A stretch of 64,000 nucleotides of DNA from Mariniphaga anaerophila (GTDB taxonomy: Bacteria; Bacteroidota; Bacteroidia; Bacteroidales; Prolixibacteraceae), in assembly GCF_900129025.1 (NCBI RefSeq), contig NZ_FQUM01000004.1:62001-126000 (forward strand). The letters are read 5' to 3'. Shown here in pieces: positions 1 through 64,000 of this stretch. Every line of letters starts with the position of its first letter. Within the stretch, counting starts at the first letter, position 1. The position numbers and the translations under genes were made by a program. Under the pieces are notes generated by a model, which saw nothing but the letters and a program-made list of their open reading frames with translations, was not told where the DNA came from and did not search any database.

Positions 1-60
1 AACCTGAAAAGCATGTTGAATCGCCTCCTGGGCTTTTATGGTAAAATTGTTTAAATTCAT
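1..60 (-). CDS. clpB: ClpB disaggregase, N-terminal fragment (runs off window)
   Basis: Reading the minus strand from the ATG at 60-58 gives MNLNNFTIKAQEAIQHAFQV, which I recognise as the start of Bacteroidota ClpB, the AAA+ chaperone that works with DnaK to pull apart protein aggregates in the cytoplasm. The ClpB N-terminal (Clp_N) domain begins with this NNFTxKAQEAI pattern. A good ribosome binding site, AAAGGAG, lies at 70-76, eight or so bases ahead of the ATG. Only 20 codons are visible, so the Walker motifs cannot be checked. The assignment rests on this short stretch alone. Confidence 0.8.
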   Translation of the reverse strand, partial: MNLNNFTIKAQEAIQHAFQV

Positions 61-204
61 TTTTCTTCTCCTTTAAAAACTCTGACAGGGCTAAGCAAAC
101 TACAATCCATAATCCACTCACAGCCAAAATGTCACAACCCACAAAAAAAAGGGTGAAATTTTTTCCACAAAAGGAACACGCCAATGAACTTCTGGCAGAA
201 AACG

Positions 205-238
205 AAAAAAAGGCCGGTTCCACTTGTTGAACCAGCCT
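205..238 (-). terminator. Rho-independent terminator of the metalloprotease operon
   Basis: An inverted repeat at 211-220 and 229-238 (AGGCCGGTTC against GAACCAGCCT, one internal mismatch, 8-nt loop) is followed on the minus strand by six Ts (205-210). It sits 26 bases past the stop of the minus-strand gene at 264-713, so it most likely ends the 3196-to-264 transcript before clpB. Confidence 0.8.
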
Positions 239-263
239 CTCAAAAAAAGGAATGAATCTCGCC

Positions 264-713
264 CTAATCTATGTTATGAACCAAAAAACCATTATAACTA
301 TCATCTTTCTTTTTTTTATTCTTTCGTGCCAACATGTGTTTAGCTTCCCGCCTGGCAACATTTGCCCGATGCTTGTTACCGGCAATTGTACTTCCTTCGG
401 AAAAACTCCGGGGTTTTAAATTAACAGAAACGATGGTATCGGAAGCTGTCAAAAAAGTGGGAGCAGAATCCTCAAATCCGGCATTTGAGATTTTTAATTC
501 CTGCTCCCCTTTTTTTAGCCAAAGCCTATAATACCCATCGCTGTTCGTTATTGTTCCTATTCCCGAATGAGCCTCGTAAACCGCTGCATTTTCAACAGGC
601 TTGTCGGTAATGTAATTTTTCACATACCCGGAAACGGATACAAGCTGTGCTTTTATGGCTCGGGGAAATACAAAAAGAGTCCCCAAAAAAATCAAACTGA
701 ACATCGTTTTCAT
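264..713 (-). CDS. Small secreted carboxypeptidase-regulatory-like domain protein
   Basis: A 149-residue protein with a signal peptide (about residues 1-22, cut near KAQ) followed by one carboxypeptidase D regulatory-like beta-sandwich (about residues 24-98: VSGYVKNYITDKPVENAAVY, then SDGYYRLWLKKG). In Bacteroidota this domain usually sits at the front of SusC-type receptors; here it stands alone. The last 50 residues are unusual: very basic (KNKKKKDD) with no sorting domain visible, so the protein may stay in the periplasm or bind a surface polymer. The gene begins 44 bases after the metalloprotease-like gene upstream, with a terminator just downstream, so the two look co-transcribed. Its function is unknown; a role as partner or substrate-binding accessory of the upstream protein is inference from position. 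Confidence 0.75.
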   Translation of the reverse strand: MKTMFSLIFLGTLFVFPRAIKAQLVSVSGYVKNYITDKPVENAAVYEAHSGIGTITNSDGYYRLWLKKGEQELKISNAGFEDSAPTFLTASDTIVSVNLKPRSFSEGSTIAGNKHRANVARREAKHMLARKNKKKKDDSYNGFLVHNID

Positions 714-757
714 CGTTTCTGTAAATCGTTTTCAAGTTATTTTATACCTATTCATTT

Positions 758-3196
758 TTACATCTTCACTATTTTTTGAGCATGAAGAACCTTTCCGTTT
801 TCTGCTACCATAACCAGATAAATCCCTTTATTGACAGATGACAACTTTACCGGCAATACTCCTTCCTGCGGGTCGACTCCTTCATCTCGATAAACTAACC
901 TTCCAGTAATATCGGTGATCGAAATGTCGACCAAACCGCCGATTTCAGACGAAGAGAACTTCAAATAAAGCCGGCTGTCAAACGGATTAGGAAACACATC
1001 TATTAAGTTCTGAGTATTCAGATTATCATCTATAAAATTGGCCTGAATCTGAAGATTATCAATTGCCCATCCCCAGCCGTTCAATGAATTATCCGAAGCC
1101 AGCCGAAACCGGAAAAGCACGGTATCTCCGTCTGCAAAACCGGTATTTTCAGTAAGTCGGATTACACGTTTCAAAAACATACTCTGATTGCCACTGGCTT
1201 GTGATAAATTATTTACAGTAGAGTTTACAAAGGCGGTATCCCAATATTGGTAAAAACCTGAGTCGTAACCAGGAACAAAAGGAAGCCAGGACAAACCTTG
1301 GTCCCTGCTTCCTTCTACAATTACAAAATCCCAAAACAGTTCTTCAGAAAAAACTGTCCCTTTTTCTCCAGGTTCTACAAGTACTACCTCATCAAAACTC
1401 ATTTCGCCACCATCTCGTAAAATAATTGGATGCTTTAACTCAGCAACAATATCGTATTTTTCATCTTTTAATGCCGACACCGGATAAGGGTTAGCCGTAT
1501 GCAAAACATTGTCGGCAAACCCGGGCAGCGGAGAAACAGAAAAATCAGCACCTACAAAATCAGACATTCCCGACTCAAAATCATTTGAATACGCCACAAC
1601 AGGTTTGGAAGGTTTAAAAACAGCCACCTGATAAAATCCTTCAGAAGGCAGATACTTTTTATTGCCGGCTGACGATTTATCTTCAGCCACAATTCGGTAT
1701 TCCACTTTTCCGGCATGGTAATCACCCATGTTTAAAGAAACAGACCCCGAGTATTTTTCCAGGCCAGTCAAACCAAGTTCAATGGCTGGCTGATCCATTT
1801 CATTCAGTTTATATTCTACCGTTACCTTTTTCACACCCAGATTATCGGTTGCTGAAGCCTTTACTATTAAGCTTTCCTGATTTTCGGGCAAAATTTTCAG
1901 CGGATTATGAGCAACCACAGGCGGTGTAAAATCCGGGCCTATTTTTAATGAAAAGACTTTAACCGGTGCAAAAGCTGGAAACTTGTAACTTTTGCCGCTT
2001 TTTGTTTTTGCCTCGAAATAGTAATCTACTTTTCCCTCAAAAAAATTCAGAGGAATATTTCCCTTGAAAACATTTGAAGTTCCCTTTTGATCCAGTTCAG
2101 ATTCAACGGTTGTCAGAAAATCATCAGTAGAAAAAACAACACTAACCGACAAATCTTTAACAACCTCATCAGAAACAACTTCAATTTCAACCGGCAATTC
2201 GCTGCAAGGCTCTTCAAAATCTTTAAAAAGAATAAAATTGAATGTTAACGCACTCCAGCCAATTTCCCCCAAAATTTCCTGCACCTGCTCGTCCAGGTAA
2301 TGCACTGCCAATCCCTTCGCAACAACAGGCATCATCAATTCCACCTCACTATTTAACAAATGGTAAATACTTGTTCCGTCGTTCCACGACGATGGCGAAT
2401 ACACCTCCAAAAAACGAGCATTTTTCTCGTTTTCGTCAGACAACAAAAATCTGAGTTTTCCGGAAACAAGCTGACTGTGCAATTGAGAAGAAGGGCTTGG
2501 AAATAACTCAGAGTTTGCCAGTTGCTGTTTGTTATCATTAAAAATGTGCAAATCGTAAATACTGGGATAATGATATCCATTATTAAAAAAGCCCTCTGCT
2601 CCGTCGTCTTTAAAAAAACCGGAAAATCCCAGCCCGTGGGCTATTTCATGCAAAACTGCTGTAACAAAATCGTAGTGGGTTTCCGGGGTATTTCCATCTG
2701 TTCCAAAATACCACGGAAGGTTTTTATTAAAACGGCAGATAATATCAAAATCGCCCTGGTTAATTTCTTCCCCGGAAAGTTTCTCAGCCAACACAACCGG
2801 GTAGTACACATTTTCATGGAGCGCACCGTCAAAATTCATGTAAAAAGAGGCGGGCCGGCTTTTGCAAAGGATAGCGGAATCCAGCGATTCCATAGTCGCC
2901 TGAACATTTATAGGAACCGGACTTGAAATAAACCCTTCCCAGATAGATATGGCGTAATTTAAAGCACGCTCTGCTTCGGAAGTCAAATCAACGGGCGTTA
3001 CTTTAAAAACAGTTTTTGAAATACTTTGAGATTTCAAGGTTGATTGAAATGAAGCAGGGACAAACGTTTTCACTTTTCTGTCGGAAGCAAAAGTAGTAAG
3101 TTCGGGTGCAGCGGTTTTCTGCACGGTTTCTGTTCCCCTGGAACTAACCAGAAGAACTGTTGAAACCAACCATAATATTACGAACAGACGCTTCAT
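758..3196 (-). CDS. Secreted HExxH metalloprotease-like protein with T9SS type A sorting domain
   Basis: An 812-residue secreted protein. Residues 1-20 form a signal peptide. A zinc-protease signature HEIAHGLGF begins at His183, with Glu184 the presumed catalytic base and His187 the second ligand. The family resemblance is to metzincin- or M6-like secreted proteases, but the position where a metzincin has its third His is Gly (HEIAHGLGFSG), so the third ligand must lie elsewhere or the enzyme is atypical. Two Ig/FN3-like beta domains follow (about residues 330-545), then a MAM/jelly-roll-like domain (about 550-720, with a SRDQGLSW and GWGWAIDNLQI pattern as in immune-inhibitor-A-type proteases). 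The C-terminal 80 residues (VFPNPFDSRLYLKF ... GIYLVMV) are a T9SS type A sorting domain, so the protein is probably exported across the outer membrane and anchored or released. Substrate unknown. Confidence 0.85.
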   Translation of the reverse strand: MKRLFVILWLVSTVLLVSSRGTETVQKTAAPELTTFASDRKVKTFVPASFQSTLKSQSISKTVFKVTPVDLTSEAERALNYAISIWEGFISSPVPINVQATMESLDSAILCKSRPASFYMNFDGALHENVYYPVVLAEKLSGEEINQGDFDIICRFNKNLPWYFGTDGNTPETHYDFVTAVLHEIAHGLGFSGFFKDDGAEGFFNNGYHYPSIYDLHIFNDNKQQLANSELFPSPSSQLHSQLVSGKLRFLLSDENEKNARFLEVYSPSSWNDGTSIYHLLNSEVELMMPVVAKGLAVHYLDEQVQEILGEIGWSALTFNFILFKDFEEPCSELPVEIEVVSDEVVKDLSVSVVFSTDDFLTTVESELDQKGTSNVFKGNIPLNFFEGKVDYYFEAKTKSGKSYKFPAFAPVKVFSLKIGPDFTPPVVAHNPLKILPENQESLIVKASATDNLGVKKVTVEYKLNEMDQPAIELGLTGLEKYSGSVSLNMGDYHAGKVEYRIVAEDKSSAGNKKYLPSEGFYQVAVFKPSKPVVAYSNDFESGMSDFVGADFSVSPLPGFADNVLHTANPYPVSALKDEKYDIVAELKHPIILRDGGEMSFDEVVLVEPGEKGTVFSEELFWDFVIVEGSRDQGLSWLPFVPGYDSGFYQYWDTAFVNSTVNNLSQASGNQSMFLKRVIRLTENTGFADGDTVLFRFRLASDNSLNGWGWAIDNLQIQANFIDDNLNTQNLIDVFPNPFDSRLYLKFSSSEIGGLVDISITDITGRLVYRDEGVDPQEGVLPVKLSSVNKGIYLVMVAENGKVLHAQKIVKM

Positions 3197-3589
3197 TTTA
3201 TCAGACTTTGTAATTGTTCTAAAACCTCAACTAAATTACTTGATAATGAACAAAATACATGAATACCAAAAGATGATTACGGGGTTTAGAAAAAACGGAA
3301 AGCACACTTAAAAACAGTCGATTAGGGCAGATAAAAAAGATGATTCAGGAGGTAAAAAAAACTGATTTCAAAGGTACCAAAAACGCACTCAGGGGAAAAC
3401 GTATATTCTAAATAACATAACTACAACAAGATACACCCCCAATAACAAGACAACTTTTATGAATTAACATAATTGAATTTAAAAAATCTAACTGAAACAA
3501 ACAGCACATAGAAACTATTGAAATTGACCCATTTTCAAAGGCTTCGGCTTATTTTATCGTTATAAATACATGTCCTAAAACAGAAAGCA

Positions 3590-3619
3590 TTTGCAACCAT
3601 CCTTTTTGTGATACTTTTG
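3590..3619 (+). promoter_or_regulatory. Bacteroidota-type promoter for the TPR-HTH gene
   Basis: TTTG at 3590-3593 and TACTTTTG at 3612-3619 match the -33 (TTTG) and -7 (TAnnTTTG) elements of Bacteroidota sigma factors with an 18-bp spacer, one short of the usual 19-21. The expected transcript start near 3626 lies before the gene at 3728. The rest of the 468-bp gap 3197-3664 is AT-rich and shows no other structure I can support. Confidence 0.6.
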
Positions 3620-3727
3620 TCGGAACAATGGGTAAAAACCAGTAACAACTAAATTTTTACACAAATGGATGGTATTCTTTTTTTGCTTCCTGAGAAATCG
3701 GGTAAGCAAAAATTTATATTGGCTGAA

Positions 3728-5221
3728 ATGACGATAAAAACCATTTTTACATGCTTGGTACTATTTATGCCGATTTGTCTGAAAGCTACTGACGCGATTG
3801 AGCAGAAAATAGCAGAAGCAGACAGCTTGCTCCAAATATCGCTCGAAAAAACGCGGGAGGTTGATCCCGGCGGGAGCATTAAATATGCGTTAGAAGCACT
3901 TTCCGTAATTGAAAAAACCGGCTATTCAAAGGGGAAGGCAATTGCGTATTTCAGAATTGGTGACGCTCTATATAACCTTGGCAACTACAAAAAAGCACTC
4001 GAATATCTCACTCTGGCAGAAACTGAAAATTGTTCTGCAAAAGATCCGCTTGTTGATTCCGAAATATCCAGAGTACGAGGAAGAACTTATGGTGCAATGG
4101 GGTTATTTGATGCTTCGGTAAAAAAATTTAAAAAAGGGTTGAAGCAAATTGAAAAAATAAAAGAGCCCGAAAAAAAAGACTACCTCAAAACTCTGGCATA
4201 CGAAAATTTGGCTCACATATACAAAGACATGGAAGTTCAGGATTCGGTATATGCATATTTAAAAAAAAGCAGCAAATTGCTTCAACGCATGGACGAACCT
4301 TTCGTTTTCACAAGCTGGATAAACCTTTACGGTAGCCTGGGAAAATATTACAGCGAAAAAAACAAGTACGACTCTGCCGTATATTTCTTTGATCAATCGC
4401 TGGCAATGGCCAAAAAGTATGAATTTCCATACACATCCAGAACTTACCAATTCAGAAGTGAACTGGAACTAAAAAAAGGCAATTTAGATTCTGCTTTATA
4501 CTATTCTGCAAAGGCGCTAAACAATGTAAAAGACACTCACCTCGATGCAGAGCTTCCTTCAATTTACAGAAAGATGGAAAAGATTTATGAAAAAAAAGCA
4601 ATTAATGATTCCGCCAAATTATACAGAGGAAAAGCACTGGTGGCAGAAAATGAATTGACAAAAGAACATATGGACGCATTAGATTATGCAGTAAATACCA
4701 TAATAGAAAAAGAAACAAATGCCACAGTGGTAGAAGCAAAAAAAGCTATTGCATTTATATTTGGAGGTTTCTTCATACTTATATTGGCGGCAGTTGTGGT
4801 ACTTTATACCAGAAAAAGAAAAAGCAAAAAAATTATTCGTGAAAAAGAAGCTGAAGCAAAAAAACTGAAACAAAAATTAAGCGGGTACAGCGACGAAGTT
4901 ATACGGCTGGGAAAAGAAAACGATCCTACTTTTGTTACAAAATTTCAGGCTGTTTATCCAGTTTTTTTTCAAAGCCTCATATCAAAACACCCCAATCTTT
5001 CATCGTCAGACATTACTTTATGTGCCATGATATTTCTGAATTTTTCTTCTAAAGACATAGCACATTACACATACATCGAACATCGTTCGGTACAAACAAA
5101 AAAAAGCAGACTGCGAAAAAAACTTGGAATCGATGCTAAGGCAAACCTTTTCCTTTATTTAAATTCGATTGCCGAGCCCAACGATATGCAAATCAGCCCC
5201 CAAACTGCATCCAGTGCCTAA
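3728..5221 (+). CDS. Membrane TPR protein with C-terminal helix-turn-helix (putative regulator)
   Basis: A 497-residue protein from the ATG at 3728. An in-frame ATG at 3665 would add 21 residues ahead of a good signal sequence (MTIKTIFTCLVLFMP), so the later start is preferred. A periplasmic region of tetratricopeptide-like helical repeats (about residues 35-330, for example GNYKKALEYLTLAE) leads to one transmembrane helix (about 345-365, FIFGGFFILILAAVVVLY), a basic coiled coil, and a LuxR-like helix-turn-helix near the C-terminus (SSKDIAHYTYIEHRSVQTKK ... LRKKLGI). This architecture is a known Bacteroidota class of one-component, membrane-tethered regulators. Its target is not known; the neighbouring giant adhesin operon is a plausible candidate, by position only. 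Confidence 0.8.
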   Translation: MTIKTIFTCLVLFMPICLKATDAIEQKIAEADSLLQISLEKTREVDPGGSIKYALEALSVIEKTGYSKGKAIAYFRIGDALYNLGNYKKALEYLTLAETENCSAKDPLVDSEISRVRGRTYGAMGLFDASVKKFKKGLKQIEKIKEPEKKDYLKTLAYENLAHIYKDMEVQDSVYAYLKKSSKLLQRMDEPFVFTSWINLYGSLGKYYSEKNKYDSAVYFFDQSLAMAKKYEFPYTSRTYQFRSELELKKGNLDSALYYSAKALNNVKDTHLDAELPSIYRKMEKIYEKKAINDSAKLYRGKALVAENELTKEHMDALDYAVNTIIEKETNATVVEAKKAIAFIFGGFFILILAAVVVLYTRKRKSKKIIREKEAEAKKLKQKLSGYSDEVIRLGKENDPTFVTKFQAVYPVFFQSLISKHPNLSSSDITLCAMIFLNFSSKDIAHYTYIEHRSVQTKKSRLRKKLGIDAKANLFLYLNSIAEPNDMQISPQTASSA

Positions 5222-5787
5222 CGCAAACCATAGCCTATAAAAACGAATGATAAAAAAAACATCATGCAACAATCAGATAACATTCAAAAAACAGACAAAA
5301 CATAACATGCTAATAATAAAAGGAAAGCAACAACACCAAACAAATGTAGTAGATCTGTAGTACCTGCATAACGAGCAGTTCTGCACAAAAATCTGATTTT
5401 TATTAAAATAAAAATACAGAAAACAATTATCCTGTACGAATAGCTTCGTACATGCCTTTTGTAGCATTTAAACCTTACGCAAAATCATGAGAAATTTTTA
5501 CTTTGCTTTTTCATTTTTCGAAATAAACACACAAAACAAAACCAACCATCTTTCCCGGTGCTTTTCGTCAAAAAAGAAAAGCAGTGTTAAAGCCGTTGAA
5601 ACAGAATCCGGAATTTCAGAACAACTACGCAAAAATAAAATCTGCACAAACTACAGAGGCGGATAAAAAAATTTCTCTCCCCGAATAAAAATCGTCTTTA
5701 TCGTTAACTACGGTTTATTATAACCGCAAGTTCGCGCAAACACTGCGCGCGCTAACTTATTGCATAGAAACATAATAAAATCCTATA
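5222..5787. other. 566-bp non-coding gap with two stem-loops
   Basis: No gene is visible. A perfect 8-bp stem with a 4-nt loop (TGTACGAA tagc TTCGTACA, 5433-5452) is followed by a short CCTTTT, so it may weakly terminate the TPR gene 212 bases upstream. Near the adhesin start, CGGTT at 5711-5715 pairs with AACCG at 5722-5726 across a 6-nt loop, followed by a GC-rich alternating GCGC block (5731-5752) that stands out in AT-rich DNA. These lie within 80 bases of the adhesin ATG and could form structure in its leader. I found no convincing TAnnTTTG element here. Confidence 0.45.
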
Positions 5788-8700
5788 ATGAAAAAAATCA
5801 AATTCAATTGTATCAGCAGAACAACGTTGTTTCTTCTGCTTGCTTTTTCTGTTTGGTTTAGTCCCCGCGTGCAGGCTCAAAACTGCACCGTAAATTCAGG
5901 GGTGCATCAAACAATTTGCGAAAATGAAGTGCTGACCCTGTACGGATCAGTATCTGGCGTGCTCGAAGAAGAGAATGCCGTAAAATGGACCCAGGTAGCC
6001 GGGCCTAGTGTAGTTATTGAATCTCCTACATCGATAAGGACGGAAGTAACCGGCATAACTCCGGGAGACTACACCTTTCGTTTATCCACAACCTGTTTAG
6101 ACGGGTCACTGGTTTACCAGGATGTTACCAATACGGTTTTGCCCATAACCGAAAGTTATGCGGGAGAAGACCTGGTTGTTTGTTCCGGCGGTGCAGTTCT
6201 GAATGCTGCTGCACCCGGTCAAAACGAAACCGGCCGATGGATAATAATCGAACCGAACCATGGAATTTCGATTACCGACGAAACTTCTGCCACATCTTCG
6301 CTAACGGCAGACGAATCCAGTTCAGGAGAAACCAAACTGGTTTGGGTTATTACCAACGAAAACCATTGCTCCAGTCAAGACACAGTTTCGGTTTTCAACC
6401 TTGGCGGAGAAGCGGTTTTTGCGGGTCCCAAAAGGGAAATCAGCAATTGTTACTCTGTAACTCAAAACACACAGCTTAGCGGCTCATATGCAGGCAGCGG
6501 AATTAACGGCCAGCAGGGAACATGGACGCTGGTCAGCGGACCAAACATTCCGGTCATATCAAACATTCACAACAATGTATCTCCAGTATCCAACCTCATC
6601 GAAGGAACTTATATTTTCAGGTGGGATGTGGAAGGGACCTGCCAAAACGGAACCGCAAACGACACCATTGTTGTGCCCCCGTCAACTTCTGATGTCACTA
6701 ACGCCGGAGGGACTTCACGCACTAACATTTACTGCGACGGAACAACATCTATTGTTCTCTATGGAACTTTCCCGCAGTACACAAACGAAACCGTATTTTG
6801 GGAAAAAGTAAGCGGTCCTGATCCGGTAACTATTACCACCCCCGACAACCACGTAACAAGTGTTGAAGGACTTGACGGTAGCAGCGACTACCGGTTTCGC
6901 TATACCATTTCCAATGCGCTAACAAATTGTTCCAGTTCCGGAACTGTGGACATCCGATACGCAGAAGGCCCCTCTCTTGAAATTAGTACTTCGAGAATAG
7001 ATTTGGCCTGTGGTGAGGCTGTTGCATACATTCCCTACAGCTCCAATGGCGACGGGATTGAATCCTGGAGCATTGTTAGTGGCCCGGAAACTGACGCCTA
7101 TCCCGTTTTACCAACATCATATGAGCGAATAATCGAAACTTCTGGTATAGTTGCTATTCCGGGATTAACATCTTCCGGAACTTACATCATTCGCCTTCGA
7201 AAGGCGGCAGCCCAGGGCACGCAGTGCGAAGCAGCATTTGCCGACGTTGCAGTTGTGGTTTCCAGAGAGTCTTCCCTTTCAAATGCAGGAACAGATCAGC
7301 TTCTTGCGTGTAACGTAGATACTACATCATTGGCAGGGAATCCGCCACTGGCAGGCGAAGGAACCTGGAGCCAGGTTTCCGGGCCAGGGCAGGCAACTAT
7401 CAGCAACATTAACGAACCGGGGGCTAAACTTTCCAACCTCATAAACGGGACATACACATTCAGGTGGATTGTTTCCGGCGGCCCGTTCTGTTCAAGCAAT
7501 CAGGACGATGTTATTGTTATAGTTGCGAACAATACCCCGACTCAGGCTCAGGCGGGCGAAGATCAGGAGGTTTGCGTAAATACACCGGTTTATCTCAATG
7601 CCGACAGTCCTGTTTTAAACGAATGGGGCGAATGGTCGGTAATTCCGGAAGACCCTTCTATTGTTTTTAATGATAGAACTTCTCCCGATACTTATGTTGA
7701 AGGATTTCAACCCAACTTAAGTTACCAGTTGGTGTGGACCATTACCAATGCCTGTGGCGAAACCATTGATACAATGACAGTTACCACCAACGATACCAAT
7801 GGTCCTATAATCGCCGATGCCGGAACTGACATCTGCCTTCCTTCCGGTACAACCTCATTTTCTTTATTGGGGAACGAACCGTCACTCACAGGTGAATGGA
7901 CGCAGTTAAACGGAGCCGGAGCAACAATAACAAACCCGACAGCAGCCTCTTCAAATGTTACTGTAACAAGCGATGGAACCTACTATTTTGAATGGGCTAT
8001 TTATGCCAACGGATGTAACCCGACACGCGATACAGTAAGAGTCACAATTGCTCCTGACGTTACAGAGGCAGTGGCAGGTGCAGACCAGGAAATCTGCGGA
8101 AACACTGCTGTTTTAAATGCGAACACACCGGTTTCAGGTACAGGAGAATGGCTGCAAATTGCCGGTCCGGGAGGAGCAATTATAACTGATAAAACATCGC
8201 CCACAACACAGCTTTCTAATTTAACCGATGGTGTTTATGAATTCGAATGGCTCATTTCAAACGGTGCCTGCGAGGATAGTAGGGACACCGTAAAACTCTT
8301 TGTATCCGAATCACCCATTCCGGCGAATGCAGGTTCCGACATGAGGGTGTGTGGTTCAACCAGTCTTTCGTTGCATGGTAACCCGGTTGCAAAAGGACTG
8401 TGGTCTGTGGTCAGTGGCCCTAACACTCCTACCATCTCAGACCTCTCCTCTCCAGACGCGACAGTTACTAACATGATAATGGGAACTTACAAGCTTAGCT
8501 GGACAAGCTACGGCGGAACTTTTTGTGAGTCCTCTGGCGATACGGTTGAAATTAGCATAACACCGGCTGCCTATGCCGGCGCTGACCAGGAATTCTGTGA
8601 AGCCACAACTTCAGTCAGCCTTACAGGAAACATTAACAGCACCGGCACCTGGACACAGGTAGGAGACACGCCAAATATTGCGACAATCTCTCCTTCGTCA

Positions 8701-11700
8701 CCTAACACGGCAATCGCCTCCGATCTGGTATCCGGCACATACACATTTCAATACGAAATAAACGGCGAAGACTGCACTTCTACTGACGTTATGACCGTAA
8801 CGCTTTACGCACCGCCTCCAATAGCCAATGCAGGTGGCGATGCAGAGTATTGCGATGCAACTTCGTTTACTCTCACCGGAAATTCACCGGAAGAATCAGA
8901 TGGAGAATGGACAATATTGGTTGGCCCTTCCAACGGGAGTTTTAATTACGTTAATGATTCAGTAGCTGTATTTACACCTGACGGAAGTAACATATACGGC
9001 ACTTATCTTTTTACCTGGAAACTTTCGAACGGTGATTGCCAAAACGAAGACCAGCTGCGTATTAACAATTACGCACCGGCATCGGGTAATGCAGGCGAAG
9101 ACATTACGTTAAGCTGCGAATCATCTGTTTTCCTCGATGGCGTGCTGAACGCAGGCACCGGGAACTGGACTTTTATTTCCGCCACGGGAGATGCCCCGAC
9201 ACCCACAATTATTTCTCCGGTTTTGCCCGGCACCGAAATCACCGGTCTTGGCGCGCAAAGCAATGGAGACCCCGCGGTTTACGAGTTTGAATGGACCATT
9301 ACCAACGGCGCTTCTTGCGAAATCGTAAAAGATACCGTAACAATAACCGTTTATCAGGCTCCCACCGAAGCTTTTGCCGGAAACGACGCAGAACTTTGCA
9401 ACGCAGAAAACTACGCGCTGAATGCAACCAGTCCGACGGTGGGAACAGGAGAATGGGTTGAAGTAAAAGGTCCCAACAGCCCGACAATTGCCGATGTTAA
9501 TTCGGCGAGCACAACCGTTAGCGGATTAATTCCGGGAACATATACATTCTATTGGGAAACAACTACAGAATTTTGTTCATCAATTGATTCGGTTATAGTA
9601 ACCAATTACGAAGAGCCATCCGACCCTGATGATTTAGTTGATTTTGAAGTTTGCCAGTTCGAAAACCTGGTTTTGTCCCAGACAACTCCGGCTTCCGGCT
9701 CAGGAAAATGGTCGCAAATTTCAGGGCCTTCAGCAACTATTTTGAATCCCCAATCGGAAACGACACAGGTTGTTGGAATACAAGCCAACTCAGATTACAC
9801 GTTCCGGTGGACAATCAGCAACGGAGTTTGCGCTGAAAAGACCGATGATGTAACGGTTACCGTGCTCGACCAGCCAACCATGTCCAACGCCGGAGCAGAC
9901 CAGTTTTTCTGCAATCAAACAGTTACTACACTGAATGGGAATGAACCGGTTGTTGGCACAGGAACGTGGACCGTTGAATCATCTACCGGTGGCACTCCGG
10001 CTTTTGCAGATGCAAATTCATACAACACCGAAGTTTCCGGGTTAACAGCGGGCGACTACACTTTACGTTGGACAATCAGTAACAACAACGCCTGCAATAC
10101 CTACGACGAAATGCAGGTTACTGTTTATCCTGACATAACGATTTCCACCCCGGTTGGAGGCGAAATTTGCGCCGGCGGAACTTTCGAACTTTCGGCAACA
10201 GCAAACGGCGGTACAGGAGCTTACAGCTATCAGTGGCAAGACAGTATTTCCGGTGGAAACTGGGCTGACATAGCCGGTGCAACGTCTGCTACGTACACTA
10301 CTCCCGGCTCTCTCGCCTCCGGAACTTACTATTACAGAGTAGTCGTTTCCGACTGTAATACAATCATTTCAGAAGAAGCTGAAGTAGTTGTAACACCGGA
10401 CGTAACTATTTCTGTTCAGCCGCAGGGAGCCACTCTTTGTCAGGGCTCAAGCCACACCATGAATGTTAGCACTGATGATGGTGTAAACGTTACATACCAG
10501 TGGCAACAAAGTTCAACAGGAACAAGCGGATGGTCAAACATTTCAGGAGCGACTGCTTCAACATATACAACTGATGCATTAAGCTCAACCACTTATTTCC
10601 GCGTAAGAATAAACGACAACGGAAATGGCTGTGCTAACCGCACATCAGCCGTTGCCACAGTAAATATTCCGGGGATTACAATTCAGCCGGAAGGTGCTGT
10701 GATTTGTGATGAAGGTACGCATACCATGACTGTTTCCACACAAGAAGGTGGCGGACTGGCTTACTCCTTCCAGTGGCAGCAAAGCACTACCACCGGAGGC
10801 CCCTGGACTGATATTGCCGATGAGACTTCGGCCTCGTACACAACCGGAAATCTTTCAACCGGCAATTACTATTATCAATGCATAATTACTCCCACAACTC
10901 CTGATTGTGCTCCGCTCACTTCTTCTGAAGTTCATGTTGAAGTTGTAACTGACCCACAGGTTACCGATGAATCAGGCGATGCTACTATTTGTTCAGGAGG
11001 AACAGCCACCCATTCGGTTACTGTTGCCGGAGGAACAACCGGCCAGTATTCCTATCAGTGGCAAATTTCTACCACCGACTGCAACACAGGTTTTACCGAC
11101 ATTTCAGGAGCAAACTCGGCAACTTACACAACGCCTGCAATTACTACTACCGGCACCTATCATTACCAGTGCGTCATTACACAACCACAGTCGGGCTGCG
11201 AAGTTGTTTCGGCTTGTAAAACCGTTACTGTAGTTGATGATCCCCAGGTTGACATCCAGCCTTTGGGAACAACCATTTGCAGCGGAGAAACACACAGCAT
11301 GAATGTTTCGGCATCAGGCGGTACCGGGGCTTTCAGCTACCAGTGGCAGGACAGTATTTCCGGAGGAAGCTGGACTGATATTGCTGGAGCAACAGCAGAT
11401 GCATACACAACAGATGCCCTTACCACAAAAACCTATTTCAGGGCCGTAATCGAACAGGAAGGAGTTGGTTGTGACGTTATTTATTCTGATGCAGCAGAAG
11501 TTGCTGTTCCCGAAATCAGCACTCAGCCCACGGGCGGATTTGTTTGCGAACAAAAAGCAGACACGCTCAGCATATCGGTCGATGCAGGAAGCGCAACATT
11601 AAATTACCAGTGGCAGTCAAGTGATTTCGACTGCAACTCCGGATGGTTTGACATTGCCGATGCAACCGATACATTTTATGTAACCAACAATTTGCCAGTC

Positions 11701-14700
11701 TCCGGCACCAGGTACTTCAGGTGCATTGTTTCGGTATCTACTCCCGATTGCAACGATCTCATTTCAGACTGTGTTCCGATTACCATTACCGGATGCGACC
11801 CGATAATCGGAGTTTCCAACCAGCTCGTTACTGTTGGCGACAACGGCAACGGCACCTGGGATGCACTGTTTACTGTACGTGTGCAAAACTACGGAGGCAC
11901 CGAATTAAACGACATTCAGGTTACACAAAACCTTGACGACGCTTTCGGAGCAGGAAACTATATTGTGGAAGAAATCACAAGTACTTCTTTTGCTGTAAAT
12001 ACAGAATACGACGGAACATCCCGGACAGAAATGCTAACCCCGACAGGGAACAGCCTGCAGCCGGGTACTTCAACCGATATTGTACTAAAAGTTACGATAC
12101 TTAATGAAGGAAACTACTCATTGTCTGCTACCGGAACAGGAGATTCTCCCGATGGCACAACAGTTTCGGACGTATCACAAAACGGTAGCGACCCCGACCC
12201 TGATCAGGATGGAGACCCAACCGCAAACAACGATCCAACGCCGGTAAGCACAAGTTGCACAAATGCCACCGCCAATGCCGGCCCCGATGCTCAAATTTGC
12301 GCCGGTTCAAACTGGCAGATTGTAGGAGCTGAAGTTAGTAACGAAAAAGATTTCATGTGGACAACTTCCGGAGATGGAACTTTCAACTCCACATCGCTGA
12401 TCAACCCGGTGTACACCCCGGGCGCCAACGATATTTCCTCTGGTTCGGTTCAGCTTATTTTAATTGCCAACTCTTACGGCAGTTGCCCTGTTTATGAAAA
12501 CGGGATGGAACTGATTATCCACTCCTTTGTTATGGCAGAACCTGCTGTTACCGATGCCAACTGCGACAGTAAGGAAAGCGGAACAGTTCAGCTATCTGTA
12601 ATCAGCGGAGGAGCGGAACCATTTAACTACGAATTAAGTACCGGAGAATCAAACACTACCGGATATTTTGAAACCCTCGCAGCAGGTGGATACATTTACC
12701 GGGTTACCGACGCCAACGGTTGTGCGGTAAACGGTTCGTTTGAAATTGACGACCCCAATGAATTGGAATTGACCGTACTCGCTGAAAACGATGTAACATG
12801 TTACGGCGGAACCAACGGAAACGCAATACTGGAAGCCACCGGAGGAACTGCCCCATACACTTTCACATGGACCGGCGGAATTACCCCCGACGCCCCGAAT
12901 GCCAACCCGAAAAATCTGAACAATTTACCTGCGGGGTTCTATGTAGTTACCGTAACCGATGCCAACGGATGCGTTGAAATTGAATCGCTCGAAATTGAAG
13001 AACCGGAAGAACTGAGCATCATTTTGGTTGACCAGGAAAATCCGGATTGTGACAACTCCGGCCAACTCCGGGTAAACGGAACAGGAGGAACTCCTCCCTA
13101 CTCTTTCGCAGCGTCAACAGGAACTGTTTCGGAAAACACAATTAGCGATCTTTCTGCAGGAACAGTTACCATTACTATTACAGATAAAAATGGATGCACA
13201 GGTGAACTGTCTGTCACATTACACAACGATGACACCACAGAACCCACCTTCACTTGTCCGGCTACTCAAACGCTTTACGCCGATGACAACTGCCAGGCTA
13301 CTGTTCCTGATTTAACAGCATTGGTTACCGATGCAGCAGACAACTGCTCAACAGGAAACATTACCATTTCACAAAGTATTCCTCAGGGAACTGTTATCAA
13401 CAGCGACCTTTCAGTTACAATTTCTGTTTCTGATGAAAACGGGAACACTGCTTCCTGCGATGTTCTGCTGCTCGTTGAAGACAACACTGCCCCGGTAGCT
13501 GTTTGCAAAGACATCACCCTGAACCTCGACATGACCGGCACGGTGAACATCACGCCGCAGGATATTGACGGTGGTTCATCTGATAATTGCGGATTAGCTT
13601 CGCTGGATATCGACATCGCAACATTTACCTGCGACAACTTAGGCGAAAACACAGTGGTACTTACTGCTACTGATAATGCCGGAAATAGCGCTACCTGCGA
13701 AGCTACTGTTACTCTCGAAGATAACATCAACCCGGTACTTGATTGTCCGGCTCCGGTAACTTTAGTTGCTGATGCCGACTGCCAGGCACTGGTACCTGAC
13801 TTCGCCACTGCTCTAAGCTCTAACAACTGCGGTAACGCAACGGTTACTCAAAGTCCGGCTGCCGGTACGGTTATCTCAATCGGGGTTACTACCGTTACAA
13901 TTACAGCAACCGACGATTCAGGAAACTTTGATGAATGCCCGACAACAGTGACTGTGGTAGATGAAACAGAACCCACCTTCACTTGTCCGGCTACGCAAAC
14001 GCTTTACGCCGATGACAACTGCCAGGCTACTGTTCCTGATTTATCAGCATTGGTTACCGATGCAGCAGACAACTGCTCAACAGGAAACATTACCATTACT
14101 CAAAGTATTCCTCAGGGAACTGTTATCAACAGCGACCTTTCAGTTACAATTTCTGTTTCTGATGAAAATGGGAACACTGAAACTTGCGATGTTCTGCTTC
14201 TTGTAAAAGACAACACTGCCCCGGTAGCTGTTTGTAAAGACATCACCCTGAACCTCGACATGACCGGCACGGTGAACATCACGCCGCAAGATATTGACGG
14301 GGGTTCGTCTGACAATTGCGGGTTAGCTTCGCTGGATATCGACATCGCAACATTTACCTGCGATAACTTAGGCGAAAACACAGTGGTACTTACTGCTACT
14401 GATAACGCCGGGAATAGTGCTACTTGCGAAGCTACTGTTACTATCGAAGACAACATCAACCCGGTACTTGATTGTCCGGCTCCGGTAACTTTAGTTGCTG
14501 ATGCCGACTGCCAGGCACTGGTACCTGACTTCGCCACTGCACTAAGTTCTAACAACTGCGGTAACGCAACGGTTACTCAAAGTCCGGCAGCCGGTACTGT
14601 TATCTCAACCGGGGTTACTACCGTTACAATTACAGCAACCGACGATTCAGGAAACTTTGATGAATGCCCGACAACAGTGACTGTGGTAGATGAAACAGAA

Positions 14701-17700
14701 CCCACCTTCACTTGTCCGGCTACGCAAACGCTTTACGCCGATGACAACTGCCAGGCTACAGTTCCTGATTTAACAGCATTGGTTACCGATGCAGCAGACA
14801 ACTGCTCAACAGGAAACATCACCATTACTCAAAGCATTCCACAAGGAACTGTTATCAACAGCGACCTTTCAGTTACAATTTCTGTTTCTGATGAAAATGG
14901 GAACACTGCTTCCTGCGATGTTCTGCTGCTCGTTGAAGACAACACTGCCCCGGTAGCTATTTGCAAAGACATCACCCTGAACCTCGACATGACCGGCACG
15001 GTGAACATCACGCCGCAGGATATTGACAGTGGTTCGTCTGATAATTGCGGATTAGCTTCCCTGAATATTGACATCGCAACATTTACCTGCGACAACTTAG
15101 GCGAAAACACAGTGGTACTTACTGCTACTGATAATGCCGGGAATACTGCTACTTGCGAAGCTACTGTTACTATCGAAGACAACATCAATCCGGTACTTGA
15201 TTGTCCGGCTCCGGTGACTTTAGTTGCTGATGCCGACTGCCAGGCACTGGTACCTGACTTCGCCACTGCACTAAGCTCTAACAACTGCGGTAACGCAACG
15301 GTTACTCAAAGTCCGGCTGCCGGTACGGTTATCTCAACCGGGGTTACTACCGTTACAATTACAGCAACCGACGATTCAGGGAACTTTGATGAATGCCCGA
15401 CAACAGTGACTGTGGTAGATGAAACAGAACCTGCTTATGTATGCTCTCCTGCAATCAGCATAAACACTGACGAAGGAAGTTGCACAGCCGAGGTAGAACT
15501 CGTAACTCCGGAAATAAATGACAACTGCGATGCAGCTAACATTGAAATCCGGTTCAGGGTATTTAATCCCGACAACTCGGTAAGCCGCTATTTCGACGCA
15601 GCTTCTTCAACCAGCTACACATTCACGACAGGAATCAGCCAGCTAGAATGGAACATGACCGACCAGGCCGGCAACCTTTCTAAATGCTTACAGGAAGTAG
15701 TTGTTTCAGAAACAGAACTGCCTCAAATCATGTGTCCGGAAGGAACTGCATTCATTTTTGAAAGCAACGCCACCGAGTGTGGGTACACTGTTGCGGACGC
15801 CAGCCTTGATGCAACGGCAACCGACAACTGCGGCCTTGTTTCGTTGCAACACGATTTCTACGGAACCAGCAACCGCGGAAGCCTGCGTGGAGCCACATTC
15901 CCTACAGGAACAACTACTGTTACCTGGACTGCAACCGACATTAACGGAAACAGCAGCTCATGTTCAACAGAAATAACTGTTAACGACGTAACCAGCCCCG
16001 AGTTTGTGAACTGTCCGGAAGGGAACACACTTACAGTTGCTTTGTTCAGCGGAATATGCGAAGGCGGAACAACCTGGAGCACTCCGATTGCAACAGACAA
16101 TTGCGGCGATGTTGTTGTTACGCAAACAGCAGGGCCGGTAAGCGGTTCTGTTCTGGCCGTTGGCAACTATCCCATCGAATATACTGCAACAGACGCTTCC
16201 GGAAATGAAGCAACTTGTAGCTTCACGTTGAATGTGATTGATTCCGAAGGGCCGGTGATTGTTTGTCCGACAGATATTACCGAAAACAGCGACGATGGCG
16301 TTTGCACATGGACAGCACCGGAACAAAGCCTTACTCCGCTACTTGCGGCCAGCAACTGTCCGTTCGACGTCACATACGAAATTACCGGGGCAACTTCTGC
16401 AACCGGAATTGATGACGCTTCAGGCACAGAATTCAACTCCGGAACCAGCACAGTGGCTTACACCATCACCGAGCCGGCAAGCGGACAAACCTGGAATTGC
16501 AACTTTAACGTAACAATTACAGATAATGAAAGACCACAGGTTACCTGTCCTGCGCCAATACTCGAATCAAACATTTCGGGATTGTGTTCAGCTGAGTTAG
16601 AACTTGATCTTCCTGAATATACTGATAATTGCGATGCCGATGCAACCATCCGCTACCTGGTTTATGGTCCCGACAACAGCATAAAAGGGCCGTTTAACGG
16701 AACAGAAAACACATTTGAATTCGGTATTGGAATTAGCCAGGTACTCTGGATTGTAACCGATGATTCAGGAAACGAAACCACCTGCACGCAGGAAGTTACA
16801 ATTACAGAATCTGATGCACCGGTATTGCAATGTACCGATCAGGACGAATACATATTTAACAGTACACCGGGACTTTGCGGTTACCGGATTCCGGACACCA
16901 GCTTGGATGTTTCGGCAACCGACAACTGCCACTTACTAAGTGTTAATCACAATTTCGGCGGCTGGGGCGTTCAAAACAGCCTCGAAGGCGCTGTGTTCCC
17001 GGTAGGTTCAACAGAAGTTACCTGGACAGCTGCCGATGCCTCCGGAAATTCGGTAAGTTGCAGCTTCACCGTTACTGTTATCGACAACGAAACACCGGAA
17101 TTCATCAATTGTCCGGAAGGAAAAACCTTTACAGTAGGACTGTTCACAGGCGCATGCGAAGGCGGTGCAATATGGAGCATCCCGGTAGCATACGATGCAT
17201 GTTCAGACGTAACAGTAACACAGATTAACGGGCCGGAACAAGGCAGCGTACTTGGCGCCGGAACTTACACTGTTGAATACGAAGCAACCGATGCCTCAGG
17301 AAATTCAACTACCTGTGGATTCAATGTTATTGTAACAGATACCGAAGAACCCGTAATTGTTTGTCAGCCCGACATTGAAAAAACTGCAGACGCAGGAACC
17401 TGTACGTGGAAATCACCTGCAAACAGTTTATCACCACTACTGGCAAACAGCAACTGTCCGGCCTCGGTACGCTGGCGTATCACCAATCCTGACGGATCCT
17501 ACTCCACCGGTTTTGACGACGCAAGCGGATACACTTTCGAGCCCGGAACCAGTACGGTACATTATTCCATTACGGAAAATACCAGCAATCAGCATTGGGA
17601 CTGTAGCTTTAAGGTTACCGTAACCGACACAGAAAAACCGGCGATAAATTGTCCGGCAGCTATTACAGTAATGGCACCTCCCGGACAATGCGAAGCTGAC

Positions 17701-19524
17701 ATCGAACTTGAAGCTCCCGATTTTTCAGACAATTGCACTGAAGATTTGGCAACCGTTACATTTGTTGTTTATGCACCTGATAATTCGTCAAGCGAAGAAA
17801 TTTCAGTAACAACCGCCACAACAACTTACCGTTTTATGGAAGGCATCAGCCGCGTAGAATGGAGAGTAACCGATGCTGCCGGCAACCCGTCGGTTTGCTG
17901 GCAGAGCATTTGGGTTAACAGCGACAAAGAATCGCTTACTCCGGATGCCGGGGCAAATGCTACTATTTGCGAACAGGATTCGTTTGAAATAACAGAAGCT
18001 TCGGCGCCCGATTATGCAACAGTTACATGGACCACAAACGGAACCGGATCATTTGTTGATGCAACTTTGGCAAACCCTGTTTATGTTCCGAGTGAATCTG
18101 ATATTCTCGACGGATTTGTGGTACTTACCATAACCGCTTCGTCAAGCTGCGAAAGCGTATCTGATTACATGGTGCTTTCCATTACTCAAACGCCGCACAT
18201 ATCGGCAGGTAACGACGCCGAAATCTGCGAAAGCGATACGTACCAGCTTAACGGAAGCATCAGCAACAACAGTTTTGCTGCGCAATGGGAAACTCGGGGA
18301 ACAGGAACATTTAACAACCCGACTGCTTTTAACCCGGTTTATACCCCGGGCGCAGAAGATGTCGAAACCGGATTTGTTACGCTTGTGTTCAGGGGAATTT
18401 CGTCAGGCTCGTGCGATGATGCAGTGGATTCACTCCGACTGACCATCCACCGTCAACCGGCAATATTTGCAGGCGAAGATGCTTCTGTTTGTGGAGGCGC
18501 ATCGTTTACATTGACAGATGCTACACTTGAAAACGCAACGGCAGTAATCTGGACAACCAGCGGAACAGGAGCTTTTACCGACAGAAATGTCATCAATACA
18601 ACTTACGTTCCGAGCGAAAGTGACATCATTAACGGAAACGTGGTGTTAACAGCAACCCACAATTCCAATAATCAGTGCGCTACTGTTTCTGACGAAATGG
18701 TTCTGACTTTCTCCAGGCACCCGGAAGTTGAAGCAGGCAATGACCTTTTCATCTGTTTCGGAGAAGAGGCTGCAATTACCGGAGCAACAGCATTAAACGT
18801 TAGTTCAGTAGTATGGAGCACAAACGGGAAAGGCACCATTGAAAGCGCCACTTCGTTAACTCCGCAATACATCCCCGCTCCCGGCGAAACAGGAGAGATT
18901 ACACTAACTGTTACCGCAACAGGCAACGGATCGTGTGTGAGCGAAACGGCTTCGGATGATATTGTTGTCACAATTTACAAAGAGCTGATTGTTGACGCAG
19001 GAGATAACGACACCATTTTCCACAACTCATCGGAAAGGCTGAGTGTTACTGAACAAAATGGGTCAGGTTCATACCTCTACTCCTGGCAGCCGGCCAACCT
19101 CGTTCTCAGCAGTAACTCGGGCTACACAGAAACAACAAAACTTTCTGCAACGCAGGAATTTAACGTTACGGTGAAAGATGCCGTAACCGGATGTGTTGCC
19201 TACAGCAGCAAAACAGTTGTTGTGGAAAACAGCTCCGAAAATATGCTGAACATCTTTAACGGATTCTCACCAAATGGTGACGGCACTAACGACAATTGGC
19301 AAATCGAAGGAATTGAGAAATTCCCGGATAACGAAGTGCTGATATTCAACCGATGGGGAGACAAAGTGAAGGCACTGAAAAATTACGACAATGTAAATGT
19401 GGTGTGGGACGGAACCAACAACAGGGACGAACTGCTCCCCGACGGCACCTATTACTACATCGTAACGCTGATAAAGGAGACCAAATCGTACACCGGCTGG
19501 GTTCATATTCGAAGCGAAAATTAA
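5788..19524 (+). CDS. Giant modular surface adhesin-like protein (SprB-like), T9SS type B sorting domain
   Basis: A 4578-residue secreted protein. Modules in order: signal peptide (1-31); about fifteen PKD/Ig-like modules (32-1450), each with an AGxDxxxC start, a GxW..VSGP strand and a YxFxW strand; six Ig-like modules with the YQWQ motif (1451-2003); a DUF11-like domain (about 2004-2160); another Ig-like module; three SprB-type repeats (about 2250-2480, NCDSKESGTV, DVTCYGGTNG); HYR-like modules including three near-identical 243-residue units (2484-3212) and a diverged longer repeat (3213-4048); four more Ig-like modules with (N/T)P(V/T)Y(V/T)P or similar; and a type B (CHU_C, gliding-motility-associated) C-terminal domain from about 4485 (GFSPNGDGTNDNW ... 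RWGDKV). Regular cysteines suggest disulfide-stabilised modules and the Asp-rich loops suggest calcium binding. The size, modules and adjacent porP/sprF and ompA genes resemble SprB-type gliding or attachment adhesins. Whether this cell glides cannot be told from here. Confidence 0.92.
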   Translation: MKKIKFNCISRTTLFLLLAFSVWFSPRVQAQNCTVNSGVHQTICENEVLTLYGSVSGVLEEENAVKWTQVAGPSVVIESPTSIRTEVTGITPGDYTFRLSTTCLDGSLVYQDVTNTVLPITESYAGEDLVVCSGGAVLNAAAPGQNETGRWIIIEPNHGISITDETSATSSLTADESSSGETKLVWVITNENHCSSQDTVSVFNLGGEAVFAGPKREISNCYSVTQNTQLSGSYAGSGINGQQGTWTLVSGPNIPVISNIHNNVSPVSNLIEGTYIFRWDVEGTCQNGTANDTIVVPPSTSDVTNAGGTSRTNIYCDGTTSIVLYGTFPQYTNETVFWEKVSGPDPVTITTPDNHVTSVEGLDGSSDYRFRYTISNALTNCSSSGTVDIRYAEGPSLEISTSRIDLACGEAVAYIPYSSNGDGIESWSIVSGPETDAYPVLPTSYERIIETSGIVAIPGLTSSGTYIIRLRKAAAQGTQCEAAFADVAVVVSRESSLSNAGTDQLLACNVDTTSLAGNPPLAGEGTWSQVSGPGQATISNINEPGAKLSNLINGTYTFRWIVSGGPFCSSNQDDVIVIVANNTPTQAQAGEDQEVCVNTPVYLNADSPVLNEWGEWSVIPEDPSIVFNDRTSPDTYVEGFQPNLSYQLVWTITNACGETIDTMTVTTNDTNGPIIADAGTDICLPSGTTSFSLLGNEPSLTGEWTQLNGAGATITNPTAASSNVTVTSDGTYYFEWAIYANGCNPTRDTVRVTIAPDVTEAVAGADQEICGNTAVLNANTPVSGTGEWLQIAGPGGAIITDKTSPTTQLSNLTDGVYEFEWLISNGACEDSRDTVKLFVSESPIPANAGSDMRVCGSTSLSLHGNPVAKGLWSVVSGPNTPTISDLSSPDATVTNMIMGTYKLSWTSYGGTFCESSGDTVEISITPAAYAGADQEFCEATTSVSLTGNINSTGTWTQVGDTPNIATISPSSPNTAIASDLVSGTYTFQYEINGEDCTSTDVMTVTLYAPPPIANAGGDAEYCDATSFTLTGNSPEESDGEWTILVGPSNGSFNYVNDSVAVFTPDGSNIYGTYLFTWKLSNGDCQNEDQLRINNYAPASGNAGEDITLSCESSVFLDGVLNAGTGNWTFISATGDAPTPTIISPVLPGTEITGLGAQSNGDPAVYEFEWTITNGASCEIVKDTVTITVYQAPTEAFAGNDAELCNAENYALNATSPTVGTGEWVEVKGPNSPTIADVNSASTTVSGLIPGTYTFYWETTTEFCSSIDSVIVTNYEEPSDPDDLVDFEVCQFENLVLSQTTPASGSGKWSQISGPSATILNPQSETTQVVGIQANSDYTFRWTISNGVCAEKTDDVTVTVLDQPTMSNAGADQFFCNQTVTTLNGNEPVVGTGTWTVESSTGGTPAFADANSYNTEVSGLTAGDYTLRWTISNNNACNTYDEMQVTVYPDITISTPVGGEICAGGTFELSATANGGTGAYSYQWQDSISGGNWADIAGATSATYTTPGSLASGTYYYRVVVSDCNTIISEEAEVVVTPDVTISVQPQGATLCQGSSHTMNVSTDDGVNVTYQWQQSSTGTSGWSNISGATASTYTTDALSSTTYFRVRINDNGNGCANRTSAVATVNIPGITIQPEGAVICDEGTHTMTVSTQEGGGLAYSFQWQQSTTTGGPWTDIADETSASYTTGNLSTGNYYYQCIITPTTPDCAPLTSSEVHVEVVTDPQVTDESGDATICSGGTATHSVTVAGGTTGQYSYQWQISTTDCNTGFTDISGANSATYTTPAITTTGTYHYQCVITQPQSGCEVVSACKTVTVVDDPQVDIQPLGTTICSGETHSMNVSASGGTGAFSYQWQDSISGGSWTDIAGATADAYTTDALTTKTYFRAVIEQEGVGCDVIYSDAAEVAVPEISTQPTGGFVCEQKADTLSISVDAGSATLNYQWQSSDFDCNSGWFDIADATDTFYVTNNLPVSGTRYFRCIVSVSTPDCNDLISDCVPITITGCDPIIGVSNQLVTVGDNGNGTWDALFTVRVQNYGGTELNDIQVTQNLDDAFGAGNYIVEEITSTSFAVNTEYDGTSRTEMLTPTGNSLQPGTSTDIVLKVTILNEGNYSLSATGTGDSPDGTTVSDVSQNGSDPDPDQDGDPTANNDPTPVSTSCTNATANAGPDAQICAGSNWQIVGAEVSNEKDFMWTTSGDGTFNSTSLINPVYTPGANDISSGSVQLILIANSYGSCPVYENGMELIIHSFVMAEPAVTDANCDSKESGTVQLSVISGGAEPFNYELSTGESNTTGYFETLAAGGYIYRVTDANGCAVNGSFEIDDPNELELTVLAENDVTCYGGTNGNAILEATGGTAPYTFTWTGGITPDAPNANPKNLNNLPAGFYVVTVTDANGCVEIESLEIEEPEELSIILVDQENPDCDNSGQLRVNGTGGTPPYSFAASTGTVSENTISDLSAGTVTITITDKNGCTGELSVTLHNDDTTEPTFTCPATQTLYADDNCQATVPDLTALVTDAADNCSTGNITISQSIPQGTVINSDLSVTISVSDENGNTASCDVLLLVEDNTAPVAVCKDITLNLDMTGTVNITPQDIDGGSSDNCGLASLDIDIATFTCDNLGENTVVLTATDNAGNSATCEATVTLEDNINPVLDCPAPVTLVADADCQALVPDFATALSSNNCGNATVTQSPAAGTVISIGVTTVTITATDDSGNFDECPTTVTVVDETEPTFTCPATQTLYADDNCQATVPDLSALVTDAADNCSTGNITITQSIPQGTVINSDLSVTISVSDENGNTETCDVLLLVKDNTAPVAVCKDITLNLDMTGTVNITPQDIDGGSSDNCGLASLDIDIATFTCDNLGENTVVLTATDNAGNSATCEATVTIEDNINPVLDCPAPVTLVADADCQALVPDFATALSSNNCGNATVTQSPAAGTVISTGVTTVTITATDDSGNFDECPTTVTVVDETEPTFTCPATQTLYADDNCQATVPDLTALVTDAADNCSTGNITITQSIPQGTVINSDLSVTISVSDENGNTASCDVLLLVEDNTAPVAICKDITLNLDMTGTVNITPQDIDSGSSDNCGLASLNIDIATFTCDNLGENTVVLTATDNAGNTATCEATVTIEDNINPVLDCPAPVTLVADADCQALVPDFATALSSNNCGNATVTQSPAAGTVISTGVTTVTITATDDSGNFDECPTTVTVVDETEPAYVCSPAISINTDEGSCTAEVELVTPEINDNCDAANIEIRFRVFNPDNSVSRYFDAASSTSYTFTTGISQLEWNMTDQAGNLSKCLQEVVVSETELPQIMCPEGTAFIFESNATECGYTVADASLDATATDNCGLVSLQHDFYGTSNRGSLRGATFPTGTTTVTWTATDINGNSSSCSTEITVNDVTSPEFVNCPEGNTLTVALFSGICEGGTTWSTPIATDNCGDVVVTQTAGPVSGSVLAVGNYPIEYTATDASGNEATCSFTLNVIDSEGPVIVCPTDITENSDDGVCTWTAPEQSLTPLLAASNCPFDVTYEITGATSATGIDDASGTEFNSGTSTVAYTITEPASGQTWNCNFNVTITDNERPQVTCPAPILESNISGLCSAELELDLPEYTDNCDADATIRYLVYGPDNSIKGPFNGTENTFEFGIGISQVLWIVTDDSGNETTCTQEVTITESDAPVLQCTDQDEYIFNSTPGLCGYRIPDTSLDVSATDNCHLLSVNHNFGGWGVQNSLEGAVFPVGSTEVTWTAADASGNSVSCSFTVTVIDNETPEFINCPEGKTFTVGLFTGACEGGAIWSIPVAYDACSDVTVTQINGPEQGSVLGAGTYTVEYEATDASGNSTTCGFNVIVTDTEEPVIVCQPDIEKTADAGTCTWKSPANSLSPLLANSNCPASVRWRITNPDGSYSTGFDDASGYTFEPGTSTVHYSITENTSNQHWDCSFKVTVTDTEKPAINCPAAITVMAPPGQCEADIELEAPDFSDNCTEDLATVTFVVYAPDNSSSEEISVTTATTTYRFMEGISRVEWRVTDAAGNPSVCWQSIWVNSDKESLTPDAGANATICEQDSFEITEASAPDYATVTWTTNGTGSFVDATLANPVYVPSESDILDGFVVLTITASSSCESVSDYMVLSITQTPHISAGNDAEICESDTYQLNGSISNNSFAAQWETRGTGTFNNPTAFNPVYTPGAEDVETGFVTLVFRGISSGSCDDAVDSLRLTIHRQPAIFAGEDASVCGGASFTLTDATLENATAVIWTTSGTGAFTDRNVINTTYVPSESDIINGNVVLTATHNSNNQCATVSDEMVLTFSRHPEVEAGNDLFICFGEEAAITGATALNVSSVVWSTNGKGTIESATSLTPQYIPAPGETGEITLTVTATGNGSCVSETASDDIVVTIYKELIVDAGDNDTIFHNSSERLSVTEQNGSGSYLYSWQPANLVLSSNSGYTETTKLSATQEFNVTVKDAVTGCVAYSSKTVVVENSSENMLNIFNGFSPNGDGTNDNWQIEGIEKFPDNEVLIFNRWGDKVKALKNYDNVNVVWDGTNNRDELLPDGTYYYIVTLIKETKSYTGWVHIRSEN
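13237..15423 (+). repeat. Three tandem near-identical 729-bp coding repeats in the adhesin gene
   Basis: Units at 13237-13965, 13966-14694 and 14695-15423 are each exactly 729 bp (243 codons), each starting at the codons for TEPTFTCPATQTLYADDNC. Each unit holds three HYR-like modules. Differences are few: for example LTAL/LSAL, ASCDVLLLVED against ETCDVLLLVKD in the second unit, and VAICKD and IDSGSS in the third. A fourth start (TEPAYVC at 15424) begins a clearly diverged module. The near identity at the DNA level points to recent duplication or ongoing homogenisation, and to likely copy-number change. Confidence 0.97.
15424..17930 (+). repeat. Diverged ~1.1-kb coding super-repeat (two full copies and a partial third)
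   Basis: Downstream of the 729-bp repeats a longer unit recurs with low DNA but clear protein similarity. Unit starts are near 15436 (CSPAISINTDEGSC), 16549 (CPAPILESNISGLC) and 17650 (CPAAITVMAPPGQC). Each carries the order VxxPDNS ... GISxxxW ... CGYxxxDxSLDxxATDNC ... PEFxNCPEG ... DxSGxxxTC ... CTWxxPxxSLxPLLAxSNCP. The third copy stops after the first module. It is an older expansion than the 729-bp units. Confidence 0.85.
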
Positions 19525-19604
19525 GCATCCTGAAAAATCAGATAATTGAATTACAAGAAAGAAATAATGAACAAGATGAAACAAATCCGGCAAGATTTTC
19601 AGGT

Positions 19605-19644
19605 TCAGGAAGGCTCCGGCCTTCCTGAAGCCCGCCGGCAGGAA
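19605..19644 (+). other. Intercistronic stem-loop with a mutually exclusive alternative, adhesin-porP gap
   Basis: TCAGGAAGGC (19605-19614) pairs perfectly with GCCTTCCTGA (19619-19628) around a TCCG tetraloop. The 3' arm also contains TTCCTG (19622-19627), which could instead pair with CAGGAA at 19639-19644. There is no T-tract, so this is not a standard terminator. It lies 81 bases after the adhesin stop and 64 bases before the preferred porP start. It could protect the 3' end of the long adhesin message or set relative expression; this is inference. Confidence 0.6.
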
Positions 19645-19707
19645 AATTTCCATAGCGTGATGCCGTTGGAGCGTCGAATACCTTTTAGAAATTACAATAA
19701 CAAAACG

Positions 19708-20622
19708 ATGAAAAAGATACTTCTGGCTTTTATTTTACTCATGAATTTAACAGCCTTTGCACAGCAGGATGCCCTGTTTTCGCAATACATGTTTAACAAA
19801 CTTCTTGTAAACCCGGCATATGCCGGCAGCAGAGAAGTATTTTCGGTTGACCTGCTCAACCGTTACCAGTGGCTGGGGATTGAAGGGGCGCCGCGAACAA
19901 TTTCGCTTTCGGCCCATACAATTTTAAAAAACAAGAAAGTAGGATTGGGAGGATACGTTTACCGCGATGAACTCGGGCCAACAATTGACCAGGGGTTTAT
20001 GGCAACTTACTCCTACCGGATTCGCACACAAAACGGATGGTTCTCTTTTGGTATTCAGGGCGGATTAAAATATTTCGATTTTGATTGGAACGCAATTAAC
20101 ACGCAATACCCCGACCAAATGTTTATGCCCGAAGATGTCAGGAAGATTAGTCCGGACGCCAACATTGGCTTTTACTACCAGAGCCCCCGTTTTTTTGCAG
20201 GGATCTCGTCAAAGCAGCTACTGGAAAACGAGTACGGCGTCGTAGAGGTTGACGGAAAAACAACGTTTTCGAGGCTCGCAAGGCACTTTTACGGAATGGC
20301 AGGATGGGCAATTCCGATAAACGACAGGATGACTTTCAGACCATCGGCTCTGGCAAAATACACAAAAAATGCCCCAGCCCAGGTCGACCTTAACGCCAGC
20401 TTCATCTTTAACAATGTTTTTTGGCTGGGAGCCTCGTTCCGTACCGAAAAGGCGGTGGTATTTTTAACAGAATTTCAAATTGCTAAAAGTATCCGGCTGG
20501 GCTATTCATTCGATTTATACCTGAACGAACTGCAGTTGCACAACCGGGGTTCGCACGAATTCAGGCTTGGTTTTGACCTGCCCAGGAAAAATGAAAGGAT
20601 GAAAACACCGCGTTATTTTTAA
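19708..20622 (+). CDS. PorP/SprF family outer-membrane protein
   Basis: A 304-residue protein from the ATG at 19708, where a clean signal peptide begins (MKKILLAFILLMNLTAFAQQ). An upstream in-frame start at 19546 would add 54 polar residues and span the intercistronic hairpin, so it is not preferred. The mature start QQDALFSQYMFNKLLVNPAYAG is the hallmark of the PorP/SprF family, predicted beta-barrels that in flavobacteria act with T9SS and are needed for delivery of SprB-like adhesins with type B sorting domains. Its place directly after the giant type B protein fits that dedicated role. The C-terminus (EFRLGFDLP) is a typical barrel end. It differs from the two PorP/SprF genes at 62-64 kb. 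Confidence 0.92.
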   Translation: MKKILLAFILLMNLTAFAQQDALFSQYMFNKLLVNPAYAGSREVFSVDLLNRYQWLGIEGAPRTISLSAHTILKNKKVGLGGYVYRDELGPTIDQGFMATYSYRIRTQNGWFSFGIQGGLKYFDFDWNAINTQYPDQMFMPEDVRKISPDANIGFYYQSPRFFAGISSKQLLENEYGVVEVDGKTTFSRLARHFYGMAGWAIPINDRMTFRPSALAKYTKNAPAQVDLNASFIFNNVFWLGASFRTEKAVVFLTEFQIAKSIRLGYSFDLYLNELQLHNRGSHEFRLGFDLPRKNERMKTPRYF

Positions 20623-20658
20623 TAAGAACAAGGTTTAACACAAACTGAAATTTTGATC

Positions 20659-22713
20659 ATGAAGAAAATAAATATAATTCTGCCTTTGTTGCTCTTTGTT
20701 TTTAGTATGCAGGCATTTTCACAGATAAAAAAAGCAAACAAACATTTCGAACTTTTTCAGTACGCCGAAGCAATTCCCTACTATTTAAAGGGAACCGGGT
20801 CTGAAGATGCTTCCGAAAAAAGTTTATCGACACAACGGCTGGCAGACTGTTACAGGCTCACCAGTAATTTTGAGGAAGCACGTAAATGGTACGAAAAAGC
20901 TGTTATGTGCAACAATACCGACCCGGTTAACTATTACTACCTGGGGCAGTCTCTCCGAAGTTTAGGCGCCTACCAAAAAGCTGCCGATGCTTTTCAAACG
21001 TTCAACGAACTGCTTCCCGACAGTTTAAACGGAGAGCAGTACTACCAATTTTGTATAGAAATACAGGATTGGCTCGATTTGCCCGAAATGGCCGAAATTA
21101 AAAATGCACAGGCACTCAACTCTGCCTACTCTGATTTTGGCCCGGCGTTTTACAAAAACGGTCTGGTTTTTACTTCCGACCGCAGAAAAGATGCGCTGGA
21201 CAACAACACCTACGGCTGGACAAACTTCGGCTTTTTAAACTTGTACCATTCCACGCCCGAATACGCAGATAGTTTTTGGGGCGCAATGGCAAAACCACAG
21301 TTCATGAAAGGGAATTTCAACCAGCCTTACCATGACGGGCCGGTTTGCTTTTCAGCAGATTTTAAACGGATATGCATAACCCGGACCACAACCAAAAATG
21401 CCCGGAAAGACAAAAAGAAAATAAAAACCTACCTGTTGCAGATGTATTCGGCAGACATCGACAACAACGGAAACATTTCTAAATACAACGCATTCCCGTT
21501 CAACAGCAACGAGTATTCGGTGGCTCACCCAACGGTTTCAAAAGACGGCACACAAATCATTTTTTCTTCGGATATGCCCGGAGGTTTCGGAGGTTCTGAT
21601 TTGTACATCACCACGTTGGTTGACGGCAACTGGACAACGCCAGAAAACCTGGGCGAAAAAATAAACACTCCCGAAAACGAAGTATTTCCGTTTTGGGCCA
21701 ACGACTCGGTATTGTTTTTCTCTTCTGAAGGTCACCTGGGATACGGCGGCCTGGATATTTTCCGCTCGATTATAAACGGCAACCAGTGGTCAGAACCAGA
21801 GAACCTGAAAAAACCGGTTAACTCTTCGTACGACGATTTTGGAATTGCGGTAAACGAAAAACTCGAAAGTGGATTCTTCAGCTCTAACCGTCCGGAAGGA
21901 AAAGGTTCCGACGACATTTACGCTTTCCGCAACCTGAGATTTGCGCCGAAGAAAAAAGCAGAGGACGACAGGCTGATTGTCAGCGGTTCGGTAAGAAACA
22001 AAAAAACCATGGCTCCACTCGCCAATGCCACTGTGTTTTTCCTCGACCCAGAAAATGGCGACGTTCGAATATTAAAATCTGACGACAACGGCAACTACGA
22101 AACCGAAGCGGAATACGGAAAACCTTACATCGCCAAGGCTATGAAAAACGGCTACATTTACGATTGTACCTATTTCCGTACGCCGAATAAAGGAGAAACT
22201 CCGGCAACTCAGGTTCCCCGCGACTTGCTGTTAGAAAAACTGGAAGTGGATCAGATTTTCACCATCAAAAACATTTATTACGATCTCGACAAGTGGTTTA
22301 TCAGGGAAGATGCGAAACCGCCACTCGACAAATTGGTGAAATTCATGAAACAATACCCGGTTCAGGCAGAACTGTCATCGCATACCGACTCGCGGGCATC
22401 GTTTGAATACAACATGGAACTGTCGCAAAAACGTGCCGAAGCTGCCGTAAGGTACATGATTCTGCAAGGGGTTTCCCCATCAAGAATAACTGCGAAAGGT
22501 TACGGCGAAACAAAACTGGTTAACAATTGTGCCGACGGAGTGGAGTGCACAGAAGAGCAGCACCAGGCCAACCGGAGAACAGAGTTTAAAATTACGGGGG
22601 TTCGCACACCGGCAATCGGCAACGGAGAATTCAACCCCGACATTTTTAAAGAAGGCGACGTTATTAATGTAAATATGCTTCCGGCAGATTTTTTTGAAAC
22701 CTGTCTGGAATAA
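20659..22713 (+). CDS. TPR-PD40-OmpA family outer-membrane protein
   Basis: A 685-residue protein; the ATG at 20659 starts the signal peptide (MKKINIILPLLLFVFSMQAF) and is preferred over a TTG six bases earlier. Order of domains: TPR-like helices (about 25-135, FEEARKWYEKAV), a PD40/WD40-like beta-propeller (about 150-430, with FGPAFYKNG, FSSDMPGGFGGSDLY and FFSSEGHLGYGGLDIF blades), a carboxypeptidase-regulatory-like domain (about 440-530), and a C-terminal OmpA peptidoglycan-binding domain (about 545-660, YYDLDKWFIREDAKPPLDKL and SSHTDSRASFEYN). The same architecture is found in PorE-type T9SS components and in proteins encoded next to SprF-like genes. It probably ties the surface complex to peptidoglycan. 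It ends the operon, with a strong terminator 90 bases on. Confidence 0.9.
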   Translation: MKKINIILPLLLFVFSMQAFSQIKKANKHFELFQYAEAIPYYLKGTGSEDASEKSLSTQRLADCYRLTSNFEEARKWYEKAVMCNNTDPVNYYYLGQSLRSLGAYQKAADAFQTFNELLPDSLNGEQYYQFCIEIQDWLDLPEMAEIKNAQALNSAYSDFGPAFYKNGLVFTSDRRKDALDNNTYGWTNFGFLNLYHSTPEYADSFWGAMAKPQFMKGNFNQPYHDGPVCFSADFKRICITRTTTKNARKDKKKIKTYLLQMYSADIDNNGNISKYNAFPFNSNEYSVAHPTVSKDGTQIIFSSDMPGGFGGSDLYITTLVDGNWTTPENLGEKINTPENEVFPFWANDSVLFFSSEGHLGYGGLDIFRSIINGNQWSEPENLKKPVNSSYDDFGIAVNEKLESGFFSSNRPEGKGSDDIYAFRNLRFAPKKKAEDDRLIVSGSVRNKKTMAPLANATVFFLDPENGDVRILKSDDNGNYETEAEYGKPYIAKAMKNGYIYDCTYFRTPNKGETPATQVPRDLLLEKLEVDQIFTIKNIYYDLDKWFIREDAKPPLDKLVKFMKQYPVQAELSSHTDSRASFEYNMELSQKRAEAAVRYMILQGVSPSRITAKGYGETKLVNNCADGVECTEEQHQANRRTEFKITGVRTPAIGNGEFNPDIFKEGDVINVNMLPADFFETCLE

Positions 22714-22746
22714 CTTTATAAACCTGCACACAAACAGAAGAACCAT

Positions 22747-22838
22747 CGGTTTTAAAAACCGTTTCGGTTTGAGGATTGCAGAAGGCCACAACCTTCTGCT
22801 CAGCCGGGAAGCTTTTTTGCTTCCCGGCTTTTTATTTT
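22747..22838 (+). terminator. Cluster of three hairpins ending in a strong terminator
   Basis: CGGTTTT/AAAACCG (22747-22761), GCAGAAGG/CCTTCTGC with a 6-nt loop (22778-22799), and AGCCGGGAAGC/GCTTCCCGGCT with a T6 loop (22802-22829) follow one another. The last runs into TTTTTATTTT and is a textbook rho-independent terminator for the adhesin-porP-ompA operon. Confidence 0.92.
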
Positions 22839-22906
22839 GCGAAATCGGCAAATAAGAACCAAGCCAAAAAATCGAAGTAAAAAAACATCTTTCCTTAACG
22901 GGTTGA

Positions 22907-22938
22907 GTTGGAGAAAATTTGGCAAAAAACTATCTTTG
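22907..22938 (+). promoter_or_regulatory. Promoter of the beta-propeller lipoprotein gene
   Basis: TATCTTTG at 22931-22938 is a perfect TAnnTTTG -7 element, with GTTG at 22907-22910 as a 3-of-4 match to the -33 element at a 20-bp spacing. The transcript would start near 22945, which excludes the upstream in-frame start at 22919 and supports the ATG at 22964. Confidence 0.65.
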
Positions 22939-22963
22939 GCTTTATCAACCAATGAGACCTGTC

Positions 22964-24262
22964 ATGATAAAAATTGCAGAAGTAAACCAATTCCTCGCAT
23001 TTTTTACCCCGTTCAAAACAAACGAACACATTATACCAGGTTTTCTCATCATTCTTTTTTTCTCAGTTCAAACGGCCTGCACTCAGCAGCGTCCGGGAAC
23101 AGTTGTTGAATTTCCGAAACCGAAACCGCCGGTTCAAATCACTGAAAACGGAAAAGAGCACCTGTTTGCCAGTTACTACGGAATTAATTCGTGGAGTGCC
23201 AACCAGCGTTACGTTACCATTTTACAAACCGACGTTAAGCACCGGCTGCCCGATGAAAATGACCCGGCAACTCTGGGACTGGTCGATTTGGAAACCAACA
23301 AATTTATTCCGCTTACCCAAACGCGGGCATGGAACTTTCAGCAGGGATGCATGGCGCACTGGCTAAGCACTTCTCCTGACTCGCTCATCATTTACAACGA
23401 TTTTCGGGACGACCGGTTTGTATCTGTAATAATGAACGTACACACAAAAAATGAAATCAAAACAATCCCCTACCCCGTCAGCGCTGTTGCGCCAAACGGG
23501 AAAGAGGCGGTGAGCATTAATTTTTCGCGGCTGCGCAAAACACGCACTGACTACGGTTACGGCGGAGACGGACAGGACGCCAAAGAAAACATACAATTCC
23601 CGAAAAATGACGGTCTTTTTCTGCTAAACCTGGAAACCGGCGAAGCCAGGCTGATAGTTTCCATCGCGCAGGTAAAAAAACTCGTTCCGGAAATTCCGGA
23701 GGAAGGGATTGAATATTTCAACCACACACTCTTCAGCCGCGGCGGAAGCAAAATTTTCTGGCTTGCCCGCGCCATTCCAAACCGAAATACCACATCGTTT
23801 ACGGTTAACCGCGACGGGAGCAACCTTCGGCGCTGCTTCCCCGACGACTGGGGCGGTTCGCACTTCGACTGGCTGAACGACAACGAACTGATGATTACGG
23901 CCAATTACGACGCCACACAATACGCCCACGTACTTTTCACCATTGGCGAGCAGGATTACAAACGGCTGGGAAAAGGATTGCTCGATTACGACGGGCATGG
24001 CACTTTTTCGCCTGACGGAAAATGGATGGTTACCGACACCTATCCGAGCCGTGGATTGCGCGAACAAAAAATTTACCTGATGGATATGAAAACAGAAGCC
24101 GTCCTCTCTCTTGGCCGATTTGTGCAACCGAAAGAATTTTACAGTTACTGGCGTTGCGATATTCATTGCCGATGGAGCCCCAATGGCGACATGATTGGGT
24201 TTAACTCCACTCACACCGGAAGCCGCCAGGTTTATATCATCAAACTGGGCAACAACAATTAA
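22964..24262 (+). CDS. Lipoprotein with TolB/PD40-like beta-propeller (oligogalacturonate-lyase-like fold)
   Basis: A 432-residue protein. The ATG at 22964 is chosen because the promoter's -7 element lies between it and the alternative start at 22919. A hydrophobic segment ends in VQTAC, a plausible lipobox, so the product is probably lipid-anchored. The rest is a beta-propeller with PD40-type blades (GTFSPDGKWMVTDTY, RWSPNGDMIGFNS, SGSRQVY-like end) and histidines in HFDWLND, GHGTFSPDG and DIHCRWSPNGD that recall the seven-bladed propeller of family 22 pectate/oligogalacturonate lyases. Whether it is an enzyme is uncertain. It stands alone between a terminator and an insertion sequence. A role in glycan handling fits the neighbouring locus but is not shown. 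Confidence 0.7.
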   Translation: MIKIAEVNQFLAFFTPFKTNEHIIPGFLIILFFSVQTACTQQRPGTVVEFPKPKPPVQITENGKEHLFASYYGINSWSANQRYVTILQTDVKHRLPDENDPATLGLVDLETNKFIPLTQTRAWNFQQGCMAHWLSTSPDSLIIYNDFRDDRFVSVIMNVHTKNEIKTIPYPVSAVAPNGKEAVSINFSRLRKTRTDYGYGGDGQDAKENIQFPKNDGLFLLNLETGEARLIVSIAQVKKLVPEIPEEGIEYFNHTLFSRGGSKIFWLARAIPNRNTTSFTVNRDGSNLRRCFPDDWGGSHFDWLNDNELMITANYDATQYAHVLFTIGEQDYKRLGKGLLDYDGHGTFSPDGKWMVTDTYPSRGLREQKIYLMDMKTEAVLSLGRFVQPKEFYSYWRCDIHCRWSPNGDMIGFNSTHTGSRQVYIIKLGNNN

Positions 24263-24376
24263 GCTGTTGCAAAAACGGCGATGATGATTATGAAACGAAC
24301 CTCAACAGCTAAGCAGCCAAGAATGTGCAATAAGCACGAGTATGAAACTTTAATTTTCTTAGCTATTATTTTTTTC

Positions 24377-25673
24377 CATTAGTGTCCACTAAAAATTAAA
24401 AAATATTCTTTGAAACAATTGTAAATCTATACTTTACGCGGATTTCTTGAGCGTGACGATTTGAAACGGTTAAGTTCGTGGATTTTAAAAAATCACATGA
24501 ATAAAGGGAAGTACGTTTTCGCTCAACTAATAAGTTTTTTACCACAACGGGTATTCGATAAATTTGTCACCAAGTATTGCGGCAACAAGCATGTAAGGCA
24601 TTTTACTTGTTGGAATCAGTTGCTTTATATGATTTTCGGTCAACTGACCAACCGTGATAGTTTGCGCGATTTGATTGTTATTATTGACGCTCACCAAAAC
24701 AAAGCTTATCATCTTGGTTTTGGGAAATCAGTAACAAGGAGCAACCTGGCAAAAGCTAACGAAAAGCGCAATTACAAAATCTTTGAAGATTTTTCTTATT
24801 ACATGATTGACTTAGCCAGGAAAAAACTTACTAACGAAGATTTTGAAATCAAAGGAAAAATTTATGCTTTTGATTCTTCAACCATCGATTTGTGTTTAAG
24901 CGTTTTCTGGTGGGCAAGTTTTCGTAAAACAAAGGGAGGAATAAAACTCCACACGCTTTACGATATTACCACACAAATACCAGCATTTATTCACATCACG
25001 GCAGCTTTTGTCCACGATGTAAATGCAATGGATGTTATTCCGTATGAAACAGAAGCATATTACATTTTTGACCGTGGATATGTTGACTTTGAGCGTCTCT
25101 ACCGGATACAAGCACTTTCTGCATTTTTTGTAGTAAGGGCAAAAGCAAACCTAAAGTTCAACAGGATGTACTCGAATAAAGTCGACAGACAATCCGGACT
25201 GATTTGCGACCAAATTGGGAAACTGTCTGGTTTCTATGTCTCAAAAGATTATCCTGATAAACTACGGAGAATCAAATTCGATGATGCTGAAAGTAACCGA
25301 TATTTCGTTTACTTGACAAACAACATGGACTTGAAAGCCGAAGAAATTGTGCTTTTATACAAGAACAGGTGGCAGGTTGAATTATTCTTTAAATGGATAA
25401 AGCAACACCTGAAAATAAAAGCATTCTGGGGCACGTCAGAAAACGCGGTCAGAATCCAAATTTATTCCGCAATAATAGCTTACTGTTTAATTGCCATTAT
25501 AGGGAAAGAGTTAAAAATTGAACGCTCAACCTACGAAATATTACAGATTTTGGGAATATCCCTACTGGACAAAGCACTTATTAATGAGCTGCTTACAAAT
25601 ATAGATTACAAAAATGTCAAAGAACTAAATTATAACCAGCTGTCCCTCAGTTTATTTTAAGTGGACAGCAGTG
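24377..25673 (+). mobile_element. IS4-type insertion sequence with inverted ends and possible target duplication
   Basis: The element holds one transposase gene. The ends share an exact inverted core, TGTCCACT at 24383-24390 and AGTGGACA at 25660-25667, and looser pairing continues outwards (CATTAG against CACTGC) and inwards (AAAAT). With ends set at 24377 and 25673 the flanks read ATTTTTTT on both sides (24368-24375 and 25674-25681), an 8-bp candidate target-site duplication, with one unmatched C at 24376 on the left. T-rich targets make this duplication suggestive rather than proven. Total length about 1.3 kb, normal for IS4-family elements. Confidence 0.75.
24497..25660 (+). CDS. IS4 family transposase
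   Basis: A 387-residue DDE transposase. The ATG at 24497 gives MNKGKYVFAQLISFLPQRVF, the usual start of DUF4372-containing IS4 transposases; a TTG 36 bases upstream is possible but unneeded. The catalytic triad can be placed: Asp126 (YAFDSSTIDL), Asp192 (YIFDRGYVDF) and Glu295 in the diagnostic YREK motif (Y-x2-R-x3-E-x6-K, YKNRWQVELFFKWIK). The N-terminal domain (about 10-80) is the DNA-binding DUF4372 region. The frame is intact with all catalytic residues, so the element may be active. The stop codon overlaps the inner edge of the right inverted repeat. Confidence 0.95.
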   Translation: MNKGKYVFAQLISFLPQRVFDKFVTKYCGNKHVRHFTCWNQLLYMIFGQLTNRDSLRDLIVIIDAHQNKAYHLGFGKSVTRSNLAKANEKRNYKIFEDFSYYMIDLARKKLTNEDFEIKGKIYAFDSSTIDLCLSVFWWASFRKTKGGIKLHTLYDITTQIPAFIHITAAFVHDVNAMDVIPYETEAYYIFDRGYVDFERLYRIQALSAFFVVRAKANLKFNRMYSNKVDRQSGLICDQIGKLSGFYVSKDYPDKLRRIKFDDAESNRYFVYLTNNMDLKAEEIVLLYKNRWQVELFFKWIKQHLKIKAFWGTSENAVRIQIYSAIIAYCLIAIIGKELKIERSTYEILQILGISLLDKALINELLTNIDYKNVKELNYNQLSLSLF

Positions 25674-25804
25674 ATTTTTTTATACTGTTAATCACCAATA
25701 ACCGCATTTGTCATACAGATGAGTGCTCTCTTTTCTTTCGAATTTCAGACAAAAAATAACGAATTACAAACAAAATATAGGGCGAATTAGCCCTTTTCAA
25801 ACTA

Positions 25805-25866
25805 AATATTTACAGATGAAAAAAGCTAAATTATATCAGCTGTCCATCGTTCTATTATGTGGACAG
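25805..25866 (+). pseudogene. Decayed right end of a second, related IS4-type element
   Basis: This stretch matches the last codons and right end of the intact IS just upstream: CTAAATTATA-CAGCTGTCC then TATT and GTGGACAG occur in the same order in both (intact copy 25626-25668). Read in the transposase frame it gives a broken version of NxxYxxxxLNYxQLS, with a 1-bp deletion and an internal stop. Nothing upstream of about 25800 resembles the transposase, so only the tail survives. Confidence 0.7.
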
Positions 25867-25952
25867 AAAAAATAAAATTCATCAACTAAAGAGAAAACTC
25901 CGGTAATTTCAGAGTCGATAAAGGACAAGGATTTACCCTAGACACAATTGAA

Positions 25953-25966
25953 CCTAATATGATTAA
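25953..25966 (+). repeat. Left copy of a 14-bp direct repeat bracketing the PUL
   Basis: CCTAATATGATTAA occurs here and again at 43293-43306 in the same orientation, just outside the two ends of the AT-rich PUL. Similarity continues upstream (TTGAA here, TCGAT there, and an ACCC some 15-20 bases earlier). It may be an insertion-site duplication or a shared regulatory site; see findings. Confidence 0.6.
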
Positions 25967-25974
25967 ATGCAGCT

Positions 25975-25982
25975 TAACTTTG
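25975..25982 (+). promoter_or_regulatory. Candidate -7 element of the HTCS gene
   Basis: TAACTTTG matches TAnnTTTG. A partial TTG lies 24 bases upstream, wider than the usual spacing. The start of the HTCS gene is 113 bases downstream and is preceded by a clear ribosome binding site, GGGGAGG at 26081-26087, which is unusually strong for this region. Confidence 0.45.
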
Positions 25983-26095
25983 TTTCACTTCTAGCATTTT
26001 TGAGTTTTCACATCAAAACTCACGTTAATACAGCAGATTGGATTTTGCTATTTTCTCTATATTTATGAGCTCAAATCATTGGGGAGGATGAAAGA

Positions 26096-29000
26096 ATGCA
26101 TAAAACTAGTTACAGTACCATTGCTATAAAGCTAACTATATTTCTATATTTTTTGGCAAGTGCAGTTTTGACAACCTATGCTGTTTCACCGTATATTCCA
26201 AAATATAAAGATCCTCTTTCTGAACCATGGAGATGGATTCATTATAAAACTTTGGACGGTATGGGAGCAAGATGTATGACAGAAGCTCATGACGGTGCCT
26301 TCTGGTTTGGGACAGAGAAAGGAATGGTATGTTTTGATGGGAAGGTATGGAATTTGGAGCCGGATAGCATTTTAAAGGGTCAAAAGATACTTGCTGTTTT
26401 TACTTCTAAATTGGGAGACTTGTGGGCTGTAGATAATCGTCGGATATTTAATCTATCGGATGGAAAATGGAGAACTATTTTTGAGTCGAAAGACATTTTT
26501 TTCAATCCACAATTATATAGTTGTGAATTTTTTGAGACCAGTGATGGTAGTGTCTGGATTGGCTCTTTGGCTGGACTCATTCAGATAAAAGGTAATTATG
26601 CTAGATTATACTCAAATAGAGAGGATATTCCAAAATTTGAATCAAATATCTATAGATGGGAAACACTTCTTATTCCTTCTGCATTAGATATTCAGTCACT
26701 TGACATTACCGGAATGTGCCAAGTTTCTGACTCTACTTTATGGATTGGAAATGCTGACGGAAAATTGTACCAATGTATATTTAGAGATGAAACAATTCAG
26801 GAATGGAAAAATGCGCCTTTAGGATATAGTGCAGGGGCAAATCCGAAACTTAAAATATTCGAGGATCAATTATTCGTAGTTACCAGCAGCAGGCATTCAC
26901 CCGTGATGTGTTTTGATTTGAAAAAGAACAAATGGAAAACACATTCATTAGATGAATATTTTGAATGGGATAGCAATGAAAATGTTTCTGTTTTTGTAAC
27001 AACGGATGATAAAATCTGGGTGGGAGGTTTTGGTCGCATTTTTTCTTATGATGGCAAAAACTGGAGAGAATATCAACATCCTCAATATAAAATTCCTGCG
27101 AGCAGAGTAAATTTCTTTAATGATTCAAAAGGACAAATGTGGATTATAGGTTTTCAGAATGATGTACTCTCAATAGACTACAGTGGTTCCCGGTTTCAGT
27201 CGTTTGATGGATTAAATTTTCAATTTGAATCATCAGAAGGAGATTCCTGGTTTATCACATACGAGGGGAATATTGTACGCTACTCTCCAGAAACAGAAGA
27301 GTGGATCTCCTTTGGTAAAGAAGACGGGATAATCAATTTTCCGGTACGGTTATTTCAAGATATTAGTGGAAGGGTTTGGACGATAGGTAGTCACGACAAT
27401 GTCGCTGCGACTGGGTGGTATGACAAAAAAGAATGGTTATTAAGAACGCATCCCAAACTGTGTTGGTCTATTTGTGAAACAGGGATCATGGAAGAAAGTG
27501 ATGGTACACTTTGGTTTGGAGCTTTGGGAAGCGAGGCAGGGAGTCCATGCCAAGGTTTAAGCTTAATTAGGTACTTTCCTTCCAAAGGCCAACCCGATGA
27601 TAATAAATCATGGGAGCTAATGCCTGGCCCTGGCGTTGTTTTTGGTATTGGTAAAGATGCTAATAAGTCGGTTTATATCGGCTCATATATGGGTCTTTCA
27701 AAGTATGTATCAGGACAATTTATTAATGCCAATGAGGTTTTGGGAGTAGAGTATCCAAAGATTGATTATATAGGAGGAGACGAAAACGAAATATGGATTG
27801 CAGTTAGAGGACAGGGAGCTTTTCTGATGAACGAAAATTCAACGCGACAGTTTCAGGTAGAAGATGGGCTGGCCAGCAACACTATTACAGATATTCTTTT
27901 TGCGGATAGAAATGATATTTGGTTCGGAACTGATCGTGGGATTAGTCGTTATCATACAGAATTGGACACTTGGATACCCCACGCAATTTCAGGAAAACTA
28001 ATTATTAAAAGGGAGTCGGGTAATCTTAAAAAAAGTTCTTCCGGCAAAATTTGGATTAATCAAAATTTCAGGGAGTGGAAAAAGTTTTTTCACAGTAGAA
28101 TACCGAATAATAAGCATAAAGAGCTTTTTTATACAATTCGGTATCTTCCCGATACACTCCCTCCGGAAACAGTGGTTAAGACACTCCCAAAGACAATAAG
28201 TTCAGGGGATGATATTTTTGTTGTTTGGGACGGCATTGATCCATGGAATCATACGCCAAATGAAGAATTGTTGTTTTCTTATAAAATGGATAATGGAGAG
28301 TGGTCCCCTTTTTCTACTCAAAAGAATCAACTTTTTTCATCGTTAAAACCAGGAAAACATCAATTTAGTGTTCGTGCATGTGACGGTGATTTTAATGTGG
28401 ATCCCACCCCATTTACTTTTCCCATTGAAGTTGTTCCTCCTGTTTACCGTCAGCTATGGTTTGTATTGTTAATAAGTCTTTTATCCCTTACGATTTTAAT
28501 TCAGGTATATTGGTTGATGCTTTCTCGTCAAAAACGTTTAAAAAGTGAACTTGCTTTGAGTGTAACCGAAGCAGAGAATGCGAGAACGATCAACGAAATG
28601 AAGATACGGTTTTTTACGAATATCTCTCATGAAATCAGGACTCCGCTGACATTAATCCTAGATCCGGTTAGAAAGCTGATAAGTCAAAAAAAATATGATC
28701 TTTTTTTGTTACAAATGGTTGAACAAAATGCTTCTCGATTACAAAGAATGATTAATCAAATACTAGACTTTAGAAAAATTGAAACAGGCAATACAGAATG
28801 CATACCTGTCTTTGGAGATATCATGCAAACTGCCAAAGAAGTGTTTTCATCTTTTCTTCTACAGGCTGAAAAGAAAAAAATTAATTACAGCATGCATCAG
28901 CAAGAAGATGAGATATATACATGGTTTGATGTAGATAAACTGGATAAGATATTGACCAACCTCGTCTCAAACGCAATTAAATACACTCCAGTAGGAGGAA

Positions 29001-30112
29001 ATGTTAGTTTTCAAATTAATTTTTCACCAAGAACAAAAAGTGATTGTTTTGATACAATTATTTTTTATATCCGTGATACGGGAATTGGTATATCGAAGGA
29101 AAATCAGACAAAAATATTCGAACGCTATTTTCAAGCTTCAGTTGGCTCTCAAAATATTGAAACAGGTACAGGAATAGGGCTTTCGTTTACCCGTGATTTG
29201 GTAAATACTTGCGGTGGTCATATTTCATTTGAAAGCTATCAGGGTGAAGGCACCATTTTTAAGGTTGAACTTCCTGTTGGATTACATTCTGAGGATCCAT
29301 TAAAAGAAAAGAACAGAAAGGAAAATAGATTGTCTCTCAAAAATGTTAAAAGTATACTTACAGTTCTTGTTGTTGAAGATAACACTGATTTATTAAATTA
29401 CTTGGGACAGGTTTTATCAGGTGAGGGTTTTAAGGTTTTGCTTGCAGAAAATGGAGTAATCGGTTTTAATATGGCAAGTTCGCAATTACCAGATTTAATT
29501 ATTAGTGATGTAATGATGCCGGAAATGGATGGCCTGCAATTCACGAAGAAAATCAAAAATGAAGAGAATACAAGCCACATTCCGATCATTCTACTTACAG
29601 CACGGAAATCGGAATTTCAACATTTGGAAGGACTAAAAGCAGGCGCTGATGATTATATTACTAAACCGTTCAGCTCGGAAATTGTGGTCGAGAAAATCAA
29701 AAATATTTTTCGTTCAAGAGATAACCTTGTGCGCCGTTTTAAAGAAAAATATACAGTCCTTCCTGCTGAAATCTCAAAAAATAGTAAGGACAGAATTTTT
29801 GTTGATAAATTTGTGTCTATTATGCTAGAGCATCTTTCGGAAAGCGACTTCAAAACAGATGATCTTTGCCGGGAAATTGGAATGAGCCGTACATTATTAT
29901 ATGCAAAAATTAAATCCATTACAGGTATGGCAGTAAATGAATTTATCCAAACAATTAAATTAAAGGAAGCTGCCCGTTTAATAATAATGGGTGATAAAAC
30001 TATTACAGAAGTGATGTATGATGTTGGTTATAACAACATCGGGCATTTTCGAAAACTATTTAAAAAGCAGTATAAAGTATCGCCCAGAGAGTTTAAAAAT
30101 AGTTCCATTTAA
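26096..30112 (+). CDS. Hybrid two-component system sensor/regulator (HTCS) of the PUL
   Basis: A 1338-residue one-protein signalling system. Signal peptide or N-terminal membrane segment (1-28); periplasmic beta-propeller of two-component-type repeats (about 40-690, motifs such as GSVWIGSLAGLIQ, DNEIWIAVRG, NDIWFGTDRGIS); Y_Y_Y domain (about 695-785); transmembrane helix (about 788-810); histidine kinase with His845 in FFTNISHEIRTPL; ATPase domain with NLVSNAIKYT, DTGIGIS and GTGIGLSF; receiver domain with Asp1138 in ISDVMMPEMDG and the conserved Lys in ITKPFS; AraC-type helix-turn-helix (about 1235-1338, ending VGYNNIGHFRKLFKKQYKVSPREF). HTCS proteins bind an oligosaccharide in the periplasm and activate the adjacent susCD genes. 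All key residues are present, so it should be functional. The divergence of the propeller would determine the glycan, which I cannot read. Confidence 0.95.
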   Translation: MHKTSYSTIAIKLTIFLYFLASAVLTTYAVSPYIPKYKDPLSEPWRWIHYKTLDGMGARCMTEAHDGAFWFGTEKGMVCFDGKVWNLEPDSILKGQKILAVFTSKLGDLWAVDNRRIFNLSDGKWRTIFESKDIFFNPQLYSCEFFETSDGSVWIGSLAGLIQIKGNYARLYSNREDIPKFESNIYRWETLLIPSALDIQSLDITGMCQVSDSTLWIGNADGKLYQCIFRDETIQEWKNAPLGYSAGANPKLKIFEDQLFVVTSSRHSPVMCFDLKKNKWKTHSLDEYFEWDSNENVSVFVTTDDKIWVGGFGRIFSYDGKNWREYQHPQYKIPASRVNFFNDSKGQMWIIGFQNDVLSIDYSGSRFQSFDGLNFQFESSEGDSWFITYEGNIVRYSPETEEWISFGKEDGIINFPVRLFQDISGRVWTIGSHDNVAATGWYDKKEWLLRTHPKLCWSICETGIMEESDGTLWFGALGSEAGSPCQGLSLIRYFPSKGQPDDNKSWELMPGPGVVFGIGKDANKSVYIGSYMGLSKYVSGQFINANEVLGVEYPKIDYIGGDENEIWIAVRGQGAFLMNENSTRQFQVEDGLASNTITDILFADRNDIWFGTDRGISRYHTELDTWIPHAISGKLIIKRESGNLKKSSSGKIWINQNFREWKKFFHSRIPNNKHKELFYTIRYLPDTLPPETVVKTLPKTISSGDDIFVVWDGIDPWNHTPNEELLFSYKMDNGEWSPFSTQKNQLFSSLKPGKHQFSVRACDGDFNVDPTPFTFPIEVVPPVYRQLWFVLLISLLSLTILIQVYWLMLSRQKRLKSELALSVTEAENARTINEMKIRFFTNISHEIRTPLTLILDPVRKLISQKKYDLFLLQMVEQNASRLQRMINQILDFRKIETGNTECIPVFGDIMQTAKEVFSSFLLQAEKKKINYSMHQQEDEIYTWFDVDKLDKILTNLVSNAIKYTPVGGNVSFQINFSPRTKSDCFDTIIFYIRDTGIGISKENQTKIFERYFQASVGSQNIETGTGIGLSFTRDLVNTCGGHISFESYQGEGTIFKVELPVGLHSEDPLKEKNRKENRLSLKNVKSILTVLVVEDNTDLLNYLGQVLSGEGFKVLLAENGVIGFNMASSQLPDLIISDVMMPEMDGLQFTKKIKNEENTSHIPIILLTARKSEFQHLEGLKAGADDYITKPFSSEIVVEKIKNIFRSRDNLVRRFKEKYTVLPAEISKNSKDRIFVDKFVSIMLEHLSESDFKTDDLCREIGMSRTLLYAKIKSITGMAVNEFIQTIKLKEAARLIIMGDKTITEVMYDVGYNNIGHFRKLFKKQYKVSPREFKNSSI

Positions 30113-30585
30113 AGTTGATTTTTTTAGTTGAATGGGTAAATTTTTTGAAAAAAACGGGAAACATTACTAGAAAAATATTCGAGTATATATCATTGAATTG
30201 TGAAAACAGTATTGTTTGTTGAAAAAAGGCATTAAAGTCCAATAGAGCAGTTTTACCTATTTCTTAATTTGTTTGTGTTAAAAGTGTTCTCCCAAAGCTA
30301 CAACGTAATTTCCACTGGATTAATTTTTAAATTCTGGAAATAAGAAGCTTTTGTTTGTTTTTTGAGAAGTTATCTGAAAAAGAGATGTCAATTATATTTC
30401 TGAACCCCCTGTTAATACTGTACATGTACATTAGCATTGCCTTTTTTGTACGATAACACTCTATAGTTATTGAATAGCGAATATACTTTTGAGAGTTGAA
30501 AACTCACAGCTGGAGTTTTAATTTGTTTTTATTTAATGAGGATCAATTGAATTTAGATCAATGAAAAATCAAACGTTAAAAACCT
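30113..30585. promoter_or_regulatory. SusC upstream region with -7 element and 12-bp palindrome
   Basis: This 473-bp gap carries a perfect -7 element, TACTTTTG at 30484-30491, giving a leader of about 90 bases before susC. About 55 bases upstream of it is the perfect 12-bp palindrome TGTACATGTACA (30419-30430), a candidate operator for the HTCS or another regulator. No standard -33 TTTG is found at the right distance, as expected for an activated promoter. Confidence 0.5.
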
Positions 30586-33500
30586 ATGAAAAATGAATTA
30601 GTAGAAAAAAAAATCAGGGTGAGCCTGATACTTACTATTTTTTTTATGATTGGAAGCATGATACACGTATCTGCCTTGCCAAGTCATGCAGACGCGAGGA
30701 AAAATAGAAATTCCGTTCAGCAGCAATTACAGGTTTCGGGAAGAGTGACAGACTCAGATAATCATCCACTGCCTGGGGTTACTGTTATGATTAACAAAAC
30801 CACAACCGGGACCATTACAGACTTTGACGGTAATTATACGATAACAGTACCAAATGCAGGAATGGCAGAATTGGTTTTTTCTTTTGTTGGTTTCAATTCA
30901 CAAACTATTCAAGTGAGTGGAAGGACGGAAATTTCTGTTCAATTATCGGAAGCGCTGATAAATCTTGACGAGGTTGTTGTTGTTGGTTATGGTGAAATTA
31001 GCAAGCGTGACTTAACCGGTTCTGTAGCTAAAGTTGCTGAATCCGAAGCTGTCGCCCGGCAGTACAATAGTGTTGATGCCTTGCTTCAGGGACGTGCTAC
31101 TGGTGTGCAGGTTTCGTCTAATGCGGGCTCTCCTGGAGGAGCTATTAGCGTCCGTATTCGCGGAACCAACAGTTTGCGCGGGAACAATGAGCCATTATAT
31201 GTGATTGATGGCATTATTATTAATTCTGCTGCCGAAGATGTAACCAATGCCTCAACCGATTCAAATGAACTTCAGACCGATCAAAATGGGTTGACAGGGT
31301 TAAACCCCCGTGATATCGAAAGTATAGAAATATTGAAAGATGCCTCAGCGACTGCTATTTACGGTTCACGCGGTGCCAATGGAGTTGTTTTGATTACAAC
31401 AAAACAAGGAGATAAGGGGCATAGGACAAAAATCAATCTGTACAGCTCAGTCGAATTTAATTGGACTGCGAAGAATATTGACGTTTTAGATCCGATTGGT
31501 TTCGCCAAATATCAGAACGAGAGGAATGAATTTGAAGGCTCGAATTTGAATTATCAAATCAGTAATGACCAGGTATTTTCAATTACCTACGAAGGAGATG
31601 TACCTTTAGTCGGAACGACTCCTTTACAGCTAGTTAATTGGCAGGATGAAATTTATAAATTGAGCGTAAGCCATAATGAAGGTGTTTCTATTTCGGGGAG
31701 CAATAATAAAACAAATTATTACTTTTCCGCTGGTTATAATGACATTAATGGAATAGTAGAAACGACCAATATAAAGAAAGGAGATTTACGTTTAAACCTT
31801 AGTCAACAACTGTCGCCTAAGTTGAAAATGGACAACCGTATTGCATTTATGTATCAGGATGGAACTTTTGCCCAAGCGGGAAGTAAATCAGGAGGAGCTC
31901 GGAGTTTCACAAAACAGGTACTATTAAGCAAACCTATAATTGGTTTCGATCCGAATAATTCAGAAGAACTTGATCTTGGAATATCCAATCCTTATGCCTG
32001 GCTTTCCGATTTTGACGATCTTACCAAAGAAACAAGAGTAACTTTATCTTCTTCTTTTGAGTATGAAATACTAAAAGGGCTGAAATACACATTAAGAGGT
32101 GGATTGGATTACAGAAATAAAGAAAGAAGCCGATGGTATGGAAGTGAAGTTTATGTAGGCAATATGAACAATGGGCTTGCCAACTATTCTTATTTAAAAC
32201 GTTATTCTTATACTATTGATAATCTATTAATGTACAATAAAAAACTGGATGGCGGAGACAGAATTAATGCCACACTTGGTGTTACTTATGATGGAAGCGA
32301 AGTGGAGAATAAAGTTTATGAAGTTTCTGATTTTCCGGACAAAAGCCTTCGTGGGAGCTCTCCTCAATTAGGTCAGTTGATTCAGCAACCTCTGGCTCTG
32401 TTAAATGCAGATGAAGCGATTTTTTCTGCTTTGGGTAGGATTAATTACTCTTTGAAAGATCGTTACATCTTCACTGCTACTTTTAGGGCAGATCAATCAT
32501 CTAAATTTACAAAAGAAAATCAATGGGGGTATTTTCCCTCAGCTGCTTTTGCATGGCGGGCTAATGAAGAACAGTTTCTTAAAGACTTAGATATTTTTTA
32601 CAATTTGAAATTCAGGCTGGGGTGGGGGCAGACCGGAAATCAGGGAATTTCTCCTTACCAGACATTAGCTTCATACGCTACTAACTATTATACTAATGCC
32701 GCAGGAAATACTATTATAGGTAATTCTCCTGCACGCATTCCAAATAAAGAATTGACATGGGAAACAACCGATCAATATAATGCCGGAGTGGATGTATCTG
32801 TTTTTAAAGGACGGTTAAATGCTACCTTTGATGTTTACTATAAAAGAACGATTGATTTGCTTCAGGAGATAGAACTCGGGCCATCTAATGGTTTTGACAA
32901 AATGACCATTAATCGCGGGACTATTGAAAATAAAGGGCTTGAACTGGGTATTGACGGGACGCTCATTAATAAAAAAGACTTCTCTTTTGATATGGGTGGG
33001 CGTGTGGCTTTCAATCGAGGAAAAGTATTGGAGCTCGGACTAGACCCTACGCCTGTATGGAGAAATGGAGTTGAAACACATGTGGTTTATTACCAAGGCA
33101 ATGGCATTTCGTCAGGTCAATATTTGCATTTCCCGGTGAACGCATTTATGGAAGGAGAGGCTCTCGGGTTATTTTGGGGATACGAAACAAATGGAATATA
33201 TCTAGATGAAGAAGCAGCAATAGCTGGGCCAACATTTCAGGGAACCCCTAATCAAGCCGGTGATGTAATTTATGTTGACCATAATGGTGACGGGAATATT
33301 AGTGACGCAGATTTAACCATTGTTGGAGATCCAAATCCTGATTTTAGTTTTGGATTTGACTTTAATCTGAATTACAAGCAATTTAGTCTGAAAGTATTAT
33401 TTGATGGTGTTTACGGTAATGAAATAATTAACGGATATAATACGCAATTGGCTTTTCCAGAAGCGCAAGCTAACAACATTCTAAAAGATGCTTATGAAAA

Positions 33501-33831
33501 TGCATGGAGAACAGAAGCTCCTTCAGATAAATACCCAAGAATTGGTTATCGGTATTCATCAGCCGTTTTTTCCGACCGAATTGTAGAAGATGGATCGTAT
33601 TTGAGGTTAAATATTGTAACCTTGGGATATGACTTGCCTTTAAAATCAGGAAAGCTCTTTCAAAATGTTAATGTTTATGTATCGGGGCGTAACCTGTTTT
33701 ATATTACTAATTATAGTGGGTATGAACCCCAGGTTACCAGCTTTCTTCGCGATGGCACTATTATGGGTGTTGACTGGGTTGGTACACCTAATGTAAAGTC
33801 TGTGTTGTTTGGTATCAACGTTACATTTTAA
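30586..33831 (+). CDS. SusC/RagA-type TonB-dependent outer-membrane glycan transporter
   Basis: A 1081-residue protein. N-terminal signal (about 1-30), a carboxypeptidase-regulatory-like domain (about 47-122, VSGRVTDSDNHPLPGVTVMI), the SusC-type motif LDEVVVVGYG (127-136), a TonB plug domain (about 145-265, with VRIRGTNSLRGNNEPLYVID and IEILKDASATAIYGSRGANG) and a 22-strand barrel ending GINVTF. It imports oligosaccharides into the periplasm using energy from TonB-ExbB-ExbD, with SusD as the lid. The downstream susD starts 20 bases after its stop. This is the first gene of the PUL operon, likely under control of the HTCS. Confidence 0.96.
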   Translation: MKNELVEKKIRVSLILTIFFMIGSMIHVSALPSHADARKNRNSVQQQLQVSGRVTDSDNHPLPGVTVMINKTTTGTITDFDGNYTITVPNAGMAELVFSFVGFNSQTIQVSGRTEISVQLSEALINLDEVVVVGYGEISKRDLTGSVAKVAESEAVARQYNSVDALLQGRATGVQVSSNAGSPGGAISVRIRGTNSLRGNNEPLYVIDGIIINSAAEDVTNASTDSNELQTDQNGLTGLNPRDIESIEILKDASATAIYGSRGANGVVLITTKQGDKGHRTKINLYSSVEFNWTAKNIDVLDPIGFAKYQNERNEFEGSNLNYQISNDQVFSITYEGDVPLVGTTPLQLVNWQDEIYKLSVSHNEGVSISGSNNKTNYYFSAGYNDINGIVETTNIKKGDLRLNLSQQLSPKLKMDNRIAFMYQDGTFAQAGSKSGGARSFTKQVLLSKPIIGFDPNNSEELDLGISNPYAWLSDFDDLTKETRVTLSSSFEYEILKGLKYTLRGGLDYRNKERSRWYGSEVYVGNMNNGLANYSYLKRYSYTIDNLLMYNKKLDGGDRINATLGVTYDGSEVENKVYEVSDFPDKSLRGSSPQLGQLIQQPLALLNADEAIFSALGRINYSLKDRYIFTATFRADQSSKFTKENQWGYFPSAAFAWRANEEQFLKDLDIFYNLKFRLGWGQTGNQGISPYQTLASYATNYYTNAAGNTIIGNSPARIPNKELTWETTDQYNAGVDVSVFKGRLNATFDVYYKRTIDLLQEIELGPSNGFDKMTINRGTIENKGLELGIDGTLINKKDFSFDMGGRVAFNRGKVLELGLDPTPVWRNGVETHVVYYQGNGISSGQYLHFPVNAFMEGEALGLFWGYETNGIYLDEEAAIAGPTFQGTPNQAGDVIYVDHNGDGNISDADLTIVGDPNPDFSFGFDFNLNYKQFSLKVLFDGVYGNEIINGYNTQLAFPEAQANNILKDAYENAWRTEAPSDKYPRIGYRYSSAVFSDRIVEDGSYLRLNIVTLGYDLPLKSGKLFQNVNVYVSGRNLFYITNYSGYEPQVTSFLRDGTIMGVDWVGTPNVKSVLFGINVTF

Positions 33832-33851
33832 AAACTATTAAATTAAAAAAA

Positions 33852-35408
33852 ATGAACTTGAAAAAATATATAGTGAGCTTTTTGGCAATTTGTTCATTGC
33901 TTATTTCATGCAATTTGGAAGAGCATCCAACCTTCCCTTCAGCAGAAAGCCTTTTTAGTACATCCGCAGGGGCTAACACTGTTCTAAACGGAGTGTTTTC
34001 TGACATGAAAGATTATAGGTCTTATGGTGCTATTTATTATTTATTGACAGGCTATGGATCCGGTCTTTTTAATACAAATAAAGATGATGTTTTAACTACT
34101 ATTGCGGGGTTTAAGCCATTATCTTCAGAAGAGGTAATTGAAGTTTTTTGGAGAGGCTCTTATATGTCAATCGGGAGAACGAATGATTTGATTGATGGTC
34201 TTTCTTCGCAAGTTATAGAAGACGAGAAAGAAAAAGACAATATTCTTGGACAGGCTTATTTTCTGAGAGCCTTCTGCTATTTTAATTTGGTTCGTATCTA
34301 CGGAGGGGTTCCACTCATCACCAAGGTTGTTACAACATCCGAAATGAATTATCCCAGGGCTACAGAAGAAGCAATCTACGATCAGATTATTAGCGATGCA
34401 GAGATGGCGAAACAATTACTCCCCAAAAATGGCTCAAATACACCGGGAAGGCCTGCGAGTGAGGCCGCCAGCATGTTACTAGCCAAAGTCTACATGCAAC
34501 TGGCAGGGAATCAGACCGCCGGGGAGACCGATAATTGGCAGAAAGCCTATAACGAAGCAATGGAAGTATATGGCAAATATAGTCTGGTTGAAAACTACCG
34601 CTCGCTTTGGTATGAAGAAACAGGAAACAATACTAGTGAATCAATTTTTGAGATTCAGGCCAATGTAGAAAATCGCCTTCGTTTAGTACAGATTGGTACC
34701 GCTTCAAACGGCTTGGCTGGAAGAAACTCCTGGGGAAGGCTGAAACCAAACTTGGAATGTTATGATATGCACGAAGAACGATATCCGGGAGATCCTCGTT
34801 TCGAGTCGACTTTTGTTACTGAATACACGCAATACAATTCAAATGGAACCACTACTTTTAGGCAAACATATCCATTTTTTAAAAACCGTAATGATAAACC
34901 TAGAAGTTATCCTTGGTTATTTAAATACTATATTAAAAATACAACAGCACCAAATTGTGATACCGGACAAAACTGGATCGCTTTTCGATATGCAGAACTT
35001 TTACTGATGCTGGCTGAAATAAAGAATGAATTGAGCGGACCAAATGATGCCTACCAATATGTCAATGAAGTATTGGCCCGTGCGCGCAACTCTGCTCAGA
35101 CACCGACAGCAGAACCCGCAGATTGGTCAGGGATGAATCAGGAAGAATTTCGGGATGCCATTATGTTTGAATACAGGTATGAGTTATTGGGCGAAGGACA
35201 GGATTATTTTAAAGTTAGGAGAAGGGGGTATGAACATTTCAAAAAAAATGTTATTGAAATACATAATAGCCATCCGGGGTATGATTTTTCAAAAAGCAGG
35301 GATATTTTATATCCGGATAATTCCAGGATTATGCTCATGCCAATTTCTCAGTCTGAGATTATTGCTAATCCTAATATCAGTATTGAAGATCAGAACCCGG
35401 GTTATTAA
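33852..35408 (+). CDS. SusD/RagB-type surface glycan-binding lipoprotein
   Basis: A 518-residue lipoprotein. The signal peptide ends in a lipobox (LLISC, Cys near residue 20). The SusD_RagB fold is shown by the N-terminal part (FSTSAGANTVLNGVFSDM), the helical TPR-like scaffold (GQAYFLRAFCYFNLVRIYGG, ASMLLAKVYMQLAG) and the C-terminal domain (FRYAELLLMLAEIKNE, FEYRYELLGEGQDYFKVRR). It caps the SusC barrel on the cell surface and captures the glycan. Tandem placement after susC defines the PUL. A 32-bp perfect palindrome follows 29 bases after its stop. Confidence 0.96.
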   Translation: MNLKKYIVSFLAICSLLISCNLEEHPTFPSAESLFSTSAGANTVLNGVFSDMKDYRSYGAIYYLLTGYGSGLFNTNKDDVLTTIAGFKPLSSEEVIEVFWRGSYMSIGRTNDLIDGLSSQVIEDEKEKDNILGQAYFLRAFCYFNLVRIYGGVPLITKVVTTSEMNYPRATEEAIYDQIISDAEMAKQLLPKNGSNTPGRPASEAASMLLAKVYMQLAGNQTAGETDNWQKAYNEAMEVYGKYSLVENYRSLWYEETGNNTSESIFEIQANVENRLRLVQIGTASNGLAGRNSWGRLKPNLECYDMHEERYPGDPRFESTFVTEYTQYNSNGTTTFRQTYPFFKNRNDKPRSYPWLFKYYIKNTTAPNCDTGQNWIAFRYAELLLMLAEIKNELSGPNDAYQYVNEVLARARNSAQTPTAEPADWSGMNQEEFRDAIMFEYRYELLGEGQDYFKVRRRGYEHFKKNVIEIHNSHPGYDFSKSRDILYPDNSRIMLMPISQSEIIANPNISIEDQNPGY

Positions 35409-35437
35409 TTCATAGATTTTGGATAAAAGTAGGTGAA

Positions 35438-35469
35438 AAATATTAGGAGGGGTACCCCTCCTAATATTT
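35438..35469. terminator. 32-bp perfect palindrome between susD and the next gene
   Basis: A perfect, loop-free palindrome of 16+16 bp centred on GGTACC: the left half ends TTAGGAGGGGT and the right half mirrors it. As RNA it would form a very stable hairpin followed only by a weak AT-rich stretch, so it may partly terminate transcription or stabilise the susCD message, making susCD more abundant than the enzymes downstream. It could also be a protein-binding site. Confidence 0.65.
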
Positions 35470-35511
35470 AAAATTGTATTTAGTTGTGTAATTTCTTCTG
35501 ACAAAGTAATT

Positions 35512-36618
35512 ATGAAAAAACTTTCGAATTTAATAGAATTATCAAAAGTAAAGAATCGTTGCCAGAAAAGTAGTTGCTGGCTTTTTACAAAACAGATTGT
35601 TAAAACTGCTCATGTGAAACTTGTCTGGCTGTTAATAATACTTTCGTTATCATGTAGTGCTAACGAACCTGACAAAGGGGATTCTGGACATGGGGGTGTT
35701 TTGTTGTTTAAGTCCGGATTCGAAAATGGTGTAACCATCTCTTCTGATATGAATTATATCCATGGAGCAGATGAACATTATAAATGGGAGGCTACACCTT
35801 CATGGATCAGGGCTTCTAATTTTGTCTATTTGGTCAATGACACAGAGCATCTTCGTGATTTTATGGAATCGGCAATTATTAGTGCCCCAGGTCCAAACGG
35901 CAAAAAAACCAATGTGCTCTGCATGGCCAACAAAGCAGACGACCCGATGCACCAAGCTACCAGTCGAAATGAATACAGTTTTTTTTGTAAAAGTCCACCT
36001 GACGATTACAAAGAAGGCTACGTTCGATACTGGATGAAACTTCCGGATGATTTGGATAAGCGGATTCCTTTTGAAAAAGAATCATCATGGTATGTTATTA
36101 TGGAGTGGAAGGAACCTAACTCAGGCAATCGACTTTCCAAAGAAGAATGCAGGGATTGTTGCAATGCAAGCCAGGGAGGAACCAATAATTACCGGATAAA
36201 TATCAACCTAAGAAAAGATAAAAATTCAGATAAGCTACACTGGGATATCCGTGCTGAACACCCTCAACCCTGCCGGGTGGAGGAATGGACTTATGCTAGC
36301 AAAAATGTCAAAGTTTCATTGGGAGAATGGTTTTTGGTAGAAGCTTACATGAAGAAGGATGTAATTGATGGACGCTTATATTTTGCTGTTGACGGGGAAG
36401 TAGTTTTGGATACAGATATTGTCCGCCCGGTAGGATTTGAAGGAAGAACAGTGCATCCTGACAATCCCCTACCACTACATTTCTGGTCCCCATTGAAAAA
36501 CTATCATAATATGGAGTGGAATGCAAAAGGAGAAATTATTCATCTGTACGATGATTTTGAAATGTGGAGTAGTTTTCCTCCCGGACATCCGGCCTTGTTG
36601 ACAAAAAAACAGGAATGA
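35512..36618 (+). CDS. Secreted lipoprotein, jelly-roll fold, possible polysaccharide lyase
   Basis: A 368-residue protein with a long N-terminus (about 38 residues) before a hydrophobic segment ending in LSLSC, a good lipobox, so it is probably surface- or periplasm-anchored. The true start may be later, but the next ATG would cut the signal, so the given start is kept. The body looks like a concanavalin-type jelly roll of the polysaccharide lyase kind: FKSGFENGV at the front, YVRYWMKLPDD, SLGEWFLVEAYMKK, GRLYFAVDGEVVLDTD and IHLYDDFEMWSSF strands. These resemble PL families with a beta-jelly roll, but I cannot name a family or catalytic residues with confidence. It follows susD in the same operon, so it probably acts on the imported glycan or its surface-bound form. 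Confidence 0.6.
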   Translation: MKKLSNLIELSKVKNRCQKSSCWLFTKQIVKTAHVKLVWLLIILSLSCSANEPDKGDSGHGGVLLFKSGFENGVTISSDMNYIHGADEHYKWEATPSWIRASNFVYLVNDTEHLRDFMESAIISAPGPNGKKTNVLCMANKADDPMHQATSRNEYSFFCKSPPDDYKEGYVRYWMKLPDDLDKRIPFEKESSWYVIMEWKEPNSGNRLSKEECRDCCNASQGGTNNYRININLRKDKNSDKLHWDIRAEHPQPCRVEEWTYASKNVKVSLGEWFLVEAYMKKDVIDGRLYFAVDGEVVLDTDIVRPVGFEGRTVHPDNPLPLHFWSPLKNYHNMEWNAKGEIIHLYDDFEMWSSFPPGHPALLTKKQE

Positions 36619-36748
36619 AAAAACATAAAAATATTAGCAAAATAACTGCTCTAAAAAGCGGTCTGTCTTCTAATGAGTGGATAAACTGTAATTGCAGAGT
36701 AATTTCTCTCGTAAACATAAAATGTTGAATAATTAGAGTAGTTGATTG

Positions 36749-37429
36749 ATGAAAATTGTAATAATAATAATGATGATGATGTCTGTTGTGTCTGGCAAGA
36801 AAGAAAGGATCATTATTAAGGAATCTTTTGATTATCCAGATGGAAAACTACCTTCAATTTGGTGGAGCGAAGGGTGTGAAGCGGAATTGAAGGACGGACG
36901 ACTGTTTGTTGATGCTGACACTACTTCTTACAGAGCATCCACGATTTGGCTTGATCATGAATTGTCGGGAAGCTTAAAGATAGAATTCGATGCGCATATT
37001 GTAGCTTCCAGCGACAACGCTAATAATATTAACTGCTTTTTATTGTATTCTGATCCTGAAGGACGACCTCTTCGTGAAACAGCACAAGAACGGGAATGTG
37101 GCTCTTATGGGCTGTATCATGAGTTAAACGGATACATTTTTACCAATGTCGCCAATGGCGAAGAGTCGAATGTCCGGTTTAGAGTTAGGGACAACCCCGG
37201 TTTTTATCTGTTGAATGAAAACTACAGAGGCGAAACCAAAGCAGGGAAAACTTATCATATTAAAATTGAAAAGACAAATAGCCGTTTTCAGTACTGGATT
37301 AATGGTGAAAAAATTATAGATATGGAGGATAAATCTTATAACCCACTCTATAACAAAGGGCTTTTTGGATTCCGAACTTGGCATACAGCTATTTGGTGGG
37401 ATAATTTAGTAATTACTCAATTAGATTAA
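36749..37429 (+). CDS. Secreted concanavalin-like protein (DUF1961/DUF6250-like), unknown function
   Basis: A 226-residue protein; ATG at 36749 is used rather than the TTG immediately before it. A short hydrophobic, Met-rich signal segment (MKIVIIIMMMMSVVSG) leads to a single lectin-like beta-sandwich: ESFDYPDG, WWSEGCEAELKDGRLFVDA, LKIEFDAHIV, NCFLLYSDPEGRPL, YHIKIEKTNSRFQYWINGEKI and GLFGFRTWHTAIWWDNLVI. This matches the general pattern of DUF1961/DUF6250-type proteins often found in PULs. It could be a carbohydrate-binding protein or a lyase; no catalytic residues can be assigned. It lies 130 bases after the previous gene and two bases before the VOC gene. Confidence 0.65.
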   Translation: MKIVIIIMMMMSVVSGKKERIIIKESFDYPDGKLPSIWWSEGCEAELKDGRLFVDADTTSYRASTIWLDHELSGSLKIEFDAHIVASSDNANNINCFLLYSDPEGRPLRETAQERECGSYGLYHELNGYIFTNVANGEESNVRFRVRDNPGFYLLNENYRGETKAGKTYHIKIEKTNSRFQYWINGEKIIDMEDKSYNPLYNKGLFGFRTWHTAIWWDNLVITQLD

Positions 37430-37431
37430 TA

Positions 37432-38319
37432 ATGCAAAAATTGATAATAACCATAAAGAAAGCCCTGACTATTTTTTTGGGGGTGATGCTTTTGAGTATT
37501 ACAGAGATGTTGGCACAAGATATTAAACGTCCTCCGGTTTGGGGAGTAGCAAAAATGACCTTCTTAGTAAGTGATTTTAATATTGCTCGTTCATTTTATG
37601 GTGATTTTTTGGGCTACGAAGAAGCTTTCTCTTATCATACAGATCTAGGTAAAGTCATTTCATTTAAGGTGAACGACCGACAATTTCTCGAGTTTGTCGA
37701 AGATTCTCAGATAAAGAGAAAAAACAGTTTTGTTAGTGTTTCATTTCATTGCGATGATATCTCGGGAATGGAAGCTTATCTAAAATCAAGAGAGATTAAC
37801 ATCCTGAAAGAACATGGTTTAGACAATGCCGGAAATGAAGTTCTGTCTATTCAAAGCACTGAGTTCTATCAGATAGAGTTTATTAATTTCACAAAGAGTG
37901 GATTACATAAAAGGACAGCAACCCGTTTCTTGGGGAAAGAGCGCGTTGCTAATCGATTACATCACGCAGGTTTATACGTTTCAGATGTAGCAAAAGCAGA
38001 CTATTTGTTTCGTGATATATTGGGCTTTTGGGAAATGTGGCGGTTCAAAACAGCCAATGATATACGGCCTAACTTCATTTACATGGGAATACCTGATTGC
38101 ATCGAAAATATCGAATACCTTGTAACAGATGACAGCAACACATCACACCCCTGTTTCAAAGTCGAAGATATGCAAGAGATGATTTATGTGCTGAAGGAGA
38201 GGAGCGGTGGACGAAAAATTCCCCGCCCGATTATTGGCAAAGGAAACAGATGGTTATTAAATATGAAAAACGAGGACAACACTAAAGTTGAATTTACAGA
38301 ATCATTCACTGTGCGATAA
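37432..38319 (+). CDS. Secreted protein with two VOC (glyoxalase-like) domains
   Basis: A 295-residue protein with a signal peptide (about 1-29, ending MLAQ) and two vicinal-oxygen-chelate modules: residues about 36-150 (MTFLVSDFNIARSFYGDFLGY ... QFLEFVED) and about 175-290 (HHAGLYVSDVAKADYLFRDILGF ... IENIEYLV). VOC enzymes bind a metal with His/Glu ligands at the paired beta strands. The second module keeps the His (RLHHAGL) and Glu (NIEYLV); the first lacks the His at the equivalent strand. Most VOC proteins are cytoplasmic, so export is notable. The reaction is unknown. It starts two bases after the previous stop and is followed ten bases on by the aldo/keto reductase, so all three are translated from one message. 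Confidence 0.8.
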   Translation: MQKLIITIKKALTIFLGVMLLSITEMLAQDIKRPPVWGVAKMTFLVSDFNIARSFYGDFLGYEEAFSYHTDLGKVISFKVNDRQFLEFVEDSQIKRKNSFVSVSFHCDDISGMEAYLKSREINILKEHGLDNAGNEVLSIQSTEFYQIEFINFTKSGLHKRTATRFLGKERVANRLHHAGLYVSDVAKADYLFRDILGFWEMWRFKTANDIRPNFIYMGIPDCIENIEYLVTDDSNTSHPCFKVEDMQEMIYVLKERSGGRKIPRPIIGKGNRWLLNMKNEDNTKVEFTESFTVR

Positions 38320-38329
38320 AACTAAAACA

Positions 38330-39310
38330 ATGAAAAAAGAAATAACCAGGCGGGATTTTATTGTAGAAACTATTGGTGCGGGATTCGCGATAAGCGGAGT
38401 TGGAGCGCTTACTGCTTGTAACGAGAAAGATGCCAGGGGGCTTCCTACAACAGTACTAGGAAAAACCGGAGTGAGAGTTCCCTTGATGGCATTGGGTCTT
38501 GGAAGTCGCTTCTGTGAAATAGATGATCCGGAAGAATCCGATCAAATACTAAATTATGCGCTTGATAACGGATTGTATTACTGGGATACTGCTCATATTT
38601 ATGAAAATAATAAAAATGGCGTGATCAGTGAGGAGCGTATAGGCAGGATCGTTAAATATAGGAGAAAAGAAATTTTTCTTTCTACAAAAGTAACCAGTCG
38701 TGATCCAAATGAGGCAATGATGCAGATCGAAAAAAGTCTGAGACGACTGCAAACGGATCACCTGGATATTTTGAAGATACACAATATTAGAGATATGAAT
38801 GATGTAGACAAGGTAAGCGAGAAAGGAAATTTGGTCGATATTATTCAGAGAATGAAAGAGGAAGGAATTTGTCGTTTTATTGGTTTTTCGGGGCATATGG
38901 ATGCAGAAGCGATGATTGCGATGGCAGAGAGGTTTGATCTGGATACAATGCTTATTGCATTGAACCATTGGGGAAAAGTACGATTTCCGAGGGAAGAAAA
39001 GTCTCTGCCAATGGTTCGTAGTAAAGGTTTGGGAGTGATGGTAATGAAGGTTCTTCGTCCCCGAGATAGCGATCCGTCTATCAGCCCCAAAGAACTAATC
39101 AGGTACGGTCTTTCGCTAAAAGCAGCTCATGGTGCTGTGGTAGGCATAGACAGCATGAAGGTACTGCAAGAAAATATTAAGCTGTTAAAAAGTTTTGAAC
39201 CAATGACTTCTGAGGAAATGAAAACTATGACGGTTTGCTTGGATCCTTTTTTTCATCATAACAATATGCCTTGGATGACCCCTGGATATTGTGACGGTAA
39301 TTGGGCATAG
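38330..39310 (+). CDS. Tat-exported aldo/keto reductase
   Basis: A 326-residue protein from the ATG at 38330 (an earlier in-frame start would overlap the VOC gene). The N-terminus is a twin-arginine signal (TRRDFIVETIGAGFAISGVGAL) with a Cys in LTACN that could also be lipidated. The body is an aldo/keto reductase barrel: VPLMALGLGS, YYWDTAHIYENN (catalytic Asp and Tyr), FLSTKV (Lys) and LDILKIHNI (His), then MKEEGICRFIGFSGH. These enzymes reduce carbonyls or oxidise alcohols with NAD(P)H; Tat export implies folding with its cofactor in the cytoplasm before export. Its pairing with a secreted VOC protein suggests an extracytoplasmic sugar modification. A substrate cannot be named. Confidence 0.88.
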   Translation: MKKEITRRDFIVETIGAGFAISGVGALTACNEKDARGLPTTVLGKTGVRVPLMALGLGSRFCEIDDPEESDQILNYALDNGLYYWDTAHIYENNKNGVISEERIGRIVKYRRKEIFLSTKVTSRDPNEAMMQIEKSLRRLQTDHLDILKIHNIRDMNDVDKVSEKGNLVDIIQRMKEEGICRFIGFSGHMDAEAMIAMAERFDLDTMLIALNHWGKVRFPREEKSLPMVRSKGLGVMVMKVLRPRDSDPSISPKELIRYGLSLKAAHGAVVGIDSMKVLQENIKLLKSFEPMTSEEMKTMTVCLDPFFHHNNMPWMTPGYCDGNWA

Positions 39311-39362
39311 AATAGTTTAAAAAAGTGAATATAAATTGAATTTCAGTAAAATCAATATTCTG

Positions 39363-41207
39363 ATGAGACAAATCTTGATTCTTTTTACCTTATTGTTGGT
39401 GCTGTGCTCAGGAAGAGGGCAAACTATGCAATCGGTTAAAATCCATGGTGAGCAAAAAGTATGGCACAAAATTACACTTTTGATTGACGGTCCTGAAACA
39501 GCAGAATTCGCTAAAGACAATCCTTTTTTGAATTATAGATTGGTAGTGACTTTCAGCAATGGTAATAAACGGTATAAGGTACCCGGTTTTTATTGTGCCG
39601 ATGGAGATGCAGCTGAAACCAGTGCTGAAGAAGGAAACAAATGGATGGTACGTTTCCGGCCTGATGAGGTAGGAATATGGGATTATTCAATTTCTTTCCG
39701 AAAGGGAAAAGATATTGCTGTGAGCAGCCATTTACACATCGGCAAACCTGTTGGTCCTGATGGTTTTAAAGGCTCCTTTGTTATTGTTGACTCAGACAAA
39801 AAGGCTCCTGATTTCAGAGGAACCGGTCGGCTCGAATATGTAGGTAAACGTTATTTAAAATTTGCAGGACGTGATTCGTTTTTTATAAAGAATGGAGCTG
39901 ATAGTCCTGAAAATTTTTTGGCTTTTGTTGATTTTGATCAAACTTATAGGTATGGAACCAATGAAATGTGGAGAGAAGGTGAAGCAAACCCTAAAGAGGA
40001 GTGCCATTACTATTCATCGCACGTTAAGGACTGGAAAAAGGGAGACCCAATTTGGAAAGAAAGCAATGGAAAAGGAATCATTGGGGTTGTTAACTATCTT
40101 GCTTCTAAAGATGTTAATTCTATATACATGCTTTTGTTAAATGTTCAGGGAGATGGAAATGACGTCTGGCCATGGATAGATTACAACGAACGTTATCGTT
40201 TTGACTGTAGCAAACTCGATCAGTGGGAAATTGTTTTTGATCATATGGAAAAGCAAGGCATCATGCTTCATTTGGTTTTACAGGAAACCGAGAATGAGTG
40301 TTTGCTTGATATCGGGCAAACCGGAGTCCAGCGTAAGCTTTATTATAGAGAAATGGTTGCCCGCTTTGCTCATCACCTTGCTATTACCTGGAACTTAGGA
40401 GAGGAGAATGGACCGGCCCATTGGACACCTATTGGTCAAACCGACCAGCAACGAAAAAGCATGGCAGCTTATTTGAAACATATAAATCCATATTCAAGTT
40501 TTATCGTTTTGCATACGCATTGGAACGATTCTATTCAGGATAAATATTTGCTGCCACTAGTTGGTTTTGAAGCACTTGATGGTCCCTCTATGCAAATAGG
40601 AGAAGTGGGAAAAATTCATCGCAGAATTAGACATTTTATTCAATTGTCTTCTAATTCAGAAAAACAATGGGTTGTCAATCTGGACGAATTAGGTCCGGCA
40701 TATAAAGGAATTATGCCTGATGAATTTGATGCAAATCATGATACGGTTCGCCATTATGCGTTGTGGGGAAGTTTAATGGCAGGAGCAGGTGGTGCAGAAT
40801 GGTATTTTGGTTACAAATACCCACATAATGATTTAGAGTGCGAGGACCTGCGCAGTCGTGATCTTTGGTGGAACCAGACTCGAATTGCCACAGAGTTTTT
40901 CTCTCGTTACCTGCATTTCAGTGAGATGGAATCGGCAGATGAAATAATTGACAACAAAGAAGCATACTGTCTGGCAAAACAAGATGAAGTGTATGTTGTC
41001 TATTTGCCCAAAGGAAATATACCGACCCGGATTGAGCTGGATAGTTCCGGAAAGGACTACTCAATTCACTGGTATGACCCTCGTCACGGAGGCAAATTGC
41101 AGACCGGGACGGTTTCCTCGTTCAGATCTCCAGGAAAAATGAACATAGGATTTCCTCCCATTGAAAAAGAGAAAGATTGGGTCGCTCTGGTTAGAGTGAA
41201 ACAATAA
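39363..41207 (+). CDS. DUF5060-containing putative glycoside hydrolase
   Basis: A 614-residue secreted protein from the ATG at 39363 (MRQILILFTLLLVLCSGRGQ signal); the TTG at 39336 is less likely. An N-terminal DUF5060 beta-sandwich (about 25-115, VWHKITLLIDGPETAEF, GIWDYSISF) precedes a TIM-barrel-like domain (about 150-500) and a C-terminal small beta domain (WYDPRHGG ... LQTGTVSS) like the putative collagen-binding domain seen at the end of such enzymes. Two acidic clusters sit where clan GH-A enzymes have catalytic residues: Glu347/Glu348 in TWNLGEENG and Asp441/Glu442 in VVNLDELGPA. So a retaining glycosidase is plausible, though the specificity is unknown. It starts 52 bases after the reductase and is the last gene of the susC operon. 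Confidence 0.75.
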   Translation: MRQILILFTLLLVLCSGRGQTMQSVKIHGEQKVWHKITLLIDGPETAEFAKDNPFLNYRLVVTFSNGNKRYKVPGFYCADGDAAETSAEEGNKWMVRFRPDEVGIWDYSISFRKGKDIAVSSHLHIGKPVGPDGFKGSFVIVDSDKKAPDFRGTGRLEYVGKRYLKFAGRDSFFIKNGADSPENFLAFVDFDQTYRYGTNEMWREGEANPKEECHYYSSHVKDWKKGDPIWKESNGKGIIGVVNYLASKDVNSIYMLLLNVQGDGNDVWPWIDYNERYRFDCSKLDQWEIVFDHMEKQGIMLHLVLQETENECLLDIGQTGVQRKLYYREMVARFAHHLAITWNLGEENGPAHWTPIGQTDQQRKSMAAYLKHINPYSSFIVLHTHWNDSIQDKYLLPLVGFEALDGPSMQIGEVGKIHRRIRHFIQLSSNSEKQWVVNLDELGPAYKGIMPDEFDANHDTVRHYALWGSLMAGAGGAEWYFGYKYPHNDLECEDLRSRDLWWNQTRIATEFFSRYLHFSEMESADEIIDNKEAYCLAKQDEVYVVYLPKGNIPTRIELDSSGKDYSIHWYDPRHGGKLQTGTVSSFRSPGKMNIGFPPIEKEKDWVALVRVKQ

Positions 41208-41598
41208 AGAGTTAGACCTAACTTGCAGGGTGGTTAAATAAAAAAACAGAAGCCTTTCATAGTTATCTTAACTCTTTTTGGGGAAAGATCGTATTTCCCA
41301 GATGTAAACAGTAGTAACTTGATCCAATCGTCTATAGAGAATTATAATTACCTCTGTTTATGAATTTTAAAAATAATTATATGTTTGGTAAATTAGACAT
41401 GCGTGGTGCAATAAAAAAAAATGTAGATGCATGAACATGGATTATAAAAGAAAAATAGTCATGAATACTAGTACTGATGAAGCCAGAGGCTTCACTTTTC
41501 TTCAAACAAAAGCAAGCCTCCCAAAGCTATGTGCAGTTAAGCTTTGTTTTGATTTTTGGACTTTAAAGAACTGGAAAGAATCAAATAGACCAATAAAA
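41208..41598. other. 391-bp gap: sulfatase promoter and long leader
   Basis: The gap holds the promoter at 41357-41387 and a leader of about 200 bases. The leader contains a 6-bp stem GAAGCC/GGCTTC (41479-41493) followed by ACTTTTCTT, which resembles a weak terminator or attenuator. An in-frame ATG at 41431 would extend the sulfatase by 56 residues, but those residues are not signal-like. Confidence 0.5.
41357..41387 (+). promoter_or_regulatory. Promoter of the first sulfatase gene
   Basis: TATGTTTG at 41380-41387 is a perfect TAnnTTTG -7 element and TTTA at 41357-41360 is a 3-of-4 -33 match at the standard 19-bp spacing. The sulfatase therefore probably has its own promoter instead of relying on the susC operon. 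Confidence 0.6.
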
Positions 41599-42972
41599 AT
41601 GTCATACTTTATTTTGTCTGTATTTTTGTTTTCATTCCTGTTTTTGTCGGGTTGTAAAAATGAAACGAATAAGGAACAGCATGAACCTCCAAATTTCATT
41701 GTGTTTATTGCTGATGATGCCGCTTGGAATGATTGTGGACCTTATGGTAACCACAATATTAAAACTCCAAACATTAATAATCTAGCCGAAGAAGGGGTAG
41801 TATTTTTTAATGCTTTCCTTACAACCAGCTCATGCAGCCCCAGCCGGAGTAGTATATTAACCGGACGTTATCCGCATTGCACCGGAGCATCGGAACTGCA
41901 TATGCCGTTACCTGAAGATCAGCTTTTGTTTCCCGGAGAATTACAAAAAGCAGGTTATTATACTGCAGTAGCTGGGAAATATCACATTGGCCCCAAAAGA
42001 AAAGAATTTGACACCATTTATGGTGGCTCGCCCAGTGGCTGCGAATACTGGATTGAATCGCTTCAAAACCGACCTAAAAACAAGCCTTTTTTCTTATGGC
42101 TTGCAGCACTCGATCCTCACCGTGAATATGCTTTCGGCACAATCTCGGAACCCCATCAGCCGGAAGATGTAATTGTGCCTCCATATTTGCCGGACAACGA
42201 CTCAACTCGTAAAGATTTGGCACTATATTATGATGAAATTGCACGTATGGATAGTTATATTGGACAGGTAATGGGTGAATTAAAGAAACAAGGTATTGAC
42301 GAAAATACGCTGATACTTTTCATGAGTGATAATGGCAGTCCGTTTCCGCGGGCTAAAACCCGATTATATGATAGTGGTATAAAAACTCCATTCATCGTTC
42401 GCTGGCCTAAAAAACTAAAAAATGGAACTTCAGACGCACTAATAAGTTCCATCGATATTGCCCCCACTTTGTGTGAATTGGCGGGTGCAGGCATTTCAGA
42501 AACCTATCAGGGGATTTCCTTTTTGCCAATTTTAAAAAACTATTCTGAAAGCGTTCGAAACTACATTGCGGCTGAACACAATTGGCACGATTATCAGGCT
42601 CATGAACGTGCTATTCGAAATAAAAACTATTTATATATTAGGAATGCTTTTCCCCAATTCAATGCTTCTCCTCCTGCCGACGCTGTGAATAGTATGACCT
42701 ATCGGGAAATGATTAGATTATATGAAGCCGGTGAGCTGGCAGAACATCATTTAGACTGCTTTATTGAACCACGAAATGCTGAGGAGTTATACGATGTTAA
42801 AAATGACCCGTATCAATTTTATAATTTGGCAGGCAACCCGAAATATGAAAAAGAATTGAATGGGATGCGAAAATTACTTGACAACTGGAGCTTAAAATTT
42901 GGTGATAAAATTCCAGAAAATCCAACGCCAGATAAATTTGACAGATGGACAGGAGAGCGTCTGTCATTTTGA
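41599..42972 (+). CDS. Sulfatase (S1 family), lipoprotein, inside the PUL
   Basis: A 457-residue type I sulfatase. ATG 41599 is chosen because it begins a lipoprotein signal (MSYFILSVFLFSFLFLSGC). Metal and catalytic motifs are present: FIADDAAWNDCG (calcium ligands Asp-Asp), Cys79 in SCSPSRSSILTGR, the C-x-P-S-R signal for oxidation to formylglycine, KYHIGPKR, and FMSDNGSPFPRAKTRLYDSG. It removes sulfate esters from a glycan in the periplasm or at the surface and needs an anaerobic or aerobic maturase encoded elsewhere. It is the last gene inside the AT-rich segment and has its own promoter. The subfamily and regiospecificity cannot be fixed by eye. Confidence 0.93.
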   Translation: MSYFILSVFLFSFLFLSGCKNETNKEQHEPPNFIVFIADDAAWNDCGPYGNHNIKTPNINNLAEEGVVFFNAFLTTSSCSPSRSSILTGRYPHCTGASELHMPLPEDQLLFPGELQKAGYYTAVAGKYHIGPKRKEFDTIYGGSPSGCEYWIESLQNRPKNKPFFLWLAALDPHREYAFGTISEPHQPEDVIVPPYLPDNDSTRKDLALYYDEIARMDSYIGQVMGELKKQGIDENTLILFMSDNGSPFPRAKTRLYDSGIKTPFIVRWPKKLKNGTSDALISSIDIAPTLCELAGAGISETYQGISFLPILKNYSESVRNYIAAEHNWHDYQAHERAIRNKNYLYIRNAFPQFNASPPADAVNSMTYREMIRLYEAGELAEHHLDCFIEPRNAEELYDVKNDPYQFYNLAGNPKYEKELNGMRKLLDNWSLKFGDKIPENPTPDKFDRWTGERLSF

Positions 42973-43449
42973 TCCGACTCACAATAGAAAAAACAAAAAT
43001 ATCTATAATTAATTGAACATCTTCTACGTTTTACATTTCTCAACTTTCCTCCCCCCATATGAAAAATGCAAAAAGTGCATAGGACGCAAATGGCAAATAG
43101 CAGCGACGGGCTTCACCTGCGAAATGAGAGAGAATCCAACGCACCGCACCGAAATACGTTGTTAACAACACAATAGAAAACAACGGAACGAAAGGTAGAG
43201 GCTATGTTTTCTCCATCAACTCGCCTACCCACAATTTGAGACTGAGAGGAAACACAAAAAGCGGCAGTTTGCATTCACCCACTGAAATCGATCCTAATAT
43301 GATTAACAAACAGACGACCATTCGGAAGGAGAAGCAGTAAAAAACAATCTATTTAATGGAATAATTTGCTTTTCAATTTTAGCCGTTCTGTTGTTTTTTT
43401 GTAAACTTGTAATTTCAGAAAAGTTATCAACTTATATAATATCAATAAC
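42973..43449. other. 477-bp non-coding junction with GC-richer unexplained block
   Basis: No gene is seen. Between about 43080 and 43270 the sequence is distinctly richer in G and C than its surroundings, without an open frame. It includes the 12-bp palindrome GTTGTTAACAAC (43158-43169) and a second 7-bp pairing, CGTTGTT with AACAACG (43157-43163 and 43179-43185). The right copy of the PUL-flanking direct repeat lies at 43293-43306. The block may be a remnant of a mobile element or a former gene end. Confidence 0.45.
43293..43306 (+). repeat. Right copy of the 14-bp direct repeat bracketing the PUL
   Basis: CCTAATATGATTAA, identical and in the same orientation as 25953-25966. The two copies enclose 17.3 kb comprising exactly the HTCS-to-sulfatase set. 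It lies 144 bases before the next sulfatase start. Confidence 0.6.
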
Positions 43450-45036
43450 ATGAACCGATTTTTTTTCAATTCCATTGTCCTCATTATTGCAGCTGCCGGC
43501 ATTTTGGGCTGTGCGCCACAGAAACAGGAAGCTCAGAGGCCCAACATCTTGTACATTATGAGCGACGACCACGCCTACCAGGCCATCAGTGCGTATGGGC
43601 ACGGATTAAACGAAACGCCTAATATCGACAGGCTGGCCGACGAAGGCGCCATCTTTACCAGGGCTACAGTCACCAACTCCATTTGTGCCCCCAGCCGGGC
43701 AGTTTTGCTCACCGGAAAGCACAGTTTTGTTAACGGGAAAGTGGACAATGCGCAGCCGTTTAACTGGGATCAGCCAAACTTTCCCAAGCTCATGCAGGCC
43801 AACGGTTACCAAACGGCAATGATTGGCAAAATACACCTCGATGGCATTCCTCAGGGATTTGATTTTTCGATGGTACTTCCCGGGCAGGGACATTACTACA
43901 ACCCCGATTTTCTGATTGACGGGAAAACGGTAAGAAAAGAAGGCTACTGCACGGAAATAATCACAGAAACAGCCCTCAACTGGCTGAAGAACGAACGCGA
44001 TCCCAACAAACCGTTCTGCTTACTTTACCATCAGAAAGCGCCTCACCGGAATTGGAAACCAGCGCCCAAATATTTAACACTCTACGATGATGTTACATTT
44101 GAGCCGCCTGCCAACTTTTTCGACGATTACGAGGGGCGCGGAACGGCTGCCAAAGAGCAGGAAATGCAGATTGACGGCCATGCGCGGTGGGGACACGATT
44201 TCAAAATGATTGTAGACCCAAACGGCGACAGCACCGGGTTTATTAACGACCTCAAACGTTTTACCCCGAAACAACGCGAAGAGTGGCTGGCTGCTTACAC
44301 TCCTAAAAACGAAGCGTTTAAAGCTAAATACAAAAGCCTGTCGCACAAAGAAATTGCCCTCTGGAAATACAACCGCTACATAAAAGATTACCTGCGCACC
44401 ATAAAGTCGGTTGACGACGGAGTTGGTGAAGTACTCGACTATTTAGAACAGGCCGGCCTTGCCGAAAACACAATTGTTGTTTACACTTCGGACCAGGGAT
44501 TTTACCTGGGCGAGCACGGCTGGTTCGACAAACGTTTCATGTACGAAGAATCATTCCGTACACCTTTGTTAATGCGTTATCCGAAGGAAATAAAACCGGG
44601 AACAAAAATCGACAAACTGGTTCAGAACCTTGATTTTGCGCCCACTTTTCTTGACTATGCCGAGGTTGAAATTCCGGAAGAAATGCAGGGAGAATCGTTC
44701 CGAAAACTGGTATCCGGAGAAACAGATCAATGGCGCGATGCCGTTTATTACACGTACTACGAATACCCGTCGGTACATATGGTAAAACGCCACTACGGTG
44801 TTGCTACCGAGCGGTACAAACTCATGCATTTTTATTATGATATTGACGAATGGGAGATGTACGATTTGCAAACCGACCCGATGGAAATGAAAAGCATATA
44901 CGATGATCCGGCCTATGCTGACGTGCAAGAGATGCTGCACAAAAAGCTGGAAGAACTCAGGGAATATTATGGCGACAGCGACGAGCTGAACAAAAAATAC
45001 CTCGATGCCTATTTGGCGCATCGAAACCGTAGATAA
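43450..45036 (+). CDS. Sulfatase (S1 family), N-acetylglucosamine-6-sulfatase-like, lipoprotein
   Basis: A 528-residue type I sulfatase with a lipoprotein signal ([10 protein letters not shown]). Cys79 in [14 protein letters not shown] is the formylglycine precursor; [18 protein letters not shown] supplies the metal-binding Asp pair; [42 protein letters not shown] and the Lys/His residues complete the site. The GEHGWFDKR(F)MYEESxRTP stretch is typical of the branch that includes N-acetylglucosamine-6-sulfatases, but that substrate is an inference. Base usage is visibly richer in G and C than in the PUL upstream and like the rest of the chromosome. So this gene was probably present before the PUL or came separately. 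Confidence 0.92.
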
Positions 45037-45047
45037 ACCTTTTTTAT

Positions 45048-45092
45048 GTGGATTCCATCTTCTATTCATTAGAAATGGAATCCACTCGTTTT
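45048..45092 (+). terminator. Hairpin between the two chromosomal sulfatase genes
   Basis: GTGGATTCCAT (45048-45058) and ATGGAATCCAC (45075-45085) form a perfect 11-bp stem with a 16-nt loop, followed by TCGTTTTG. It begins 12 bases after the stop of the first sulfatase. The T-tract is weak, so it may terminate only part of the transcripts into the next sulfatase. Confidence 0.65.
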
Positions 45093-45188
45093 GAAGACAA
45101 AAAACACAATATTTCCAACCAACGCAGTTCATCACCAGAGCGTCTTCCAATATTTACAAACAGCTGCTTTCACTAAAAAACAGTACTT

Positions 45189-46646
45189 ATGCAATTTGCA
45201 AATCAGTCTATTAGCTCCCTTGTTCTGATAGCTTTCTTTTCGTTTTTATTTGTTCCCGGGCTAAAAGCCGGCACTCTAAATTCAGAAGAAAAAACTTCAC
45301 CCCGCCCAAATTTTATCATCATTTTTGCTGATGACCTCGGTTATGGTGATTTGGGTATTTTTGGTCATCCTACCATAAAAACGCCTAACCTCGATAAAAT
45401 GGCAGTCGAGGGTCAAAAGTGGACAAACTTTTACGTGGCAGCATCGGTTTGTACACCAAGCCGCGCAGGTCTGCTCACGGGAAGGCTTCCTGTACGTTCC
45501 GGTATGTGCAGCGACAAAAGAAGGGTTCTGTTTCCTGACTCCAACGGCGGATTACCCCAAAGTGAGCTAACAATTGCCAGACTCCTCAAAAATAACGGAT
45601 ACCAGACCGCTGCCATCGGAAAATGGCATTTGGGACACCAGTCGCCGTATCTGCCAACCGACCATGGTTTTGACAGCTACTTTGGCATCCCCTACTCCAA
45701 CGACATGGACAGAGTAGAACGCACCGACTATTTTACACTTGCTGAAACAGAACGATACCAGGCTTACAATGTGCCACTCATGCGAGACGAGGAAATTATT
45801 GAACGTCCGACAGACCAGAGAACCCTGACCAAACGCTACACAGAAGAAACAGTTACTGCAATAAAAAAAATGAAAGGTGCCCCTTTCTTCATCTATCTTG
45901 CTCATAACTTGCCACACATCCCGCTTTTTCGTGCGGAAGAGTTTAAAGACACTTCGCTGGCTGGAATTTATGGCGACGTAATCGAAGAAATTGACTGGTC
46001 GGTAGGCCAAATTCTGGCCGCTCTTAAAGAAGAAGGACTGGACGAAAACACACTGGTGGTATTTACATCAGACAACGGCCCATGGCACACGTACAAAACC
46101 CACGGCGGAACAGCGGGTTTACTACGCGGAGCAAAAGGCGGAACTTTTGAAGGCGGCATGCGTGAGCCGACTATTTTCAGCTGGCCGGGAAAACTGCAAT
46201 CAGGCGTAGTGATGGAAATGGGCACTACTATGGATTTGCTTCCGACATTCTGCAAACTCTCGGGGACAAAACTTCCGACCGATAGAATTTATGACGGATA
46301 CGATATTTCGCCTCTGCTATTTGGAACCGGAGAAGGCGAACGAGACGTTGTATTTTACTATCGCGGCCAAAAAGTTTATGCCATCCGCAAGGGAAATTAC
46401 AAAGCGCACTTTATCACCCAAAATGAATACGGAAGTCAAACTGCCCATCCGATTACCAATCCGCCAACAGCGCCGACAAAAACACCAACAATACATGAAA
46501 TACCACTACTCTACAATGTAAATATCGATCCTTCCGAAAAATACAACATTGCAGAAAACCATCCGGAGATAATTGCCGACATACAAAAAACACTAAAAGA
46601 TCATCTGTCCGGAGTTGAACAAGTTGAAAATCAACTGGAGAAATGA
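45189..46646 (+). CDS. Arylsulfatase A/GALNS-like sulfatase, secreted
   Basis: A 485-residue type I sulfatase with a signal peptide (about 1-27, ending LKAG). IIFADDLGYGDLGIFGHP gives the metal-binding Asp pair; Cys88 in VCTPSRAGLLTGR is the formylglycine precursor; GKWHLGHQ, HNLPHIPL and FTSDNGPW supply the remaining conserved residues, and the RGAKGGTFEGGMREP segment is typical of the arylsulfatase A / galactosamine-6-sulfatase branch. It is soluble rather than lipid-anchored, unlike its two neighbours. Together the three sulfatases imply several distinct sulfate positions on the glycan. It ends 4 bases before a strong bidirectional terminator. Confidence 0.93.
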   Translation: MQFANQSISSLVLIAFFSFLFVPGLKAGTLNSEEKTSPRPNFIIIFADDLGYGDLGIFGHPTIKTPNLDKMAVEGQKWTNFYVAASVCTPSRAGLLTGRLPVRSGMCSDKRRVLFPDSNGGLPQSELTIARLLKNNGYQTAAIGKWHLGHQSPYLPTDHGFDSYFGIPYSNDMDRVERTDYFTLAETERYQAYNVPLMRDEEIIERPTDQRTLTKRYTEETVTAIKKMKGAPFFIYLAHNLPHIPLFRAEEFKDTSLAGIYGDVIEEIDWSVGQILAALKEEGLDENTLVVFTSDNGPWHTYKTHGGTAGLLRGAKGGTFEGGMREPTIFSWPGKLQSGVVMEMGTTMDLLPTFCKLSGTKLPTDRIYDGYDISPLLFGTGEGERDVVFYYRGQKVYAIRKGNYKAHFITQNEYGSQTAHPITNPPTAPTKTPTIHEIPLLYNVNIDPSEKYNIAENHPEIIADIQKTLKDHLSGVEQVENQLEK

Positions 46647-46650
46647 GACA

Positions 46651-46687
46651 AAAAAAAAGCTGCTTCGAAACGAAACAGCTTTTTTTT
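46651..46687. terminator. Bidirectional terminator between converging genes
   Basis: A stem of 12 bp (A8-GCTG against CAGC-T8) plus an inner 4-bp TTCG/CGAA stem and AAA loop. It has a T-tract on both strands and sits between the plus-strand sulfatase and the minus-strand exbD gene, so it serves both. Confidence 0.92.
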
Positions 46688-46707
46688 ATATCTATTAGAA
46701 TTACAAT

Positions 46708-47169
46708 CTACTTCTTCCTAGAAGAATAATTAATATGCAATGCTGCAGATTTACGCAATTCCTGTTTTATATCACTAACAATACCCATCTTGGTATTTTC
46801 ATCCACTTTCAAAGAAGTAATCATCATCGGCCTTTCGGCTTCGTTTCTTGCTTCTCTTTCAGCGATAACGTAATCCTGTATATCAGCAACATTTGCAAAC
46901 TGATCGTTCAACTGGATACGGGGAGCAACCCCGAAAGTTTTTTGATATTGGAGCAAAGGTTCTCCAACATAAATATAACTTACCAGAGACTTCTTCTCAA
47001 GTTTGCTAAGTTCTGTCGCCTTCGGAAGTCCGATATGAACCATATAGGTAACTTCACGCATTGTTGTACTAACCATAAAGAAGAACAACAACATAAAAAC
47101 GATATCAGGCAACGAAGCTGTAGAAATTGGAGGAAGCTCTTTTTCTCCTTTTTTTCTAAATTTACTCAT
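46708..47169 (-). CDS. ExbD/TolR family biopolymer transport protein (second copy)
   Basis: A 153-residue protein with a short cytoplasmic N-terminus (MSKFRKKGEKELPPISTASL), one transmembrane helix containing the essential Asp (PDIVFMLLFFFMVSTTM) and a periplasmic domain. ExbD proteins couple the proton motive force, through ExbB, to TonB for outer-membrane transport such as that by SusC. It ends the minus-strand exbB cluster and starts two bases after the first exbD. Tandem, unequal exbD genes are common in Bacteroidota and may form a mixed dimer in the ExbB pore; that is inference here. Confidence 0.93.
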   Translation of the reverse strand: MSKFRKKGEKELPPISTASLPDIVFMLLFFFMVSTTMREVTYMVHIGLPKATELSKLEKKSLVSYIYVGEPLLQYQKTFGVAPRIQLNDQFANVADIQDYVIAEREARNEAERPMMITSLKVDENTKMGIVSDIKQELRKSAALHINYSSRKK

Positions 47170-47171
47170 AA

Positions 47172-47747
47172 CTATTTTCCTCCTACCTTTTTAGGTTCAG
47201 CTTCAGAGATTCTCGACGGATAAATATCACGTACGGCATTTTGCTGGTCAGAATCTAAATCTTTATAATCCTTTCCAAATTCCTGACGCGATAACTCATC
47301 TCTCAACTCGTTAATGGCAGCAACCAGTTCGTTTTGAACAGCGATATAAGTACCATATTGGGTGTCTAAGTCGTTACGCAAAGAAATAACTCCTTTTGTA
47401 ACCATCACTTCACCAAAATACGGAACTTCCTTTGGTTCTTTTTCCGGAAGAGCTTCATCGTTATATGGATTTGCCATAAACTCTTTAGCCCTTTCACGCA
47501 AATTATCAATATTGGCATATTCGCCTTCCACCAATAAGTCGTTATTCCGGTTTACCAACACAACAAAAACGTTACGTTCTTTAATCTGCTGGTCATCTTG
47601 CAATGTTTCCGGATCAACCCATTGCGGAAGTCTTCTTTCCAAACCGCTGTCAACGTCCATCGTGGTTGTTACCAGGAAAAAGATAAGCAGCATAAATGCA
47701 ATATCTGCTAAAGACGCTGCCGGTATTTCAGGTACTTTTCTAGCCAT
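47172..47747 (-). CDS. ExbD/TolR family biopolymer transport protein (first copy)
   Basis: A 191-residue protein. The N-terminal helix ASLADIAFMLLIFFLVTTTM contains the conserved membrane Asp. The periplasmic part is longer than in the second copy and includes an inserted charged segment (about residues 85-150, LPEKEPKEVPYF ... ELRDELSRQEFGKDY). It is the middle gene of the cluster, 33 bases after the 152-residue membrane protein, and two bases before the second exbD. It should work with ExbB to energise TonB-dependent uptake. Confidence 0.93.
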   Translation of the reverse strand: MARKVPEIPAASLADIAFMLLIFFLVTTTMDVDSGLERRLPQWVDPETLQDDQQIKERNVFVVLVNRNNDLLVEGEYANIDNLRERAKEFMANPYNDEALPEKEPKEVPYFGEVMVTKGVISLRNDLDTQYGTYIAVQNELVAAINELRDELSRQEFGKDYKDLDSDQQNAVRDIYPSRISEAEPKKVGGK

Positions 47748-47780
47748 AATAATCTTTCCTGTTTTTTACCACGAATTAAA

Positions 47781-48239
47781 TTACTTAAATAAACGGGTTA
47801 CAGACGAAAGCAAGATTGACAAAACAGCCAAGCCAAGCAATATGTATGTAGCATATAAACCTGCATCGACCAATTTCGCTACTTGCGTAGTCAATGTTCC
47901 GTCGTTAATAAACTTTTGTACTCCTACAAACTGGGGTATTGCGTCTGATGCGAGAAGATATGACACAAGGGCAACAATTCCTAAAAACAGAATTGACATC
48001 AACCCTTTTTTGGCTGCCTTAATATCGGAAGCCATGTTAAATATCGCTGCAATAACAGCAATTCCCCCACCAATCAATAAAAGTATATAGGACCAAACCA
48101 AGTTGGAGTTTATCCAACTTCCCATTGTCGGGTCAGCTTCATTCTCGCTGATGTTTACCATCATAGAAACAATAAGAACCGCCGAAACAATGAGCAGGAC
48201 CCATAACAATATGGTAACTATTTTTCCTACTTTTTCCAT
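47781..48239 (-). CDS. Small membrane protein of the exb cluster, unknown function
   Basis: A 152-residue integral membrane protein with about four hydrophobic helices: residues 8-28 (VTILLWVLLIVSAVLIVSMMV), 47-66 (LVWSYILLLIGGGIAVIAAI), 80-97 (LMSILFLGIVALVSYLLA) and 124-146 (AGLYATYILLGLAVLSILLS). I do not recognise a named family. It lies between exbB and the two exbD genes, 9 bases after exbB and 33 before exbD, so it is very likely part of the same complex or its assembly. Its position inside the operon, rather than at the edge, argues for a structural or regulatory partner of the ExbB-ExbD motor. Confidence 0.7.
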   Translation of the reverse strand: MEKVGKIVTILLWVLLIVSAVLIVSMMVNISENEADPTMGSWINSNLVWSYILLLIGGGIAVIAAIFNMASDIKAAKKGLMSILFLGIVALVSYLLASDAIPQFVGVQKFINDGTLTTQVAKLVDAGLYATYILLGLAVLSILLSSVTRLFK

Positions 48240-48248
48240 GGGGCTTTC

Positions 48249-49049
48249 TTATTTTTTCAATTCGTATTTAACCAGCATATCCAACAATGAGATGGAAGCA
48301 TCTTCCATATTGTTAACGATACCGTCAATTTTAGCGATACAATAGTTGTAAAAAATCTGAAGAATAATTGCAACCAAAAGACCTGATACAGTAGTAATCA
48401 AAGCCACTTTAATACCACCGGCAACCAAGGTCGGAGAAATGTCACCTGCAACTTCGATAGCGTCGAATGCGCCAATCATACCAATTACAGTTCCCATGAA
48501 ACCAAGCATAGGTGCAAGTGCAATAAACAGTGCAATCCAGCTTAAGCCTTTTTCAAGCAACCCAGCCTGAACACCACCGTAAGAGATGATTGATTTTTCA
48601 ACAACTTCAATTCCGTGATCAAAACGGTCGAGCCCCTGGTAAAAAATACTTGCAACAGGGCCACGGGTTTTACGGCAAACATCTTTTGCTGCTTCAACAC
48701 CGCCACTTTCCAGTGCCTGTTCAACATTAGCCAGTAATTTTTTTGTATTGCTGGTAGCGAGGTTCAGGTAAAGTACTCTTTCAATTGCAAATGCCAAACC
48801 CAATATTAAAGCGATTAATACGAATGACATGAACATTGGACCACCTTCAATAAACTTTTGTTTCAACTGGCTGTGCAACGATTGTCCTTGTTCTGCAGCA
48901 GCTGCCGCTTCTTCTACCGGATCGGCTGTCAAATCTACCTGCTCTTGCTGAGCAGCCGGTGCAGCTGCTTCATCCTGGGCAACTACAGCATTTGGTGCCG
49001 TAAAAAACAGCATTCCAGATAATGCCATTAACGCGAATAGTTTTTTCAT
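48249..49049 (-). CDS. exbB: ExbB/TolQ/MotA-type proton channel protein
   Basis: A 266-residue protein. A cleavable signal-like N-terminus (MKKLFALMALSGMLFFTAPNAVVAQ) and an acidic Ala/Glu-rich stretch precede three transmembrane helices (about 75-95, 175-200 and 215-240). The conserved MotA/TolQ/ExbB region is clear: GLSWIALFIALAPMLGFMGTVIGMIGAF and GGIKVALITTVSGLLVAI. It forms the pentameric channel around ExbD and drives TonB. It is the first gene of a four-gene minus-strand operon. A TATATTTG sequence, a perfect -7 match, lies upstream at 49159-49166 (minus strand), giving a leader of about 100 bases. Confidence 0.94.
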   Translation of the reverse strand: MKKLFALMALSGMLFFTAPNAVVAQDEAAAPAAQQEQVDLTADPVEEAAAAAEQGQSLHSQLKQKFIEGGPMFMSFVLIALILGLAFAIERVLYLNLATSNTKKLLANVEQALESGGVEAAKDVCRKTRGPVASIFYQGLDRFDHGIEVVEKSIISYGGVQAGLLEKGLSWIALFIALAPMLGFMGTVIGMIGAFDAIEVAGDISPTLVAGGIKVALITTVSGLLVAIILQIFYNYCIAKIDGIVNNMEDASISLLDMLVKYELKK

Positions 49050-49586
<537 letters not shown>

Positions 49587-49648
49587 ATGTCTTCTGGCAT
49601 GCCAGAATGAAGTGCCGAAAGTAATAAAAATTTACGAAAACAATACAG

Positions 49649-50692
49649 CTAATCGCTTATTTCGCCACACAGATTTTTGTTCAGGTATAGTTCTACCTGT
49701 TCGGCAGAAAGCTCCTGCCCCAATAAAAACATAAGTTTGGTAATTGCAGCTTCCGTTGTCATGTCTTTCCCGGAAACCACACCCGCTTTTAACAACTCAA
49801 GACTTGTTTCGTATTGCCCCATAGAAACACGCCCACCTTCGCATTGAGTTACATTTAATACAACAACCCCATTCTTAATTGCCTTTCGGATGCAATTGAT
49901 TAACCAGCGCGATGTGGGGACATTTCCTGTTCCAAATGTTTCCAGAACAATGCCTTTTAACCCGGGGATTGAAAAAATCGCATTGAAAACCTTTTGATTG
50001 ATTCCCGGAAAAATTCGTAAAATAACCACATGGTCATCAAACCGTGTATTTATTTTAAGAATTCCCTTGTTTTCGGGATAGTGAATAAACTCTTTTCTAA
50101 ACCGGATATCGACTCCGGCAACTGCCAGCTCAGGGTAATTTACCGATTGAAAAGCACTAAACTGATCGGCATCGCGTTTTACGGTACGATTTCCGCGATA
50201 GAGTTTAAAATCGAAATAGACACATACTTCGGGCACTAAACTGCGGCCATTCTCCTGTGCCGCTGCAATTTCCACTGAAGTGATCAGATTCTCTTTTCCG
50301 TCTGTTCGTAATGTTCCGATAGGAAGCTGCGAACCGGTGAGAATAATTGGCTTATCCAGGTTCTCAAACATATAACTGAGCGCCGATGCCGTGTACGCCA
50401 TTGTGTCGGTTCCGTGCAAAACCACAAAACCATCAAACTGGTTGTAATTTTTTTCGATGGTTTTTGCAATTTTCGTCCAAATCGCCGGGGTGATGTTTGA
50501 CGAATCCAGAGCCGGCCTGAATGTGATTGTTTTTATATTGTAGTTAAACTTATTCAGCTCGGGTACCTCTTCCTTAATCTGATCAAACTTTACAGGAGCC
50601 AGCGTTCCGTTAAGGGAATGCTGAACCATTCCGATTGTTCCACCGGTGTAAATTATTAATATGGAAGGTTTTCGTTGTTCTGTTTTTGTCAT
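49649..50692 (-). CDS. ansA: Type I L-asparaginase (cytoplasmic)
   Basis: A 347-residue protein. It hydrolyses asparagine to aspartate and ammonia. Both nucleophile/triad regions are clear: the first Thr in YTGGTIGM (about residues 15-22) and the second in VLHGTDTMAYTASALSYM, with the Lys of the catalytic set in the dimer-forming region. There is no signal peptide, which fits the cytoplasmic type I enzyme. It begins 28 bases after tatD, so the two are probably co-transcribed, an arrangement I recall as common in Bacteroidota. Confidence 0.94.
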   Translation of the reverse strand: MTKTEQRKPSILIIYTGGTIGMVQHSLNGTLAPVKFDQIKEEVPELNKFNYNIKTITFRPALDSSNITPAIWTKIAKTIEKNYNQFDGFVVLHGTDTMAYTASALSYMFENLDKPIILTGSQLPIGTLRTDGKENLITSVEIAAAQENGRSLVPEVCVYFDFKLYRGNRTVKRDADQFSAFQSVNYPELAVAGVDIRFRKEFIHYPENKGILKINTRFDDHVVILRIFPGINQKVFNAIFSIPGLKGIVLETFGTGNVPTSRWLINCIRKAIKNGVVVLNVTQCEGGRVSMGQYETSLELLKAGVVSGKDMTTEAAITKLMFLLGQELSAEQVELYLNKNLCGEISD

Positions 50693-50720
50693 GGGTTAAG
50701 GAAATTAACAATGCAAATTA

Positions 50721-51485
50721 TTAAATCCCAAACAGTTTTCGTGCATTTTCTGTAGTAATTTCAGCAACATCGTTTACCGAAACATCGTAAATTCTGGCCA
50801 ACGCCTGCGCAACATAAACAAGATACGAACTTTCGTTACGTTTGCCTCTTTTAGGCACAGGAGTGAGATATGGAGAATCCGTTTCAATAACCAGATTATT
50901 TAGGGCGACACCTTTCAACGTTTCGGGCAACTCGCTGTTTTTAAAAGTTACAACACCTCCAATTCCCAGTAGAAAGCCCAAATCTATTACCTGTTTTGCT
51001 TCCTCTTCGGTTCCTGAAAAGCAGTGAAATATCCCTCTGAGGCTGCCATCCTGCTCTTCTTTTACAATAGGTAATACTTCGTCAAAAGATTCCCTTACAT
51101 GAACAATTATTGGCAGTTTTTTTGACTTTGCCAGTTTTATCTGATAACGAAAAACATCCTGTTGCTCTTTTAAATAGGTACGATCCCAGTGTAAATCGAT
51201 CCCGATTTCCCCTATTCCGTAAAATTTTCGTTTTTCGAGCCAATATTCCACCGCTTCCAATTCCTCTTTATAATCAGAAGCAACAGAAGTAGGATGTAAT
51301 CCCATCAATGGAAAACACAGGTGAGGATAAGCATCGGTCAGATCCAACAACCTTTTTACCGAACCTGAATCGATATTCGGAAGAATTACTTTTTTCACAT
51401 CATTATCGTAAGCCCTTTGCAGAACATCGTCAATATCGTGCAAGAAATCTTCCGAATAGATATGTGCGTGTGTATCAATCAGCAT
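50721..51485 (-). CDS. tatD: TatD family metal-dependent hydrolase (DNase)
   Basis: A 254-residue protein from the ATG at 51485 (MLIDTHAHIYSEDF); an upstream in-frame start would add eight residues but the family starts at this point. Metal ligands are all visible: DTHAHIY (HxH), Glu in GIGEIGIDLHWD, His in PIIVHVRES, His in GIFHCFSG and Asp in VIETDSPYLTPVP. The TIM-barrel amidohydrolase acts as a 3'-5' DNase/RNase in quality control. A perfect -7 element, TACATTTG, lies 22 bases upstream (51507-51514, minus strand). Confidence 0.95.
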   Translation of the reverse strand: MLIDTHAHIYSEDFLHDIDDVLQRAYDNDVKKVILPNIDSGSVKRLLDLTDAYPHLCFPLMGLHPTSVASDYKEELEAVEYWLEKRKFYGIGEIGIDLHWDRTYLKEQQDVFRYQIKLAKSKKLPIIVHVRESFDEVLPIVKEEQDGSLRGIFHCFSGTEEEAKQVIDLGFLLGIGGVVTFKNSELPETLKGVALNNLVIETDSPYLTPVPKRGKRNESSYLVYVAQALARIYDVSVNDVAEITTENARKLFGI

Positions 51486-51506
51486 GTCAAAAATCCAAAA
51501 ATTTGA

Positions 51507-51582
51507 CAAATGTAGAAAAGTGTTTTGTCCTATTATAATTTTCTATTTTATCAATAGATTAAATTTTCGGGACAAAACACTT
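51507..51582 (-). promoter_or_regulatory. tatD promoter and 13-bp inverted repeat
   Basis: TACATTTG (minus strand, 51514-51507) is a perfect -7 element for tatD. Directly upstream of it sits one arm of a 13-bp perfect inverted repeat, AAGTGTTTTGTCC at 51518-51530, whose partner GGACAAAACACTT is at 51570-51582 across a 39-nt spacer. As RNA from gdhA it could form a long-loop terminator ending in TTTTC; as DNA it could be an operator over the tatD promoter. Confidence 0.6.
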
Positions 51583-51609
51583 ATTTATAAATTGCTGACA
51601 AACAACAAA

Positions 51610-52953
51610 TCAGACGACTCCCTGTGCCAGCATGGCGTCGGCAACTTTAACAAAACCGCCAACATTAGCTCCTTTTATGTAATCTGTTTTGTTAACGTTA
51701 CCTGACCTTTTTCCATAATTAACACAAGTTTCATGTATGTTTTCCATAATGACTTTCAACCGTGCATCAACTTCTTCGCGAGGCCAACTGATTCGCATGC
51801 TGTTTTGGGACATTTCCAGTCCTGATACAGCAACTCCCCCGGCGTTAACTGCTTTTCCGGGAGCGTAAACTATATTTTCTGACAGATACTCGGCTGCTTC
51901 GGTTGTGCATCCCATATTCGATACTTCGGCCAGCAGATAGGCTCCATTCTTTGCCAGGTTTTTAGCATCATCCAAACCAACTTCGTTTTCGGTAGCACAC
52001 GGCATGGCAACATTTACCGGAACTTCCCAGGGACGTTTCCCTGCAACAAACTCAGCTCCGAATTCGCGCGCGTAAGGTTCTACAATGTCGTTATTTGAAG
52101 CCCTCAGTTCCAGCAGATAATCAACCTTTTCTCCTTTTATTCCATTGGCATCGTAAACGTAGCCGTCGGGGCCTGAGATGGTAACTACTTTACCACCGAG
52201 TTCGTTTAATTTGGTGATTGCCCCCCAGGCCACATTGCCGAAACCGGACACACCAACTGTTAATCCGTCAATATCCATTTTTAACTGTTTCAGCATGTGC
52301 TGAACAAAATAAACAGCACCAAAACCTGTTGCTTCCGGGCGAATAAGACTTCCTCCCCAGGCAAGACCTTTCCCGGTAAGCACTCCGGTAAATTCATTTT
52401 TCAGGCGTTTGTACTGACCAAACAGGTACCCGATTTCGCGACCGCCAACGCCAATATCACCTGCCGGAACATCTACATTCGGGCCAATGTGTCGGTAAAG
52501 CTCGGTCATAAACGACTGGCAAAACCTCATAATCTCGCCGTCAGATTTTCCTTTCGGACTAAAATCAGAACCACCTTTTCCCCCGCCCATGGGCAGTGTG
52601 GTAAGGCTGTTTTTAAACGTTTGCTCAAATCCTAAAAACTTAAGGATACTTAATGTAACACTTGCATGAAAACGCAAACCGCCTTTGTATGGTCCGAGGG
52701 CAGAATTAAATTCAACCCGGTATCCGCGGTTCACCTGCACTTCGCCACGGTCGTCAACCCAGGGTACACGAAACATAATTATCCGCTCAGGTTCAACCAT
52801 CCGTCCCAGAATATTGGCTTTTTGATATCTGGGGTTTTGCATGTAAAAATCCCAAACAGAGCCTATTACTTCTTCTACCGCCTGATGGAATTCGTTCTCG
52901 CCGGGAGTCCTTTGCTCCAGACCTGCAATAAACTCATTTATGCTTGTTTTCAT
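51610..52953 (-). CDS. gdhA: NADP-type glutamate dehydrogenase
   Basis: A 447-residue protein, the normal length of the hexameric bacterial enzyme that makes glutamate from 2-oxoglutarate and ammonia. Diagnostic features: RGYRVEFNSALGPYKGGLRFH, the catalytic Lys region LPMGGGKGGSDFSP, DVPAGDIGVGGREIGYLFG, and the nucleotide-binding Rossmann part VGVSGFGNVAWGAITKLNELGG. The C-terminal VNAGGVAVSGLEMSQN is typical. It is a single gene between the hairpin region before tatD and the groEL terminator. Together with asparaginase it forms a small nitrogen-metabolism cluster. Confidence 0.96.
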   Translation of the reverse strand: MKTSINEFIAGLEQRTPGENEFHQAVEEVIGSVWDFYMQNPRYQKANILGRMVEPERIIMFRVPWVDDRGEVQVNRGYRVEFNSALGPYKGGLRFHASVTLSILKFLGFEQTFKNSLTTLPMGGGKGGSDFSPKGKSDGEIMRFCQSFMTELYRHIGPNVDVPAGDIGVGGREIGYLFGQYKRLKNEFTGVLTGKGLAWGGSLIRPEATGFGAVYFVQHMLKQLKMDIDGLTVGVSGFGNVAWGAITKLNELGGKVVTISGPDGYVYDANGIKGEKVDYLLELRASNNDIVEPYAREFGAEFVAGKRPWEVPVNVAMPCATENEVGLDDAKNLAKNGAYLLAEVSNMGCTTEAAEYLSENIVYAPGKAVNAGGVAVSGLEMSQNSMRISWPREEVDARLKVIMENIHETCVNYGKRSGNVNKTDYIKGANVGGFVKVADAMLAQGVV

Positions 52954-53121
52954 TTCCTTAATGGTTTTAAAAATGTGTAGTAAAGTTAGCCAACTTAATC
53001 ATATAAAACAGAAAGGGCAGCCAGAACAATCACCTCCACAAAATACTGACAAACAACCAATTGAAAAACAAAGAAAGATGTTAAATAACAGGGTCTGACA
53101 ATCGTCAGGATTTAGGATGAC

Positions 53122-53153
53122 AAAAAAAAGCCTCTCCCAAAAAGGAAAGGCTT
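53122..53153 (-). terminator. groES-groEL terminator
   Basis: AAGCCT/AGGCTT arms with an imperfect inner pairing (TTCC/GGAG) form a stem on the minus strand ending in eight Ts (53129-53122). It lies 24 bases past the groEL stop. Confidence 0.85.
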
Positions 53154-53176
53154 CTTAATATTCTATCGACAATCTC

Positions 53177-54823
<1,647 letters not shown>

Positions 54824-54843
54824 TTACTTTTTTTGATTTTAAA

Positions 54844-55122
54844 TTAAGCAATGTACAATACGTCGGTTTGCGACATCAGCAAATAGTCTACCCCGTCGAT
54901 GTGCAACTCGGTACCTGAATATTTGCCGTAAACCACTACGTCGCCCACTTTAATTTCCATGGGCTCATCTTTTTTGTCTGCTCCGACTAAAACTACTGTT
55001 CCTTGCTGTGGTTTTTCTTTTGCTGAATCGGGAATAATAATCCCGCTTTGCGTTTTTTCTTCGGCTTCCTGGGGTTGAACCAGGATTTTTCCTGCCAGAA
55101 TTTTACCTTTTAGTTCTGCCAT
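54844..55122 (-). CDS. groS: 10-kDa co-chaperonin GroES
   Basis: A 92-residue protein with the GroES beta-barrel: GKILAGKILVQPQEAEEKTQSGIIIPD is the start through the mobile loop, then GDVVVYGKYSGTELHIDGVDYLLM at the C-terminal part. It caps the GroEL ring. It is the first gene of the groES-groEL operon on the minus strand; fmt ends 230 bases upstream. Confidence 0.97.
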   Translation of the reverse strand: MAELKGKILAGKILVQPQEAEEKTQSGIIIPDSAKEKPQQGTVVLVGADKKDEPMEIKVGDVVVYGKYSGTELHIDGVDYLLMSQTDVLYIA

Positions 55123-55352
55123 TGTTTTTACTCGTTTTATTATTAAACATTTTTTTCAAAAATCGACACAGTGCTCAATCACATTTTGTACCAAATAGAA
55201 ATGGAGGTCTTTTCCCCGACAGAAAAGGACAAAATTTCACCCGGAAGTCTCAAAACAGACGCCCAACAAAACACAAAACACTGAATTACAACAAGAAAAA
55301 CAAAATGACAAACATTCTGACAGGCTGACAGAAGTGTAATTTAAAATGATTT

Positions 55353-56324
55353 TTATTCGAACCGAAAATCGTAAACCTGTCGGAATCCGCGTAAAAAGGC
55401 AGCAGCATCCATACGCTTTTTCCCGGACAACTGCAGATCGGTAATTTCCAGCCAGCCACTTCCGCAGGCAACATTCAGGTAAGTCTCATCATCGGAATCG
55501 ATGGTTCCCGGAGCCGCAGTTTCATCAGCAATAACAGACTGGGCAGAAAATATTTTGCACGAAATAGTACGACCGGTTTCGCTGTGCACAAGATTTGCCC
55601 ACGCTGCCGGATAAGGTGACAAACCCCGAATCAGGTTTCGGACAGTTTCTGCATCTTTCAACCAATCAATTTTGCAATCTTCTTTAAATATTTTTGGCGC
55701 ATGTTTTACTTCCCCGCCCGAAATAAGTTCTTTCTGTGGGATGGGCTTAATAGTACCCGATGCCAAAACATCAACCGTTTCCAAAACCAGGGCAGCACCT
55801 GTTTCCATTAGCCGATCATGAATGTCGCCCACATTGTCGTTCTCTCCAATTTCGGTTTCGCGCCTGAAAATTATTTTACCGGTATCAATTTCATGGTCGA
55901 GCAGAAAAGTGGTAACGCCCGTTTTTGATTCGCCATTAATAATAGCCCAATTTAGCGGCGCAGCCCCCCGATATTGCGGAAGCAACGATGCATGCAAATT
56001 AAATGTACCCAGCCGCGGCATATTCCACACCGCCTCAGGGAGCATGCGAAAAGCAACTACTACCTGCAAGTCGGCTTTAAGCGATTTCAATTCTTCCAGA
56101 AAATCCGGATTTTTCAGTTTCTCCGGCTGAAGAACCGTCAGCCCCTTTTCTACGGCATATTTTTTTACGTCCGACTCGGTTAGTTTTTTCCCTCTTCCGG
56201 CAGGTTTGTCAGGAGCCGTAATTACGCCAACCACGTTATAACCGTTTTCAACCAGAGCCTTTAAACTGGCCACGGCAAAACCCGGGGTTCCCATAAATAC
56301 TATCCGAAGATCTTTTCCTGCCAT
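55353..56324 (-). CDS. fmt: Methionyl-tRNA formyltransferase
   Basis: A 323-residue enzyme that formylates initiator Met-tRNA using 10-formyltetrahydrofolate. Motifs: RIVFMGTPGFA (start), TAPDKPAGRGKK, the catalytic FNLHASLLPQYRGAAPLNWAIINGE with its Asn-His pair, and DHEIDTGKI containing the Asp. The C-terminal OB-fold (about residues 205-315) contacts tRNA. A perfect TATTTTTG -7 element lies upstream (56348-56341). A 68-residue Cys-rich gene is next upstream, 101 bases away. Confidence 0.97.
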   Translation of the reverse strand: MAGKDLRIVFMGTPGFAVASLKALVENGYNVVGVITAPDKPAGRGKKLTESDVKKYAVEKGLTVLQPEKLKNPDFLEELKSLKADLQVVVAFRMLPEAVWNMPRLGTFNLHASLLPQYRGAAPLNWAIINGESKTGVTTFLLDHEIDTGKIIFRRETEIGENDNVGDIHDRLMETGAALVLETVDVLASGTIKPIPQKELISGGEVKHAPKIFKEDCKIDWLKDAETVRNLIRGLSPYPAAWANLVHSETGRTISCKIFSAQSVIADETAAPGTIDSDDETYLNVACGSGWLEITDLQLSGKKRMDAAAFLRGFRQVYDFRFE

Positions 56325-56425
56325 TGATAATAGTTTTCAACAAAAATAAGCATTCGGGCTGATAAACGGAGACTTTCGTGGCTAAACATTGCTTTTTCGA
56401 AGCAAATTATGCCCAAAAACAGGGA

Positions 56426-56632
56426 TTACTCCTGTCTCAGCCTGGTATTTCCTTTCTGTGCTTTCGGCCAGTACGGACAATGCCTGCATCCGTTGGCACA
56501 ACAGTATCCACGCCGTGTTAAAAAGCCGGCTGTCATTACCCGGTAGCCATTTTCCATGTAAAAATCCTTTCCCTCTTCCAGGTCGTCGCTAAAACTGTAA
56601 AAATCATCAAAAAAAATATTGCTGGTACTCAT
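56426..56632 (-). CDS. Small Cys-rich protein (DUF5522-like)
   Basis: A 68-residue protein with a tight cluster of cysteines, RRGYCCANGCRHCPYWP (Cys at about 44, 45, 49 and 53), the signature of DUF5522-type small Bacteroidota proteins. The spacing could bind zinc or an iron-sulfur cluster. The N-terminal half is acidic (FFDDFYSFSDDLEEGKDF). Function unknown. It lies on the minus strand between fmt and a divergent plus-strand gene that starts 54 bases upstream. Confidence 0.8.
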   Translation of the reverse strand: MSTSNIFFDDFYSFSDDLEEGKDFYMENGYRVMTAGFLTRRGYCCANGCRHCPYWPKAQKGNTRLRQE

Positions 56633-56686
56633 CTTTTTCTTACTTCAAATTAAACGTTAAATTTAAACACAAAACTTAATAAAAAG

Positions 56687-57082
56687 ATGGGGATAGAACG
56701 GGATTACCTGATGCGACAACTGATGATGCTCTTTGAAGTGATTGAAAAGGCAATCAATTTCAGAAGAAAAGGGAAGAAAAAAGAGGCCGAAGAACAAATC
56801 AGCTACTTTTTCAGTTGCCTCAATCTTCAAAATGATTTTCAGAAAAAAGACATTGAATCTTTACTAAACTACCTGACGACCGAAAGAAAGTTTTCAACCA
56901 ACCACCTGGAGATGATTGCTTTTGTTCTGAAAGAACAGGGCGAACTAGCCGAAGAAGCAGAACGAAAACTTGATTTTTTCAGGAAGGCTTACTTTCTGCT
57001 TGAGAAAGTAGACCGCGAAAGCCCCAGCTTTTCCATGGACCGACAAATGAAATTATCGGAGCTTCGTCAATATTTAAACTAA
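56687..57082 (+). CDS. Helical hypothetical protein
   Basis: A 131-residue, entirely helical, charged protein with no signal peptide (ERDYLMRQLMMLFEVIEKAI at the start, then three to four amphipathic helices). I do not assign a family with confidence; it has an overall look of small TPR-like or DUF6483-type helical proteins. It is divergent from the DUF5522-like gene and converges on the EamA transporter gene with an 81-base gap. The start is followed directly by a good helical N-terminus. Confidence 0.7.
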   Translation: MGIERDYLMRQLMMLFEVIEKAINFRRKGKKKEAEEQISYFFSCLNLQNDFQKKDIESLLNYLTTERKFSTNHLEMIAFVLKEQGELAEEAERKLDFFRKAYFLLEKVDRESPSFSMDRQMKLSELRQYLN

Positions 57083-57163
57083 CAGCACAAAAACAAACTG
57101 AACAAAGGTGAATTTCCGGCAAAAGCACTCCTTTTAACAACCTGAAAACAAACAATTTGATTT

Positions 57164-58075
57164 TCACAAAAAGAACAACGCCACTCCTGTTACGGTAATC
57201 ACAGCGCCAAAAACTTCTTTCCAGTTTACCTTTTCTTTAAAAATTACAACCGAAGGCAAAATAATGAGCACCGGAACAATTGCCATCAGCGTTGCGGCAA
57301 CTCCGGTTTCGGTATGTTGCACAGCCAATAACGAAAAAGACACCCCCAGGAACGGTCCGAAAAATGCGCCTAAAGTAATGCGGTTCATGGCCGGACGATT
57401 TTTTAATGCACTCCAAACACGGGGCCAGCGTTTCATAAAAAAGAAAAGTACAGAAAAACCGGCGATGCCTGCCAGCACTCTAATTTGCGAAGCAGAAAAA
57501 GCATCGTAGCTTCCCATTCCTTTTTTACTTAAAACCAGCCCGGCAGCCTGCCCCATTGCGCCTCCAACGGCAAGCAAAATTCCGGTAGCCGAGTAGCCGG
57601 ATTTTATTTTCCGGACAACCGAGCCGTTATGTTCAGTTTTTTCCCGTTTCAAAATTACAATCACAATACCGGCAAGGGTGACTGCCATGCCCAGCCAATT
57701 TTTTAAGGTGAGTACTTCGCCCAAAACAAGCCACCCGACAAACGCGGCAAAAGGAGGAGCCAAAGACATTACCAGCATTGAAATGCGGGCGCCAATTACC
57801 ACAAATGCCTGAAACAGCAACAAATCTCCGATTACAAACCCCACAATACCGGAAAGCACCAGCCATTGCCATTGAAATGCAGTGGCATCAGAAGGGAAGA
57901 AAAACCCTCTGGCAATCCAACTGTAAATTCCGATAAAAAAGAAAGCCATAACCAGCCGGATAAGATTTACGGCCAGCGACCCTACCTTTTTACCGGCAGA
58001 CTCAAAAGCCATGCTGGTTACGGTCCAGAAAACCGCAGTAAGCAAACCCGCTATTTCGCCAAAATAATTTTGCAT
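57164..58075 (-). CDS. EamA (DMT superfamily) transporter
   Basis: A 303-residue inner-membrane protein with ten predicted helices in two EamA repeats (about 1-140 and 155-300), including WLVLSGIVGFVIGDLLLFQAF, WLVLGEVLTLKNWLGMAVTLAG and, in the second half, AVQHTETGVAATLMAIVPVL and FKEKVNWKEVFGAVITVTG, the usual family pattern. DMT transporters export or import small metabolites; substrate unknown. It stands alone on the minus strand between a converging hypothetical gene and the TlpA-like gene. Confidence 0.9.
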   Translation of the reverse strand: MQNYFGEIAGLLTAVFWTVTSMAFESAGKKVGSLAVNLIRLVMAFFFIGIYSWIARGFFFPSDATAFQWQWLVLSGIVGFVIGDLLLFQAFVVIGARISMLVMSLAPPFAAFVGWLVLGEVLTLKNWLGMAVTLAGIVIVILKREKTEHNGSVVRKIKSGYSATGILLAVGGAMGQAAGLVLSKKGMGSYDAFSASQIRVLAGIAGFSVLFFFMKRWPRVWSALKNRPAMNRITLGAFFGPFLGVSFSLLAVQHTETGVAATLMAIVPVLIILPSVVIFKEKVNWKEVFGAVITVTGVALFFL

Positions 58076-58121
58076 TTTTCAGGTATAAAAATAAAAAATC
58101 CAATGCAGAAGAAACATCCGG

Positions 58122-58166
58122 AACAAAAAATGAGGGCTTCGCACTAATGTTGCAAGGCCCTCATTT
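58122..58166 (-). terminator. Terminator of the TlpA-like gene
   Basis: AAATGAGGGC (58128-58137) and GCCCTCATTT (58157-58166) form a 10-bp perfect stem with a 19-nt loop. On the minus strand it runs into TTTTTTG. It lies 63 bases past the stop of the gene at 58229-59323. Confidence 0.88.
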
Positions 58167-58228
58167 CTTTTATCAGATAGAATAATCAATCATCTATCCC
58201 GAACTAATCATTTTTCACAAAATTGCGT

Positions 58229-59323
58229 TTAATCGAGCAATTCTGAAACGGTTTTCCGCAATTCTTCGTCGCGTTTATTTTTTGCAATAATCTTTCCGTT
58301 TTTGTCAACAATTAAGCTTGACGGGATTGAGTTTACTGCATACATTTGTGCGGCGGCATTGCTCCAGTATGCCAGGTCAGACACATGCTGCCAGGTTAGC
58401 TGGTCATCTTCAATTGCTTTTAACCAGGCGTCTTTGTCGCGATCGAGAGAAACGCCAAACACGCTAAATCCTTTGTCTTTATAATCGTTAAAAACAGCTA
58501 CAATATTCGGATTTTCTGACCGGCACGGCCCACACCACGATGCCCAGAAGTCGAGCAATGTATATTCATTTTGTTTATATACATCCGAAAATTTAATCGG
58601 ATTTCCATCGGCATCATTCATTGTAAAATCGGGAGCAATCTGGCCAACGGCAACGGTTTTCAGTTTCGCTATACGTTCTTTCAGTGTTTTAACCGACGGA
58701 ACTTCCATTAACTTCGGATCAAGCCCATTTACCAGTTCATCCAGTTCCTCTACGTCCATTTCGTACTGAACCCGCGAAAGGAAATACGGAGTGGCAAAAG
58801 ATGCGGGGTTATTTTTCACAAAATCAGACTGAATAGAATTGGCGCTGTCATACATCTCGCGCACCTGTGTCATCAACTGATTTGCTTTGGCAGAGTCTCC
58901 AGCGCCCGCAGCTTCACGAGCCTGCTCGTACAATTTCATATACTCTTCGCCAATCTTTTTTATCTTGCTGGTTACCTGATTGTATTCGTCGTGTGTTTTT
59001 GAACCAACCACTTCTACCTGTTCCAGGTCTGTAGCGTCTCCGGAAACTGTTATTTCAGCATTTTCTACAAAAACAATTGTTTTGCCCCGCTGCCCCACAA
59101 CCGACAAATAAAAATCTTCGGGCATCGTTACTTCTCCTTTCAAAACAGCAGTGCCGTCCACAATGTCAGCGGTATCTACCGGAATCCACTGAGAAGCACC
59201 TCTTTTTTCCAATAAAACCTGGCCTTCTCCCCCATCGAGTTTCACCGTAATTTCAAACCCCTTTTTCTGCTGACCGCACGCAAAAAATACGATGGCTATA
59301 ATAAAAACAAAAAATTTCTTCAT
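58229..59323 (-). CDS. TlpA/ResA-like thiol-disulfide lipoprotein with DUF4369 domain
   Basis: A 364-residue protein. The signal peptide ends in a lipobox (IVFFACG). Residues about 25-110 are a DUF4369-type beta domain (FEITVKLDGGEGQVLLEKRG), then a helical linker, then a thioredoxin-fold domain from about residue 230 with Cys264 and Cys267 in FWASWCGPCRSENPN and the cis-Pro region SIPSSLIVDKNGKI. These proteins reduce or exchange disulfides in the periplasm. The abundant disulfide-rich secreted proteins nearby, including the Cys-regular adhesin, are possible clients, though this is inference. Terminator follows. Confidence 0.93.
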   Translation of the reverse strand: MKKFFVFIIAIVFFACGQQKKGFEITVKLDGGEGQVLLEKRGASQWIPVDTADIVDGTAVLKGEVTMPEDFYLSVVGQRGKTIVFVENAEITVSGDATDLEQVEVVGSKTHDEYNQVTSKIKKIGEEYMKLYEQAREAAGAGDSAKANQLMTQVREMYDSANSIQSDFVKNNPASFATPYFLSRVQYEMDVEELDELVNGLDPKLMEVPSVKTLKERIAKLKTVAVGQIAPDFTMNDADGNPIKFSDVYKQNEYTLLDFWASWCGPCRSENPNIVAVFNDYKDKGFSVFGVSLDRDKDAWLKAIEDDQLTWQHVSDLAYWSNAAAQMYAVNSIPSSLIVDKNGKIIAKNKRDEELRKTVSELLD

Positions 59324-59417
59324 CTTATTTAATTTAAACTGTTTGTGAATTTGCCCGAAAGATAGAAAATCATTTACAACGAAATACAGCTCAACAAAAA
59401 AAGGTTAGTTTTACGGT

Positions 59418-60017
59418 ATGAAATCAGAGAAAAGCATTCATATATTAATAGTAAACAGCGCAGAAAAAGGCATTAATGAATTTACCCGGCCGATAGAAAA
59501 CATTGTCTCTAATGCAGGTTTTACTTTTGAAACCATTGAATACTCCGATTGCTCCGGTTTTTATTTTGATGGCTTTGACGGAATAATTTTATCTGGTTCG
59601 CCACAGGGAAACGACATTGTACAGCACCACCTGCCTTGGTTTCAGTGGCTGAGAACAGTTGAAAAACCGGTACTCGGCATTTGTGCAGGCCACCATATTA
59701 CAGGTTACCTATTTGGCGCAAAACTACTTCGAAGCGAAGAGCCGGAGTCAGGTGATTTTGTGGTTGAAGTTCTTCAAGACGATCCGTTGTTTTTAGGGCT
59801 TCCGCAAAAATTCACGGTAAAACAAATGCACCACGATTCGATTTCGCTGCCGCCGAATTTCGAGTTGCTGGCCACATCAAAAACCTGCCACAACCAATTG
59901 ATGAAACACGGAACCAAACCACTTTATTCCTGTCAGTTTCATCCCGAGTATTACAACCACAGGCTAATTCAGAATTTCCTTCGGATAGTGATTATGGAAT
60001 CTTTGCAACTGGACTAA
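59418..60017 (+). CDS. Class I glutamine amidotransferase-like protein
   Basis: A 199-residue single-domain protein with the class I glutamine amidotransferase triad: nucleophile Cys89 in LGICAGHHITGYLFG, and the His and Glu in CQFHPEYYNH near residue 175. The oxyanion region LSGSPQGND is also present. The closest recalled relatives are stand-alone GATase1 proteins near GMP synthase and peptidase C26; no synthase partner is adjacent, so substrate and role are unknown. It is divergent from the TlpA-like gene. A TAGTTTTA sequence (59406-59413), close to a -7 element, ends just 4 bases before the ATG, so its message may have almost no leader. Confidence 0.85.
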   Translation: MKSEKSIHILIVNSAEKGINEFTRPIENIVSNAGFTFETIEYSDCSGFYFDGFDGIILSGSPQGNDIVQHHLPWFQWLRTVEKPVLGICAGHHITGYLFGAKLLRSEEPESGDFVVEVLQDDPLFLGLPQKFTVKQMHHDSISLPPNFELLATSKTCHNQLMKHGTKPLYSCQFHPEYYNHRLIQNFLRIVIMESLQLD

Positions 60018-60066
60018 TAAACTTTTTCAGAAGTCGAAAAAAAAACAAACACGTTTTGTCGGATTC

Positions 60067-61413
60067 TTATCCGGCCAGCTCGGGAAGTTTTCTCCATTCA
60101 CGCACAAGAAAAAACGATACTGCAATTGCAGCCATTGTATCAGCAATGGGATAGGCAATCCAAATTCCGGTAATTCCCCAAAAATTCGGAAGGATTATCA
60201 GTAGTGGAATAAGTCCGATTACCTGACGAAAAAGCGTTGCAAACATGGAAATTTTTGCTTTTCCAATTGCCTGAAAAAAGTGAGATGCAACAACCTGAAA
60301 CCCCACAATGGGAAGCGCCAGAATAACCAGCCGAAGCCCGTGTACCGAAATGTCGTACAACTCCTGGCTGTCGCTGTTGAACAACCGAACCAGTGCCCCC
60401 GGAATAGCTTCAATTAAAGCATATGCCCCCACGGCAATTAACGTCGCAACAATCAGAGAAATTCGCAAAGCCTCTTTTACCCGAGGAGTTGATTTTGCGC
60501 CATAGTTAAACCCAATAATGGGTTGCGATGCCATATTTAAAGCCACAATGGCCATAATTACCAGCGACACCACAGAATTAATTATTCCCATTGCACCAAC
60601 GGCGAGGTCGCCGCCAAATACAATCAACTTTTTATTGAGTAACCCCTGCACAAAACTGTTGGCAATCTGCATAGAAAAAGGCGCCATGCCAATGGCTACA
60701 ATTTCAAACAGAATTCCACGGTTTATACGGATGTTTTCTTTTTTGAGTTTAATCACCGAACGTTTTCCCAAAAAGTGGGCTACTACCCAAACCATCAGCA
60801 CAAACATGCTAATTACTGTTGCATAGGCGGCTCCTTTAACGCCCATGTCGAGCCAAAAAATAAAAATGGGGTCAAGAACAATGTTGGTACCTGCACTCAG
60901 AATCATCGACATCATGGCAACGTGCGCATTGCCTTCAGACCTGATGATATTATTCATTGAAAATCCTACCACCTGAAAAATTACCCCGGCGATAATAATA
61001 TCCAGATAATCGTTTGCGTACTGAAATGTTTCCTGGGTTGATCCGAACGACCTCAAAATGGGCTTCTTCAGCACAAAAGTAACCACCATTATTATTACTG
61101 AAACCACCAGCATCAGGGCAAAGCCGGTGCCCAGGGTTTCTTCGGCACGTTTCATATCCTTTCGCCCCATGTTTATGGATACATAAACTCCCGAGCCGAT
61201 TCCGATAAGCATTCCAAATCCCATCATAATTAGCATTACCGGAAAAACCACGGAAATACCCGACAATGCTTCGGCCCCCACTCCCTGCCCGATGAAAATG
61301 CGATCCACGATATTGTAAAGTGCGTTTACAAACACACCCACAAACGCCGGCACAAAGTACTTAAACATTAGCCGACCGATATTCGCATCTCTCAGTTCTT
61401 CAATATTTCTCAT
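60067..61413 (-). CDS. MATE family efflux transporter
   Basis: A 448-residue protein with twelve predicted helices. The ATG at 61413 (MRNIEELRDANIGRLMFKYF) is used; a TTG nine bases upstream is possible. The family pattern is clear: LMFKYFVPAFVGVFVNALYNIVDRIFIGQ and the matching second half, with GFNYGA (IIGFNYGAKSTPRVKEAL). MATE transporters export cationic drugs or metabolites using sodium or proton gradients. It is divergent from the HEAT-like gene and lies next to a perfect -7 element only 6 bases from its ATG (see promoter). Confidence 0.94.
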   Translation of the reverse strand: MRNIEELRDANIGRLMFKYFVPAFVGVFVNALYNIVDRIFIGQGVGAEALSGISVVFPVMLIMMGFGMLIGIGSGVYVSINMGRKDMKRAEETLGTGFALMLVVSVIIMVVTFVLKKPILRSFGSTQETFQYANDYLDIIIAGVIFQVVGFSMNNIIRSEGNAHVAMMSMILSAGTNIVLDPIFIFWLDMGVKGAAYATVISMFVLMVWVVAHFLGKRSVIKLKKENIRINRGILFEIVAIGMAPFSMQIANSFVQGLLNKKLIVFGGDLAVGAMGIINSVVSLVIMAIVALNMASQPIIGFNYGAKSTPRVKEALRISLIVATLIAVGAYALIEAIPGALVRLFNSDSQELYDISVHGLRLVILALPIVGFQVVASHFFQAIGKAKISMFATLFRQVIGLIPLLIILPNFWGITGIWIAYPIADTMAAIAVSFFLVREWRKLPELAG

Positions 61414-61419
61414 GGGTCG

Positions 61420-61427
61420 CAAAGGTA
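61420..61427 (-). promoter_or_regulatory. Perfect -7 element very close to the MATE start codon
   Basis: TACCTTTG on the minus strand ends 6 bases before the ATG at 61413. With a start of transcription about 6-7 bases downstream of this element, the mRNA would begin at or near the start codon, suggesting a leaderless message. There is no good -33 TTTG at the normal distance. Confidence 0.55.
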
Positions 61428-61461
61428 ACCAAATAAGACCAAAATGGGTTTTATACCACTA

Positions 61462-61494
61462 TTTTAAAATCCCCCTGAAAAATGATTAATTTTG
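61462..61494 (+). promoter_or_regulatory. Promoter of the HEAT-like gene
   Basis: TAATTTTG at 61487-61494 is a perfect -7 element; TTTT at 61462-61465 is a 3-of-4 -33 match with a 21-bp spacer. The gene at 61516 begins 22 bases on, and the TTG start at 61492 lies within the promoter, which supports the ATG. Confidence 0.6.
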
Positions 61495-61515
61495 CAGCAT
61501 AAAAGATACGACAAT

Positions 61516-62022
61516 ATGGAAAACAAAAAGCCGAATAAAAAACTTCAGACCGATTTATTTTCGACAAATACGTCAACTGTGCTTTCGGCGCTGAACGCGT
61601 TAAAAGACAAAGGCAACAGCGCATATCTACCGCTGCTTTTCGACCTGCTGAACTCGAATCCAGAGGCAGCCGTTGAGGACGAAATTATTTTTATTCTTTA
61701 CAACCTGAAAATGAAAAACGCTGTGCCGGTTATTGCAGAGGCGTTGCAGAATCCCAAGTACCTTCCAATCCGGAAAAAGCTGACAACTGCCTGCTGGGAA
61801 AACGGCCTCAACTTCATGGATTATCTTCCTGTTTTTGTTGACCTTGTGATTACCGAAGAGTGGGAAACCAGCTTTGAAGCTTTTACTGTAATTGAAAACA
61901 TGAAAAGCTACCCAGAGCAGGAAATTATTGACGTTGCGACAAATAAAATACACGGCGCACTAAACGATGCCGACGAACAAAAAAGATACCTGCTGCACGA
62001 AATTCTGACCTTCGTTCGTTAA
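61516..62022 (+). CDS. HEAT-repeat-like cytoplasmic protein
   Basis: A 168-residue protein from the ATG at 61516 (MENKKPNKKLQTDLF). Helix-pair repeats are visible (ALNALKDKGNSAYLPLLFDLL, DEIIFILYNLKMKNAVPVIAEAL), with no signal peptide or membrane segment. Such proteins are protein-binding scaffolds; function unknown. It is followed 21 bases later by a PorP/SprF gene, so it may be the first gene of a T9SS-related operon. Confidence 0.75.
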   Translation: MENKKPNKKLQTDLFSTNTSTVLSALNALKDKGNSAYLPLLFDLLNSNPEAAVEDEIIFILYNLKMKNAVPVIAEALQNPKYLPIRKKLTTACWENGLNFMDYLPVFVDLVITEEWETSFEAFTVIENMKSYPEQEIIDVATNKIHGALNDADEQKRYLLHEILTFVR

Positions 62023-62043
62023 TATTCTCATTGAATATCAATT

Positions 62044-63024
62044 TTGAACCACGGACTAAAAATAGCAGGGATCGTATTTTTCCTTTGGATTGGCTTAACT
62101 GCCAAATCTCAGGTCGAACACGGGTTGATCTCGTTCTCCAACAAACTCCTAATAAACCCATCGTACGCAGGATTTAACCGAGACACACACATTTCGAGTT
62201 CCCTATTATTTAACGCCCGGCCCGAAAAAAACCTGAACAATAACTTTTCCTTAACCTACGATACGTGGTCTGAAAAAATGCAGGGAGGTGTTTCACTCCG
62301 ATTTCACCAGGGGCTAATCGGCAAACAAAACACCAACATTACAGGTGCAGGCTTTGCATTCACTAAACCGTTCGATCTGGCAAAACGCAGGCAGTTTATT
62401 CCCTCGTTTAGTCTCAATCTGCACACAGCCACCAAGCAATGGTTTGTACACCTCATCGACCGCACCATCGACAAAAGCTTTGAGCACCAAAGCCCTCCAG
62501 GCGAAGAGTTTTTGAGATTTGCTGCGGTACAGCCCGGGGTGGGACTGCTGTGGAACTCACCGGCAGTTGAAATCGGAGCTGCTGCAACATATTCTTTTTA
62601 TCAGGAGTTGGGAGAAGAACCCGACGAACTGAGCCGGTTTCCGTTGTCTGTGGTTTTTCATGCTGCAAAAAAAAAGAGGGGCAAACGCAATGGCCTTATT
62701 TCGCAGCCGGTAAAAGCCAGCCCTGAAGCAGTAGTAATTTTTTCTGAAAATGTTTTCATGTCGCGGGTAGGCCTTCGTCTCGAAAGGGTCGATCATCAGT
62801 TGGGCATTTTTGCTCAGAACGACTTTATGTGGAACAGCCATGGCATTGGCGGTGCGTATAGCTGGAAGCTCAATAATCTGAGGCTGCACCTTTCTGCGGG
62901 AACCACATACTCTGTGCCGCACAAGAAAGCCGCTTTTTTTGGAGAAGCCGCTCTGGGACTTATCATCCCTTATATACAAATCAACGATAAAAACCCGTGG
63001 GCACCACCTCCCAGGTCATTTTAA
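62044..63024 (+). CDS. PorP/SprF family outer-membrane protein, TTG start
   Basis: A 326-residue protein. The start is TTG at 62044: the in-frame stop at 62032 is only 12 bases upstream, and no ATG falls between the TTG and the mature region, so TTG (or a rarer ATT at 62041) must be used. The signal peptide (IAGIVFFLWIGLTAKSQ) and mature start VEHGLISFSNKLLINPSYAGF are the PorP/SprF hallmark, and barrel-like strands follow. It lies 21 bases after the HEAT-like gene and 35 bases before another PorP/SprF gene. The two are divergent in sequence and so unlikely to be recent duplicates. Confidence 0.88.
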   Translation: MNHGLKIAGIVFFLWIGLTAKSQVEHGLISFSNKLLINPSYAGFNRDTHISSSLLFNARPEKNLNNNFSLTYDTWSEKMQGGVSLRFHQGLIGKQNTNITGAGFAFTKPFDLAKRRQFIPSFSLNLHTATKQWFVHLIDRTIDKSFEHQSPPGEEFLRFAAVQPGVGLLWNSPAVEIGAAATYSFYQELGEEPDELSRFPLSVVFHAAKKKRGKRNGLISQPVKASPEAVVIFSENVFMSRVGLRLERVDHQLGIFAQNDFMWNSHGIGGAYSWKLNNLRLHLSAGTTYSVPHKKAAFFGEAALGLIIPYIQINDKNPWAPPPRSF

Positions 63025-63059
63025 TTTGCTTTCTTTATACTTCATTTAAACTGGGTTGA

Positions 63060-64000
63060 ATGCGTTTTGGGTTATACTTTCTTCTGCTTGTTTTTCTTTC
63101 CGGAACTATTTGGGCTCAGGATCCCGGCTTTTCGCAATTTTACGCCAATCCTCTGTACCTGAATCCTGCATTTGCCGGCACCACAGAGCTTCCACGCCTG
63201 GGACTGAACTACCGTAACCAATGGCCACAAAAGGGAGCCACATTCATCACTTATTCCGTTTCTTATGATAAAGGAATAAAAAATTCCAATGCCGGGTTGG
63301 GGTTTCAGGCCATGCGCGACCAGGAGTTGAACAACGTGATAAACAGCCAGTCGGCTTCAGTTCTATACTCTCATCATTTAAAACTGGGGTTTGAAAGTTT
63401 TATGACACTCGGACTCCAGGGCGGATTTACGTTAAAACAGTTTAACATCCACAACCTTGTTTTTCCGTCAGGCATTGACCAGCTAAGCGGGGAAATCTCG
63501 GAATATGTTGCGGCCGGCTACTCCGACGGGAATAAACTGTACCCCGATTTTGCGGTTGGCGCTATGGGCCAGCACGGTGAATTTTTCTGGGGAGCAGCGG
63601 CTCATCATCTTACCCGGCCAAACGAATCAATCATCAGAGGAGACCAAAAAGGTGAAATTCCCATTAAAGCAACGGTTCATGCAGGTGCGCGGTTACGCAG
63701 GTTGCACCACGGATTGCTTTCGCGGGTGTTCACATTGTCGCCAAACATTCTTTACCAGCAACAGGGGAATTTTAAGCAGCTAAACCTGGGAATTTATATG
63801 ATTGAAAAATCGTTCCTTTTCGGAGGATGGTATCGAAATAACATCGACATCAGGCCCGATGCAATAATTGCGTTGGCAGGATTTGCCAAAGAAAAATTTC
63901 AGATTGGTTACAGTTTCGATCTTACGCTGTCTAAAATGTCGAATTACAGTTACGGGTCACACGAAATATCGCTGGTTTTATATCTGGGACAGAAGCAAGA
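63060..64000 (+). CDS. PorP/SprF family outer-membrane protein (runs off the window)
   Basis: An open frame from ATG 63060 through the last base (313 codons, no stop). MRFGLYFLLLVFLSGTIWAQ is a signal peptide; the mature start DPGFSQFYANPLYLNPAFAG is the PorP/SprF signature, and the frame ends with barrel-like strands (QIGYSFDLTLSKM, HEISLVLYLG), so little is missing. In Porphyromonas, porP is followed by the T9SS core genes porK, porL, porM and porN; the same order may continue beyond this window, but that is inference. Confidence 0.9.
   Translation, partial: MRFGLYFLLLVFLSGTIWAQDPGFSQFYANPLYLNPAFAGTTELPRLGLNYRNQWPQKGATFITYSVSYDKGIKNSNAGLGFQAMRDQELNNVINSQSASVLYSHHLKLGFESFMTLGLQGGFTLKQFNIHNLVFPSGIDQLSGEISEYVAAGYSDGNKLYPDFAVGAMGQHGEFFWGAAAHHLTRPNESIIRGDQKGEIPIKATVHAGARLRRLHHGLLSRVFTLSPNILYQQQGNFKQLNLGIYMIEKSFLFGGWYRNNIDIRPDAIIALAGFAKEKFQIGYSFDLTLSKMSNYSYGSHEISLVLYLGQKQ

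Follow-up and report, generated by a model that had tools for sequence, protein, structure and literature searches.

Gene content of the locus

The window, a stretch of 64,000 nucleotides from Mariniphaga anaerophila, contains a PUL in which genes for SusC and SusD lie side by side, together with a regulator and enzymes. The PUL's hybrid two-component sensor/regulator (HTCS; 26096..30112, + strand; Pfam Reg_prop, HisKA, HATPase_c, Response_reg, and HTH_18) is followed by a SusC-type TonB-dependent transporter (30586..33831, +; TIGR04056, 837 bits against a cut-off of 368; Pfam Plug and CarbopepD_reg_2) and a SusD-type lipoprotein (33852..35408, +; PF07980, 113 bits; PF14322, 98.5 bits). The five open reading frames that a sequence-only reading had placed at 35512-41207, here g1 to g5, were recovered at those positions, all on the + strand and 3′ of the sensor, SusC, and SusD. 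Intergenic gaps of 2 bp (g2-g3), 10 bp (g3-g4), and 52 bp (g4-g5) indicate that g2 to g5 probably form a single operon. None of the five proteins was named above a cut-off by NCBIfam, and phmmer searches of PDB sequences with g1, g3, and g5 returned nothing useful.

The first gene, g1 (35512..36618, +), encodes a lipoprotein that may be a jelly-roll lyase or a glycan binder. Its lipobox, LSLSC, was spotted by eye, and it had no match in Pfam or NCBIfam. Relatives of g1 give sub-threshold matches to PF14099 or PF06439; the best of eight, L097, reaches 23.9 bits (E 4.5e-5) with PF14099 (Polysacc_lyase), below the cut-off of 29.9, and neither g1 nor any of the eight exceeds the Pfam cut-off for this polysaccharide lyase family. 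A profile search with the relatives found no carbohydrate enzyme. The earlier description of g1 as a lyase-like lipoprotein therefore stands for the lipoprotein, while the likeness to lyases is weak, being a remote, sub-threshold PF14099 match in one relative. Homologues of g1 also occur close to VOC genes in L053, L030, L043, and L095. The product of g2 (36749..37429, +) is a predicted exported DUF6250 protein (PF19763, 66.3 bits, cut-off 26.9) distantly related to 3-keto-disaccharide hydrolases, with a PF06439 score (25.5 bits) that does not reach the Pfam cut-off of 26.8; homologues 50 and 58% identical are found in L017 (the same locus as L053) and L030. At the end of the group, g5 (39363..41207, +) combines DUF5060 and Collagen_bind_2 (Pfam) in a putative glycoside hydrolase, with relatives 51-52% identical in VOC loci L028 and L041. 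Three sulfatase genes (g6, g7, and g8) come next; g6 (41599..42972, +) is of S1 type (PF00884, 168 bits), and its nearest PDB names are S1_8 sulfatases.

The VOC protein and its aldo/keto reductase partner

The protein encoded by g3 (37432..38319, +) is predicted to be an exported tandem VOC metalloprotein, with two glyoxalase-like domains behind a hydrophobic N-terminal signal. Glyoxalase I and methylmalonyl-CoA epimerase are among its best PDB profile matches. The site of the N-terminal barrel is degenerate, and that of the C-terminal barrel is intact and has the H/E(Q)/H/E metal ligand set of the glyoxalase I/MMCE type. Its residues H178, E228, H239, and E287 align with H5, E56, H74, and E122 of E. 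coli glyoxalase I (19% identity; hhalign probability 94%, E 9e-8), and all four are kept in 30/30 aligned VOC proteins (24 of the 27 loci described below, minus L026, L044, and L054, plus the distant L022-L025, L047, and L049). R171 and R204 are also invariant in this alignment and would fit a carboxylate. Unlike glyoxalase I and methylmalonyl-CoA epimerase, however, g3 carries an export signal, is a tandem with a degenerate N-terminal site, and is paired with an aldo/keto reductase (AKR) in PULs.

This partner, g4 (38330..39310, +), belongs to the aldo/keto reductase superfamily, with Pfam Aldo_ket_red (PF00248) at 95.9 bits (cut-off 24) and a D/Y/K/H tetrad at D86/Y91/K120/H151. Among 23 paired AKRs, Y91, K120, and H151 are present in all, and position 86 is D in 21 and E in the other two. 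Position 274 is D or E in 23/23, which hints at NAD as the cofactor. A weak likeness to the 2,5-didehydrogluconate reductase DkgA was also seen (36.5 bits, cut-off 425).

The VOC protein is rare, being detected in 3/395 genomes, window genome included, by a phylum-wide profile search at E <= 1e-40; relatives were found in Parabacteroides, Tannerellaceae, and rumen Bacteroidales. Pairing was assessed in 27 loci, comprising 25 of a set of 33 VOC loci, the window, and L020. Seven entries (L014-L019 and L021) that repeat L050, L029, L026, L053, L027, L028, and L031 were counted once, and L094 and L103 apparently duplicate L043 (identical ORFs). Eight distant loci were excluded (L047, L049, L051, L052, and L055-L058; 24-32% identity), and the fetched stretches of these eight held no AKR above 200 bits. 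The sequence-only reading had proposed a search for the same gene set in other genomes, and the VOC-AKR pair does recur: in 23/27 loci, from Bacteroidota and Verrucomicrobia, the AKR adjoins the VOC gene or lies one gene off, on the same strand. Nineteen of these pairs are immediate neighbours (spacing -32 to 50 bp), four have a DUF2264 gene in between, and in the remaining four loci the VOC gene is at or close to a contig end. Because it is conserved, the pair is not an annotation accident; this conservation of VOC with AKR is what is new over the earlier reading, and the most fitting view of the two is as a single unit of two enzymes that contains a metal site of glyoxalase type. The AKR must also have a VOC-independent role, since relatives without VOC exist (13 loci examined).

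Export calls rest on motifs and hydropathy. From the ATG at 38330, g4 begins MKKEITRRDF...LTAC, a Tat-lipoprotein-like signal, and the twin arginine is present in 23/23 paired AKRs; a strong hydrophobic N-terminal segment was found in 26/27 VOC ORFs, the exception being L054, whose ORF was called from an upstream start. A cytoplasmic location for both proteins was rejected on these grounds. The earlier observation of a VOC and a redox-type protein with export signals inside a PUL is thus upheld at the level of predicted signals, and extended by the conservation of the pair. The sequences themselves show the conserved pairing, the motifs for export, the residues for catalysis and metal binding, and the neighbouring genes.

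Uronate-acting neighbours and a proposed keto-sugar chemistry

SusD-like genes are near the VOC gene in 10 of the 27 loci and SusC-like genes in 13. Uronate-acting families scored above the Pfam cut-off near VOC in 12/27 loci, a raw count that does not include the window: DUF2264 in five, heparinase II/III-type in five, GH88 in two, and GH28 in one, with L046 in two classes. These loci are not independent, as L026 and L028 are from one genome and L034 and L035 are closely related; the lyase-type gene of L034 runs on the opposite strand to the pair. The scan covered selected neighbours, with flanks ending at contig ends in several loci, and no uronate-acting family was recognised among those scanned in the other 15. 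The two loci with GH88 close to the pair, L020 and L039, are both outside the DUF2264 loci. Among 13 hand-picked VOC genomes, representing 14/27 loci, DUF2264 had 15 matches, five at the pair and ten elsewhere, and scores of 253-262 bits belonged exclusively to the five copies at the pair. The window PUL has no enzyme from a proven uronate family, and the sole DUF2264 of its genome is on another contig (G000:C22). The earlier suggestion of a lyase-generated or unsaturated sugar consequently draws indirect support from homologous loci, the window itself not being among them.

DUF2264 matches the GH154 dehydratases 9o4u and 9nwf in the PDB, and beta-D-glucuronate dehydratase activity has been measured for two GH154 members (PMC12269599). 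The loci resemble the GH154/DUF2264 dehydratase and GH88 cycle of Bacteroides caccae PUL25 in that five of them have DUF2264 flanked by or next to the AKR and VOC genes and two others have GH88; however, the window PUL has neither DUF2264 nor GH88, and the main text on PUL25 mentions neither VOC nor aldo (PMC12269599).

A second related system is the 3-keto-glycoside pathway, composed of a glycoside 3-dehydrogenase, a DUF1080 3-keto-glycoside hydrolase/lyase, and a 3-keto reductase. The B. thetaiotaomicron keto-glycoside pathway was reportedly the subject of a 2024 Nature paper. Both involve an exported redox enzyme and, as proposed here, a second enzyme whose substrate is a keto-sugar; the DUF1080 family (PF06439) is also touched by g2 and by the distant VOC locus L092. 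Gfo/Idh/MocA proteins lie no more than three genes from the pair in L020, L038, L041, and L042, and are remote relatives of the glycoside 3-dehydrogenase BT_2158 (136-294 bits against a cut-off of 750). In contrast to that pathway, the redox enzyme here is an AKR and the metal enzyme a VOC protein, and g1-g5 of the window have no above-cut-off match to any pathway gene.

Our preferred reading, to which we give a probability of roughly 0.4, is that g3 and g4 form a unit for keto-sugar chemistry outside the cytoplasm on SusCD-imported oligosaccharides, likeliest those bearing uronic acids, with the AKR oxidising and re-reducing and the VOC protein enolising. The bound cofactor, step order, oxidised position, substrate, and reaction are what we infer. 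The AKR would bind NAD(P) as it folds in the cytoplasm and then exit via Tat, retaining its cofactor, as suggested by analogy, and would turn a ring hydroxyl into a ketone. The metal site of the VOC protein, which has the glyoxalase-I ligand set, could chelate the ketone and a neighbouring oxygen and abstract the alpha proton, giving an enediolate that may lead to epimerisation, a carbonyl shift, or beta-elimination at the glycosidic bond. Re-reduction of the product by the AKR would make the sequence net redox-neutral, so that no outside supply of NAD(P)H would be required. There is precedent for a metal-dependent 3-keto-glycoside lyase that acts once C3 has been oxidised (PMC13273386). In other genomes the partners of the pair would be uronate dehydratases, heparinase-type lyases, and unsaturated-uronyl hydrolases, and in the window g1, g2 (remotely 3-keto-disaccharide hydrolase-like), and g5. 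A more far-reaching claim, that this is an undescribed exported machine breaking or remodelling uronate glycans through an oxidation, an enolisation assisted by metal, and a re-reduction, with the AKR replacing a Gfo/Idh/MocA dehydrogenase and a glyoxalase-like epimerase/lyase acting on the keto-sugar, is tentative and on balance somewhat unlikely.

Alternative roles and implications

The same uronate neighbours could point to an exported counterpart of the KduI/KduD pathway of unsaturated uronates, in which the VOC protein would isomerise 5-keto-4-deoxyuronate (aldose-ketose, via an enediol) and the AKR would reduce the product to 2-keto-3-deoxygluconate before uptake. The logic of isomerase plus reductase is shared, glyoxalase-type enediol chemistry is compatible with it, GH88 or DUF2264 accompanies the pair in the loci named above, and the weak DkgA likeness of the AKR would fit. 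KduI and KduD themselves are cytoplasmic enzymes, of the cupin and SDR families, respectively. However, L039 has, in addition to the pair and beside it and GH88, both KduI (419.8 bits, cut-off 250) and a KduD-like SDR; downstream uronate metabolism is therefore ordinary there, which weakens a simple replacement of KduI and KduD. Net reduction would also require NAD(P)H, which is not known to be available beyond the cytoplasm, and we consider this role unlikely.

Still less probable is a route dedicated to a sulfated glycan, which the sequence-only reading had suggested. It draws on the three sulfatase genes 3′ of g5, on the AT-rich composition of g6, like that of the PUL (GC3 0.33), and on sulfatases in the fetched flanks of two of the 26 non-window VOC loci (L030 and L033). 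However, relatives of the window sulfatases were not recognised in the fetched flanks of the other 24, and g6, g7, and g8 orthologues are clustered in three sister species (G108-G110; g6 73-76% identical) in whose genomes VOC and g1 were not found. Membership of g6 in the PUL unit is doubtful because its orthologue sits in this sulfatase cluster. The sulfatases thus appear not to track the VOC-AKR pair, and the sister-genome evidence led us to drop them as proof of a sulfated substrate.

A protective role is about equally improbable. Detoxification is a classic function of both glyoxalases and AKRs, and a VOC metal site of glyoxalase type would suit a pair that clears reactive carbonyls, whether methylglyoxal-like or lyase-made alpha-keto products; but the SusC-like, SusD-like, and DUF2264 neighbours suggest catabolism, and a thiol cofactor would not be expected outside the cytoplasm. 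Finally, a type I extradiol dioxygenase acting on a phenolic attached to a plant or algal glycan would match the two-barrel layout with its intact C-terminal site, and HpaD is the best NCBIfam match, but this is hardly credible given that HpaD scores 22 bits against a cut-off of 321, that extradiol dioxygenases have a three-ligand H/H/E site whereas the VOC protein has four ligands with E228 invariant, and that the taxa in which VOC relatives were found are known as anaerobes.

The VOC-AKR pair probably represents a so far undescribed step in polysaccharide breakdown beyond the cell membrane; no description of an exported pair in PULs was found among the open-licence papers listed, a scope that makes this absence weak evidence. 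A small system suited to testing the idea is the locus of Parabacteroides acidifaciens (regulator, SusC, SusD, AKR, DUF2264, and VOC), whose fetched part has just the last three as enzyme genes after SusCD. If the keto-sugar reading is true, a glyoxalase-like protein and an AKR would act on polysaccharide pieces extracytoplasmically with no NAD(P)H being supplied. Two familiar superfamilies would then gain a role in acting on glycans, and the uronate dehydratases, themselves recognised recently, a partner that can be tested. It would also account for PUL genes annotated merely as VOC or aldo/keto reductase in gut, rumen, and environmental bacteria.

Gene order, export signals and probable acquisition of the locus

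The sequence-only reading had described five genes after SusCD in a polysaccharide utilization locus (PUL), and these ORFs proved real: all lie on the + strand behind genes for a hybrid sensor, SusC and SusD. No family could be assigned to g1 (35512-36618) by domain search. g2 (36749-37429) encodes a DUF6250 protein, g3 (37432-38319) a protein with two glyoxalase-like domains (hereafter VOC), and g4 (38330-39310) an aldo/keto reductase (AKR) whose start at ATG 38330 yields a twin-arginine, lipoprotein-like signal; g5 (39363-41207) combines DUF5060 with Collagen_bind_2 at its tail. Intergenic distances are 2 bp (g2-g3), 10 bp (g3-g4) and 52 bp (g4-g5).

The PUL lies in an AT-rich stretch (24-42 kb; GC 0.34-0.40 in 2-kb steps) that starts with a DDE_Tnp_1 transposase. 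GC3 is 0.31-0.37 from SusC to the sulfatase gene g6 (41599-42972, +), vs. 0.55 and 0.43 in the two genes after it, and searches for VOC (E <= 1e-20) and g1 (E <= 1e-8) found neither in the genus’s three other genomes. The segment was probably acquired. The transposase (DDE_Tnp_1/DUF4372, 24461-25660), located where GC falls from about 0.47 to 0.36, is a possible edge of an acquired PUL; a search for clear terminal inverted repeats found none. Further upstream (5788-22713) is a gene for a repetitive surface protein of 4578 aa, whose C-terminus resembles gliding-motility proteins by eye. PorP/SprF and an OmpA-PD40 protein are encoded next, and the arrangement resembles an operon for an adhesin secreted by the type IX system.

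A route for a sulfated glycan had also been proposed, and this is not established, since sister genomes keep the sulfatases without VOC or g1 and sulfatases are rare at other VOC loci. In the window, g5 is followed by three sulfatase genes, g6, g7 and g8. Orthologues of all three are clustered at 72.9-85.4% identity in three sister genomes (G108, G109, G110), where VOC and g1 were searched for and not found; in G109 the cluster is near genes named by eye as ExbB/ExbD-like, similar to those flanking the window cluster. Only two of the 26 other VOC loci (L030, L033) had a recognised sulfatase in the fetched flank. g6 is the sole sulfatase gene with the PUL’s AT-rich composition. It sits between g7 and g8 in the sister species (L117, L118, L119), but in the window’s sulfatase cluster (41431-46646) it precedes g7, inside the AT-rich segment, and g7 and g8 are only 152 bp apart; either relocation or replacement of g6 may lie behind the difference.

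Pairing of the VOC protein with the reductase

VOC was found in 12 of 140 family genomes (E <= 1e-20). One of them is the window’s own; identity is 47-52% in seven others and 24-31% in the remaining four. Scanning one genome per species gave 33 VOC loci, in Prolixibacteraceae, Tannerellaceae, Parabacteroides acidifaciens, Alistipes, rumen Bacteroidales and Verrucomicrobia, with distant loci also in Acidobacteria and Planctomycetota. In a set of 27 loci (the window, 25 of the 33 and L020), an AKR relative scoring > 200 bits was present in 23, always on the same strand as VOC. The two genes were adjacent in 19 of these (gaps of -32 to 50 bp) and separated by a single DUF2264 gene in L036, L037, L045 and L046. 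In L026, L040, L044 and L054, VOC is at or near a contig end with the other side missing, and no AKR was found on the visible side. The eight distant loci outside the set had no AKR > 200 bits. A minimal locus is seen in P. acidifaciens 426-9 (L036:3-10885): a regulator gene, truncated where the retrieved sequence begins, is followed by SusC, SusD, AKR, DUF2264 and VOC, then by opposite-strand genes; no glycosidase was recognised from SusD to VOC.

An N-terminal hydrophobic segment (Kyte-Doolittle >= 2.2 over 11 residues within the first 60) is present in 26/27 VOC ORFs; L054 lacks it because its ORF was called from an upstream start. By profile comparison, the C-terminal barrel aligns to E. 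coli glyoxalase I (probability 94%, E 9e-8, 19% identity). H178, E228, H239 and E287 fall on H5, E56, H74 and E122, the metal ligands of glyoxalase I, and are invariant in 30/30 VOC sequences, as are R171 and R204. The N-terminal barrel keeps E87 (30/30) and E149 (29/30), with K/R at 41 and S/A at 102 in the 24 closer sequences and H at 41 and H (five) or Q (one) at 102 in the six distant ones. In the AKR-linked group, therefore, one of the two sites is intact and the other is degenerate. The six aligned distant exported double-VOC proteins (L022-L025, L047, L049) carry metal-type residues in both barrels; no close AKR partner was found for these, or for the L092 VOC, which was outside the residue alignment, in the stretches seen. 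PDB profile matches included methylmalonyl-CoA epimerase and glyoxalase I, both proton-transfer enzymes, as well as metallothiol transferases; dioxygenases also matched, but weakly.

The twin arginine is conserved in all 23 AKRs, as are Y91, K120 and H151; at residue 86, 21 of them have Asp and two have Glu, and ten have a cysteine at the lipobox position (position 30). AKR occurs in 28/140 family genomes (E <= 1e-60). The window’s own genome has a second, unpaired Tat-type AKR (L088:8532-9512), one gene from RecG; it and its relatives (L089, L090, L091) are 46-47% identical to g4. In L090 and L091 the AKR is near an ORF that appears RecG-like by eye, and the second AKR is probably a core gene. 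In a tree built from 23 paired and 13 unpaired AKRs (36 in total), the paired label changes three times; either several gains or an old pairing followed by losses would fit. Judged by eye, the downstream genes are alike in L031, which has VOC, and L086, which does not. Overall, VOC accompanies AKR wherever visible, but AKR can occur without VOC.

Uronate-acting and keto-sugar families near the pair

Among neighbours that we selected for a Pfam scan, uronate-type families exceeded the cut-off in 12/27 loci, the window not among them. These were DUF2264 (L036, L037, L045, L046, L050 (=L014)), heparinase II/III-type (L026 (=L016) and L028 (=L019), both from one genome, L034 on the other strand, L035, L046), GH88 (L020, L039) and two GH28 genes (L030). 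GH88-like proteins fell below the cut-off in L031 and L045. The gene order in L039 is VOC, AKR, GH88, KduI and a KduD-like SDR. In the distant locus L092 (9328-15558), VOC is near tagaturonate epimerase, D-mannonate oxidoreductase and a protein with a PF06439 3-keto-disaccharide hydrolase domain and a marginal alginate-lyase match. In L020, L038, L041 and L042, Gfo/Idh/MocA proteins are encoded no more than three genes away from the pair; they are distant relatives of glycoside 3-dehydrogenase BT_2158 (136-294 bits vs. a cut-off of 750).

The GH154 structures that DUF2264 matches are labelled dehydratases, and beta-D-glucuronate dehydratase activity was measured for two GH154 members (PMC12269599). 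A background control, which among the uronate families covered DUF2264 alone, gave 73 matches in 58 of 140 family genomes, including one in the window’s own genome on a different contig. Thirteen VOC genomes of our choosing (the source of 14/27 loci) had 15 matches in 11 genomes, five at the pair and ten elsewhere. In both tables, scores of 231-294 bits were unique to the five pair-linked proteins (one being G072 in the 140-genome table); therefore, a dedicated DUF2264 subtype seems to accompany the pair.

Relatives of g1 occur in 2/140 family and 10/393 order genomes, own genome counted, and are close to VOC in the window, L053, L030, L043 and L095; one had a below-threshold polysaccharide lyase match. 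Homologues of g2 were found in L017 (=L053) and L030, and of g5 in L028 and L041. g1 and g2 jointly accompany the pair in 3/27 loci.

A putative redox cycle outside the cytoplasm

Tat exports folded proteins, and glyoxalase-type sites stabilise an enediolate at the metal. A closed cycle with bound cofactor is favoured because an exported AKR cannot rely on free NAD(P)H. The AKR would oxidise a sugar, VOC would enolise the oxidised sugar and the AKR would re-reduce it, resulting in epimerisation, a carbonyl shift or eliminative cleavage; a uronate could be the oxidised residue or merely a neighbouring one. We give this cycle a probability of roughly 0.4. Related chemistry appears in two reports: PuCGE is a metal-dependent 3-keto-glycoside lyase acting after C3 oxidation (PMC13273386), and periplasmic 3′-ketolactose hydrolysis was proposed for DUF1080 proteins (PMC9007349). 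At the level of sequence, the AKR-VOC pairing, export motifs and metal ligands are solid. The reaction and substrate are putative, and on this reading the pair would extend an already known theme, exported keto-sugar chemistry in PULs.
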